NCBI GenBank assembly: GCA_947568835.1
Contig: OX387607.1
Span: 6,953,201 to 7,017,200, forward strand
Length of the DNA: 64,000 bases
DNA from: Protonemura montana
Taxonomy: Eukaryota > Arthropoda > Insecta > Plecoptera > Nemouridae
Direction: 5' to 3'
Shown here: positions 1 through 64,000 of the stretch, one piece after another
How the letters are laid out: each line of letters begins with the position of its first letter
Numbering within the stretch: the first letter of the stretch is position 1
Position numbers and translations under genes: made by a program
Notes under the pieces: generated by a model
Databases searched by the model: none
Told to the model about the DNA's origin: nothing
What the model saw: the letters and a program-made list of their open reading frames with translations, nothing else

Positions 1-1750
1 CTTGAGCCAGTAAATAACGTGTGGGACGACCGATCAATTTTCTTTCATCAAATCACTTCTACCATCCGCTGCATGGGTATACCTTTTTAAGTCGGCATTT
101 AAAACTAGAACCTTAATCGAGTTGGCACTCAAATATTAATTACTGAGACATGATCTTGTTGTTTGGCGATAGCATCAACCGATCACAATTGTGAAACACC
201 GAATTGCCAGTTGAAGTGTCACGGACCAATGATAATCGCTCGTGGATGCTGCACATTATTTTCAAACAGAATTGGTATTCATGATGTTTAGAGTGGGCCA
301 TCATTCACGGCGATTTCAAGAATCGATTGTCGTTGTCGTTTGCGGCGTGTAATTTTGTGGCTAATACCTCGAGAGCTGTCAAGTTTTTATTGGTGTTTTG
401 ATCATTCTTTGTAAGTGGCCCCTCCCGACAAAGCCATGATAAGAAGGTTTACTTCCGTAATAAGTAAGCACGATAAACTTACTATCTGTAGATTATTTAT
501 ACTTTCTCAGGCAATCATAAGAAGGCACTGAAAATTGTGAATTTAATGTACTTTAAATTCGCACCTTTATTTTTTATTTCGTAATTAGATTTAAATGCAG
601 ACTTTGTAGCTTAAAGTACACTTTTTCTAAAACTACCTAGTTTTGCCATTAAAAAAAAACTCTACGTCCTCAATGTAACTTTGCAGGTGCCGGCATCCTG
701 TCGTAATTCAAGATGATCAGATAATTTTTAACCTGCTTAAAACGTGTAGGTGCCAACACCGTACTCTAGCTGCTAGCCAAGGTGCAATGTTACCTAGATG
801 CTTCAAACACATAGATTACCATGTGCCGATGTCGTGTGCTCTATGATATAAGTTGTCTTTGAGTTACCAGTTATCGAGGTGTCGACCTAGGGGGTGTCAG
901 GGGGGAGGTGTTTAATGGAGGACAGTCCCTTATAAGGCAAGGCCGTGCAGAGGCAACTCTCCCGCGCTTGCCGCTGCTAGAAGATCATTTCTCTTGGCGC
1001 CGACGCCATTAGCTTGGCTCAAGGTGCAATGACGACCGTAGAAGAAAAAAACGGAATTGAACGTTATTTACTTCATTCGGGGCTCTTTTTAGGGACTTTA
1101 CATCATTACAGTGAATCATCGGATTTTACTTTTCCTTTTGCGGACAAGTTTTTTTTCATTCTTTTCATAGAGGTAAGATTTCCCTCAAATACTTAGATAT
1201 TGCTGATTTTTATAGTTCAGTGATGATGTTACTAACTTTAATTTTAAAACCAATTCAAGGTAAGCGATAAAATATTCTCAGGTCTAAATACTTCATTTGA
1301 GATTGAGCTTTTCTCCGAATTGTGATACCTATTCAGGAAAGTGTAAAATTGGAGTAACTTTGTTGAGAAAGATGTACTTTCATACCTCAATATTTCATGA
1401 AACAGAATGGTAACGACGAGGATATAGGGTCGATTGCTGGATGAGCGTAGCGAACAAAGCAAAGACTCTGTTTGATTACCCAAAAAAAACAAAAGTTTTT
1501 AGTTTATTTTTACTTTTTACGGGTCAGGTGGCCGAACCGATTTGGATTAAATTTGCAGGAAACCTTCAGAATTTCTAAACTAAGATCCAATATGTTTTTT
1601 AAAACAATCAGCTACATTTTTTTTCTTAGCCCACGATCAACAAAAATTGACATGAATTGTTTCTAGAAGTTTCTTCAAAAAAATCTAGAAACATTTTTAT
1701 AAAAAATAAGATTGAAATTGACAAACGCTATTTGAACTACTACACTATTT

Positions 1751-1925
1751 GAGTCCTAAGTGAAGAACAACTAAATTTCCCAACGTTTCGTAACAGGTAT
1801 ACAAGTTGGGAAATTTAGTTGTTCTTCGCTAAGCATTCAAATCCCAGTTCAAATAGTTTTTGTCAAAACTAGTTCAAACTAGTGGTTAGATAAAATAGAG
1901 TTAGATAAAGTCTAAAAACCAGGAT
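1751..1925. repeat. hairpin repeat, copy 1 of a dispersed family
   Basis: Positions 1762-1784 and 1805-1827 are perfect 23-nt reverse complements around a 20-nt loop. The right flank has the words AAGCATTCAAATCCCAGTTC and GTCTAAAAACCA. The same words flank the larger hairpin at 15.5 kb, and partial copies occur at 44.8 and 56.0 kb. The loop carries CGTTTCGTAAC, also seen at 15.5 kb. Words of the type ACGAAACGTCGGG are known from Penelope-like element termini, but no reverse transcriptase is present, so the family assignment is inference. Confidence 0.6.
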
Positions 1926-2254
1926 AAGGTTGAAATTTGCAGGTAAGTTTGAAATGGCAAAAATTTTAAAACACAATATTAAACGGGTCTTTGGTGAACC
2001 ATTTCCAAAGAAAACTAAAGAAAAGGACAAAATAAAATACGCTCATCTGAATTTCGCAAATAAAATAGCGTTATCAAAGTCCCAGGGTAAAGATATCGAA
2101 CCAATTGCCGTCCCTTATCTCAGGTACGGCCCAATCGGACACCAAGATTAACCAACAGTAGTGAAACATTATCGTACGACAACTTTTTCGACAACTTTTG
2201 TCGATTTTGTTGATTTTTGTCGAATGCGTAAAAATTGTCACTTCCTTCGAACGG

Positions 2255-2360
2255 TTCGGCGTGTTGGAAACGTCGGTTCTCGTAAAATCACCGAAGTTAA
2301 GCAACACTGAGCTAGGTCTAGTATTGGATGGATGACCATCATGCCCAAGACCAGTTGTTC
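2255..2360 (+). pseudogene. 5S rRNA-derived sequence (pseudogene or SINE3-type head)
   Basis: The stretch contains CGTCGGTTCTCGT, then ATCACCGAAGTTAAGCAAC, then GTATTGGATGGATGACC. These match in order and spacing the middle and internal control region of animal 5S rRNA: the GGTTCTCGT helix, box A AAGCAGC, and box C GGATGGGTGACC. The first 30 and last 20 or so bases are degraded and no T-run terminator follows directly, so it is unlikely to be a functional 5S gene. It is either a lone 5S pseudogene or the head of a 5S-derived SINE; only one copy is present here. Confidence 0.75.
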
Positions 2361-4199
2361 GGGAGAGAGGTTGGAGGGATGAACGATAGTACAAACCTTG
2401 ATTCGCTTTGTTTATCAACCTCTCAAAAGTAAGGGTTTGTGGAGGAATCCTGTATAGGCGCTTTGAAGGACAAACGCAACGCCAAAACACACCATAGAAA
2501 AACTTTTCTTAACTTTCCATCTAAGAATCAACACCTCGCAAGTGCTGCAGTATTGGAAAATCATACATTTTTATGTATTTTAACGTTTATTTCAGTGCTC
2601 GAAGATCTTAAGCATGAAGTTATTAAATAATCTTCATTTTTGCCAAAAGGCGTGCTGCCAAAAACTGACGCTAAAACCACAAATAAAAAAAATGTAATGC
2701 GGACAAACTCGTTGTATGACGTGATGTAGTTTTGACATGCGTCAATTCATAAAATGCATTAATTTAGATTATATGATGTGATATTATAGATGCTAACAAA
2801 TAAATTGTTTGATCGGTAGATTTTTCTTGCACATAATTCGCCATTATCGAATTCGCCATAAACATATCGCCCAAAATTAAAAACATTGTTACTTGCCTCT
2901 GGCCCCATGTAAATTGTCAATACAGAGCAACGCCAGGACCAAGCTAGGACTACTCTAGAACCGTTTCATAAACCCTGGCTCGCCGCCAACCTTGCACCAT
3001 CCCAGGCGTGCGGATTGCATAACTTTGGTTCTGTCAGTTTCAATAGCAGCTGATCGCCACAGGCTTGTTGACAGCGAGTGTTTGTGTTGAACCACATTAT
3101 TTTTATTTTTAAGGACACAGGCATAGCACAGGTATAGTCTTTGGACACAGGTATGTATCTCTGCTTCTGTCAACTATTTTGATTTATGTTCTCGATGAAA
3201 GCGTGCTAATGGTGCAAATCGCACTATGTTTGAAACGACTACCGTAGAGTGTGCATAATTCAAGTAAAGTTCAAATTTCAAATTGTTGTTTACTTACCCA
3301 ATTACTGTTGCACATGCATAATTTTCCAAAAATCTTCAAACAATGCATAACATTAAAATATGTGACAACATATGTATTTAATGATTTTTCTTGCGTCATA
3401 AAGACGAGTATTGTGTGGTAACTGGATCTTCACGATTTTGGGGGTGTCACTTCAAGTCAGTGCCTCGAAGCCTCGCCATGGCTTAGCATATCTCATTGCG
3501 TACACCCACTCAGTGAATTACATTCAATTGAGCTTACCGATGTTCCATGGTGCTTTGCAAGGAAAAAGGAAGTCTCAAAATACCTGTGGGTCATTTCACA
3601 TCAAACCGGCACACTTGTCACTAAATTCACCAAAGGATTTTTTTGAAGTTTTTATGCTAACTAGTGTGGTCTTTTAGAGGTCCGCGCGTGCACAGTTTTG
3701 CATTATTATACAAAACTCCTGATGTTTAAAAAGAACTATTCAAGCTATATAGACTTGTGGTTATCAGCGTTAGAAAAAACATTAAAAACTTAGTGGAAAA
3801 CAGTTTCAAAATTTTGTATAAACCCCAACAGCTTGTTGGATACACTTTCTACATCTATGTTTTTTGAAACGACTAAAATCTACGTCTTCAAAAACGTTCA
3901 AATTTTTTATTTTGCAAAATTGACAAAATTGACAAAATTTGCAAAATTTTGACAGCTGCAAAATTTAATTGTTGCCACTGTACAGGTTCACGAGAAAAAA
4001 AATCCACCGTTATGCATGCGTCAAAAAAGCAAGGTTTTTGCTCAGTCCCGAGAGTTTAGAAGTTCATAACTATAATAAGTGTTCTAAAACTAGATGGAAC
4101 TTTCAGAAAAAGTTGTTCTTGTAGGTATCTAGGCTGGTTCAAACTTGTATGTTTGGCACTTTTTAAGTTTTAGAGAAAAAAAATCCACTGTTCCCCAAT

Positions 4200-4800
4200 T
4201 GCGTCAAAATGAACAGTTTTTAGGGACACTTGACTCTTGAGTCAAGGTGGGTCGCAAGAGTGGGTCGCAGGTTCGAAGCCCGGTCGCCCAGCTTCCAACT
4301 TCTCGGGAAAAGATAAGTAAAATGTAAACAATTCCCGTGTGCTTAAATTGGCTGGCAGAAAATTTCGTTGTAGAGAGAATACTTTCATCTAATTCCAGAT
4401 AAGTTTTTTGATACAATAATCCAGCTAATTTCTTGTACAAATCATTTATAATGGGCTCTCCTTTGCTATTAAAATATCTGTTATTCCCTCGACTTATGTC
4501 GATGGCAGATTGAATCGGTCGCATCTCCATCAACTTGAACCGACCGTACTGAGTTCGTATCTCAGCCGGTCGTCGATTTATGAATTACGCAATTTTGTTG
4601 TCCATAAATCGGAGACTGAACTAAATTATTATCGAAAATTTTCATCACGTGTATAGTAACAAATCCTTCAACACGCACCGGTCCTAACGGTGCGAGTTGT
4701 CTGAGGTTCGATCCTCGGCTATTCCAACTTTTTCCAAAGCACTTAATCTGGAATATAATTCGTTGAAGTGTGGTTGAAGGTAAGGCGATAAAAGAGTCCA
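4200..4800. repeat. left-arm-only segment with two tRNA-like T-arms
   Basis: This segment interrupts the left arm and has no counterpart in the right arm, where the flanking sequences are nearly adjacent. It contains a perfect T-arm-like hairpin at 4549-4565 (CTGAG, loop TTCGTAT, CTCAG), a B-box-like GGTTCGATCC at 4705-4714 and GTTCGAAGCC at 4271-4280. It may be an insertion on the left or a deletion on the right. Confidence 0.5.
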
Positions 4801-4889
4801 AAGTAAATTTTTGAAAATGATTAACTAAATTCTATATTATTTCTTATTTATTACATTATTATTTATTTATTTACATACGATCTATACCT

Positions 4890-4982
4890 CTTCACTTGCA
4901 CGGTGGCTGCTTGGCTAATTGGTGGCAAGCTGGCTTGAGATTGAACAGTGGTCTCGAGTTCAAATCCTGGCAGATTTTTTTT
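4890..4982 (+). repeat. tRNA-like module with A box, B box and T run
   Basis: An A-box-like TGGCTAATTGG at 4912-4922 is followed by a B-box-like AGTTCAAATCC at 4957-4967, then a T run at about 4975-4982 as in RNA polymerase III units. The mirror copy lies in the right arm at about 9,436-9,545 on the minus strand. No full acceptor stem is formed, so it is not a functional tRNA gene. Confidence 0.55.
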
Positions 4983-5355
4983 GTAGACAGGATAGTAGTG
5001 ATGGGTTTTCCGATTTTTCGAGTAAAATTTGGCGGAGGTCTGTGTCAAAACAAGCCAGTGTGATGACGATCATCTGACGGCGGCGGCGATGGCGGTTGTT
5101 TTCAACTACACGTGATCAGGTTGGTAAAGGCCAAGACTCTAATGAGTCGACCAATTTCGGGACACCAGTTTTGAATCCCGGCGCCGCCACCGGACGGCAG
5201 TTGTTCTGCTAGATGGAAGCTCTGTGAGCTTTGAGTAAACGAAAATATAACATTCGGAAAATATCTTCGATGCTATACAGATTCGAATTCTGCGTTCGAA
5301 GTAAGTAATTCAATGTAATTGTTTCATTTGTTAAAACCTAAGAATATATCGACTG

Positions 5356-5418
5356 CTCTTGTAGTCAAGCGGCGAGGCCGTTCGGTCGATGTGGTAAAGG
5401 TTCCACGATCGAATCCCG
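5356..5418 (+). repeat. tRNA-like module in left arm
   Basis: TAGTCAAGCGGCGAGGC at 5362-5378 resembles the D-arm/A box of Leu/Ser tRNAs. GATCGAATCCC at 5407-5417 resembles a B box. The mirrored right-arm copy (9,050-9,106, minus) keeps a better A box (TAGTCAAGCGGTTAGGCC) and TTCGAATCC. Confidence 0.55.
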
Positions 5419-6117
5419 GCCAAGGAGTAACAGTGTGATATTTTTGTTAACATCAGGCGTATCAACATCCGGGTATGGATCGAGTACATTTTATATCCAA
5501 CAGGTTGCGCTGGGGGTCACGGTGCGTCTTAACACGACTGTGTGTTTGGTGAAACTTTACAAATAAGAGTAAATGGGCCCTGTCAACGAGCAACGGGTTT
5601 CGACGGGCGGTCTACCAGTCGGGCTCTAATGTGTGCATATTCGAGATCGGTGGTGGCAAATGGTGAAATCCCATTTATTGGAGTTGCCGAGCGCTTCTAC
5701 ACCGGTAGTTGTAGCGATCGGGTTGCTCTTGCTTGCGAGGACGACTAATAATCGTCCAGGATATTATACCATCTTTTAAAGATAGATTCCCGGAACGGGA
5801 ATACAGTTCGAAACCGAGCTAAACAGAGGGTGCGGACGATGTCACGTACGTACCCAGAAGGCCAAGTTTTCTAGACGTCACCTGTAGGCAGAATCTGGAA
5901 CTACCGCAGGTCCCTGAGGTAAAAAATCATCGAACGGAGAAAAATCTCACAAAAAACCAAAAATGTTATATGTCCAGACGGTAGTACCATATTCTGCGAA
6001 CAGGTGGCGCTGGTTGTCGCTAACACTAAGTACCGTTCCTCTATACTTGATGCTAGACGTAGGAGCTGCACACGGGGTTTGGGGTCGTGGGAACGGCCCG
6101 CAAAATTGGCGGATCCA

Positions 6118-8179
6118 AAACCCATTTGGACCAGACCGTTTGCTCGTGCGGTTAAAGGCATGGAAACAAATAGTCACTTCGTCGATAGAAAGTGGAAGCA
6201 CTAGGTTCGAATCACGTTCTTACCAAAACGCTGTGCGGATTTTTTTTTGTTTTTTTTTGGGCGAATTGTTAAGACAGTAGCAAAATTGCCGGGCGCTCCT
6301 GGCGCTTCGCGCCAGTCGCACCCGCCAATTTTGCGGGCCGTTCCCACGACCCCAAACCCCACCTATACCCCGTGTGCAGCTCCTACGTCTAGCATCAAGT
6401 ATATAGGAACGGTAGGTACTTAGTGATAACTTCAATCAGCGCCACCTGTTGGCAGAATCTGGTACTACCGTCTAGACGTTTAAAAATTTTGATCTTTGTT
6501 CAATAGTTTGATACGTCATAAACTGGCGGTAGTTCCTGATTCTGCCAACAGGTGGCGCTGATTGAAGTTAACACTAAGTACCTACCGTTCTTATATACTT
6601 GATGCTAGACGTAGGAGCTGCACACGGGGTATAGGTGGGGCTTGGGGTCGTGGGAACGGCCCGCAAAATTGGCGGGTGCGACTGGCGCGAAGCGCCAGGA
6701 GCGCACGGCAATTTTGCTACTGTCTTAATCATTCGTCCAAAAAAAAATCCAAACCAAAAAGAGGTCTGAACGGGCTTCGAACCTAGTACCTCCACGTTCT
6801 TTCGACGAGGTAATAAATTCATTCTATGACTTAAACCCCACGACCATGCGGGCTTTTCTATCCAGTTGTATTTTTGAGATATTTAAACCTCTTTTGACTG
6901 CCACTACCTCTGGTGGTTGTTGGATATCGTATTCCAACCCATTTGGACCAGCCCGTTTGCTCGTGCGGTGAAAGGCATGGAAAGAAATGGTCACTTCGTC
7001 GATAGAAAGTGGAAGCACTAGGTTCGAATCACGTTCTTACCAAAACGCTGCGCGGATTTTTTTTTTTTGTTTTTTTTTGGGCGAATTGGTAAGACAGTAG
7101 CAAAATTGCCGGGCGCTCCTGGCGCTTCGCGCCAGTCGCACCCGCCAATTTTGCGGGACGTTCCCACGACCCCAAACCCCACCTATACCCCGTGTGCAGC
7201 TCCTACGTCTAGCATCAAGTATATAGGAACGGTAGGTACTTAGTGATAACTTCAATCAGCGCCACCTGTTGGCAGAATCTGGTACTACCGTCTAGACGTT
7301 TAAAAATTTTGATCTTTGTTCAATAGTTTGATACGTCATAAACTGGCGGTAGTTCCTGATTCTGCCAACAGGTGGCGCTGATTGAAGTTAACACTAAGTA
7401 CCTACCGTTCTTATATACTTGATGCTAGACGTAGGAGCTGCACACGGGGTATAGGTGGGGTTTGGGGTCGTGGGAACGGCCCGCAAAATTGGCGGGTGCG
7501 ACTGGCGCGAAGCGCCAGGAGCGCACGGCAATTTTGCTACTGTCTTAATCATTCGTCCAAAAAAAAATCCAAAACAAAAAGAGGTCTGAACGGGCTTCGA
7601 ACCTAGTACCTCCACGTTCTTTCGACGAGGTAATAAATTCATTCTATGACTTAAACCCCACGACCATGCGGGCTTTTCTATCCAGTTGTATTTTTGAGAT
7701 ATTTAAACCTCTTTTGACTGCCACTACCTCTGGTGGTTGTTGGATATCGTATTCCAACCCATTTGGACCAGCCCGTTTGCTCGTGCGGTGAAAGGCATGG
7801 AAAGAAATGGTCACTTCGTCGATAGAAAGTGGAAGCACTAGGTTCGAATCACGTTCTTACCAAAACGCTGCGCGGATTTTTTTTTTTTTTTTTTTTTTGG
7901 GCGAATTGGTAAGACAGTAGCAAAATTGCCGGGCGCTCCTGGCGCTTCGCGCCAGTCGCACCCGCCAATTTTGCGGGACGTTCCCACGACCCCAGACCCC
8001 ACCTATACCCCGTGTGCAGCTCCTACGTCTAGCATCAAGTATATAGGAACGGTAGGTACTTAGTGATAACTTCAATCAGCGCCACCTGTTGGCAGAATCT
8101 GGTACTACCTTCTAGACGTTTAAAAATTTTGATCTTTGTTCAATAGTTTGATACGTCATAAACTGGCGGTAGTTCCTGA
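6118..8179. repeat. 820-bp tandem array with internal inverted modules
   Basis: Positions 6,421-7,240 and 7,241-8,060 are nearly identical full units with a period of exactly 820 bp. Partial units extend the array to about 6,118 and 8,179. Each unit holds a roughly 200-bp GC-rich module in both orientations (for example 6,545-6,740 and, inverted, 7,085-7,290), separated by a tRNA-like spacer and an AT-rich spacer. GCCAACAGGTGGCGCTGA marks each module edge. Short frames here that begin MKLTLSTYRSYI or MKLSLSTYRSYI are by-products of the repeat, not genes. Confidence 0.85.
6138..6249 (+). repeat. tRNA-like module, first array copy
   Basis: TGCTCGTGCGGTTAAAGGC at 6141-6159 (A-box-like) is followed by GGTTCGAATC at 6204-6213 and a T run at about 6240-6248. 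The same module recurs 820 bp and 1640 bp downstream (B boxes at 7021-7030 and 7841-7850, T runs at about 7058 and 7876). Inverted B boxes in the same array at 6774-6783 and 7594-7603 (minus) also have A runs, that is minus-strand T runs, about 30 nt beyond them. Confidence 0.5.
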
Positions 8180-9049
8180 ATTTTGCTACTGTCTAATAAT
8201 ACGCCTAAAAAAAATTAATTTCGTTCAACTGCGTCGAGGATTGGACGTGATTCGAACCTAGATGTTCCCCATTCAAATGGTCAGGCAAACGATGTATTCG
8301 ATGCCTTTATTCACAAGACCATGTAGACGTAAGTCTATATTGGTATTTTTGAGATATATAAGTCTCCAGATTCCGGCTAAAACGGGTGGAAAATCCATTC
8401 CAACAGTCAATAACTTCCTCCGTCGAGTTGATTCGATCTAGGTTGCGGATAATTTTCATTTAACCAAAGCAACGACAATACCATTGTGCCACGCAGACGA
8501 CTATGCATTGAGGAGAAAGATGAACCTTTTTAAATTTCATGTTTGAAACCCGGCCTACTAGGTATGTACATGACATCGACCGCAGCTTCTATTTAGTTCG
8601 GTTTAGTACCGCATTCCCGTTAGCAGTCCGGAAATTTACCTTCGCATTTTTTTAGAATATAAAGGATTATTACTATTCGTCCTCCTAAGCAAGTGCTAGA
8701 CCCGGCCGACATACCAAGCAGCGCAGAAGTACTAGACCTTCACACCTATCAGTGCAAAAGCACTCAACAACTCAAAAATGGGCTTAAACCATTTGCAACA
8801 AGCTAACGCGATTGCAAGCCTAGAGGCTGACTAGTGGAATGCCAGTCAAAGCCCGATGCACGGTGGTAGTGCCCCGATTTACTCTTATCTGTAAAGTTTT
8901 ACCAAACAGCCAGTCGTGTTAAGACGCACCGTGACCCCCAGCGCAATCTGTTGGATATCAAATGTACTCTATCAATCAATGCGAGAATTTGGTCGGTAAC
9001 CCGGATGTTGATACGCCTAATTTTAACAAAACTATGATAATACTGGCCA

Positions 9050-9108
9050 GGATTCGAACGTGGGCCCTATATCACGTCAACCAAGCGGCCTAACCGCTTG
9101 ACTACAAG
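9050..9108 (-). repeat. tRNA-like module in right arm (mirror copy)
   Basis: On the minus strand TAGTCAAGCGGTTAGGCC (9,088-9,105) precedes CGTTCGAATCC (around 9,050-9,060). It is the inverted partner of the module at 5,356-5,418 and is the most tRNA-like A box in the element. Confidence 0.55.
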
Positions 9109-9579
9109 AGTAGCTTATATATGCCTATGCAGAATCCGAATCAGTTAATCGAAGATGTTTTTCAAATTTTATATTTTTGTTTACTCAAAACTCCCAGATC
9201 TTTCATCTAGCAGAACAACTGCCGTCCAGTGGCGGCGCCGGGATTCGAAACTGGTGTCCCGAAATTTGGTCGACTCATTAAAGTTCTGGCCTTTACTAAC
9301 ATGACCACGTGTAGTTGAAAACAACCGCCGCCGCCGCCGTCAGATGCTCGTTATCACACTGGCTTGGTGGGGTGTTACCCCCACATATGTTTTACTCGAA
9401 ATATCAGAAAACCCTTCACTGCCATCCTGTCCACGAAAAAAAATCTGCCAGGTTATGAACTCGGGACCTAATGGTCGGGAACTCGGGACCTAACCTAAGA
9501 CTCGAAGCAAGCTTGCTACCAAAGATCCAAGCAGCCACCCTGCAGGTGGGGAGGTATAGTTTGGATATATATTCTGTAT

Positions 9580-9672
9580 CATCCATATATATATATATTA
9601 TTTATGTCTATTATTCTATATTTATATTTATATCTATATATATTATCTATATTCTATATTATCTATATTCTA
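9580..9672. repeat. AT-rich simple repeat
   Basis: Low-complexity TATATC/TATTCTATAT tracts. Its partner in the left arm (about 4,830-4,880) is also AT-rich but shorter. Confidence 0.8.
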
Positions 9673-10325
9673 ACAATTTCAAAAGTACTTAATAATTCCA
9701 GTAATATTCCAAGCACTAAAAAATGCCAATCAGAAAAGTTTGCACCAGCCAAGATAGTTTCAGCTAGTTATTAGAACATGTATTATAGTTATACACTTCT
9801 AAACTCTCGGTCCTAAGCAAAAACCTTTTACGCTTGGATGAACGGTGGATTATTTTATTTCTTGAACCTGTACATAGCCAACAATTACATTTTTCAGCAG
9901 TCAAAATACATCTATAAGTAACGTTTAATAAAAATTGAGATCGTTTTTGAAAACACATATTTTTTTATGGTCGTTTCAAAAAACGTAGATGTAGATAGTG
10001 TATCCAACAATTTGTTGGCGGCTTTTCAAAATTTTCAAACTGTTTTTGACTAAGTTTTTAATGTTTTTTCTAACGATAAAAACCGCAACTTGAATAGTTT
10101 TTTTAGATATCGGCTATAATACAAAACTGTGTACGCTTGGACCGCTAAAAGAGCCCAACTTTGGAAGGTCATATATCCCACAGTAGTTGGCCTAAAAATT
10201 TCAAAAAAATACTTCTGTGCATTTGGTGACTGGGGCAACAATTTCTGAAAATTTCAAAAGAATCCGAGATGTGAATGTAGAAAAAAAATCCAAGTGGGCC
10301 TGCCGGTTTGATGTGGAATGACTAT

Positions 10326-11359
10326 ATATTTTCACTAGGGGGGAACACCCATTGTAGCGACAAACTTTTTATAAAATATACTTCAATTACCTCATTGTTT
10401 TCGTTGTTGTACAAATATCAATGGCATGCATGCATATGGATTTTCTTTGAAATTTCGAGTGACAGTGATTTTGGAGGAAATATGTACCTACTATGCCTAA
10501 ACAATTTTTGTGCTAGGAGTGTGTCTCTACCCTAACGTGCGCGAAAAAGGCATTTATTTAGTCATCCTATTGTCTACGCCCTCTTGCACACGTGAAACAA
10601 TGTCACACTTAGCTCTCGGAAGATCTCAAAGATAGTATCTAATTTCAGCTATCGATGACGCGAGAGCGACGCTGTGTGGCATATGATTATAAATCTAACC
10701 GAGCCTGGCCTGTTACAGGAATCTAGTCTTGCCTTATTTGCATCAGGGTGGAGTCACCACTCAGAGCACTTGTTAAGTACTGTGCGTCGAATTATACTGA
10801 TTATAACAAGCTAAATAAAAATGAATTTGAATAATACATTAAAAGGAAACATAAATTACAGAGACATACGCGCGGCAGATTTCAGTTAGCTTGACAGCGA
10901 TTATGTAGATGCAATTGCGTAAATTTGCGTATTGATGAAGTCGGCGAGCGCCAATTCTCAGCTAGCAATTAAACGAGCTTGTAATGATTGTTATGTGTCA
11001 CAATGGAAAAAGATTGCTCGTGATGTGCTATCCCTCGCCAAACCACTCTATTCCCAAGCCTGTTCCATTGTGAGTTGCATATCTTCTTCGAAGATCGGTT
11101 CATGATGAACTCCACCCCCATCTGTTTCATCTGCTAACTGTTTTGTTTCGAAATTACCGCTAAATACCGTTAATTAGAGATTTTTCATGCGATAAGAAGT
11201 AATTTTCGATTTATTAATCACGAAAGTTTTGCTAAATCTCGAAAATGAACGTCTTAAATTTGAATTGCACACTTAATTTGGGATCCACGATGCCGTGAAC
11301 ATGATTCTATTCACTCTGAATTCTTTGCAAAAAAAGACGGAACATCCGTCAATCTGCCA
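10326..11359. other. upstream region of the pyruvate kinase gene
   Basis: There is no coding frame with support. TATAAA occurs at 10,688-10,693, but no clear initiator follows at the right distance. The region may include a 5' untranslated exon of the downstream gene. Confidence 0.35.
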
Positions 11360-13183
11360 ATGTTTTGCAGGTCTCGCCTTCTATTTCGCCGGACCAATTT
11401 CACCCGAATTTGTCGCAAATCCTTTCAGATGCCATCGCCAAGAAATGCAAGCGTTCAAAAGCTCACGACGAGAACTGCGTCGGAAGCCCTCGCCAACCTG
11501 GGTATCAACACATCGGTGCTGAACTCCCCAAGGATGCACATGCTAATGCATGCAGCCAATACTCGCATAGATCATGCTTGTGGACTCAACATAGACACGA
11601 AGTCTTCATTTCTGCGGCTGTCGAACATCATCTGCACGATTGGTCCAGTGACCAGGGAGGTTGCGATGCTCGAGAAGATGATCACCGCCGGGATGGGAAT
11701 CGCGCGGCTCAATTTCTCGCACGGTTCGCAGGACTATCACCAAACCAGCGTTGTTAACATTCGCCAAGCGGTGTTAAATCTCAACAAAAATCCAGATGCT
11801 AACATTACGGTTGCGATCGCGATTGATACAAAGGGTCCAGAAATAAGAACAGGATACTTTGAAGGTGGTCCTGGAGCCGAGATCGAGTTGACGGCTGGGG
11901 ATACGATCAAGTTGTCGGTTGATAGATTGTATGCTGATAAAGGAAGTCTGCAATTTATCTATGTTGACTATCCGCAACTTATCAAGACTGTCAAGTTCGG
12001 TCAAAAGATTTACATCGACGACGGATTGATATGTCTGACGTGCTCTCACGTAGGCTCCAATTTTCTCACGTGCACAGTGGAAAACGGAGGTATTTTGGGT
12101 GGACACAAAGGCGTTAACTTACCAAACGTTGCAGTCAACTTGCCGGCCGTTTCAGAAAAAGACATTGAAGATTTAAGATTTGCTGCCGTCAATGGCGTCG
12201 ACATTATTTTTGCTTCTTTCATCAGGCAAGCGGAATCTATCCACGAAATACGAAGCCATCTTGGACACGACGGTAAGAAAATTTTGATTATCGCTAAAAT
12301 CGAAGACAGTCAAGGAATGCAAAACATCGACGAAATCATCAAAGAAGCTGACGGAATTATGGTAGCCCGAGGTGACCTAGGGATAGAAATACCCCCCGAA
12401 AAAGTATGCGTCGCCCAGAAAACCATAATCTCGCGATGTAATAAGGCAGGCAAACCCGTGATAGTTGCCACCCAAATGTTGGAGTCGATGATATTGAAGC
12501 CCCGTCCGACTCGAGCAGAGGGCTCAGACGTAGCCAACGCTGTCTTGGATGGCGCCGACTGTCTAATGCTATCCAGCGAGACAGCCAAAGGATCTTACCC
12601 TCTCGAGTGCATACACACTATGGCGAAATTCTGTCGCGAAGCCGAAGCCGTCATTTGGCATCAACAGCAATTCAATGAACTATCTGCGAGTGTAGACATT
12701 CCGATAGCAGCAGAGCACGCCGTAGCAATCGCAACTGTAGAAGCAAGCTACAAGGTTATGGCTGCTGCTATAATCTTGATCACCAAGTCGGGAGCATCAG
12801 CGTTCCAAATCAGCAAGTATAGACCACGCTGTCCGATAATCGCTATCACAAGAGAGCAGAGGACAGCTCGACAATGTAAACTCTACCGTGGTATAATACC
12901 TCTGCACTTTAAAGCGGATATCCTCTCAGACTGGTTGAAAGACGTCGACATGAGAGTCCAGTATGGGCTAAAGTACGCGACTAGGAACGGTTTCGCCCAG
13001 GCAGGAGACCCTGTGGTCATTGTAACTGGCTGGAAGCAGGGTTCTGGATTCACGAACACTATGAGAGTGATCTACATGTCGCCTGACAGATCAAATGCTC
13101 CTGAAGTCCATGTTACCGCCCCACCCACGGGAGACGCTATGTTTCCTCTGATGACACCACGGTCACCGGAGAATAACGCTTAG
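11360..13183 (+). CDS. pyruvate kinase (diverged paralog)
   Basis: Converts phosphoenolpyruvate and ADP to pyruvate and ATP, the last step of glycolysis, in the cytosol. The 607-residue frame keeps ARLNFSHG (115-122), DTKGPEIRTG (156-165), KIED with the catalytic Lys (313-316), ARGDLGIEIP (336-345), ATQMLESM (370-377) and KPRPTRAE. The usual GETAKG is SETAKG (406-411). Typical insect enzymes are about 530 residues; the extra length is an N-terminal lead and a roughly 30-residue tail after NTMRVIYM. The coding block has no intron. The start is uncertain: CCTTTCAG directly precedes an in-frame ATG at 11,429, so translation could begin there, after an upstream untranslated exon. The missing introns and changed loop residues suggest a paralog, possibly a retrocopy, rather than the housekeeping gene. 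It faces the JHBP gene tail-to-tail across 285 bp. Confidence 0.92.
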   Translation: MFCRSRLLFRRTNFTRICRKSFQMPSPRNASVQKLTTRTASEALANLGINTSVLNSPRMHMLMHAANTRIDHACGLNIDTKSSFLRLSNIICTIGPVTREVAMLEKMITAGMGIARLNFSHGSQDYHQTSVVNIRQAVLNLNKNPDANITVAIAIDTKGPEIRTGYFEGGPGAEIELTAGDTIKLSVDRLYADKGSLQFIYVDYPQLIKTVKFGQKIYIDDGLICLTCSHVGSNFLTCTVENGGILGGHKGVNLPNVAVNLPAVSEKDIEDLRFAAVNGVDIIFASFIRQAESIHEIRSHLGHDGKKILIIAKIEDSQGMQNIDEIIKEADGIMVARGDLGIEIPPEKVCVAQKTIISRCNKAGKPVIVATQMLESMILKPRPTRAEGSDVANAVLDGADCLMLSSETAKGSYPLECIHTMAKFCREAEAVIWHQQQFNELSASVDIPIAAEHAVAIATVEASYKVMAAAIILITKSGASAFQISKYRPRCPIIAITREQRTARQCKLYRGIIPLHFKADILSDWLKDVDMRVQYGLKYATRNGFAQAGDPVVIVTGWKQGSGFTNTMRVIYMSPDRSNAPEVHVTAPPTGDAMFPLMTPRSPENNA

Positions 13184-13432
13184 GTGCAAGAACTTTTCTG
13201 CGACGAAGAGGTGGCATGCTTACCTTGCTGGTAAAAGGAATTCCAACCATTTGCTTATACAACTAGTCCGATCCTATTGAATAGGTTCATACGCTCTACT
13301 TAGTTTCATGCTGTTATAGTATATTTAACAGTGTACTGCTTATAATAACAACGATTTTGCATTATATATAGCGACGATCTGGATAAGAATTGTTTTTTAA
13401 TTTCTTTCAGTGGTTGATTTTTTTACTTAATT

Positions 13433-13438
13433 TATTTA
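13433..13438 (-). terminator. polyadenylation signal of the JHBP gene
   Basis: AATAAA on the minus strand, about 30 nt past the stop codon, implies a very short 3' untranslated region. Confidence 0.55.
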
Positions 13439-13468
13439 ACTTTGTACTTCTGAGTCTAGGTCACGTGT

Positions 13469-16400
13469 TCAGGGCAGGAAAATGTCGTTGAGTGGCACTT
13501 TGGTGAAGATGCGATTCGACATGTCCTTGAACATTTGTCCGAATGTGGCCTCCAGTGCTGGCCGCAGCTCGGGGAAGATTTCCCTCCAGTTTTCATTCAT
13601 AAACCTATTCATGGTCTCCCCTGAAAATGAAAAATCATTGAGTTAGTTTATTCTCTCAGTGTCGTTTTACAAATATTGGTGCTCTCATGATTTTACTTAT
13701 TTACCTATTTCTCAATAAAAAGGGCGGCCACTTCTAAAACATCCCCGCTAGATGTACAGGAGCGCTAACATTAGTGGACCAGAAGGATCGTTTGTCTCTA
13801 CTGCGTTTGTCAAATAAATACTCAAATTTATTATGCAAAAGCTGTCGAGACTTGCTTAAAGAGGGTTTCTTTTGCAGTTTTGACTATACCGATCTGCTAT
13901 TTAAAGCAACGAGCATAAAATCACATAAAAATGACAGTAACTGCCATGTTACAATTTGTATTGTTTTAAGTATCCGCAATATTTGTTGCAGTTTTACAAT
14001 ATTTTTCGTTTATTTATTTTAGTAGGGAATATTCATCCCGTACGATAATGCAGTAAATGAGCAATTACGAAAGTAATTACGGATCAATTAACCACAAAGT
14101 AATTGTGGTTAAAACCGAAAAGCTGCCTCAATCTACAGGTCCTCATCTGTACATCCCTACTGGTGCCAGAAACCTCACCAAGTACCATCAAAATGTACAC
14201 TAACCTAATCTTTTATCGCCATTGAAGAGGTTTTCAAATTTCACGGTGAACCTCTTGGGGTTGAGCGTTATTCTGTAGTCCGTGAGCTTCATGTACGCCT
14301 TCCCGTTGGACGTGAACGGCTCGCCTTGAAGGAAGTGCTCCACCTCCAGCTCTTCTACAGAAAGGCAAAGCAAATCCATTTGCGTAAATCGTTTACCGAA
14401 CTGGTCACTCATAGATGAAGGCCTTATTATAGCACTGGGACTATCATTGGAACCATCGCTCTAAGCTTAGACAAGCAATACTAAAAGTTCTTAATTGCCA
14501 AGTCTTTAAGAAAATTTCAATCATTCAGGGGTGTAATCCCTTAAAATGCTTAACTGTATTAGCATATACATTGACTGCAAGGATGTTTGTTAACAATTAA
14601 CGACTTCAGATCTTTTTACAGTCTCTGGGAGATAAGGTCTCCGGAAGTTACTTTTCTTTTAACAACATCTGTCCCCTAAGTGTCGGTGACTCTAAAATTT
14701 GAATGTTACGTTGAAGATTTTAACTGAACAGTGATGCACACGTTAAGTTTACGAAGAACGCGCGAGTGTTAATTCAAAACAAGAACCAACAAAAAAAATG
14801 GCCGACTCTTCCTTCGCCTATTAGCTCTAATGGGCGAATGTTGTTGGAGGCTGTATGTCAGCTGTTTTTTCGTGGTTCTTATCCTGAATAGACAGGTGGT
14901 TTGCGTGAGATGAAAACACAATAATACACCTCAAGTTTGAGTAGAAATCTATTTTTTCCAAAACGTTCCCACCACAAAAAAAAGTCCTTACCAAGCGTGA
15001 TGTCGCTCTTGCCCTTCCCGGTGACCGGCAGCACCAAGATGCGACCTCCCATCTCGTAATCCCCCTCCAACCGGAAGGCTGGGGTGATCGATTTCGTGTA
15101 CAGCTTGAACTCTTTCAGGGTCGCACTGTAAGAACATTTGGAGTCACTGCGATGTAGGAGAGTTTCTCACCACAATATCCTCGTAGTTAATACATTCGTT
15201 TGAAAACGAGATTTTAATTCAATCTTTGATTTTCTCGGTGTTAGCAATGGGTGCGGTGAAACTGTTTTCTTGTTTTAGAATTTCTACCGTGGTGATTTTT
15301 TAACACACATTATTGTATGTCTCCAAACGAAATGTGCTCGACGTGGGTTGAGATTTTGATTCGTACTACAATAATTGAAAAAAAAATAACTGCCACTTGT
15401 CCTGACAACATGTCTGTCTCAACACTTGATCAACTTTAGTACTTTTTTTTTTAGAAAAACTATTTGAACTGGGTTTTGAATGCTAAGTCTTAAAGGGCTA
15501 CTAAATTTCCCGACGTTTCGTAACATATACTAGTTACTTCTTCAGAGGTTTGAGCAGTCCTGACAATTATATGTATATGTTATATGTATATGTTATAACT
15601 AGTATATGTTACGAAACGTCGGGAAATTTAGTAGCCCTTTACTTAGCATTCAAAACCCAGTTAAAATAGTTTCTCTAAAATCTTGTGCTAAGGATAAATC
15701 AAGTAGACATGAGTCTAAAAACCATCATAACTTTAGTACTTTTTTTGAAAGTGTGCATTGGAGCAATTACCTGGACTAAAATTACATTTTTTTCAGCCAC
15801 TGGTTAAAATAATTCTAATTGCTCGAGACAAACTCAGGAAGCCTGTTTGAAATTGTTATCACTGCTGTAATATGGCATTCTTGGAAATCATCACTCGCAA
15901 AAATTAAGGTCCTAATGATGATGGCGCCATGAAAAAAAAACCTTCAATTTTGAGCAACAAGTCAAACTGACCAATAGTCCAATTTAGGTATTTAGAGGAC
16001 GTTTTTTTGTATTCTCAGCTCGAAACATAATATGTTTATGGATTCTCCTGGAAAAACTTTTGATCAAAACACTATTTGGCTTGCACTTTACCCTAATTCT
16101 ACTTTTACCAAGCAAACCATCTCGAACAGCGTGATAAAACATGTACTTTTTGTGTTCATCTTAAGAAGAACACAAGGATTACCTTGAATAAAACGATCCA
16201 GACTTAAAATGCCTCTACTTAGGGAAGAGGACATTTTCAAGCGTTTTATCGTTGCTTTTTAACTCAGAACCGTCCCTTTGACTTTTGACTAATAAGATAA
16301 CTACAAGACAATGTATTTATTTCCTACTCCCTGCTTCGATGAAAATTGAATATGCTAACAAAATCCATGCTAGTCGTGAAATGAAACTTAGTATCCCAAA

Positions 16401-18842
16401 ATCTCTGGTGTATTGGGATTACAGTTTTTAAGTGGCAAATATGTCATTGTTCGATTCGTGTTTCTTGTTAAGTGTAAACATTTGTAAACCGTCTCGACTC
16501 GAACATCTAAGCTGTTTGGCCAATTCACATACCGACCTTACCCCTTTCCATAATGTAAACATTAGACATGGAATTAAAATGCAATATAATACATTAAAAA
16601 TGAAGCCTATACAATCAATTTTGGCAGCCAAAATATTTCAGAGGACACATGAATGAACAAAGACCCATTGAGAGAATTGTTGCAGGTGAGCTTTTGGGAT
16701 AAGCTCTTTTTGTGTGCTCAGCAATGTGACTAGCGATAATAACGCTCTCTCAAGGAGAGCAACGAAAGAGTCTCCTCACGTACTTGTAATCCAAGACGGT
16801 GCTTTCGGCAATGCCGTGAATCTGCAAGTTCTTGAATTTGAGGTTGAGATTCACCGGCCCATCGCCACCGCGTAGAAGGTCCATTTCTGTCACGTCGAGA
16901 GGGTCCATCGAGAACATACCCAGCGAGGGAACGCCTGGAAAAGTATGAGATACCGTTTTAGATACTGTTCGATCTTCGTTTCATATCAGGTTTTCAGAGC
17001 AGGAGCAGGTATCTTTCAGAGAAAATAGAATTGCATTGTTAAAATTTGAAGACTCATTCAAAATCATTCAACTCTCTGCCGTTTTTTTTTTTTTTGTTTC
17101 TTAACAGGGCTTTCAGTTGCCAGGGGGATTTATTTTTGGGCTTTTTATGCTATTTTTTACCCGATTTGGTACAGTCTCATTGCTGGACGTCTTTGAAGAA
17201 TATCCCATCTAATCCACTGTGAAGGGAATGTGCTAATTTTTCCTCATAATTCTTGGCTATTGGCATTGTACTCTACTAAATTTCCCTTTCACTGAAATTT
17301 AGAATACCCACAAAGAGGCAAACGTGAGGATAAAACAAAATGATTGCTTAAGTTACTCCATATTAATTGAATTTATTATTTATTTTGTATTCATCATCTG
17401 TGATTTAAGTCACCTTAAAAGTGACTGTGAAACTACAAGACTTGGTACTCGATTTAAAATCATTACCCTTATTCTTCATTTTTCTGAGCGCATCAGGAAC
17501 TGCTTCCTTCAGACACTTATTGAATTCAGGGCTACTTTGCTTGCAACGTATCCAGGATTTAGCTGCAAGAAACAAGAGAGGAACATAGCAATTACCAGGA
17601 AACTTCAATGTCAGTACAAGTGCTTAGCATTCAATTCCAGCCAGGCTACGAACGAAGCAATAGAATACATATTTGATTAATTTATTAACATTTACGACAT
17701 TCGCGAATGTAGTTTTGTAATATGATTCTAATGGTTAGTGTAAGCTTATAAGTTGATTCACGAATGAGAAATATCTGTGAACGTAATTCCGATTGAATGT
17801 TGCACTTGAGGTATTTTCTTGTCTTGTCTTGATTATCAGGAATCGATATAAGTTGCGCAACCGTTTATGATATAGGTGTGTCATATAATAAGTATGGTTA
17901 TATCTTATTTTTAAACGTGTATCCATTATTTATTTATTATAATTGTATTCGTTTTGGCAATAATCTCTGTTCTTAGTCGAAGTTCGTTTACTCTGAGAAA
18001 AAAAAAACGCTGTTTTTTAAAAACTGGGTATACTGGATCAATGTCATTGGTGTAATTTAAAAAAATAATTGCTATAGCTTCCACAACTTCATTTTTTTCT
18101 GTTGTCTGTCTGCATTATCACGGCTCGAATTGGTAAAACAAAGTTTTGAAATTCTTGTAATCGAATAGGCATCAAGATGAAAGTTTTGGTAATGGAGCTG
18201 GGCATGACACAATGTGCTGCATAATCGCTCTTGCAGGTTGATGATTGATCGCTTGGTCGAGTCTAGCTGCCACAATTGCACTGATCAGTGAAATTCGGCG
18301 ACGTTTTATATCTTAGTGGCATGTTGGCAGCCACCTTAGATTTGCCTAATCTATCAGATGATTTTTTTCGGATTGTAAAAATCTATGTCAATAATTGGCA
18401 CATCTAGTTCACTTTTTGTCTTTTTTTATACACTCGGTTGTTTTGTCAAGATGACCAGTTCTAACTTTAAGCCTGATTGTGTACGGAGTTGGTCGATATT
18501 CAATTTACCAGAATCAATCAATTCCAATTTATGGAAAGCTTTATTTTCACTAACAAATAATCTAGTCCAATCTAAAAAAAAAATCTGTTTTGAGTCAGGT
18601 TATATCATTTAGCTTTTTGTTAACAAGGCTTCGTGTAAATATATTATAAATCCAATAACCAAAAAATTATCAAATTGAAAATTACCGACTGTTCTATTAC
18701 ATTACATATATATTATATACATAGATATTACATGCAAAAACTAAATAATATTAAAATGTGTATACTTACGAAGTGATGCCGACGAGGTAAAACTAATCAT
18801 ACAACTAAAAACTAAAACTACAAGCAGATCGTAACTATTCAT
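13469..18842 (-). CDS. takeout/JHBP-domain secreted protein
   Basis: Secreted carrier of the insect takeout/juvenile-hormone-binding superfamily, expected to bind a small hydrophobic ligand in haemolymph or extracellular fluid. Six exons join in frame with GT-AG borders: 18842-18770, 17562-17467, 16934-16784, 15125-14992, 14354-14205 and 13620-13469, giving 251 residues. Exon 1 encodes a signal peptide (MNSYDLLVVLVFSCMISF, ending SSAS). Exon 2 has the two early cysteines (SWIRCKQSSPEFNKCLK) that form the family disulfide. Exon 3 has GVPSLGMFSMDPLDV, matching the family GIPELGIxPLDPL. The last exon has NRFMNENWREIFPELRP and ends PLNDIFLP, typical of the family C terminus. The ligand and tissue cannot be told. 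Confidence 0.93.
15462..15740. repeat. long hairpin repeat, copy 2 of the dispersed family
   Basis: It lies in an intron of the JHBP gene. Arms 15492-15536 and 15596-15640 are perfect 45-nt reverse complements, extended by a gapped outer match to about 75-85 nt. The arms carry CCCGACGTTTCGTAAC and the loop starts TTCTTCAGAGG. The right flank carries GTGCTAAGGATAAATCAAG and GAGTCTAAAAACCATCAT, shared with the copies at 1.8, 44.8 and 56.1 kb. Confidence 0.75.
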
Positions 18843-18911
18843 GGTTGATAATGTGTTTCTAATTCGTATATCTTGTCGTTGATGTTGTAAGTTGTCCAAG
18901 TTTTCAAGAAC

Positions 18912-18948
18912 AACTGCGATCGCGGTGGCGAAGAGCTCCTCTTTTATT
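18912..18948 (-). promoter_or_regulatory. TATA box and initiator of the JHBP gene
   Basis: On the minus strand AATAAAAG (18948-18941) lies about 30 nt upstream of CGCAGTTG (around 18,918-18,911), an arthropod-like initiator. The ATG follows about 70 nt later. Spacing fits a core promoter; the start site is inferred. Confidence 0.45.
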
Positions 18949-21900
18949 CATCAAGGAGGAGCGAATCTCGGATCAACAGCTCCCCGTTCACACCTAGGCC
19001 AGGTACACACACTCACTCACACACACTCCACTGACCACTGACGCAGTTTTTTTCTGCTGGTTATAGTTTCCTCAGACACTTTTCATTTTAATAGTAGCCA
19101 TGCCAGTCAAGGACAACTCGTAATTATGCATCGGCTGCAATAAATGGACTACCAAAGGCTTTTTACCATTGAGTTTATAGATACAGTCAGAGACCCAGAG
19201 TTAATGTTAAGCTTTCTGCTGAGCGTACGAGCCGGAAACACGCGGCAACGATAGGTACCACACGATGGCGCTTGCGGCCGTCCTTTTTCACAAACACCTA
19301 CAATTAAATAATTACCTGTCAAAATGTAGATACGCGTAAATCAATCGTTAAGGTTAGGATTAACAACGATTAATTTAGCATAAACGAAATTAAATTTCTA
19401 AAAACCCAAAAAGATGGCTAGTAGCATAGTAGCATCGGTAGCATCCTCAATTTTGTCGGTAAATTAATCATTTGGCGGCCATTTTTGGCGAAGAAAATTG
19501 GCGCTATGGTGTCATGAGGAGAAATAATTATAAAAATGCTAACGCACAGATTGCAAAAAAAAAAAAATATATGTGTTAAAAATTACGATGAAAAGAAACA
19601 CATTTTTGTAGGGAACATTGATGTCATTTTTCCGCGAATGTTTTAATGGTAATTGTGTGCATATACCAAACGTTATTCACAGCTTGACCTTGATAGTGAA
19701 AATGACATTGGAATTATGACAAAGGTGTCTTTGCAAAGATCGTATAAAAGGACAAAGGACAAGACGATATTACGATGTGTGAATATCTATCTATGCACAC
19801 ATTGAAATTCTTGGGTGTAAAATTCCGGCTCAAAATTTTATGGTTAAGAAAAACTAAAATCAAAAGAGTTGCTTGTATCCACAGTAAAAAGCTGCGACTA
19901 CCTTCCCAGTGGCATACCTTCTCGATGACAACTTTCTGAATGTGTTACTTATTTATTGTATATCTACAAGAAAAAAAAAGATTGTTTGCATGTCTGGTAT
20001 GTTAGAACGAAATAAAAAAAAGGCACGAAAAATGCACAAATAATCTTTGGGCGAAGAATTTGTATAGAAAGTGTTTAGAAATTGCGGAAATCAAAAAAAA
20101 AATCCAGTAATAATAGAGTCGGAGAATCGATAATGCAAAGAGTAAATTGAACTTGAAAGTAAATCACAAAGCTGAGACGCAACATCCGCGTGTTTGTTCA
20201 TCGCTGTTTCGCGCAGACATTTTCCTTGTTGGCTCGCAGCTGCTTTGTGACTCCTTGCAACTGACAGTGACATTCCACATTCATTTTCATATTCATTATT
20301 CACCAATGAGTTGAAACCAGAGCCTCGCGATTACCTATAAGTTGTTGCGTTGTAGATGAGCGTAGCGTTTAGTTTAAAAGTAAAGAGCAGGGGTGGGTAG
20401 AAGATAAAAAGAGTTAAAGAAAATCGCTCGAATCATCAAAATTACATTGATACCACTGAAAATTGAGTCTGTAACAAAATCACCAACAAAAGCTTTTGAA
20501 ATTATTTGTTTTTAGAAAAACCAGACAGATCTATTTAATTTGATGGAACAACTTACAACTGTAGGACGCGGAAAATCTGTAGAAAATTCTATATGATTTT
20601 CGTAAATATTGATTTGCTAAAAAAATTATAAACCGTTGTCACTGAAACTATGTGGCGAGTTAAAACACAAAAAATAAATATTTTCGAAGCATTTTCAAAA
20701 TCTTAAGTCTTAAAAGCGCAAAAATTTTTTTTAAATTGGAAGTAAAATTGGACTAATTTTGTTTTAATCATTTCGACCTGCCGTTCATTTTCAATTGCAA
20801 AGCTGAGTTCAAAATCAATTTGCACACAATTTCCCAGCCACTATTCTATGTGCCGTGCGAGAAGATGCAATTTCAACTATGTGAATTTAGTTCACTAGCT
20901 CTTATTGCTAACCTGGCTCTAAAAGGCTTTAATTAAGTATCATCTTACATTGAATTGGAACTATGAAAATAATTAAATGTTTTGGACTGTAGTTACTAAT
21001 CTTTTAAACATCATACGAGCCGGTACTTTTCCTCCCATAATCTCAAACAACGGTTGTCCTTACAGGCCAGTCACATCCAATTCAAATCAACGCCTACATA
21101 GACACATTTCTCGTTTCTCACGGACACAATATCCCAGATGACGTACAATTTCACGCGTTTACGCGTATATATGTGACGTGATCTGCGTCACTCGTCAGGA
21201 TAACACATGGCAGCACACCGGTTCTTGGAGCATACGTGCTGTTCCCGTCGTAGAAACTCAGTGAGGACCTTGGTCAGAGCCCGTTGACACCACTTCGCTT
21301 TGCAGAGCGGTCTTTTTGCACATCCTAGGAGCGTGGAGCCACAGTTTATTAGCGAGTTACCTTGTCGTTTCTGATAATTTGGTAGTTTTAGAGGGGCGAC
21401 CAGTTGTCCACTTATGTATTTTTTTTTGATGTGATTTAATAGCATTCCTTTTTTTAAATTTCCTTACCTTTTATTGGTAACTCCACGATACCTTATACCA
21501 CAGCTTTAACCCTAAAATTTAAAGTGGCGACGGATTAGGTATTTCTTACACTGAATTGATCAAGAATATTGTATTAAATACATGGCTTCGCGATCGCAAT
21601 TGAGTTGCGTTGAAGATGAGCGTCTTCTATTTTGAACTTTTTTTTTTTTTTTTTTTCTTTGGAATGTTGTAGGTATACTTGTGCTCGTGCGTTTCTGGAT
21701 TTATTTAAATTAACTAGTAGACCCACCCGCTACGTACACAGCTGCCATGTGTAAGGTGACAGATAAGAGTGATGTGATTAAATTGAGTAATTCAAGTGAT
21801 TTGAAAGGGTCAGACGCCCTTTCCAAAGCCTCCAATAATGGGACCACAACCGTTGTGGTTTCAATTTCTATTTCCGTTGCTACGCCAAGATTTATTCCGT

Positions 21901-24509
21901 TGCCACGCTACGAATTCGATGGTGAAATGACCAAAAAGTGCATTGTTGTCGGACATTTTCCGGAAATTTTTTTGGCATTTTTCAACATTTCACCTGCAAA
22001 ACCCGATCGAATCGCGGTGAAAATGTGACAGCGCAACGTAAAACCAAAAAACGAACCGATCTAGCCCAAGCGCCGGCGTTTTTGACCAAATTTCACGATA
22101 TCCATAGAGATTTAAAGCATTGAGACATCCCAGCTAGCCCGATACAAACTATTTCGCAGCTTGTCAACGGATCAAGGCATAGGTTAATTTTGATGACAAT
22201 TTAGTAAATCTTGATTTAAAACAAAACAATCAAACTGATTCATTTTAAAAACGTAACAGATCTAGGTATAAAGGTTTCGAATGTGTCTTGCAAATTTCAT
22301 CCAAATGTGTAAAACCATTTCGTCGACATTCGATTATTTTTTTAAATCATAACCATTGACTTAATGTTTAAGTTGCATGTGATATTGAAGTTTTTTTTTC
22401 GACCTGGTAAATGCGGGTCACGACAAAACTAGTATTTCAAGCCTTTCAAAATGTCAAGTTCGTGTCCATATTCTACAAACGTCTTGAAACACAGAAGAAA
22501 ACGAAAAATAGTGCAGCAGACTGAATTTTTTCGGCATAATGTCTGTTCCTTTCGTATACCTTGTTACAAAGAGACGAAATAAAGTACCACGAACTACTTT
22601 GTACACTGTTTTTCACTCTTAAAGGGAAAGTAATCCAAGGAACAAATTAATAGTTGATCCACTTTTAAAACATCGTCAGTTAGTTTTCGCTAAGGCACGA
22701 GTACGCTGATGAGCTCGAAAAGGTAATCCTCGGAGATTGCCGGTGCGAGGTGGGAAATAATGTTTAACCTTGTCTATTGATCTAGTTCGGTGTTATACCC
22801 ACTGAAACATACAAATGTGGAGAGGATACAATTACACTAATAATACACTAATTAGGTTTGTTTCAAGCTTACATATATTATTAGATTTCTAGTCCAAACA
22901 TTTTTTTCCACGCGTTTTTTTTTTGTTTGCAAGAAAATGCTAATTTATTTGTTCATTTTGTTTTGGTCTTACGTTCGAACTGATCTAGATCACTTTCCAG
23001 TTTCCTAGCGACGTGTGAGCTTGAAACTAGAAATAAATGTCAAATCTTGTTGCGAACAGCTGACGGCGAGCAAACTCAAAGTGGACACCTTCACTCATTA
23101 CCAAATATCTCATTACTAGCCCTTCATGTCTGCTGCCTGACTGACACTAATTAAAGCAACCGCACGGGCTCTCAAGCAGTATATTTCATGTACTGTAGAG
23201 AATGTTAGCTGTGATTTTTTTTCTGGCATTATGAAAAATTAGTCGTGGGGGGGGAGACTAGTCCTGCAGGGGAAGAGAGAGAGAAAGAGCCCCCTCGTCA
23301 CCTAGAAGGCAATCAAATTTGGGAAACATGGGTTTAAGTTTTCAGCTCAGTTTTTTGTTCACTATCTCTTTACAAGATGTACAAGATTTGGTCAAACCCA
23401 TGAGCAATCGTAATTTTATTTTCACTTTAATTCGGGGGGTTGTATCGCCTCCATCTTATTTTTTAGGGGAACCCAGGGGACAAAATGCTATTTTTTATTC
23501 TTTGATTGGGATTGGTAAACACATTTATAAACTGGATAGAACTAACAAGTGGGGCTTTTCAAAATGGTTGGCTAGATTTATTGTTTCTATTTGTAATTTG
23601 AGAGTGTCAACAGATTGAAGAATTTTAAAATCTACAGCTGCTACGAAAACTCCGATTTTTTTTTCTGAAAAACACCAAAATAACTCCTTGAAGAGGCTCT
23701 TTTACAACGCATGTAACTACAAGACCAAATAATATTTTTTGATTTTGCAAAGTGTCATTCTGTTGCCAATAGTATGATGAGTTGCCTAGTTTTTGTTTCG
23801 TTGCGATTAGACAAGCGGTTTGACCGATTAGTTTTGTCCAGTAAAACTAGATATAGACCTGAGTAAGCTCCACTTCAAGAGCCTTAAAGATCCAGGGATA
23901 CTCAGACTCAATTTCTGCAACTCAATTTTGGTCGACAATTGAAGTTCAAAAAAATGTAAAAAGTAGGTACAAAAAAAATGTTTTTATTTAGTCCTAGACT
24001 GAAGCGCTAGTTACAAATTATGTGTTTCTGCCCCAGCTGCGTGCTACAACGTTGCTTTTATCGAGTCTTTTCGACGACAGGTTTGCTTTCAAACTAATAT
24101 CAGGGAAAAAACTGTATTTGCTTGAACTTAATTTTTTTCTCTTAATATTTTTTTGAAAATTACACTAACGCAACATAAAAAAAAATCCTATCACCCCAAA
24201 GACATTAAATGTGAACAAGTCTAAGAAACATGTAATATATATGTTTAAAAAGTAATTCTCCATTAAGCAATAAATACCTTGAAAACTAACATGTTTATAC
24301 CAAAGTAATATCTTTACATTAAAAGTTCATCAAAAAATAAAATCACACAAAATTATATACACAAATTACAAATAGTTAGCTATCACCTCAATGTAAAATG
24401 TAAAACACACAATCACTCTACGTAATAAATATCAAAGGCATTCCAAAGGTTATCACCCTAAATAAATTATCTGTTAATTATAAACCATAACCGCAGCATA
24501 CCTGACCAG
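18949..24509. other. gene-free intergenic region
   Basis: I find no gene I can support. Frames such as 21188-21445 (minus, Cys-containing), 21747-22028 and 23319-23618 have no recognised domain, no splice partners and ordinary non-coding composition. GTTGCGTTG with AGATGAGCGT recurs near 20,343 and 21,608, a minor dispersed word. A poly-T tract sits at about 21,640. Confidence 0.45.
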
Positions 24510-26622
24510 CTACACAATGCCCTTCTGATATCGCAGCGCCAGCGAATTGGTCGGAACCGGAGGCCTCAATGGAACATTCTTTCCAGAACAGGGATGCAGC
24601 AGCAGACACGGTCGCAAAGTTCGCGTGGTTTTCACGGAACTTTCAGCATTGCCCGACACTATGAACCCAGCGACACTCGGTTTCACATCTAATGGCTTGG
24701 ATATGATGCGCTTCGGTAGGCTTATCTCGATGCTGCCTCTTGGGCGATTTCCTTTCACAGAAGCATCTTTCGGTTGATTAGTTGCTAGATCTTCTGGTAG
24801 ATGGCATTTCATGCAGCGGCTTCGGTTCCCGGCATCTGTGTACAGTGGCGTTGGGAATAGTCGATCGTTGAGATAATAGCGATGAACACCTGAAGAAATG
24901 GTACAAAATTTTAAAAAATTAAATATCATTTTAGTAATGATTATAAAGTGCTGCTGCAATCCATTTCCATTATTAATAAAGGAACTAGTATTTATAATAA
25001 TATGAGGGAGAGCAACTCACTAGAAAATAAAATGGCACTGCCTGTTGCTCTTGTTGAGAAATTTTAAGTTTTAGCAAAGTTGCTTTTGCTACTGGTAAAA
25101 ATTCTCAGTAAGTGCACCACTCCTGCCATTCTTCTTCTCCGATAAGTTGTGGTCTATCACTCCTTCTTTCTTCACCAGAAGACAACATTATCCAGCCTCT
25201 AAGCACCCTATCTGCATTATTTTCAAGTGGAAATTTTAAATTGCTTGTGCTGTAACAAGAAGAAAATCCTAGTTTTTAATTTTAATTTTCTTCAATCAAA
25301 TTCTATATGTTATACTTTGATCAGTCTCTGTAGCAGTTTCACATGATCTGTTTCTAATGCACTGCTAATGCTAATCTAATGCTAATGCACTTCATCACAC
25401 AAGAAGTAAATATTAACTCACATTCGTGGCCATCAGGAGCAATTGTCCTTCCTGACAGCGAGGTCTTTGAATTGGCCAAATCTTTGGGGTGATCGTGCGC
25501 AGCATGGCAGTCGAACCAGTGAGTTCTTCGAAATTCGCTCACTTTGTTCACCAGGTCGTCTTTTTCGACTCCCGGGGTATCAAGCTGTTTACTCTGTTTA
25601 GCATTGTCAGCAAGTCCACCCACGATATCGTAGCCTGGTACTTCTCTTGGGTGACAGGTGCATATCACGGCAGTTTCTTGCCTCAAGGAACTTCTAGGGC
25701 TTTTAGCTTTAGGCCCTGTTTTCTTACTGCCACTAGTTTTAGAACCATCATGAGGTGGTGAATGCCTATTTTCCTTTTTTGGGAGTACCAGTTTAGAGTT
25801 TTTTTTTGATGTTATCACCCGTTTTTTTTTCTTTAAAGATGAAGGTTTTCTATGCATGCATTCTTTAGGGCTATCTGTAATTGACTGTGAACTGTCTTCT
25901 TGTGAATCATCTATAATGCAATCCATTTTTCTACTAACTGGTGAATGAGTGAGGCATTTCTCATAGCTAGACTCGTCTTTAGCATTCAAATTTATCTGGG
26001 ACCTTGTTTTAAGACGTCGTAAAAAAACTGATTCCGGCGAGTAGCTTAGAACTGAGCGAGCTTCTTCCAAGGTTTTGCGCTGTGAATCTAGTTCTGAGAA
26101 AAAAAGGTCTTTACTCAGACCTAATTGATTTTTTACTAATGGACAGTTTTTCCCAAACTTGCATGCAGTTCTCTTAGACCTCAAACTTTTATTTAAGGCT
26201 TGACAGTAACAATCACGAATTAATTTGGGAGGAAAAACTCCAGCATCACCCAAAGCTTTTGGTGTGGTTCGGGATGCAATAGTCTTCTTTGGGATTACAA
26301 TCCCCTTTTTTGCTCGTTTTGCAGGCGATGAGATCATAGCTTCGGCAGCTTGTCTTGCAGCTTGTATAAACAAACTCGTATTTCCAGAACTCTGATCAGA
26401 ACCAATTGATGTTTTCCTCAAGGAATTTAAGGCAGCAGCAACTTGTCCGGAATTGTTACGGGCCTTCCATAACTCTCGCTTTCGTTTGCTATTGCTGGCA
26501 ACAAATTTATTTCCGCAGGTTTCAATGTTTCTTGCCCGCTCTTTTAAAGCAGCTGTATATGACTCAAGATCTGCAATCAATGTTTCTCGTTTGCGCGACA
26601 AATAAGCCATACTGGCTTTCAA
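24510..26622 (-). CDS. uncharacterised basic Cys/His-containing protein
   Basis: I do not recognise this protein. Two exons (26622-25422 and 24889-24510) join in frame at a GTGAG donor and CTTCAG acceptor, giving 526 residues. The first 60 residues are charged and helical, possibly coiled coil. Around 145-170 lies a Cys cluster (DCYCQALNKS through KFGKNCPL). Residues 240-330 are Ser/Lys-rich and low-complexity (KPSSLKKKKR, RSSLRQE). CTCHPREVPGYDIVGGLAD, HWFDCHAAHDH and HECVHRYYLNDRLFPTPLY follow, with RCMKC soon after, and these paired Cys/His could bind metal. It is divergent from the CCDC42-like gene across 585 bp, so the two may share control; a testis role is only a guess from that neighbour. 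The start could be the second Met, 4 codons on. Confidence 0.8.
25052..25228. repeat. dispersed repeat, copy in intron (pair with 45.5 kb)
   Basis: Shares in the same order ATTTTAAGTTT, AGTGCACCACTC, TTCACCA, a CCAGYCTCTA word and GCATTATTTT-like words with 45,495-45,680. The copies are diverged, so this is an old interspersed element. It lies inside the intron of the uncharacterised gene. Confidence 0.55.
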
Positions 26623-27207
26623 GCTAGCGATCGTTTAATTTGCACAATAAATTAAATTTCAATCAATAACATAGAAAATATGTTTGTCTCACCAACTGTC
26701 AAAATGTATCAACAAACGGTTGCCATGGTGTTTTTTGGCCCAAAGCTTCGACCATGGTTGCCAAGGAATGAAAACACCTGTAGAGTTGAATGCAGTGTTG
26801 CCAAACCTCGAACTCCCAAAATATTTCCTTTTGAAAATGAAACGAGTAAAACCGCTCAATAAATGAATATTGATAACTCGAGTATGCAAGAAATTTAATT
26901 TCGTGCCCTTTCAAAATTGTCCAACTCAATGAAGCGTTCAGAGATGTGAATATCGAAGGTAAAGAATCGAAGGGCTTCACAAATAAAATGTACGAAAAAG
27001 TGTCGGAATAAATTCTACTACCTGTTTAAAAGCACAGGGAATTTCTAAAATCCATACCTGTCACAAAAAAATAGTTTAAAAATTTTTCGACATTGTGAAT
27101 CATTTCCATGGTAACGTATAAACAAGTCCGTTATTGATTCATGCATAGCACAAAAAGCTGCGAATCTGCCAAAAATCTTTATATTTTGTAGTTTTCTAGC
27201 AATCAAG
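26623..27207. promoter_or_regulatory. shared upstream region of two divergent genes
   Basis: 585 bp separate the start codons of the uncharacterised minus-strand gene and the CCDC42-like gene. GTTGCCATGG and CCATGGTTGCC at 26,721 and 26,751 are inverted, and a similar TTCCATGGTAAC lies near 27,103. These resemble RFX X-box half-sites (GTTGCCATGG), the usual control element of ciliary genes. The assignment is inference. Confidence 0.4.
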
Positions 27208-30200
27208 ATGAGCGATCCTGAACCCCGCATAAAACTTATTGAAAAAGGGTTGGGTGCACTCTTCGAAGCTCCTGAGCTGGCTATTGAGGAGTTTGTTATA
27301 GCAAAGCAGAATGAACACCTTCCCAGGTTAGAATCAATTGATTTTTTACTCTCCTTTTTATCAACATTAACAAAATATGGGACAATTAAAAGGATCAGGG
27401 GTCTTATTCAGCTGCCCTGCTGACCTAGAAACAATAAAGTTCTAAGTTCTAATGCTGCACTAGATTTAATATGCTATTTGCTATTCTACTGCCAGAGAAA
27501 GGTGCAATACAACAATTCCAAGTAACTTTTCATTTCACTGCATACTATTGAGCCTTCAATGATAGAAGTTAAAATCTTAATATAGAGTGCTGTCTTTTAT
27601 GCGTTAGTGTGCTTGTATTTACAGACGGAAGCCAGAATGGGATCTGGCTAGCTCGACTCCTGCTGCCGAGTTGGCGGTGGCACGGCGGGAAATGGCTGCT
27701 GCTGAACGTGCGCTGGCTGACAAGCGCAAAGAGCAGATAGAGCGTAGGAAGCAGATGGACGGCCAGTGGGATGACCTCCGCAACAAGGAGTTGGCGCTCA
27801 AGGAGTCGTTCGTGCAGTACCAGAAGTTTGTCAAAGTGAGGGACACTTCGAGATGGCAATTAATGCATCAGGAAACTCTATCAACAATATAATGTGAAAA
27901 CTATTTCCTCGTTAAGAACACTTCTCAGAAAGATGTTTGCTTCTCCAGTGAGGGCATTCAAGAAGGGGCTAGAAATAAGTTTATCGTGAAGCCCGTTTTT
28001 TTAATGGAAATTTACGCATGTTTTAATTTTAAATTTCAGTTTCGTAATAGGTCCATGCGGGCCCACAAGTAAAAATTTTAGTTTTATTTTCATTCATTCC
28101 ATAAAAAAAACAATCCATACGAAACAAATCGTTATATCACAATCAAATGCAAAAACCAATGTGGTATAAAGAAGGTATACAAAATTTAATATTATCTAGA
28201 TTTCTAATATTTTCTTAAATTCTGTCAAGGTTTTTAGATAAATTTCTAAATCTAAATTTTTGAATAAAAGGTTGTTGTAAGTAGCCTGAAGTCTATTTAT
28301 GGCAGAGAATTTCCAAATGTCAATATGGAAGGGAGAGATTTGAAAAAAGATTTGAAAATAGCTACTTATAATTAATAGTTCTTAAATTAAAATGCGAAAC
28401 CAATGCAAACGAAAATACAAATGAAAATACACAATTGCAAAATATAAAATGGAAATGGAAAAAAGGTATTTGCAGCACATCACCCTCATTTTGCATTCTC
28501 ATTGGTATCCAATTGAACCGATAGCACTAGAAATTTTGCTACTGTTGACACTCAAACTTACAGGAGAACCAAGAGAAACGCGAGCGAGCGCAGATCAAGG
28601 TCCGTGCCGAGCGCGACATCCAAGCGCAGAGCAACTACGAAATCGGGTTGCTCAAGGACAAGGTGTCCGAGCTGTCGCAGACACGAAGCGACATCGAGAA
28701 CCACGTCGACGAGTACAATATTTACGAGGACTACCTCAACCACGTCGTGGCGCTCACGCCAGAGTTTGATGGGATCACGGTACAGAGGCTCAATTTCTTG
28801 CCAGACAAAGCTGATGGCACACATTTCATTTTTATACTTTTTTATGTGTCCATTTAATCAAATATGATTTTGATTTAATGGATGCTTGTGCTGCTGATGG
28901 CAAACATCAGCTGCAAGGTCTGAAAACCTAGGACTGATATTTAATATAATAGTTTTGAAATAAAATTAAATATGTCACCAGTTAGATTTTTCAAATAAAA
29001 ACGCTATCGTCAAATTGAAGTTAGTGAATAGATATGATGCAGAATAGCATCACTGGAGTCAGATTGACTGTGAGTATTTACAGCCTCATGGTTCTACTCC
29101 TTGGGCATCCGTCATTCTCGATAAATGCACTAAAATCCTGCGAAATCTGATTTAAATTGCAAACACTTGCAATGTGGAGGGTATTTTATTATTAGGGACT
29201 CTAATAACCTCTCAAAAACTGATGTCTAAACTGGGAATCGAATCTTGATCTCCACCTGTCGCAGGTGTTGCTCTAACCAATTGAGTTACTTAGACACATA
29301 ATTTTTGAGAGGATTTTAGTGTATTTGATGAGAATGACAGATCTCCAAGGAATAGAACCAAGACGCTGTGAATACTCACAGTCACTCAGATTCTAGTGAC
29401 GCTATACCATGTCACAACCTGTCAATCTCCAGTAACTCCATAATGTTGGATGCGTTTTTTCAATTCATGCACCAATATTTGAGAGGTCATTAGTGTTCCT
29501 AATAATAAAGCACTACAATTCTCTCAAAAAGGTTGTATCCAGGTAGCTCAGTTGGTTAGAACAACACTCGCTATAAAGGTAACGACCGGAGTACAAGTTC
29601 CCGATTGAGTGTTCATAATTATAAAATCAGTTGATCGACCATTCTCCCTTTGCAAATGCACCGTTTACCGCAGGACGTGCTGAATCGTTACGAGACTCTA
29701 GCGTCAGCTCGTACCAGCCTGGCCGAGCAACAAGACAGGGATCTCACGGAGTTGGAGCAAGCTCGTAATGAGATGGTGCAACTTTCCAAGGTGGGATATC
29801 CATGGATACTGTTTTTGTTTTTTGTTTTTTTTCCCTTTTAACGTGGAAACACTTCTGAGTTGGAAAGATTGGAGATTTTATGGTTTATGAATGTTCATGT
29901 ATCAGATGTAAGGCCATTGAGCATAAAAAAAAATACCACTCTCATTCTCAAAGGGGTATTCAGTTTTGGTTTGCAGCAGAAATAATTTCACATATTACAG
30001 AACTAAAGCCCAAAGGTCCAGTTATCACCAAGGACCCTGGTTCTTCCTGCAGGACAAATCACAGACAATAATGCGCATGAACAGCAAGCTAGCCAACCTG
30101 CAAGCACGTCACGATCATGCTAGCGCGGAGTCTGCTCGCTGGGAGTCTGCCGTGGCACACGTAAAAGAAGTCGCAGCGCTCAAGAAGCTGGAACTCGAGC

Positions 30201-30937
30201 AGGCAAGTGCAGAAAATAACACAAAAATTGGGGAATGAAGATGAGATACGCTTTGCTTAACAAGGAATTATTTACAAAAGACGGTTTCCTATCGAAGAGT
30301 TGCTTTGCTTCTTGGCTCCTAAATTGATTACATTTTTGCACTCTATGCTGGCAAGATGCTGCAGTTAAATGGTTTGCCAAAAGAGATGAATTTTATGTGA
30401 AGAAAAACAAATGTTATTTTTCATTTTTTTGTGGTCCTAACTAATTTGTAAATTAAATACGTTGAAATAACACACAACACATAACACTGAAATTTTCTTA
30501 GCCTTGGACATTTATACTTTTTTGATACTGCAACTTTCTATAAGCTATTGCATTTTTTTTTTTAGTTTTTTTGTAAGGGGAAAAAATCTAAATCAAGTGT
30601 AGCCTCCATGCATTAACCGATATGATCATTTTAAGCAAAATCCACATTTGCAAAAATCCACTTTGGGCTTAAAATCCCAAGCACTGGACTATTTGTAAAA
30701 TGTATGATGTACCTATGCCTTCAGGTACGAAGTGCCTGCCGCAACGTGTACAAGCAAGTGTGTCGCTCCAAGGGCGTCCCTCCCGACGCGGGCAGAGATG
30801 ATTACGAGACCCAGCTTGAGTTCATCAAGACCAATCTGCCAGAGATGAAGAAGGTCGTGCGAATTGCACAGCGTAGGGCGGGCGCCAAAGACAACGCGTC
30901 AAACGTTGTCAAGCTCTCAAAGGGATCGACTTCGTAG
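27208..30937 (+). CDS. CCDC42/CFAP73-family coiled-coil protein
   Basis: Axonemal coiled-coil protein of the DUF4200 family; CCDC42 is needed for sperm flagellum formation in mammals. Six exons: 27208-27326, 27625-27835, 28564-28779, 29674-29790, 30053-30202 and 30725-30937, joining in frame to 341 residues, close to human CCDC42 (about 316). Family words in order are QMDGQWDDLRNKELALKE, ENQEKRERA, EYNIYEDYLNHVV, DVLNRYETLASAR, MNSKLANLQARHD and SARWESAVAHVKEVAALKK. Almost the whole chain is predicted coiled coil. Exon 5 ends at GC (CAG then GCAAGT), a GC-AG intron. The gene converges on the ODAD1-like gene, another axonemal gene. Confidence 0.88.
29030..29610. repeat. foldback/tRNA-like repeat in intron 3 of the CCDC42-like gene
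   Basis: 29,040-29,130 is repeated inverted at 29,300-29,400. On the minus strand 29,296-29,227 reads as a tRNA-like segment (AACTCAATTGGTTAGAGC, CACCTGCGACAGGTG, GATTCGATTCC). A second tRNA-like segment on the plus strand starts at about 29,534 (GTAGCTCAGTTGGTTAGAAC). Reverse-complement matches to 39,560-39,880 cover both the tRNA-like part and its flanks. Confidence 0.65.
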
Positions 30938-32009
30938 AGGGATTCACTAATATGAAAAAAATGTGTAGAACATTTATTTTTGGTTGACTTTGGTTTCTAT
31001 ATTATTCTTGAAGTATTTCAATGTGAAATTGACAGTGTAAAGTGCACCGCAGTGAATTGGCAAGAGGTTATTATTAATTTACCCCTGGGTATATAATTCA
31101 AACTTTGGTATATCTTTATGAGTCCGCTCAAGATGACTTTGTTCCGTTAAAAGATTGAAGTACAATTTTTCTCTCCTTAGATAAAATTTGCAGCATGGAT
31201 TCCACATGAATCCTGATGTTTCGCATCAAATTGTCCTTCGGTAGAGACGATAAGTCAGTCAGTCGGCTACTTACCGGCACCGTGTTTCCCCATCTCCTCT
31301 CTAGGCTAGACTCAATTGGTTATCACTTATCACCCTAATCATCATCCGTATTTACCATACCAGTAGACTAGTGTCATAAAGCCCGTTGTAAAAACAGTGA
31401 CCATTCAATCATGTAAATCTCAAGTGCACTGAATTATTATTTTTTTTTAATAAAAATAAAAATTGAAAATATTTCACAGAAATATCTGTGTATTACAAAC
31501 AGTTATAGCTGAGTTACTGTCAATATTTCTTCTGATCTCTGAAAACTTACTGTCAAGTTTAGGGCAGGGTTTTGGGCAGAATTTTAGGTCAAGGGGCAGT
31601 GTTTAAACATCGAGTACCTACATATTGTGTTTGCAAGCACTTGAAACAAGGTGTTGCAATATTTGTTGAGAATTTTGAAGCAGTACGAGCAGAAGATTAC
31701 ACTCTATTCAGATAGTTAATTAATTTAAGAGCTGTTTTTTGAGTGGCTTTACTAGGAGAGGTACAAAAATGTTCCAAACAAACTGGGTAAAGTGAGCAAC
31801 AACAACTATATTTCACTGCATATCCATTTTAATTGTTTTGATTATCACTTCTACCAGGGGTTATAAAAATTTAAAAAACTGGTGATCTTGTGAGCTAGCT
31901 GTAAGGGGTAAGAACAAGTTGTTAAAACACAGCAATCGTGGCTTGGTATACAAAGGAAGGAAACGGAACTTTTTTCACAAAGTTAGTGTACTCTCGAGCT
32001 ATCGATGAA
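30938..32009. other. convergent intergenic region
   Basis: Holds the 3' untranslated regions of the two facing genes. An AATAAA on the plus strand lies near 31,449. No other gene is seen. Confidence 0.5.
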
Positions 32010-35000
32010 TCAAGGAGCAGGCTGACTCGAGCGATGCTGCAGCTTGAGTTTTGCCACCAGGTCGGGAAGGTTGGTAGGGTTGTCTTCGCGGCCGACCACG
32101 GACGACAGGTAGCGAACTCTGCGTCTGACAATTCCAACAAACAACATCACGTTGTATCGAGTCACATTTGTTTCCTCCCCTGCAAAACAAAGATGATTGT
32201 CAGCAAGGACATATTTATATAAAACATTAAGCCCGTGCTGGTTTACTGTGGGCGATTCTGAGATTTTTCTTCGTGGTTGTCAAATGTCAATCCATGTTGT
32301 ATTATTGGACCTTAGCGGCACAGAAATTGTCATTTGCCCCACCTCACCTGGTTTTTATTACGCTTGGTATTATATTTGATTAAAATTTTCAGCCAATTAC
32401 ATGTAATTGGTTATATCTAATTACATGAGACTTTGATTATTAAAATAACCTTTCTGCTCCTTATAAAAATTCCTCGTCTGCTACTTATTGCAACTTTTTG
32501 AGAACAAGCCATGTTGTTAATGTATTTTGTATCATAAGTAGACTTTCAAACACTTTTACAGGTGTACAAAAATATGTCTGCTCATAAAACACTAAAACCC
32601 ACTTACTTTAAAACCCACAAAAATATCTGAAGTCAAAAAAATGTGTCTTGACTTCATGGATTCCACAGGAAACACTAATAAGTTTCGCGGCACTTGCTTT
32701 TCTCAAGCATACCAGTACATTACTAAAAGGCCAATCAGCAGTTGCCTCTCAGAAATCGACACCACTTGACGTACCAAGCAGATCGAGTATTGGCGCATTG
32801 CTGCACCGTGCAAGGCGAAACACAATCTCTACGCCTGCCAGCATCGCATCCAGCTGCCGCTTTGCTGCATCCAGCCTTCCGAGAGCCAGCGTAGTCTCTG
32901 CCGAGCCGGTCTCGAGCCGCGCCTGAAGCTCGACCAGAGTCTCCTGGTGCTGCTGGGCTCGCTCTCGGTTGGCTTCACGCTGGCAATCAATGCGGGACTG
33001 CACCTCCTCCACTTGGGATTGGATTACCTCCAGCTGCGATCAAGAAAAAAAGTTACAAATTATTGGATAGGGTTGGGAGAATGCATCCAAGGCTTGGAAG
33101 GCTTGGAAATACTTTTTTCAATATTGGTTCAAGGCTAGGTAAAACTAATATCGACAGCCTGTGTTGATGTACTGTTGTAATTGGTTGAATTCGTTGTAAG
33201 TCGTTGTATTTGTAATTGGTAAACGGCCAATTTCAAGAACAGCTTTTAAAGCACTTTTTAACAATGATTAGGTACTAAAAATGATACTACAATAAAAATG
33301 AAAAAAAACATCAAATCTGGAATTAGCAAAAAGGCATAATGGCTTATACTAGGTACTACCTAGAGTAACTAAAGTAAAAGCACTACTGTTGAGTGTGTAA
33401 AACACACTCAACAGTAGTACTATCACTCCAGCGCAGTAATTCACTTTCAAACACCTATATTTTCACTAATACAAGCCAAACATGACCACAGTGCACAGAG
33501 AATGAGAATAAATTATTGACCATGCTAGACAGCTAGATGTCGGTATACCTCGGCGTTGAGCTCTCCGACGTATCCGAAGAGTGCAAAGTTTTCCTCCTCT
33601 CGTTTGGAAAACTGAGCAGCAAGCTTATCCGCACCTTCCTCCCCGCCGCATAGCTCTCGCAGGCGGCGCAGGACAGCGCGATACTCGCAAATCTTGGCCT
33701 CCGTAGCCTCACGCTGCGCCACTGGAAATGCAACGACACTCCATTTCTCATACTTGTGGGATAAATGAAGCAGTTTGTTATGTATCTTTAAACACTTCAC
33801 TAGCAAGTTTAGTACTTAACTAAGGTCTATATTTGCAGTCTGCCTACCTCTTTGATTAACATATCTAACAATCTGTCTATATTTTTCTGGTACCTTTTCC
33901 AACGACAGTTCACAAACATAAAAAACATTATTTTCTAACACACTTACTTTACACAGAAATTCCACAGCCTATCTTTTTAAGAGTATTGCCATTTCAATAA
34001 GCAGTGCCTAAATAGATATTTTAGTAGTTTCCCTAATGAAAATTGAAAAATAGTTGTACGTACAAAACTCTGCCTACTTTAATGAGTGTTGCACTTGTAT
34101 TCTCTGCATGCAAATAAAGATCAATGTAACTTTAAAATCAGAATTATCCAAGTAGAACGCAGTTATTTCTACTCACCCTTCTTGGCAGCTTCCTTGGCCT
34201 CAAGGTCGGCCATGACTCGCTTCTGTCCTTTGGCACCGAGGAAGTTCTGCAGCTTAGCATCGTGGTCAAGTTTGCGCATTAGCTCGCGCATCTCCTGTCC
34301 ATGGGCGGTGTTGTCTTGACGGCTGCGTTCGCGCAAGGCCTGCAGCTTCAGCTGTGCCTCCTCGCTGCGCCGAACAACCAAGAACGAGTGTTCAATAAAT
34401 ACAACTAACCAGACTATTAGGATTGTGCTTAATTCTCCACAGTTAATACTGGCACAGATGGCGCGTTAATATAGGGCAAAGACTAAGCAAAATATCAAGA
34501 CTTAGTAAACGGGAGAAAGAGATCATTCAGCAATTAAATTAACTTAAAATTAAGATTCTCTTGGTACATTTCACTTCTATATTATTCACGTAGGTTGATT
34601 GATTTGTGTGGCTTGACGACAAACTGTTTTGTCGATTTTTATTACTAATAAAAGTTTATTTTAAAAATAAAACAAAATTGCTCACCGTTGGTCATAAGCA
34701 ATGGTGGCTTGTTCGATCAAGTCTACCATAGCTTTCTTCCCGGCGTTCAGTCGTGCGATCATTTGCTGGTAAAGATTGTTGAAGTGGCTGCGTTCCTTTA
34801 GCAGGTGGTCCAAATTCTCGCGCAACCGAGTATTCAGCGCCAATTGCTTGTTGTACTTCACTGATACCTAAACGATCATCAAAGTACTACTAAGCTCAGC
34901 CAACTTTTAAGTAAACGTACCAAAATTTGAAATGCAGTCTTACAACGTTTAGTCTGTTTTCAAGAGTCTCGATAGTTTGCTTGTGATCAGACGCTTGGCT

Positions 35001-35847
35001 CAAGCTTTGTGTGTCCGTTACGTCTTTTCTACGTAATGCCGTTAGCTCTTTATCAAGCCTGCAAATTTGTTGTCGGAGCTCATCAAGCTAAAATGTTAAG
35101 ATGCAATTATAAAAGTCTTGCAAATTCGTCGGTCATGTCAAATCAGATGTACCATAATTAACATCACCTGGGCATTCCTGCTTTTAGCATCGTGTTCATA
35201 TTTGCTGCTTTTCTTGAGTAGTTTACCAAGATCTACAGCTGCCTGTTTGTCTTTCAGGGCATTCAGTGGATTTTTGATTACAGTCAGATTTAACTGGAGG
35301 TTGCTCCGCTCCTTGGTGAGAACAGCAATCGTCTTTCTATATGAAAAATTAACACAAATCTCAGCTTTAAACAGGGGCTAGATTTTAACAAAAAATATGC
35401 ATATTATTGAGGTACCAAAGATACTAATATATTAATGTGTTGTGCATAGCAACGAAGCTTAGCAACCACACACATACACAGCAGGGAATTGCGGCAACAA
35501 AAATGACAAATTATTTTTAATGGTATACGGTCAATGACTAATGGTACACTGGTGATTGATAAATACTTAATCAAATTATTAGTTTATACTATTTTTAAAT
35601 CCCTCTCTGCAGTTTAGTAAACTACCCAAAGTGATCTTTCTTATAACTATTTCACAAGTAAAGTCCTGGCAAAAACGTACCTTTGCTTCCGAAGGGATCG
35701 GTAAATATCATTGCAGAAAGCGTTGCGATCTCCTTCCATGATGCGATACTGCCTTTGCAAGCGATCAAGTTCGGCCTCTGCCATTTGGCCCATGTCCAAA
35801 TCATCTTCAGTGAGTTTTTTTGCCATCCTCACAGACTTCGAAAGCAA
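32010..35847 (-). CDS. outer dynein arm docking complex protein (ODAD1/CCDC63-like)
   Basis: Coiled-coil component that attaches outer dynein arms to axonemal doublets (CCDC114/ODAD1, CCDC63 family). Eight exons: 35847-35681, 35336-35168, 35087-34944, 34867-34686, 34364-34177, 33721-33549, 33033-32775 and 32179-32010, all in frame: 483 residues from the outer ATG or 476 from the inner ATG at 35,826 (MAKKLTEDD). Family marks are EAELDRLQRQYRIMEGDR near the N terminus, NTRLRENLDHLLKERSHFNN with KKAMVDLIEQATIAYDQR in the middle, and FSKREEENFALFGYVGELN. Slightly shorter than vertebrate members (about 560-670), mainly at the C terminus. The flanking gene on one side is also axonemal. Confidence 0.9.
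33382..33418. repeat. perfect 17-bp palindrome with 3-nt loop
   Basis: Arms ACTACTGTTGAGTGTGT and its reverse complement around AAA, in an intron of the ODAD1-like gene. Probably a small hairpin remnant; no function is visible. Confidence 0.8.
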
Positions 35848-36524
35848 TTTCAGACAAGAGTATTACCAGGTATTACTATGAATCAATGTACCAAATGCGT
35901 GCGCCGCGCTTATTTGACTGTTGCTATAACGACACGCACTTTACGGTAACAGCTGATCGTAAACCAGTGGAGGCGCCGTTTTATTCCGGCCCGTGGTTTC
36001 GCCGTAGAGTCACACCACCGGCGTCTCAGCTGTGCTTTGCTAAGTGCGTGCTTTTGTTGTCAATACAATATGGCGTCCACCATCAATGATCGACGACAAA
36101 GATTTGGTTAACCCCGCGTTACACTGCCTTTATTTCTTATTTTATAAAACTGCATTTGCTTATCGACGAGGGAAGAGTTCTACGGATATGTAGGGCGTTA
36201 TTATATCACTAACGGAGCTTTCAAATGAAGTGAAGTGGTGTTTTTGCAAATAAAAAATTCCCACAGAAATTTACAGAAACTCATGGGCATATTTAAGCGA
36301 ATGCTCGCGCTGTGAGCAGGTCATATTAATAGAAAATTAACATAAGTAACACATTCATTTGCTTGATTGATTAATTAATGCAAGATTCATTCTCTAATGT
36401 TCTTTTCCTTACTACATCTTTCCTCGGAAGTCATATAGTGCATCGACCAACTGTGCTCGTGTATTGAGAAGACAGGAGATAAACACTTATTTTACATTTT
36501 CTTCTATCAAATACATCAGAAAAG
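35848..36524. promoter_or_regulatory. shared upstream region of divergent ODAD1-like and HCFC1R1-like genes
   Basis: About 680 bp between start codons. The stretch CTATAACGACACGCAC with GGTAACAGCTGATC near 35,925-35,960 contains a GTAAC word that might be part of an X-box-like site, but this is weak. No coding frame is supported. Confidence 0.3.
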
Positions 36525-37475
36525 ATGAACTTTACGCAGGGAATGTCGAACTCTGCAGAATCCCCCTACGGCCAGTCTTACGTGCCTTCGCCTCTGGGAA
36601 GTAATGTGGTTGACACAAATGGAGCGGCGTGGCTCCACACAACTCCTGCTCACATGCCATGGGGCATTAGCCAGCCTCCAGTCGTTCGATTTACAGGGGA
36701 ACCTTCGGAAATGGGACATATTAACTATGGCTTCGGCCATCGAAGTGCTCCCTGTTTGCAATTCAAGAGAAAGATTGATCCTGAACCAGAAGCCATGTAA
36801 GTTTTTATTGTAGTTGCACTTAGTTAGAGACAAATAAACTTTCTGCAGTAGTTTGACACAGATTTATGCAAAGATAGCTTGTGTATTAATCCTTGATATT
36901 TCTTCAGGCCACTAACTAAACTCCATATTACTGAGGAGCGGATGGCTACGCACATGAGTCAACTACAGATCTCTTCCGAAACATCCCCAACAGAACAATT
37001 TCAATATGTGGAACCAGAGCCAATGTTTGATGAGGAATTGCCTAAAGCCTCCACATCCAAAGATGACGATAAAAACAAATTACAAAGACTATTTATCAGC
37101 GACGAAATCAAACGCTTCAAAGATGAAATACTTCCCTCTGCCATTTTGTGCAAGTTGTAAGTACATAGGCAGTTATTATATTAGTATGCAAAGAAAGGGA
37201 AAGGTAAAATTCACTGTTCTGAATCATAATTTTGCAGGCAAAAGCCGTCAACAGCCCTGATGCTGTGGCAGCCACCAGCGGGCCTACTAGATTCCATTAA
37301 GGACAACTTGGGTGCTTCGACAGCTGCTCGAATGGCAGCAGAAGAGGAGGACCGGCTCCGGCAGAATCGAGAAGAAGATATGAGCGTGGCAGACAATAAC
37401 AACTCTACCGCAATTGATCTCAATGCTATCACCTCTCTCAGGTTGGTATTTGGTTTAAAGATGTGTTTTGAGTAA
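36525..37475 (+). CDS. HCFC1R1 (HPIP)-like protein
   Basis: Resembles host cell factor C1 regulator 1, a small protein that binds HCF-1 and promotes its nuclear export. Exons 36525-36796, 36908-37156 and 37238-37475 give 252 residues. Two blocks support the call: TEERMATHMSQLQIS (compare vertebrate EENMATHFSQLSL) and STALMLWQPPAGLLDSIKDN (compare ELLLWRYPGSLIPEALRLL). The vertebrate HCF-binding tetrapeptide (D/E)HxY is not seen; EQFQY is the nearest sequence. I end the gene at the TAA at 37,473, with AATAAA at 37,583; a weak GTTGGT donor at 37,442 could instead lead to another exon, which I could not find. Divergent from the ODAD1-like gene. Confidence 0.7.
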
Positions 37476-37582
37476 GCGTTCAAGATTAGTATTTAGTTAA
37501 TATGCTGTTTGGAAGGCAAAGTAAAACCTTTGCAGTAAAAGTTACAAAATGAATTAGATGCCTGAATAATTAAATAGATCTA

Positions 37583-37588
37583 AATAAA
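37583..37588 (+). terminator. polyadenylation signal of the HCFC1R1-like gene
   Basis: AATAAA about 110 nt past the stop supports 37,238-37,475 as the terminal exon. Confidence 0.45.
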
Positions 37589-38109
37589 GGATTTTAACAC
37601 CTTTTAAGAGATCCTATTAAGCCTTCCAAATTATGCTCTAAGGAAGATAATTTTTCAACAATCTTGCATCTCAACGTTAATATATTATTACTTGCACACC
37701 TATGCATCACCCTTCAATAAAAGCAGTAAATGGTTGCCAAGGGTAACGAGCGAGGGTCGTTCCGTCGGTCGTTCCGCTGTATTTTCATTCTATAGCATTT
37801 TACACATTGAACGTGTGCATTGCCGTTTAAGCCAATTTGCTCATATTTTTGCCAAGTTTTTAGGTTGATATAAGAAAAAAGTTGATTCTTATTCAAAATT
37901 GAACGAGGAATACCAACAGGCAAACTAAATAATGATACGACAACTCTATGGTGGGTAAAAATGCAAAATACCTTGACTGAAAACTGCATAAAACACATTT
38001 TTTACAAGTAGGTATTGAGTTAGCCGCTTTGCAAGCGCAGCAAGTGCAAAACTTGAACCTGTTAGAATTTTAATCTGGACATAGTCCTTAACCTAGATCT
38101 TAAAGCAAG

Positions 38110-38796
38110 CAAAGGGGGTTGAAATTTAGCAGTATAAGAGTTCTCAACTGGGTTTTTTTGCCGGCACCAACATTTCTGAAATCAGCTCACATCACTTTTA
38201 TCACCCACGACACTCATGGAAGCTGCGAGGTGAACGGGTGCACTACTTTTTTATGTAATCGTTGAGATTTAACGTAGACATTGAATCTAACCCTTTAAAC
38301 TAACAAAGGGGGTGAATATATTACGGTAGAGTAGCTCTCGATTAGATATTTCATTCGGTAAGAAAATTGCTGATATTAACCAACATCAATCAGCTCACTC
38401 TTATCACTCACGGCAGCTGGTTGCGTAGCCGTTGCTAGTTTACTGTAAAATTTGTAGTTTAAATGTGTGTTATCTTTAGGGTGTTAAGGGTGTCTAGGAC
38501 ATTAATTAATTTAAATTAATAAGTGGTGCAAAGGTATAGTGATGCCCACAAAGTCAGTGATTTTGTGAATGTGCTTTTAAACCGTTTAAAATGTGAAAAA
38601 CTCCCAATTAACCTTTTTTTTGGACATTTTTGAGACTCCTGGGATCGAATCAAGGAAATAAGAACTCGCTCTGATTGAAGTGGTTCAAAATTGAACTGTA
38701 TGTGAGATCTCAATGATATATTTTTCCCTGGGAACCATTGAGTAACCAAAGGGGGTCCAAATTTTACAGTATAGGAGATGTTAACTAGATATTTTT
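38110..38796. repeat. three degenerate copies of an AAAGGGGGT module
   Basis: Copies at 38,110-38,157, 38,302-38,351 and 38,744-38,796 share, in order, CAAAGGGGGT, an AAATTTTACAGTATA-like word and a TTAACTAGATATTTT-like word. Spacing is uneven (about 190 and 440 bp), so this is not a simple tandem repeat. Confidence 0.55.
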
Positions 38797-39489
38797 CTGT
38801 GGTACAGAAATCCCTAAAATTATTTTACAAACTTTTCTGTCACTCCCACCTTGCATACGGCATCCCTTTTCTGAGAAACTGCACTCCACCCCAAAGGTAG
38901 CTTCAAAATACAAAAACCGGTCAGCTGCATCTTTGCTGGTATCTCCCATCAAAAATTCTACAAGCCCCACCCACTTCACAAACGAAAACATCCTTGCACG
39001 TACTTGCACACTTATGCAAGTAGCCAGCACTCTTGTACCATCCCACCCTGAGCTATTCACACTCAACATTTCCATTCTTGCACATCTCAAAACATCTCAG
39101 GCAATTCTCAAACCCCACAGTAATACATTTGCACATAAATATATAACCACCTACTCTCCCTCATTTTATCAATGACTCCCTCAAACGCAGGACCTTCAAC
39201 ACTAGGCGAATAAAACAATACAACAATGACACCATATACAAGAACATTTCTACCATCATTAATACGATTTACACCTGAAAATGTGATCATTATTATCATT
39301 GTCCCGTTACCATTGCCATTCTCGTTCATTACTATTCCTCACAAATCCTAAACAAGTGACTAACGGCAGAAGCCATTGTGTCGTAACTTGCCGTGAAGCG
39401 CTTCAAAATGATGATGTCAATGTTCGATTATGCCGTAAGACTCTATGAACCTCTACTCGTTTGTTGAAAATTCGACACAAGTATTGAGA

Positions 39490-39880
39490 CCCGATTGTGA
39501 GTGTCCTAGCAATATTTTAATATTAGGAACACTAATACCCTCTCAAAAATTGATGCCAACGTTAAATTGGAGTTACTGGAGATTGACAGGTTGTGACGTT
39601 GTATAGCGTCACTAGAATCAGAGAGACTTTGAGTATTCACAGCCTCTTGGTTCTACTACTTGGAGATCCGTCATTCTCATCAAATACACTTAAGTCCTCT
39701 TAAACGTTATATGTGTAAGTAGCTCAATTGGTTAGAGCAACACCAGCGAAGGTGGAGATCGGGGCTTGATTACCCTTGTAGGCATCAATATTTGAAAGGG
39801 TATTACCGTATTAGTGTTCCTAATAATAAAAATACCCCTCGCATTGCAAGCGTTTGCAATTTAAGTCAGATTTCACATAC
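39490..39880. repeat. tRNA-like dispersed repeat (same family as 29.0-29.6 kb)
   Basis: 39,560-39,690 is the reverse complement of 29,300-29,440. A tRNA-like segment at about 39,716-39,778 reads GTAGCTCAATTGGTTAGAGC, then CACCAGCGAAGGTG, then GGGCTTGATTACCC. It ends in GCATTGCAAGCGTTTGCAAT at 39,841, a terminal word also found at 61.64 kb and, inverted, at 29.15 kb. Confidence 0.65.
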
Positions 39881-40656
39881 CTAGCAAAATTATTGTCTAA
39901 TACTACCTAAAGGCTACCACACTAGCATAGAAAATGGATTGAACTCAGTAATAGATAAAAATCTATTGGAATTGTTTATTGCTATTTCAAAGCCTATGGT
40001 AATTAAATTACATCACCACAATTTTAACAATGGCATCTATTAAGTTCATTTTATATAAATCTAAAACTCCACTAACAACACTCAACTGTAATAAAAATAA
40101 AGCAACATTTCATTATTTACTAACTAACAATGATTCTACCGTTGTTGCAGATTCAATCGATCGGTCGCTACTAATTTGGAAGACGATATGGACTTGTGAT
40201 TTCCGAAATAATCAGATCGGCGAATCTCGTTACATGGATCTTATGTCACGTCTTCTTTGCGGCTTTTAAGTACAGCTTTCTTCAACACATAACCCCTGTA
40301 CTGTGTTATTCTTTCAAAAATATAAATGACTTTATCTTGCAATATGTGAAGCACCATCTTGGTTTGGTATGAATGAAGCATCATCATTCATTTCAACTTG
40401 ACATGTCTCCCCCTGAACAAATAGTCTGTTCAATTTCTTGAAATAAATACTCTGGCCCATCTATTACGCCAGTCATGCATGAGCAATGGGTTAAAAATGA
40501 ACCCAAACGGAATTCCGACGTTATCCTTTGATAAAACCTCATTACTGCTTAAGTCAACTTGAAAGTATAACAAATATAATGGAATTAACAGCCAAAGTGA
40601 GTCGCAATTCCCTCTCTACCTAGAGTGTCCCTCTGATTTACTGGCGGCTAAGTGTG

Positions 40657-43600
40657 TCAGTCTTTGTCGCCTACTGGCTCCCACTCTCGATGCGGTCGAA
40701 CCAAAACAATGTCTTCCTCCGAACCTGATTCGTCGTCGTCCTCGTCAAAGTAAGGCCGGGTTACTTCACTGGACCCTGAAAACGAACGGATTCTCAGGAT
40801 TTGACACAAGTATAAAGTTAAAAGAAAGAGATTTGGTTTCTTGGTTTTGATTTAACAGGTCTTAAGGAATAATAGAATTATTAAGATGTTGACAACACAC
40901 TAACACAGGCCTGCACTTCTTTGCTAGAGGAGTAAGCTATAGACAGCATCGTGATCTAATTTTATAATTAAAAAATTGTGTGAATCACAAATGGGAATCA
41001 CCAGAATTATGAGTCTGTCTTAAGATTTTTGCAAAAAATGTATATATAAAAATAATCGTTTAAGAGATGGTACAAATACGAAAAACAACGTTTAAAATGG
41101 TGTTAAGAAGCTTCTTAAAGAATTAAATTAGCAACAGTACAGACAACGCTGAATAACAGGCCTCGAGTAAAAGAATTTTATATGCTCTTAGTAATTTTGT
41201 ACTGTTCTTCTTAAGACACAATCAACTTTAGATTAAGAAAATCTCGGGAGTCTTGGCCAGGGTCAAAAAGCAACAAGTGATTTACAAGCATGCAATATTC
41301 TAGAGAAAGCATAGCATTGTTACCCCCTCTGATAAAACTTTTCCATTGAAGGCGAATAGATTCTAACCTCTGATGGGCGCTCGGAAAAGCTCGGTCTCCT
41401 TGTCGTCGTCGTCGTAGTATGCTACGCCGTGCTTCTGCGGCAACAGCGAGAAGTCGTACTTGAATCTGCGCTGGTGTCTGCGCTGGCAGCAGGCGTAGCA
41501 GCAAACTCCCAAAGCAACAATCAGCAGACAAATACAGCCTGAGGGACAAAGAGTGGAGTTTGTGTTTTATCCAAAAAAACGTAGCAGTGACTTGACAACG
41601 AGATAGTGGTCATCAAAGTAAAATCAAGATACCTTAGGTCCAGTAGCAGCATACAATTTCAGAACACTAAATTCTCTCAAGGAAGTGAATAATGATTGTA
41701 CTCGCGATATACGCTAACTGTCCACTCGGGACGGCAGTTCTTATCCAGCCAGATAAAAACATGGACATCTATTAGCCCAAGCACTTTGCACCTAAGCTAA
41801 CTAGAAAAAACTCTTCCTGTTACTTTTGGACTTTTATCGTGATTTTCAGTCTATGTCTTTCACTGTTATTTAGTGAGTATTTTAATTAAGAGTGCCTTTC
41901 AGTGTAATTTCAAACTTTTAAACCAGAAAGGGCACTCACCGGCGACCATGATGAATACAAGCCGCGGAAGCCCCATGACGGTCTCGTCCGGCCGCAGCCT
42001 GAAGTTGACCTGCGTGGCCACGTTCCCGTCCGCTACAGTCACCCACTTTGTTTCCGGGAGGAATCCCTCTGCCGCCGCCGTCAACGCTACCTTGCCTGCA
42101 AGCAACGGCAGGAAGAAAGCTCCCGACTGGAGGGCCGTAGTATTGGCGTTGGGCGTCGAAAGATGTGCATTTGCCAGAGGGTGGCTGCCCAGGTCGAGGA
42201 CAATGCCTGAAGAAAGTAGAAAATGTCACCTACTAGTAACCATCGATCACCACCATTGGTCTGCGACGAGTGGAAAAGAGATTTTAAAACCCAACTAGAG
42301 CCCCCTGCTATGTGGGGTAACATGACCTAAAAGCTTCATTGTCTGCAACATATGCAGTTGAAAAACTCCTGTTTTAAATCAAAGAGAAAACCAACTAGAT
42401 AATAATGTGTACAGATGCGGGCTGCATTTGAAAAAATACTGCATGTACTAAGACAGAAGAAACTTTTATAAACTGTACTGGAAGTTCCTGAGCATCATAC
42501 ATCTGTTAGTAGATTTCTACTGCAAGTCAATAAGTCCAGTAATTTTTGGAATGCAACCAGAGACTGGGACAGCAGTTTTCATGCAGCAAGAAGCACATAA
42601 TTTTCAAAGTAACAAGCCACCAATAAACTTCCTTTAGTGTGTCATTTGTACCTTTAATCCCTGTGCCAGTGATGTTGAGGAAAGAGGAGGTGGTAGCATC
42701 GTTGAGAGCCGTAGTGGTAATAACTTCTTTCGTCGGTCTGACAGTGACCTCTTCTTTTTCTTTGACGGCACCTGTGGCAGCAGAAGCTGCCCTTCGCAGT
42801 GTGACTTTCAGTTCTGCTAGCTCGTTGTTGCCGACGGTGAAATCTAGGACTTGTGCTTCGAATCCATCACTGTTTACCTGCAAAATCAAGATATAGTGGA
42901 TATTTGTTCAGTGCACATAGCATTTCTGCTGTAGTTACAACATACGGACAGTATGGTGCCAGTTGATTCTAAATTGCAATGGAAATTACTAAAATTTAGA
43001 AACCAGATTTTAATATAAAAATAGATGCTAATCATGGAGTTAAGGAGATTTTTCATTAAAAAGTACAGACAACGTACCTCTAGCTTGTAGTTTCCGACAG
43101 GTAGCATGGCCTTGAAGTATGCTGCGTTGCGGGTGACTGTCAGAGGCTTGCTCATTCCGCGAACGAATACGATAGCATCGCGCAGGGACTCCCCTCCATC
43201 GTCTTGAACACTACCACGGACACCTGGAAAATGGTAATTGGGGCTTGTTAAGAAATGCCCATTTCCTTGGGAATAACACCGTGATTTTAAAATCATAACT
43301 CAAGGCACGAAAAAAAAAAAAATAGAATGCAGCAAGTTTGGGGCACTTTTACTAGTGGACAACTTAAATTCTCCTAGAAAGTCTGATGACTGATAAACAA
43401 TAATTAATGTAACATGAAGTCTTTAAAGCACTTTTTTCTAACTCAATTACCGCATCAGCTATAGAACAGAAATCTGTAAACTAACCTTGCTGTACTGCAG
43501 ATAAGAACTGCATCAGCGGCTGAAGGTTATGCCGCCAAAGCAGAGACAATTCGGCGGCGATCGGGAACAGCTGGCAAGTGACATGAGCTGTCATCTACAA

Positions 43601-46600
43601 AAAAAAAGCGTTAATTCAACATGATTTCAAAACTTTTAGTGTAATACACAAAGTCACTAAAACACTGCAAAACACTTTTAGTGAACGTTATTGGTAAAAT
43701 TAAAAGGCAAGTAAATTAAATGCTTCGCCACGTGAATGGATAGCAATTTTTTCTAGAACGGGCAATTAAACACATGGTAAGACTTCATTTTGACATGTTA
43801 CATTATTACCTTATGTTACAAAGTGACAATTATTTATGAATATTGTAAACAAATAAATCAATAAGAAAGTCAATGTACTGAGTTATGCAAAAACTGCCTA
43901 AAGTGTCCATACCATCGGAATGTTGAACGTCGTGAATGCAGTCTCTAGCACCATCTGATCCATGTTCATGGTCTGCGTCATGATCTCGCGGTTCGTGCAC
44001 ACATTCGAGCTGCTCATCTCTTGGTGGGATGATGAATAGCGCGTTGCCAGCATTCGGAAGATAGCACCGGTCTCCGAGTCCACGTCCTTCAGCGGGTTGC
44101 TGAAAAGTTGATGGTGGCGTCAGGTTACTGTGGCGGATAGCTAATAATTAAATGCCAATGATGGATAACAGGATATAGTGGTGATGTCTTCCAAACCTAG
44201 TATAAAACAAAGTATAAAAACTGCAAACAATAAAGGTTATACAATACAATACTCCAAGGTTTTGGTTGCAACCCAGGTTGGAATATCTGCTTAACCTATA
44301 CCTATGTATGTGTATATCTACATAAGTCCCTAAATACGTAACCCACAATCTGCGTAGATCCAACTTACCTGAGGCCGATCCCGCCACCCGCGATGTTGAG
44401 CACGATGTCAAATGGGTCCTTCTTGAAGGTGGCCCGAAGTGCAGCAGCCGTCTTGCTCTGCGAGTTGGGGTCGAGCAAGGCCTCACCCGTCTCCGGTTCC
44501 ATCACTAGCGGGCGGAACGGCTCTGTTGAGAACGAGGAGTCCACCTGCAAACCAGTTGTGTTTAGGTTAAGTGGTCGTCAATGAATCGACTCCATCAACA
44601 TGTGGTCTGTGAGCTGGCGGTCATGGATGAGCCATTTATTTAAACGGCAGAATTATGCTAACATGAAATGAAAACACTCGCAGCCATGCAGGAAAATGTA
44701 GCTGTTTCAGGCAATTGGATCTCAATTCTCAATACACTTATACAAAAAAAAAAAATGGTACTTAACTAGTGCTAAGGTTAGATTAAGTAGACATGAGTCT
44801 AAAAACCAGTATGGTGGAACCAGCTTAACCACCTCACAAACCACAAGTTGCCTTAGCACTCATCACATCAATTGATGCTTGTAAATTAGTGCAAGATTCC
44901 TCCATAAAGTCTCAAACAGATATATAACAATGACTAATGAGTGGAGATCTCTGATGAAACTTAAAAAATTAATTCTATCTAAATGGCTTTGGATTTGCAC
45001 TATGGTGTTAGCTTAGCTCCAGAACTTAAACTTAATTTACCGAAGGGAAGATGTGTATGACTGCATTGGCGAGGATCTTAAAGACGAGCGGATCTGCACG
45101 AGCGTGGCCCACGACAAGATGGCGAGCCAATCGGATGGTGAGCTCGCGGCCGAGCGGTTGGGAGGCAAATAAACCACCAAACAGCGCAATGTGGAACTTG
45201 GTTTCCTCAGGCGAGCCCACCTATTGGTACAGAATTGCATTATCACATAGCTCTTTACACACAGCGCCTATGGCAGCTCTGGGGTGTAGTTCTGTAACCT
45301 TTTGACAGTGGAATGAGATAAAATAAGATGAGAGTTTTAATTTGTTCCATTGTTAGCATAGGAAAAAATTGGCCATCTAATCTTATTTAATCTCATTTCA
45401 TTAGCAGGATTGCACCCCTGCTGGTTTTCTTATGAATGACTTGTTTCGGAGAAGAACTTACCGAAGATGCAGAAAAGGCGTCGCATGGCGTACTTTTTGA
45501 GATTTTAAGTTTCAGCGAAATCGCCATCATCACCGAGAGAGATTGTGACAAATGTAACTTCGTAAAATCTAGATGAGTGCACCACTCAACGCCTTTCAAC
45601 ATCTCCAGATGCGCTCCCTCTCTCTCCCTCTTCACCACATTTGTCCAGTCTCTAGGCAAGCTATTTGCATGATTATTTTACTAACATATTTGGAAGTCAG
45701 AGCAGGAAATTTTCACTATTTACAAGTGCAGCAATATCTGTACAGTTTACATTCAGAGTGTCAACGTTTCTTGAAAACAAATAATATTTTCCATTTTAAA
45801 TTATGGGTCATTCCATGTGTAATCACTCACCTCAAACTTTGACCGACCCAGATTTTGATGAAAATTGGTATACTTGTTAAGTTTGTTGACTTAGGGGCTA
45901 TTTTTTAATTTTTTTTTTTTTGGTCCAACCGTTCGGATATTACAAGGGGGGGAAGTTGGGGTCATTTTGCCCCCCGCGCGTGTAGTGACCACCCTTTCTA
46001 CGCAATATCTAGGGTTCTATGGGAGCTACAGAGCTGGGAAAAAAATCATCTGAAAGGTAATTTCATACCCTACCTGAATATGGAAACAAAAATGACGATA
46101 TGTTAATACGAATTTAATTGTGATTTTACACATCTGCATTTTCCAAAATGACCATATCGCTGATGAGTCATTTTTGATTTGCCTGATTTTTTTTCTATAT
46201 GTACAGAACATACATATGATCATGTGTTCCAAAAATCAAGATGGGTGTTCTACTACTTTCCAAGAAAAAAAAATGTTTTCTGCAAATTCATTCATAATAT
46301 AAATTAATATGAACTGAATTTAAGACAACATTCAAGAAAATGATCATTACTTACAATCATAGCTACTATGAAGTACAAATTTGCATATCTTAAGAGAGAT
46401 GTAGTTTACCTTATTGAGGTACATATTTTATAAGCCCTGCTGTTGCCCTGTTGGTGTCTGTAGCCGACAAAAAGTATGTTCGACCAGTTGCCGTGTTGGG
46501 GTCGGCCAGTGTTAAAACATCAGCAAAAGCTACAATTAGTTTGTCTTGTACACTGGGATAAAAATATGATGGAGCTGGTCCATGAGGGTGTAGAAAGTTG

Positions 46601-49600
46601 ACTTGAAGTTCAAGAGACTGTGATGATTTTTCAAGAACACACGCTAGCCACCAGTCTTCGTTGTATGCTACAGTGATGAAACTGCCCACGTCTTTGAACT
46701 CAAACTCGGGTATTTCTGCTGCTGTTGCTTCCTCCTCTTCTTCTTCTTCTTCTTCTTCTCCTTCTTCATTTTTCTCAACAATCTTCACAATGTTGATTTC
46801 TTCAGAAAGAGAAAAGTGTTTCACATGTAAGGAAGTTAGCGATTTTGGGTAGAACGCATGAAAGCTTCTTGTGCCTACGATAGTTTTTAATTCTTTGAAT
46901 CGTTCTTTAAGTTTGATGCCATTTGCTGTAATCTCTTCATTGGCTACAAACACAAAATTTACAGTCCACACATTTTCTGTTGCCCACCGGTAAAAGTCTA
47001 TCGGCGTCATTATTTGGTCGGCATATGGTTTCTGTAAACTTGCCCGTGCTGCATTTCGTTTTACAGTCCCACCAACTCCATCGCATGGTCCTTTACCGTG
47101 GGATGTGGCAAAAAAATGCCACTCAGCAGTTAGTTCGAAGTCAACTTCATGATGGCACAAGTTGGAAAAATTCTTCTTATTCTTATATTGGGCTGCCGCT
47201 CCATCAGAAAAGTAAATTAAATGGGATACATCCGAAATGTTTTGTTTCAGGTGTCTTATCAGGTGCTTTTGGAAAGTGTGCACAGTAACGGTGTCATGAG
47301 TTAGCGAGTCAGAAATGACAACGTAACTTAAATGTTGTATGTCTCGATCTTCAGGCTTAAAGTAACACACAAATGGGTGAAGGGTGCATTGGCTGTTATT
47401 CCAATGGTAACCTTGTGCAGCATCCTGGAGCACAAAAGAATAATTCTCAGCGAAGTCGCCCACTACTAAAACTTCCCCTGGTTTAAGGTTGGCTTTCTTC
47501 TCCTGCATGAATGCCGCTTGCTGCCGTGCAATAAAATCATGATTTCTTAATAAAATGCATTTTTCAATAAAACAGTCAACAAACTCATCTGTAGGTTTCG
47601 TAATTGTCTCTAGGGTACATCTGTCTGTTGACAGCCACTGTTTATAAGTCACAGAGTCTATGAAATTTTCACTGAATGAGATTTCTAGCCATTCACGAAG
47701 TTCATCGGTTCCCGGACAATTGCCACACTTTCCTACAAAGCAGTTGAGAAGCGGGGGGTTGCACATGAGGCTGGCAAGGCAGTGTTGGTATGATTTGATG
47801 GTACCGTCTGAAAGCAAAGGCAGCTTTGCTCCCAAAGCCATCAACTTAACGTTTTGGTGTATCGTACAGACACAGACAGAATGTGTCCCAGCTGCTCCTG
47901 CCAGAACACAATGTTTGGGTCTGAGCTCTGCAAACTTCGAGAATCCAACCTTGATGTCAGGATATTTATCTTTGAAGCTGCGATACACTTCACTTAAGTT
48001 GCTTAACACTAGTCTCTTCTGGCGGTGAACTCGATTGTCACCCACTTTAACCGAGACAAAATCTTTTTTACCCGGCATGACACGGCTTACATCATCATTT
48101 TCATAAAACTCTTCAATCAGTTGAATGCAATCAGGGGAAAGAGTTTTTCCTGCTTTTTGATTTGCAGATGGCAGTATCCCTTGGGCCTTTACTAGTTGTT
48201 TGGTTTTACGTACCAAATGGTTAGATGCATTGAACTCTTGCATTATTCTCTTAATGCTCCAACTTTTTGGAAGCACAGATAAAATTGTTATTTTCTCGCT
48301 TCTGGTACTCGTCTTAAACTTTTCTTTCAGTTGTGCTATTATCTCTGACCCATCACGGATGCTGTCCTTGCACTCCTCTGAAGATGTCAAATCTTCTTTG
48401 CTGATTTCTTCATTACTGGGAGATACTAGTTCCAATCTCTTCTTTACACCTTGTGTTATTTCGCTGAACTTTCTTTTCGAATAAAACATAGATTTACCCT
48501 TTAGTTTGGTGGTATTAATAGGTGACACACCAAATGCAGCTAAAGACTGATTCACGGCATCTGCTTCACAGGGTATGTCCACGAAAGGTAGGTCAAGTTC
48601 AGTGGATTTAGTTGGCGTTAGAACAGAAACGGTTGTTAGTTCCTTCAGCCTGAGCGAGAGCAGCTTACGGCAAGTTGAGCATAATTTCTTTCCAGGGATG
48701 AGGTCGGCAATCTCCAAGTATTTCGTCCTGGATGCTGCATTAATTTCTCTTAACCCATTAACTTTCACTATTCCACAGTGAGCCTGAAACGGATCGCAGC
48801 ATAACTTGTGGTGACAGCTATACAGACGAAGGAATTTCTTTTCATGTAAATGACACACGGTCTTCACATTATCACACTTAGTACGCAGAGCTAATGATAA
48901 CTGCTGGTCACTATTGAAACTTTCAATGCTTTTAATCGCTAGATCTTCGATGGGTCCACATTCTTCTTCAAAGAACAGTCCAATTGAGCACATTATGAAT
49001 CTCTAAATAAAAGGTGCTTGAGAGCAAATTAGCTTCTATCCTCATCAACATGAGGCCAGAGACTGATTGCTTTAGTCCAGACAAGAAATTACCAAACTTT
49101 TTACTTGTAACCTGTTACAACTTGATCCATGATTCAGGAGCATGACAAACAATCTATAGTTGTATTCTAGGGAATACCATTTTAAGATTCTTGTAGATGC
49201 AAGTCCAGACAAGAAATGAACAAACTTTTGACTTCTATGAACTGTTTCAACTTGATCCATGATTTACAGGAATATGGCAAACAATCGATTTGTATTGTAG
49301 AGAATAACATTTCAAGAACATGCAACTGTGCAAACAAAAATCAACTTTAATATAAAATATATGCCAGTGCTCTGATCACAATAATTGTGATCAAAATGCT
49401 GTTCTACTGGCAAAAAGGCACTTTTTTATAGAAAAAATTTTTTTTCTTGGAAAGTGGTAAAACACCCATCTTGATTTTTGGAACACATGATCATATGTAT
49501 GTTCTGTATATATAGAAAAAAAATCAGGCAAATCAAAAATGACTCATCAGCGATATGGTCATTTTGGAAAATGCAGATGTGTAAAATCACAATTAAATTC

Positions 49601-52600
49601 GTATTAACATATCGTCATTTTTGTTTCCATATTCAGGTAGGGTATGAAATTACCTTTCAGATGATTTTTTTCCCAGCTCTGTAGCTCCCATAGAACCCTA
49701 GATATTGCGTAGAAAGGGTGGTCACTACACGCCCGGGGGGCAAAATGACCCCAACTTCCCCCCCTTGTAATATCCGAACGGTTGGACCAAAAAAAAAAAA
49801 AAAAAAAAATAGCCCCTAAGTCAACAAACTTAACAAGTATACCAATTTTCATCAAAATCTGGGTCGGTCAAAGTGAAATTTAATTAAAAGTGAGTGATTA
49901 CACATGGAATGACCCTTATACAATACACTTGTGACTAACTCGTGACTTAAGACTAAAAAAGACCATTGAATACTACAGCAATGATAGGTTTTGAGCTTCT
50001 CGCACATTTCCAGTAGCAATCGGCTCAATTTGCACCTAAGAAATTGGTCACAATCAATGCAAAAAAAAAGGATCGGTGTGCTAAAGACTAAATGTAGCAA
50101 CCAAACCGTACCTCGTGCGTGATTTTCAGCGACTGCAAAGCCATGTTGACGTCGTTGGTGCCGCTCTCGAACTCAGCTACCGAACTGTCCTTGTTTTCTA
50201 GGCTGGCCATCACTTCCTTCATCTCAGCGTTGCTCAGGTATTTGTCTGACGCCAAGTTCTCGTTGATGTCAAAGTCGTGGAGCAGTGACCACCGCTTGGG
50301 GTTGTCGATTAGCAGGGTGAAGTTGACGAAAATGGCACCAAATTCTGGCACGACTGCTTCTTGTGTCTGGCTCGAGTACCTAAGGGATACAAATAATGAT
50401 GTTGGTGGAATTCATTTGGAATTTTGTCCAAAGAGGTGTACATTATTTCAAAAATCTATATTAGAAGTTCTGCAAAATTTTGGAGAGTGCATTTTATTTT
50501 TAAGTTGATACAATAATAAATTTCCTTTTAGAAAATCAAACATAAGAGAAACCTACAGAAAATCTGGAGAAGAAAACTGGGAAAATCTAGAAATCTTGGT
50601 GAATGAATCCAAGGAATTACATTCGAGGAATCCATTCCTCTTTCAGTAAAATTTCAATTTAAGATACATAACTTAGAGGAAACTTAATTTATATATTCCA
50701 GGAACGTGACGGCAAAGAAATTGACAGTTACGATTTTAAAGTAAGATCTCGTTTGAGAAAGGTTTGTTTTATAGTCCTAAAACTAAAAATATCACCAACT
50801 ATGGGCCCTGAAGATCAAAATAAACCAAATAAACCAGGCTATAGGAATAACTTAAGCAGTAAGACCAGGCTTAAGCATTTTGCTGGCTCATTGTTGAAAT
50901 AGTAGTCAAGATGCCTCAACACCAACACAAATGCCGAACATATGTGATGTCAAACATACATTTAGAATCTCCAACCCAAATAAAAAATAAATAAAAAAAA
51001 CGCTATCCATAAGTTTCAGTGACATAGGCAAGAGTAGAAACGTAAAACAATTTAGGTCACCACATAATGGCATTCTTCATTTCCTCTCGCGCTCTCTCTC
51101 CTTCACACACCAATTTACAAGGCCTTGCAATTTTTTAGAATGTTCTCTCCGAATCTTTCTGAAATCGTGGCTCACCCATGTGCGCTGACAGTGACTGTGT
51201 AACGCCCAGGCAACAAAATGCGCCAGAAGTCTCCATGTGGGGTGGAATGCACAACATGGTCGATGCCAGCCACGGAGATAGTCGCGTTGCCAATTGGGTT
51301 GCCCTCGGCGCTCACCACAAAGCCGGCCACGCCCTTGTGTACCTGCGCAGAGAGACGCAACATGTTTTGAAAGCAAAATAGGAAGAACATAAAGTGTCTT
51401 GTATTTTTCTTTTGTAGATGTGCTTTTGTGGAGAGAGGTTCCTTTTTTATCCAAAAAAAGAGATGGTTTCTAGATATTGCAGCAAAATTTTCTCTACCAT
51501 TTGCAGGTTAACACACTCTGCCAGAATATGTGGTGAATCCTTGGCCAGAAAATGTAAATACCTTAAAATTAAGACTAAAAACTGATAATGTTGGTAATGT
51601 TATCTCAATGTAATGCTAGTAAATAGAAATCCTACAGAGGCGCAAAACATATAATATTTGTACCGTACGTCAAAGTACTGAAAACAAATAAGAAATTATT
51701 GATAATAATAATTAGTTTTTCTGGGTTTAATCAGCAAAAACAAAACCAACAAAAAAACAACAACGGGTGCTGTGTCAAATTACCTGCTGCATGTAGGCGA
51801 TGAGCGATTCGCGGTTGTCGAGCCAGAACTTAGGCAGCTGCGAGGCTGGCGGGAACTTGAAGCATCCCATTTCGACAGTGATCTCGTAGCAGTTTGAGTG
51901 CAAGTAGTTCCAATCTTGCATGCCGCCGGGTACGACGTACCAGCCGGCGCCGTTTGTGATGCCGTCCGCGAAACGTTCCAGCGGCATTCCCTTGCACACC
52001 GGAGCAAGGTGCATCGTCGGGTGTTTCTGTATCGAGGACATTTTGTATCGGTGCATTGGTTGGGATTTTGAAGATATTTTGTGGTATGTTATTACTTGGC
52101 AAATGTAGATAATATGTACCATATCAATTGCAAACTTTGCAAAGTAAAAAAAGGAATTAAGCACTTGGAATTAAACCAGTTTACCAGTTTCAGTGTTCTC
52201 AATGCAAAGCTTTCTTATGTGGCCATTACTTAAATTAAAATACTTAATATGAAAGGGGGGCAACAATATTTCTGTTCATTCATGGAGTATTTTATCAATA
52301 CAGCTGATCCTACTACTACTCACATCAGAATAGGATCGAGCTAGCATTTTGAAGATCTCGTTGTCTGGGCTTGGGTTCTCGTGGCCGCTGACTTGCTCAG
52401 GGTTGTCGTCGAAAGGGTAGTTGGCAACAAGCGAGCCACCGTGCAAGTTGGCAGAGAGTACGAACGGATATGACTGAATCCATGTCATCATCGCACGAGT
52501 CTCATTCTCCGCGACGAGGTTCTCCTGAAACGAGATAGAAGAATGTTAGCTCCAATGCCGTAGCTAAAACATTTCTATTAGGCTTATTTGATGCATGAGG

Positions 52601-55600
52601 TTTGTTTACAGATCTTTTAGTTTTATTATATCATGTGAATGCTACTTTGACAAAAAGACGCTTTATGGAATGAAAAGATTAAGCACCTGTATGTTGTAAC
52701 ATAACTTACCACACAGCATTTTCATCATCACTTAGTAAATCTATTATTATTTGTAGGGTTTTGGTTTTTCTAGTGATTCCACTAGGGAGCTGAAACCAGC
52801 AAGAAAAGGATGGAAAAGGAACTAGACTAAAAAAATTTGCAAACGAACTAGGAAACAAACCTAGGACCTCCCAATTTCCGGTCGGGTGCTCTACCAACTG
52901 AGCTATCCTGGCACACAGATTCCAGTTTTGCAGGGTAGGATAAGAGATAAGGGATGGATTTATTATTTATCTCTAGATGATGAAAGGAGAGGAGCAAAGT
53001 GTACTTAAACAGTTAACTTAATGTCAAGTCTAGGGATAAAATTAAAAATTTTACAATTCTCTTGAGCAGCTCAATATTTACAAATATACCCTTTATAAAA
53101 AGTTATTCACCTTGGTGGGTCCGTACTGATCGGGGAAGTTGCGGTTGAGATCGACACTGTTAGCATTTGATCGGCCTATCAGGCCCTCGTAATCACCTGG
53201 GAATTTAAAAGATAAATAACAGCCAACTGGTTTTTAGAAGAATCGTTAAAAGCAGTTGTTTTAATTTTATAGTACATTACGTAAATTAAAGTTATATGAA
53301 AATTAGTCAACTTAACGGACCTTCTTTTGAGATTTCATAGCCATCAGGGTTCATCGACGGCAAAATATGTATCCTGGTTCCATCAATGATGCTGGTAATC
53401 CTCTCGTCGGTGCCATAGTTCTCACACAGGTACTTCGCAAGCAAGAGAAGCATCTCTCGGCCAACCACCTCATTGCCGTGCATATTTCCCACGTATTTAA
53501 ATTCAGGCTCACCTGCGAAGAGGAAAACAACGTTCTTTTACCACCAGTCTTGGGGTAATTGTGTTAAAATTTTAATTAATTAATTATTTTTTCCAGAAGT
53601 GATTTATTACTCTAACTATTTTACTACAATTCGAGCTAGCAGACATTGCAAGTAAAAATTGAAAAATTGAACAGCAATTCAAAAGTAGGATGACATTGAC
53701 ACTCAATTTTTCCTCAAAATGTACTAAATTATCTAATGTGTAGAAAATTATGGAATAGTGGCTGGTTACAAAATGGCTGGTTGGATGAAAACTTAACTTG
53801 AAATACAAATCAGAGAAAGCTATAAAGATGTAACCAAGATAAACCTCGTTTAAAATTAAATTAATTCAATATTATACAGATTTACTTGTAAAATAAAATT
53901 CCAGCTACACAGAGTTTTAAAAATAGTATAAGCAGTTAACAAAATCTGCAAGATCATCAAAGATTTAGCCAATTCAGATCCATTTCCAGCTCTCAGCATT
54001 TTTTACAGTAAACCCACACTACAATTTTAATTTAGTGTGTCATCATTATCATCCATAATTTGAAGGAACATCTGTGGGTAGATTTGTAAAGTCTACAAAG
54101 TTAACTTAATCATAAGTGCAATGCAACACTGAACGAGTCAGTAAATTAGCACAGGCTAGACATCTTTTCTTCTCCCTAGTTGCTTTAAGGTAAATTACGA
54201 ACCAGGCTCGTGGATTCCAGGGTTGTCTGTGATTTCGAGTACGTAGAGCTGTCGTCCTTGAACGCTTGTGCCAATGCTGTAGAGCCGTGTGATATTCGGA
54301 TAGTTGGCAGCGAGGGCCTTCATCACCTTCTCCAGCTCAACAAAGTTGTGGTGCTTGAATTCCGCGGGTATTACAAAGCCGTACGAGTCCACCTTTGCAG
54401 GTCGTACCTCTTCTGCGCTCGACCGAACTACTGGGACAAACACAGGTATTGAGCATCTAAGTCGACAATAATCATAGAAAATTGTAGCATGATAGCAAGA
54501 TTAGCTTGTGACCTCAAACCCACTATATAACCCACTATATATGTAGTTGATTTGTAATGTGATAAAGGGCTGGGGTAACGAATATTTTGGTTGGGAAATG
54601 AAAGGGAGAGTGCGGAACTTACCGAGCAGGAGTGGCAGGCTGCGATAATGGAGATTCTTTGTTTAACATCACTGGAGAGAAGAGACGAGAGTATCTTCTC
54701 TCCAGTGAAAAAGCAACAGCCGAATCATTAAACAAAGAATCTCCATTATTGCGGCCTGCCACTCCCGCTCGGTAGGTTCCGTACTCTCTCTCTACTTTCC
54801 CAATCAACATACCCACTATGTGTCTTTATTAGCTATTAATTGAGTAATCCAAAGTTACTTATTATTTATTGTCTTTTAACCTTAGGTGAGCAAATAGTAT
54901 CAATCACGTAAATACCAATGAAAACAACAGCAGAAAAATAACATATCCAAAATTACTGAATTCTCTATTTGCTCGAATGGACATTATAAAGGAATGAATG
55001 TCTTATTTGTGCCAATGTCTCTCAGCGGGTATTAAGGCAACTCATTCTTAATTTAATTGTGCCCAATTCACACTTTTTTCATATCTAGCGACCAAGATTA
55101 ATCATGCATTATCAAAATTGATTTAAGTGTAGCAAAAATATTGAACTGCAACTTTATTAATTGCATTCAACCATCATGCACACAGTAAATATAAAACACG
55201 GCCACATTCACTAAATGCCTATTTCTGACGTAATTGGTTTATTATTGTTTTCATATGTACAACAGTATGAAGGTATTGCGTTAGAACTTTTATTTCGCAA
55301 CTTTCTAAAATGTTAAATGATACCATTGACATAGCATGAAATTCTCTACATCGATTTAATAACTATATTGGTAAATTTCCCAAAGCCCAGAGGATCCAAC
55401 ACCATAATAGAAATCACTGCCCTTGCCAACCAAACCGCAGCAAATTACCTGGATTGGCTTTCACTAAAGTAAAATTCAATGCAGATGTTTTCCCCACTTG
55501 CACCAGAATTGCTATCGGTTCTCTCGGCACATAGCCTGAAGCAGCGGCAGAGAGTTTATAGGAGCCTGGAGTGAGCAGACGCCAAAACTCTCCACGGTTG

Positions 55601-57681
55601 GTGGTCGTAACGTTGTGAGCAATGCCGTCGACAATGACCTGCGCTCCTGGGATTCCATGGCCTTCTTGGTCCAACACCAGCCCTAGGATTTATCAAAAAA
55701 TAGTTAACAAACTTAAGTTAGTTATGCCTGCACAGGATATAATCAAATGCAGCACCTGTGATCTTGGGATTGTGTCATGCACATAATTAGCTTTAAGAGA
55801 AGGTAATTGGCTTAGCAAATAGTTGTACAGCTTGGAAATGCTTGTGTCAATAGTGGTATTATTAGGTACCTACCTGTCAAATGGTAATGTGACATAACAG
55901 TTTAGCTCAGAGACACAACATATTCGCTCCCTAAATATGCCGAGTTTATCAGTCAAACTCAAGGAAGTATTTGTGGAGCAGGTAATTACAACCCTAACAA
56001 CATTAAAAGTAATTTTGCTAGTTGTCCTTTACTTAGCATTCAAAACCCATTTCAAATAGTTTTTCTTAAAACTAGTGCTAAGGATAAATCAAGTAGGCAT
56101 TAGTCTAAAAACCATCATAATTTCGCTCAATTTTTTACGCAAGCTCTAACAAAAAATCACGGTGGCCTTAGAACCAGCTAATAATAATAATAATAATATA
56201 GAAGTGTTGAGCATACCTTTTACTCCCATATGAGTTTCTTCTATAAAGGAGAGCAGAGATTCTTTGTTTTCCTTCCAATAGCCTGGCATCTTGGCAGCTA
56301 GCGGGTATTTACAACAACTAAGCTCAAATGTCACCTCAAAGCAGTTTGAATGTAGGTAGTTGAAATCTTGCATGCCTCCTTTCAGCTCATACCTAGAAAG
56401 AAATTAATCAATCACTCTTAAAATATGGCCAGTAAGTTTTATCAATTAACTAGATCTTGATATGTTAGCTTACCAGAATGCACCGTTTACGATACCGTTG
56501 GTAAATTTATCTCCGGGACAAGCGTCTCCACGACGCATGGATGGATTGGAGTCCGCGTAAACAGTTGCAAGTTGTTTGAAGACAGTATCATCTGGAGACT
56601 TACTACCTTTACAACACTGTATTTTGCTCGAGTTTCTGTGGAGAAAAATAGTTGTCTATTAACTAATGATAAAACTTCATTTTTTAAAAGATGCATACAA
56701 TTTTAGAGAAAGGAAAACCTATGATGATCAATATCACCACGCTTTAATTTGAAATTTCACTGGTACATACCCAGAATTGTCATACGGATAACTAGCCACA
56801 ATAGCACCGCCATGGAGGTTCCCAGATAGAACAAACGGATTGTTGACAATCCATGTCATTACAGCTTTCGTTGCAGGCTGCCGTCCTTCCAAAGTAAACC
56901 TGTCTGGATCTTCATCAGCAAACTGATCAGGGAAGTCTCGATTCAGATCCACCTTCTCTGCGTTTGTGCGCCCCACAAGATCCGGATCTGCATCGCAATC
57001 TCCTTCCTGGATGAAGAAAGAAATCCAATAGTTTCATTATAAACCTCCAAGCTGTAGTAATAGGGCAGAACAATCATTGCTATGTCAATAAGGAAACTCT
57101 GAGCAAATTGATAACCTTGAAAACTTCCAGTACCTACGTAGGTGGCTATCAAGTGTCGAGTTGAACTTGAGCCACCCTAAGAAGTTTAAATATTTAAAAA
57201 TAATATAGTTAGTATATATCAATTTCAGGCATACATGGGCATGCTCAAATCCATCCGGATTCATCGATGGAAGCAAGAAGATATCCGTGGAGTTGACTAG
57301 TCGTGTAACTCGCTCGTCGCGACCATAGTTTGCGAGCAGATACTCTGCTAAATAAATCGTCAGCTGTCGTCCAACAGTTTCGTCACCATGCATATTAGCC
57401 ACATATTTAAACATAGGCTCGCCGATGCTACGATTGTGAACATTTTCACTGATTTCCAACACCCACAGATCACGACCTTCCACAGATTTCCCTATGCTAT
57501 GAACTTTTGCTAGATTTGGATATCTCTCGACTAGCTGATGAAATAAAATTTTCAGATCTTCTTGCTTGTGATACTTAGGACTGTTGAGAAATGTTTCGTC
57601 TGGACTATTTTGAATTGATAAAGAGAAACAAATATAAAACAGAGAGAACAATAACACGACGACTAGTCTACACGTCGCCAT
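40657..57681 (-). CDS. carboxypeptidase D (silver-type), membrane-anchored
   Basis: M14 metallocarboxypeptidase that trims C-terminal Lys/Arg from proteins in the late secretory pathway. 21 exons join in frame to 1406 residues: 57681-57235, 57006-56771, 56635-56474, 56392-56217, 55682-55449, 54430-54203, 53512-53321, 53196-53111, 52524-52324, 52026-51784, 51342-51176, 50379-50112, 45220-45041, 44544-44369, 44099-43913, 43594-43486, 43223-43078, 42877-42652, 42206-41940, 41538-41368 and 40775-40657. A signal peptide starts at [12 protein letters not shown]. Domain I keeps NMHGDE (zinc His98, Glu101), DLNRDFPDQ and [13 protein letters not shown]. Domain II keeps [15 protein letters not shown] and [13 protein letters not shown]. 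Domain III has [12 protein letters not shown] instead of HxxE and is inactive, as in the family. Transthyretin-like modules follow each. A membrane span (about 1300-1324) precedes an acidic tail ([15 protein letters not shown]). One intron hosts a DNA transposon. Confidence 0.95.
44765..44811. repeat. tail fragment of the hairpin family, copy 3
   Basis: ACTAGTGCTAAGGTTAGATT followed by AAGTAGACATGAGTCTAAAA matches the flank of the 15.5-kb hairpin. It lies in an intron of carboxypeptidase D; no hairpin remains. Confidence 0.55.
45495..45680. repeat. dispersed repeat, second copy of the 25.1-kb element
   Basis: GAGATTTTAAGTTTCAGCGA, GAGTGCACCACTC and CTCTTCACCAC, then CCAGTCTCTAGGCAAGC and GCATGATTATTTT, occur in the same order as in 25,052-25,228. 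Located in the carboxypeptidase D intron, just outside the transposon. Confidence 0.55.
45805..46273. repeat. left terminal inverted repeat of the transposon
   Basis: Matches 49,430-49,915 in reverse complement except for small indels in A/T runs and a short difference near the end (CTCAAACT against a longer AT-rich stretch). It contains GTTCGGATATTACAAGGGGG and GATCATGTGTTCC. Confidence 0.9.
46411..48993 (-). CDS. DDE/D-type transposase
   Basis: Expected to cut and paste the surrounding element. 860 residues, one exon, no disruption. The N terminus has Cys/His pairs ([20 protein letters not shown], then CSTCRK near 105-110) that may bind zinc and [23 protein letters not shown] (about 360-379) and CGNCPG follow. 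The probable catalytic core has GDFAENYSF (Asp near 513), [15 protein letters not shown] (Asp near 597) and [15 protein letters not shown] (Asp near 638). An acidic run of about 12 Glu lies near 745 and is encoded by a TTC/CTC simple repeat. The frame ends about 140 bp from the left terminal repeat. Superfamily is not certain. Confidence 0.85.
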   Translation of the reverse strand: MCSIGLFFEEECGPIEDLAIKSIESFNSDQQLSLALRTKCDNVKTVCHLHEKKFLRLYSCHHKLCCDPFQAHCGIVKVNGLREINAASRTKYLEIADLIPGKKLCSTCRKLLSLRLKELTTVSVLTPTKSTELDLPFVDIPCEADAVNQSLAAFGVSPINTTKLKGKSMFYSKRKFSEITQGVKKRLELVSPSNEEISKEDLTSSEECKDSIRDGSEIIAQLKEKFKTSTRSEKITILSVLPKSWSIKRIMQEFNASNHLVRKTKQLVKAQGILPSANQKAGKTLSPDCIQLIEEFYENDDVSRVMPGKKDFVSVKVGDNRVHRQKRLVLSNLSEVYRSFKDKYPDIKVGFSKFAELRPKHCVLAGAAGTHSVCVCTIHQNVKLMALGAKLPLLSDGTIKSYQHCLASLMCNPPLLNCFVGKCGNCPGTDELREWLEISFSENFIDSVTYKQWLSTDRCTLETITKPTDEFVDCFIEKCILLRNHDFIARQQAAFMQEKKANLKPGEVLVVGDFAENYSFVLQDAAQGYHWNNSQCTLHPFVCYFKPEDRDIQHLSYVVISDSLTHDTVTVHTFQKHLIRHLKQNISDVSHLIYFSDGAAAQYKNKKNFSNLCHHEVDFELTAEWHFFATSHGKGPCDGVGGTVKRNAARASLQKPYADQIMTPIDFYRWATENVWTVNFVFVANEEITANGIKLKERFKELKTIVGTRSFHAFYPKSLTSLHVKHFSLSEEINIVKIVEKNEEGEEEEEEEEEEATAAEIPEFEFKDVGSFITVAYNEDWWLACVLEKSSQSLELQVNFLHPHGPAPSYFYPSVQDKLIVAFADVLTLADPNTATGRTYFLSATDTNRATAGLIKYVPQ
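49430..49915. repeat. right terminal inverted repeat of the transposon
   Basis: Partner of 45,805-46,273. It includes a 20-nt-class A run near 49,790 and an extra AAATTTAATTAAAAG stretch near the end that the left copy lacks. Confidence 0.9.
52843..52912 (-). repeat. tRNA-derived sequence (SINE head) in a carboxypeptidase D intron
   Basis: On the minus strand it folds like a tRNA. The D arm is GCTCAGTTGGTAGAGC, the anticodon arm CCCGA / TTGGG with loop CCGGAAA, and the T arm CTAGG / CCTAG with 7-nt loop TTTGTTT. The acceptor stem (GCCAGGA) has no 3' partner and position 33 is C, so it is not a working tRNA. Confidence 0.7.
54590..54803. repeat. imperfect hairpin (foldback) element
   Basis: Arms 54,590-54,666 and 54,728-54,803 are reverse complements with few mismatches (left TTGGGAAATGAAAGGGAGAG, right CTCTACTTTCCCAA). 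An inner hairpin CTGGAGAGAAG / CTTCTCTCCAG sits in the loop region. It lies in a carboxypeptidase D intron; a diverged half copy is at 60.34-60.46 kb. Confidence 0.75.
56012..56125. repeat. tail fragment of the hairpin family, copy 4
   Basis: Carries TTTACTTAGCATTCAAAACC, then ACTAGTGCTAAGGATAAATC and AGTCTAAAAACCATCAT, almost identical to the right flank of the 15.5-kb hairpin. Located in an intron of carboxypeptidase D. Confidence 0.65.
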
Positions 57682-58608
57682 GTTGGGAACTCTAGACTTG
57701 TCTTGACAGATACCACGTGCGACGCGGGATTGCATACCATTGAATTGTCAGGGGTACTGTTTACAGCTATTAGCGTCTATTAGCAATCGATCGAGGGTAA
57801 TGATAGGTGATTGTAATAAAATAATATTTGATCATAAAGTTCAGTGACACATTATTATTTTATTTTTAATCAAGTTTGTACAAAAATGTATGGTGTTATC
57901 ACCAATCGGTTAAAATGTACGTCTTTGTGTTGCTGACACCTGTTGCTTAGGAATTGAGGAATGCACTGTAAAATCTACGGAATGTTGGAGTGAATATCGA
58001 GAAAAGATGATGAATCTAAACCGTAGCCATTGAACCTGGCTATCGGTATAAGATAAACAATCTGAACTAAACCCTAGGTCGGTCTTCCACGTGATTGGTG
58101 ATTAAAGTGTAGAACTTATTTTCTGCACCTACCTACCTACCTTTACCGTAAAAGCTTAAACAAAAATTTGGAGAAGCACTTATGCAAAATTATGTTTTAG
58201 TGAACTTTATTCTATCAGGAAGTACCTTGACTGTTTCATTTATAAGGAAGATCCCATCAGCCAATAAAAAATGAATATGAAGGTCTTTGCATGAAGGTCA
58301 CAACTTCTCTAGGTGTTAAGAGCAAAGAAACTAAAAAATGGGCATGTACAAAAAAGTTTTACCTAGGCGAGAATCATTTCAAAGCAAAACTCTGCTTTGA
58401 GGTTTACCAATTTATTTTTTAAGCATTTCGCTATCTCTTCTGTAGGTATACCTTGGCACAGTCACGCTAGAGTGAGTTTTCCTATCAGCTTATTATCACT
58501 ACACGTGTTATCTGTGCTATGAGCTAGCACTAATGTGGTATTTGGCAAGTTATGTGTGTATGTTTGATGGAGACACTTTAGGCTAAATGTGCAGCTATTC
58601 AAACGAAT
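57682..58608. promoter_or_regulatory. shared upstream region of carboxypeptidase D and rhomboid genes
   Basis: About 930 bp between divergent start codons. No coding frame and no clear TATA box. The carboxypeptidase D frame is open upstream to another ATG at 57,735, but the Met at 57,681 gives a proper signal peptide. Confidence 0.3.
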
Positions 58609-61095
58609 ATGCAGGACCAAGACCAACTTGACAAGCAAGATGCAGATGATAAGCAGAAGAGTATTTTACTGGACACAGTAAGTGTTTTATCTTTTACAGT
58701 TATGCAAATTGCCTTTAAGGAATGTGAGTGCTTAATCGCAACAAGAAGCTATGGCAAGAGCTACTGATAAGATAGGTGTACCTAGAGCAACTATATCAAG
58801 GCACAAGAAGTTTTTTTTTTTCTAAACCTCTGCTTACTATAAATTTCCTTTCAGTTGCAATGAGAGGATTAATTGTTAGAATCTTTAAAACAAGCAATCC
58901 TCCAATTTCACATTAACATTGGTTTATGTAAAACGTGTAGTTATATATTTAAAAAATGTTAATTTTTTCAGCACTGGAGGGAGGTGTTCACGAGATACGA
59001 CGTTAACGGAGATGGGATGATTTCACTGCCTGAGCTATGCGCTGCAATAAGGGACGATCGGAACATAAACAACATCCCGGAAGAAACAGTTCGGCAGATT
59101 ATGATCAAATCGGACGACGATCACAATGGTTTCCTATCATTCGAGGAGTTTGTCAAAATGGTAAATTAAGTGTTTTTTTATTATTATGATTTTAAATTTA
59201 TTATACATTTATTATATGTGTTATTTAATAATAAGTTACAAATTATTATTATTATTATTATGAAATAAGATTTCAACTATTTTATTTATGTACAAAGGCT
59301 ACTTAGCAGTTTTTTTTTTTTTTTTTTTTTTTTTTTGTAATACACAGGTAATGAATTATTCTGTTTTTAATGCTGTATGTATTTTTTGCTTGGCCTGACC
59401 AGATCCAAGATCCAGAATATCAAAGTGTTTTCGGCCATCTGAACAACCTGATGAACACATACGTCAGCTTCGCAATTCCGCGCTCCAAGAATGACCGAGG
59501 CGAATACGAGAAGGCGTACTCCTGCTGGCCACCAGCTCTCGGCATGATCATCATGAGCATCATCGAGGTGAGCCTCTAGCTCTGTCGCTAGATCCTCTAA
59601 CAGGGCTGCACTGGCAAAACACACACACACACGAGCTGTTGCCCTGACAAAAAAATGTATGGGTGCCATTGACCAATAACGGACTGATCGTTTCCTTTTA
59701 TCCTCGTTTGTTTCACGTCTCCCATTCGAAGTATTGCATTTATAGGGCAGTAATATGGACGGGAGGAATATTCTGCAATAGTGAAGAAAACAATAAATGC
59801 ATAATAAACAAACACAAATTCTAAATATAAATAATAAACAAAACTACCTCTAAGTAACTTGCAGCCCCTCTATCTCAATTCATGAATTTTATTTTATAAT
59901 TCTAATACCTACTTGAATCAAATACATACTGCCTGCATAATAAGATGACAGTAAAACGAAATAAAATGTGTTTCGACAAAGAAGAACCTTCAAAACCACA
60001 GTAACAATTACATCCTTTGTCGGATGAATGGTATCACAGCTTGTTACCGTTTCCAGATTGGGCTGTATGCTTACGACGCTGCTCGTGGAGAAACTATGGC
60101 CAGGGGTCCCGTTGCTCAGGTTTTACGCTACGACCCGTACAAACGGTACGAGGCCTGGCGATACGTCACCCACATGTTCGTTCACGCAGGGTGAGTCTCA
60201 AGTCTTGCATAACGGCCTCCTACAACCATCTTACCTATCATTGTTTACCCCCTCTTCCAACCTATTTTCATTCCACCCCACCCCTGCCTGACCCCTACCC
60301 CACAGTATGGAACAGGTAAGGACAACAGTGAGTTTACTCTCTAATGCGATAAAGGCAACAGCCAAAATGTTAAACAACATTCACCTTCTATCGCGGCCTG
60401 CCACTCTTGCTCCGTTAATTCCGTAGTCTCCTTTTACCTTTACAATCAACATATTTGTTATCCCAGCTTTTTGGCACATTATAAATCAATAACAGCACTT
60501 GCACGGTCTTGTTCACAAATAATTAAGGAGGTTACTAGCAGGTTCAAACTTTCTCAGAATCTAAAAAATTATGACTCGTTACACAGGATGCCGAATTATT
60601 CTTACAAATATGTTATGGTGATAATATCCGAGTAAAAGATCAGATGGTTATCAAATTTACTGGTATTTATAACATGGTCTCGTAGCTTTAGATACTCAGA
60701 GGAGAAATATGTACAGAGATAAGTATTTCCTACTTGGAAATGTGAACTATCTCCTGGATGATGATTACGATTGTTTGGCTAAACAGCACGTCAGATGACT
60801 TGGCTATATGGGCCAAACACATGATTTAATTCACCAAGTTATGCTATGCTTCCTTCAATATGTAACATTGCTGCCAATCCTGATACCTTGTAATTTGATC
60901 GAAAGGAATAAATAAACATTGGTATTATCATTCTCAATATCAATCCAAAAGCTGTAAATGTTTCCACACCAGGCTATTATGGCGACCTATGTTATGTCAA
61001 TCATCTATTAGTATTATATAATTATTTTACTATACATATATTTTTTTTATATTGACTGACGCTTTCCATACTCGATGTATTAAACAAAAATAAAA

Positions 61096-61134
<39 letters not shown>

Positions 61135-62446
61135 ATATTGCTCTGTTACAGCTCAATGCATTTGATCATGAACCTGATCGTCCAGATCATGCTTGGGATT
61201 CCGCTGGAGATGGTTCATCAGAGCTGGCGGGTGGGACTCGTTTACCTAGCGGGCGTGCTGGCGGGTTCATTGGGTACTTCGATTACAACACCGACTGTGT
61301 TTCTCGTGGGCGCGTCGGGAGGGGTTTATGCCCTCATTGCTGCACACGTTGCAACCATCATTATGGTGAGTGAAATTATAACCTATAAAAAGAAATCTTT
61401 ATGGAGTATAAAGATGTCTCTTGAAATTTCAGTTACACCTGTTTGCATACCTTGATAGACTTCTCCAGCCTTTAATCATTTTATTTTGCTCTTCACTCCA
61501 CCATTGTAGAGAGATTGATGAAAATATGACTGACTTATTTTATTATTATCAACACTGTAACCGTCTCAAAAATTGTCCCCGTTATGGCATCAATTTTTGA
61601 AACGGTTCTAGTGTTGATAATAATGAAATACCCCACGCATTGCAAGCGTTTGCAATTTAAATAAGATTTCATCCTAATGACTGACGTATCTTAAGACAAA
61701 GCAACCTTTTTGGTTTTGTCATCAAAGTTGCAGTCCAAGCTTACATAAAGTAATACCGTAATTAATACAATGCCTAAATTGGCATAATCAGATACAATTA
61801 TCATTTATTCTCAAACAGCATTTTGGCACCTATTTTAGGGTATTGCATTTTATAAGATCCCAAATGAATGTTGCTTTAGCCCCCTGGTTAAATACAATAC
61901 AAAGAAGTACATTACATTTATCAATCATTTTTTATAGATCATCAACAAACCATTTAATCTTACAAGAATTATAACCATATAAAAGTATGTACACTACACA
62001 GTTAAATCCAAGTTGTACAACATACTCAGTGCAATGAATCTTCCAAAGAAAAAAAATATCACCAATCACTGATAGTTTCTCGCAGGTCAGTAGAATGTCC
62101 ACTAAATTCCAATACGACTAACACACCACTGTCCGTGCCGCAGAACTGGAAGGAGATGCAATACGCCATCTACCAGCTGCTCGTCTTCCTTATCTGGACA
62201 ATCATCGACATCCGTACGGCGGTGCACAATCAATTGGTCGACCCAGATAACAAGGTCGGCTACATGGCTCACCTTTTTGGTGCACTGGCCGGCCTCTTTG
62301 TCAGCATCATCGTGCTCAAGAACCTTGACGTCTTACAATGGGAGCGAATTCTCTGGTGGGCCAGCATCTCCATCTACCTCTTCCTGATGGTGGCCGCAAT
62401 CGTGTGGAACCTTGCGTTTCCATCGTACTTCCAGCCGCCGAGATAA
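58609..62446 (+). CDS. EF-hand rhomboid intramembrane protease (Rhomboid-4 type)
   Basis: Serine protease that cuts transmembrane substrates within the membrane; Rhomboid-4 and the RHBDL1-3 group carry calcium-binding EF-hands in the cytosolic N terminus. Exons 58609-58677, 58972-59160, 59403-59567, 60057-60190, 61152-61365 and 62144-62446 join in frame to 357 residues. EF-hands: [13 protein letters not shown] and [13 protein letters not shown]. The rhomboid core has [14 protein letters not shown] (the loop-1 WR), HLIMN (189-193), GASGG with nucleophile Ser241, and [12 protein letters not shown] with catalytic His300. At least six hydrophobic helices plus a final C-terminal one are present. 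Length matches the family. The short first exon ([15 protein letters not shown]) is acidic; another upstream exon cannot be excluded. Confidence 0.95.
59310..59336 (+). repeat. poly-T tract in rhomboid intron
   Basis: 27 consecutive T about 65 nt upstream of the exon 3 acceptor region; likely variable in length. Confidence 0.9.
60330..60460. repeat. diverged half copy of the 54.6-kb hairpin element
   Basis: AAGGCAACAGCCAAAATGTT, CGCGGCCTGCCACTC and CTTTACAATCAACAT line up with 54,708-54,811. Only one arm is present. It lies in rhomboid intron 4. Confidence 0.6.
61090..61136. repeat. (AAAT)n microsatellite
   Basis: About 12 AAAT units directly upstream of the rhomboid exon 5 acceptor (61,151). 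Confidence 0.95.
61542..61670. repeat. hairpin with the dispersed terminal word
   Basis: 61,542-61,575 and 61,591-61,624 are imperfect 34-nt reverse complements. The right side continues into GCATTGCAAGCGTTTGCAAT, the terminal word seen at 39.84 kb and, inverted, at 29.15 kb. Only the ends of the element seem to remain here. Confidence 0.6.
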
Positions 62447-64000
62447 TAGGTGCAAAGTGTATCTGCGTGGGCAAGGAACTGAGCGTTAGGAGAAGAGCCG
62501 GTAAAAGATCTTTGGTCAGATCTTGGGTGTTCTGGAAATAACCACGAAGCGGCTACTGCACTCGGCTTCAAACAATGTGAATTGCATCTGTATGTTGCAT
62601 CTGTATTGACATGAAGATGATTTTCCCGGTATTATTATTTTATTATAACACTAGTCATAAAAGAGTGTTATAAGGTACCACGTACTGCGTAAAGAAAAAA
62701 CTACGACATTATGATCATTTAACTACGCCAACTTTAGTGATGTGACATGTTTTACGGTTTTGGCTCTGTGTGGAGGAGGTTTGCGGCCCTGAAAAGGGCC
62801 TAAAGTCTCGACATTTTGGCAAGGCACGGCTAGCAATCTTCAGGAGAAAGAGCATAAACATAAAACACGTCACATCTTCAAACCTCGGCTCTAAAAACAA
62901 CCACGCAACCGCCAACTTTAGTGTATAATTATAATAAAAATAACTTATTGCTTGCATTTTGTGATAAAACACTAAAATACAGAAATCCACCAATCTGACA
63001 ACTCACGAGTGGTTTGTATGATTCATTTTTTTCACGTTAATTTATTACTTGGATGATTAATACTTATACCTATTTTGTCACAAGAGTGATGTGGAATGAG
63101 AGCTGTTTTATGTTTGTTTGTATGGATTATCTTAATATTACCTCATTGAAGTTATTGTGTAAGATTTGGCTTTGTATGAAATCGAAACTTGTAGTTATAT
63201 ATAATTATAAATAGTTATAAATACTTTAACTAAAAAACTTATATACTTATAAACTTATAAATACTTTATTTGTGAATCTCTTGATTGTAGAAAAAAAATA
63301 TTTGGAGTTTTAAGAAAAATTGTTATCGCTTAAATCAATTAAGTACATCCACGTGCACTAAACTACTCAATTAATAAAAGAAAGGTTATATACCAATTAA
63401 AATACTTTCGGACATAGTGGAAAAGTTTAATTTTTATATACCATCCAAATTCTTCTACCCCAAGCCCATTTATCTCACATTGCAATGTGTCAAAAAATGT
63501 TGGCACCTCTTATCTTTAATCGGTGTTTCATTCCCACATTAATCCCCATTAACTCCAAGAATATATTTGCAAACAGTCAACACACAATTCATACAAAAAA
63601 AAGAGAGGTGTGGTGTTCGCATTGGTCGAGCTTATCATTTACTAACACAACCTCATTCACCTATCAAGTAAGCTATCAGTCACAGTCTATTTACAAACCA
63701 TACAAGACCAATTTCAACTGAAGTTAGATACAAGGTGGTTATCATCACTATCAGCAAAAAGCATGGCACTTTCAGGGTGTGGATAGTCCTAGCGGCACAA
63801 TGGCTACCTCTGACTAAGTGAAAGGTTGACGTATCTTTTGTTTGTTTCCTAAATATTTTGTCATTAAAATGACACAAGAAGGGAATCAAAGGAACCAAAG
63901 AGAACAATCCATATTGCTTCGAAATGTAAGTGGTATTATTATATAAAATAGCTTGAAAGTAGTTGAACCGGAATTAAAATGAATGTGATAATTATTGTTA
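62447..64000. other. downstream region without a supported gene
   Basis: Holds the 3' untranslated region of the rhomboid gene; AATAAA occurs at 62,933-62,938 and TTAATAAAAG near 63,372. The remainder to the window end shows no coding frame with support. Confidence 0.45.
62735..62880 (-). repeat. possible repeat remnant with CTGAAGA...AAATGTCG pattern
   Basis: The minus strand reads CCTGAAGATTGCTAGC, then CCAAAATGTCGAGAC, then a GGCCCTTTTCAGGGCC stem-loop. The order resembles the loop-to-arm part of the 15.5-kb hairpin (CTGAAGAAG ... GAAACGTCGGG). Assignment to the same class is tentative. Confidence 0.35.

What the first reader, a model, noticed from the sequence alone, without database searches (positions are those of the whole stretch)
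3588..10325. A 6.7-kb foldback element with multi-kilobase arms
Two arms of about 1.8-2.3 kb are reverse complements over most of their length, with no coding capacity and a tandem array between them. Foldback elements this long and this diverged between arms are unusual. The arms differ by many substitutions and a 600-bp gap, so this is an old structure or one that diverged in parts, not a recent inversion or an assembly palindrome.
Basis: seen in the sequence. Interest (0 to 1): 0.78.

Follow-up and report, generated by a model that had tools for sequence, protein, structure and literature searches.

The report
Old foldback transposon with hairpin core
The 6.7-kb inverted-repeat structure is one old copy of a dispersed, non-coding "foldback" jumping element whose centre is an array of long hairpins, and the same stretch of genome also carries a recently spread protein-coding transposon with similar ends that may show what kind of enzyme moves it.

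Summary
The foldback is real. Its arms (3588-5870, 8546-10324) are inverted repeats (blocks 70.7-73.5% identical, E to 1.7e-166) around about 2.5 tandem 817-820-bp units, each complete unit holding a ~500-bp palindrome. It is not a one-off: outer arm, inner arm and core each have at least 40 matches in this 258-Mb genome; L020 and L028 share the plan, L026 most of it. A tree places this copy's two arms apart, so its foldback predates its insertion. Where core arrays occur, cores are more alike between copies (91-98%) than arms (72-83%).

Unexpectedly, window 45805-49915 is a coding TIR transposon with the same first 11 bases (GGGTCATTCCA), an intact 860-aa ORF without a family match above cut-off, 53 of 53 scored genome matches 100% identical, and 4-bp TSDs in 9 of 9 further copies. 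Foldback copies hint at 4-bp TSDs (p 0.02 without the coding element); this copy's own is gone. Best reading: an old non-autonomous foldback family of that element's superfamily, not Mutator-type. The superfamily link is likely, the mobilising enzyme inferred.

The parts
3588..4240 (+). left outer arm (terminal inverted repeat, starts GGGTCATTTCACATCAAACC); two short deletions (after about 3616 and 3669) relative to other copies
4241..4868 (+). left-arm segment with no partner in the right arm; pieces present in related copies, so probably lost on the right
4869..5870 (+). left inner arm
   Evidence: pairs with 9572-8546, 70.7% over the block, best part 85%
5876..6112 (+). diverged core copy at the left edge of the array
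   Evidence: 73-76% inverted match to 7142-7377 and 7962-8189
6119..8186 (.). core: about 2.5 tandem units of 817-820 bp
   Evidence: 6119-7365 vs 6936-8186 98.6%; unit pairs 98.9, 99.1 and 97.4% identical
6240..6760 (.). first ~500-bp palindrome of the core
   Evidence: inverted self-match 6250-6747 91%; RNA fold -453 kcal/mol, z -50
7058..7580 (.). second ~500-bp palindrome of the core
   Evidence: inverted self-match 90%
8187..9572 (-). right inner arm (partner of 4869-5870, plus 8187-8545)
9573..9752 (-). AT-rich stretch where the right arm lacks the 4245-4868 segment; imperfect tandem repeats 9565-9672
9753..10324 (-). right outer arm (terminal inverted repeat), the better preserved end
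   Evidence: 301 bits, E 1.7e-91 with the profile of foldback ends (this end is one of the 15 rows of the profile)
45805..49915 (-). coding TIR transposon with the same first 11 bases as the foldback family; candidate relative of the mobiliser
   Evidence: TIRs 45805-46281 / 49430-49915, 95.7-98.2% identical; ends GGGTCATTCCA; TTAT on both sides
46411..48993 (-). intact 860-aa ORF, putative transposase
   Evidence: no Pfam match at E 0.01, none above cut-off, PDB best E 0.76; 53 of 53 scored genome matches 100% identical, 581 candidates

Best explanation
A degraded copy of an old, non-autonomous foldback DNA transposon. It moved as a ready-made foldback: its ends (GGGTCATTCCACATCAAACC) would be bound by a transposase supplied by a coding element of the same superfamily, which cuts the element out and inserts it with a 4-bp duplication of an AT-rich site. 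The coding element at 45805-49915 shows what such an element looks like; whether its own transposase or an extinct relative moved the foldbacks is not shown. After insertion the arms drifted apart, while the palindromic centre was amplified in tandem and kept similar across loci by recombination (unequal exchange or conversion). Shown: arms, array, dispersal, two arm lineages older than this insertion, core arrays more alike than arms, shared 11-bp ends, 4-bp TSDs of the coding element. Suggested, not shown: 4-bp TSDs of the foldbacks. Inferred: transposase action on foldback ends, and the way the core is homogenised.
For: Arms and array. Dispersal (capped lists): outer arm 44 matches (73 candidates, 40 scored), inner arm 53 (573, 40), core 75 (834, 40). 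Same plan in L020 and L028, most of it in L026, of 20 loci fetched. Arm tree of 22 copies: window left arm joins an L020 arm (97/98), right arm joins L036 (88/89); the two window arms 81.4% alike, median of 231 pairs 79.6%. Arms against core, compared with the window: L033 73-83% and 96-97%, L034 72-80% and 91-98%; by place also C2:6.30 Mb 75 and 94%, C2:7.42 Mb 78 and 95%, C2:6.69 Mb 75 and 92-93%, C4:20.44 Mb 75 and 92% (best direct matches). Coding element. Link: positions 1-11 identical; a profile of 15 foldback ends has, after the foldback itself, the two TIRs of the coding element as next-best hits in the whole window, in the right orientation (E 0.075 and 0.14); 4-bp agreement of flanks, 25 of 40 bases, permutation p 0.004 for 10 pairs with the coding element, 21 of 36, p 0.020 for the 9 foldback pairs alone.
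Against: The window foldback has no TSD (0 of 4 bases). A first TSD test with fixed boundaries found only a 13-mer offset in L010; the 4-bp test came after seeing the coding element, with eroded termini aligned by eye. For foldbacks alone p is 0.020 at length 4 with nine lengths tried (length 6 gives 0.044), so it does not survive correction. The TIR profile link is weak hit by hit (reversed-window control best E 0.16; pairwise, 12 of 500 shuffles at least as good). The window right end has two mismatches in positions 1-11. The coding family is far younger than the foldbacks, so its present transposase is probably not the one that moved them. Two of two inner-arm copies examined have no such outer end in the ~2 kb outward, and L017 has only one outer end. 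In the element at C5:8.72 Mb the two arms do join in the tree, weakly (87/78). Cores outside long arrays are only 80-91% alike, and in L028 core (77-94%) and arms (68-84%) overlap.
Confidence: 0.68

Rival explanations
1. Mutator-type foldback (FB/NOF, Phantom, Tetris-like) moved by a MULE transposase with 8-10-bp TSDs.
For: Most known foldbacks are assigned there (PMC4079207, read in part); MULE domains exist in the genome, 54 matches.
Against: The 3 MULE loci examined (of 54) have no inverted ends and no GGGTCATTCCA terminus; flank agreement at lengths 8, 9 and 10 is no better than chance for the 9 foldback pairs (p 0.97, 0.56, 0.34) and none is exact, though old copies may have lost theirs.
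Confidence: 0.12
2. Local inverted duplication: half an element inserted, then was copied as a palindrome at this site.
For: L028 is a palindrome that includes 343 bp beyond the element ends, and L017 is 99.8% palindromic but lacks one outer end, so such events seem to happen at other copies; in one of three two-armed elements the arms are sisters.
Against: In the window the arms are not sisters: the left joins an arm of L020, the right joins L036; no inverted match extends outward of the ends.
Confidence: 0.08
3. The core is a long-hairpin RNA locus (hpRNA) making small interfering RNAs, and is kept similar for that reason.
For: Near-perfect ~500-nt hairpin in tandem, z -50; core arrays more alike than arms.
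Against: No expression data; the Rfam hits are miRNA families far below their gathering scores and reflect hairpin shape only; concerted evolution of an array explains the same pattern.
Confidence: 0.08

Closest known systems
Tetris of Drosophila virilis (PMC4079207; abstract, section 10 and first part of section 16 read)
   Same: Non-coding foldback, long arms (up to 1,735 bp), outer domain shared with a small inverted-repeat element, internal tandem repeats that relate to satellite DNA
   Different: Tetris has 8-10-bp TSDs and is placed in Mutator by its authors, who found no transposase; here the tandem units lie in the centre and are long hairpins, the TSD evidence leans to 4 bp, and a coding relative is at hand
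Galileo (P superfamily per PMC4079207) and FB of Drosophila (Mutator assignment recalled)
   Same: Very long inverted repeats with internal tandem repeats
   Different: Other superfamilies; neither transposase could be linked here
Sola2 transposons (PMC3627910, passages only)
   Same: 4-bp AT-rich TSDs as in the coding element; transposase of similar size (888 aa reported)
   Different: Reported examples have 12-21-bp TIRs, the coding element here about 490 bp; homology of the 860-aa ORF to Sola2 not tested
Kolobok (PMC9587614, passages only)
   Same: 4-bp TSD, 5'-RR and YY-3' ends
   Different: Kolobok is TTAA-specific; none of the 10 coding copies checked here (window plus 9) has TTAA

Membership tests
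Foldback elements (structural class) | Long inverted repeats make up most of the element | tested here: met
Foldback elements (structural class) | Internal tandem repeats in varying number | tested here: met
   core array about 2.5 units here, other numbers at other loci; 4085-4225 segment repeated four times in L015
Foldback elements (structural class) | No coding capacity in the foldback form | tested here: met
   4 of 6 frames; part of the inner arm
Mutator-type foldbacks (FB/NOF, Tetris) | 8-10-bp target site duplications | tested here: not met
   9 foldback pairs, lengths 8, 9, 10: p 0.97, 0.56, 0.34, none exact; erosion of old copies limits the test
Mutator-type foldbacks (FB/NOF, Tetris) | MULE transposase with matching ends | tested here: inconclusive
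   3 of 54 MULE loci examined, none with the ends
Superfamily of the coding element at 45805-49915 (after the Repbase rule for non-autonomous elements: same TSD length and positions 1-11 alike, one mismatch allowed; PMC4455052 passage) | Positions 1-11 alike | tested here: met
   foldback consensus GGGTCATTCCA identical; window left end 1 mismatch, window right end 2 mismatches
Superfamily of the coding element at 45805-49915 | Same TSD length (4 bp) | tested here: inconclusive
   coding element: window copy and 9 of 9 further copies; foldbacks: 2 of 9 exact, 3 of 9 with 3 of 4 bases, window copy 0 of 4, p 0.020
Kolobok (for the coding element) | TTAA target | tested here: not met
   0 of 10 copies
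Sola2 (for the coding element) | 4-bp AT-rich TSD | tested here: met
   definition from passages of PMC3627910
Sola2 (for the coding element) | Sola2 transposase homology | not tested
   no Sola profile was at hand; Pfam and NCBIfam gave nothing above cut-off
P superfamily (Galileo) | P-type transposase with matching ends | not tested
   searches for PF21787 did not complete

The most novel reading that the evidence does not exclude
Foldback elements arose outside the Mutator and P superfamilies, in a group with 4-bp AT-rich TSDs and a transposase that no Pfam, NCBIfam or PDB search recognised here; a coding family of that group is spreading now in the same genome (53 identical copies scored, several hundred candidates) and may be able to remobilise old foldbacks, while the foldbacks' hairpin cores spread or convert between loci on their own.
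Probability: 0.33. Interest if true: 0.62.

Novelty: new variant of a known kind. Interest (0 to 1): 0.45.

Why it matters
Foldbacks may be found without the enzyme that moves them, as reported for Tetris. Here an old foldback family and a very young coding transposon with similar ends lie in one genome, so cross-mobilisation can be tested directly. The tandem hairpin core, in array-bearing copies more alike between loci than the arms that carry it, is a natural case for asking how palindromic satellites spread and survive.

Tried and rejected
tRNA-derived arms: a B-box-like motif GGTTCGANNCC (recalled; up to 1 mismatch) occurs at 14.3 per 10 kb in inner arms, 17.3 in core, 0 in outer arms and 2.2 elsewhere in the held sequence. 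Copies are homologous, so counts are not independent; of 60 scrambled motifs the highest reach 10.0 in arms and 23.7 in core, so only the arm value stands out. Rfam's tRNA model finds nothing in the element, the best tRNA-like hit is tRNA-Sec at E 1.6, ARAGORN finds none in the window, and the arm consensus has 3 boxes on one strand against 1.05 expected at 2 mismatches. Kept as a passing remark.

MicroRNA hits in the core: hairpin shape, all below gathering scores.

Mobiliser by known families: MULE loci L053-L055 unhelpful; PF21787, PF05699 and PF05485 searches did not complete and were dropped. Relatives of the 860-aa ORF: none in viral contigs or genome contigs, both by close-relative patterns; own-genome hits listed were all identical copies, so no alignment could be built. 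AlphaFold2 on the single sequence failed (mean pLDDT 34), so no fold search was made.

Literature (listings only, except where a paper is cited as read): one search listed 6 papers holding 4 of 5 terms on foldbacks and tRNA-like boxes, none about both by title; one search showed 12 of 1,341 papers, none of those 12 holding Sola2; one search showed 20 of 38 papers with GGGTCATTCCA, unrelated by title.

Full report
Setting. Besides the finding it holds a pyruvate kinase ORF at 11360-13183 and part of an M14 carboxypeptidase.

Observation. The arms pair in three collinear blocks with E-values down to 1.7e-166, best stretches 78-85%. The centre is a tandem array of about 2.5 units of 817-820 bp, units 97.4-99.1% alike. 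The complete units contain a palindrome of about 500 bp; the first folds almost completely on itself (-453 kcal/mol against a shuffle mean of -155). The ~600 bp without partner in the right arm (4245-4868) look like a loss: pieces occur in L010, L015, L020, L026 and L028 (5 of 25 long loci compared, L017 counted twice), in L028 in both arms.

A family, not a single event. The outer left end has 44 listed matches (73 candidates, 40 scored), 16 of them on contig 16, which is 11.5% of the genome. The inner arm has 53 (573 candidates, 40 scored) and the core 75 (834 candidates, 40 scored); all are lower bounds. Of 20 loci fetched around outer-end hits, L020 and L028 show both outer ends with both inner arms and core sequence between them; L026 has both outer ends, core and inner-arm pieces on one side. 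Short forms exist: an element of about 270 bp with both ends (L029) and elements of about 1.7-2.0 kb. Not all copies fit: two of two inner-arm copies examined have no such outer end in the ~2 kb outward, and L017 has one outer end only.

History of the arms. In a tree of 22 inner-arm copies (18 of the matches, both window arms, both L020 arms) the window left arm groups with one arm of L020 (97/98) and the right arm with L036 (88/89); the two window arms are as far apart (81.4%) as copies in general (median 79.6% of 231 pairs). The two L020 arms do not join either; in the third element with both arms (C5:8.72 Mb) they do, weakly (87/78). So here the two arms were separate lineages before this copy landed. 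The tree is star-like (nine of 19 inner branches under 80 support), as after a burst.

The centre behaves differently. Against the window, arms of L033 and L034 are 72-83% alike but their core arrays 91-98%, and four further elements paired by place give 75-78% against 92-95% (best direct matches). Cores outside long arrays are less alike (80-91%), and in L028 core and arm values overlap. Array ends fall at different points of the unit in L033 and L034. This fits local tandem amplification plus exchange between loci better than a separate transposon with fixed ends, but this is inference.

A coding element in the same window. Window 45805-49915 (4,111 bp) has TIRs of about 490 bp (469 of 490 alignment columns identical), ends in GGGTCATTCCATGTGTAATC, is flanked by TTAT on both sides and holds an intact 860-aa ORF. 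No Pfam match at E 0.01; at E 10 two Pfam models at about half their cut-offs; NCBIfam's best is E 0.12, 13 of 65.85 bits; PDB's best is E 0.76. All 53 scored genome matches are 100% identical over 860 aa without stops, out of 581 candidates, the listed ones on contigs 1 and 2; 40 of 41 TIR matches are 100% over 480 bp and one is partial, out of 491 candidates. Nine of nine further copies have perfect 4-bp duplications (TTAT, ATTA, TTTA, TTTT, ATAT, AACA, AAAT, CTTT, TAAA). This is a very recent burst. That the ORF is the transposase, and of DDE type, is inference from its position and from motifs such as GDFAENY and SDGAAAQYK; the fold prediction failed.

Link to the foldback. The foldback consensus end and the coding element agree in positions 1-11. 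Repbase puts non-autonomous elements in one superfamily if TSD length agrees and positions 1-11 agree with at most one mismatch (PMC4455052, passage); I apply this by analogy. A profile of 15 foldback ends (14 from other loci, one the window's right end) hits, after the foldback itself, the two TIRs of the coding element first, at matching positions and strand, E 0.075 and 0.14, and again at ranks one and three when the first 24 alignment columns are removed; the reversed window gives a best E of 0.16, so each hit alone is weak. TSD: a first test with fixed boundaries was negative but for one offset 13-mer. Re-examined after the coding element showed 4 bp, 10 pairs (9 foldback-family, 1 coding) agree at 25 of 40 bases, p 0.004; the 9 foldback pairs alone at 21 of 36, p 0.020, with nine lengths tried and length 6 at 0.044. 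Exact in L010 and L029; the window copy has none. I therefore hold the superfamily link likely, the foldback TSD suggestive, and the mobilising enzyme open.

Known kinds. By structure it is a foldback like FB and Tetris. It is not filed under the Mutator foldbacks: 8-10-bp duplications are not supported and three MULE loci of 54 lack the ends. Kolobok is excluded for the coding element by its targets. Sola2 shares the AT-rich 4-bp TSD (PMC3627910, passages) but its protein could not be compared. PMC4079207 reports that the transposase of Tetris was not found, which is why the coding element here is useful.

Verdict. A real, old, dispersed foldback transposon: a new variant of a known kind. Its value lies in the hairpin array at its centre and in the nearby, recently active coding family.

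Noticed in passing
window 45805-49915: Coding TIR transposon, 860-aa ORF of unknown family, 53 of 53 scored matches identical and 581 candidates in the genome: a very recent burst.
   Followed up: partly
L017 joined with L032 (C2, about 9,648,064-9,657,773): A 9.7-kb palindrome whose outer arms are 99.8% identical over 2.68 kb, with a ~1.1-kb insert in one arm; it carries the same core but has a foldback outer end on one side only.
   Followed up: partly
L028 1627-8360: Palindrome (95%) that runs 343 bp beyond both foldback ends and is followed by an end of a related family, GGGTCATTCCATGTCAAATC, with 40 scored matches at 84-100%.
   Followed up: partly
window 4241-5950 and 8190-9700: Pol III B-box-like motifs are enriched in the inner arms and their copies, although no tRNA model matches.
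   Followed up: partly
G000 contig 16: 16 of 44 outer-end matches lie on contig 16, which is 11.5% of the genome; perhaps a sex chromosome (capped list).
   Followed up: no
window 2247-2363: 5S-rRNA-like stretch just below the Rfam gathering score (35.9 of 38 bits).
   Followed up: no
window 52845-52908: tRNA-like stretch above the Rfam gathering score (41.4 bits) that ARAGORN does not call.
   Followed up: no
window 29142-29440 and 39568-39874: Inverted repeat, 84% identical, about 10 kb apart, with a further piece near 61,600.
   Followed up: no
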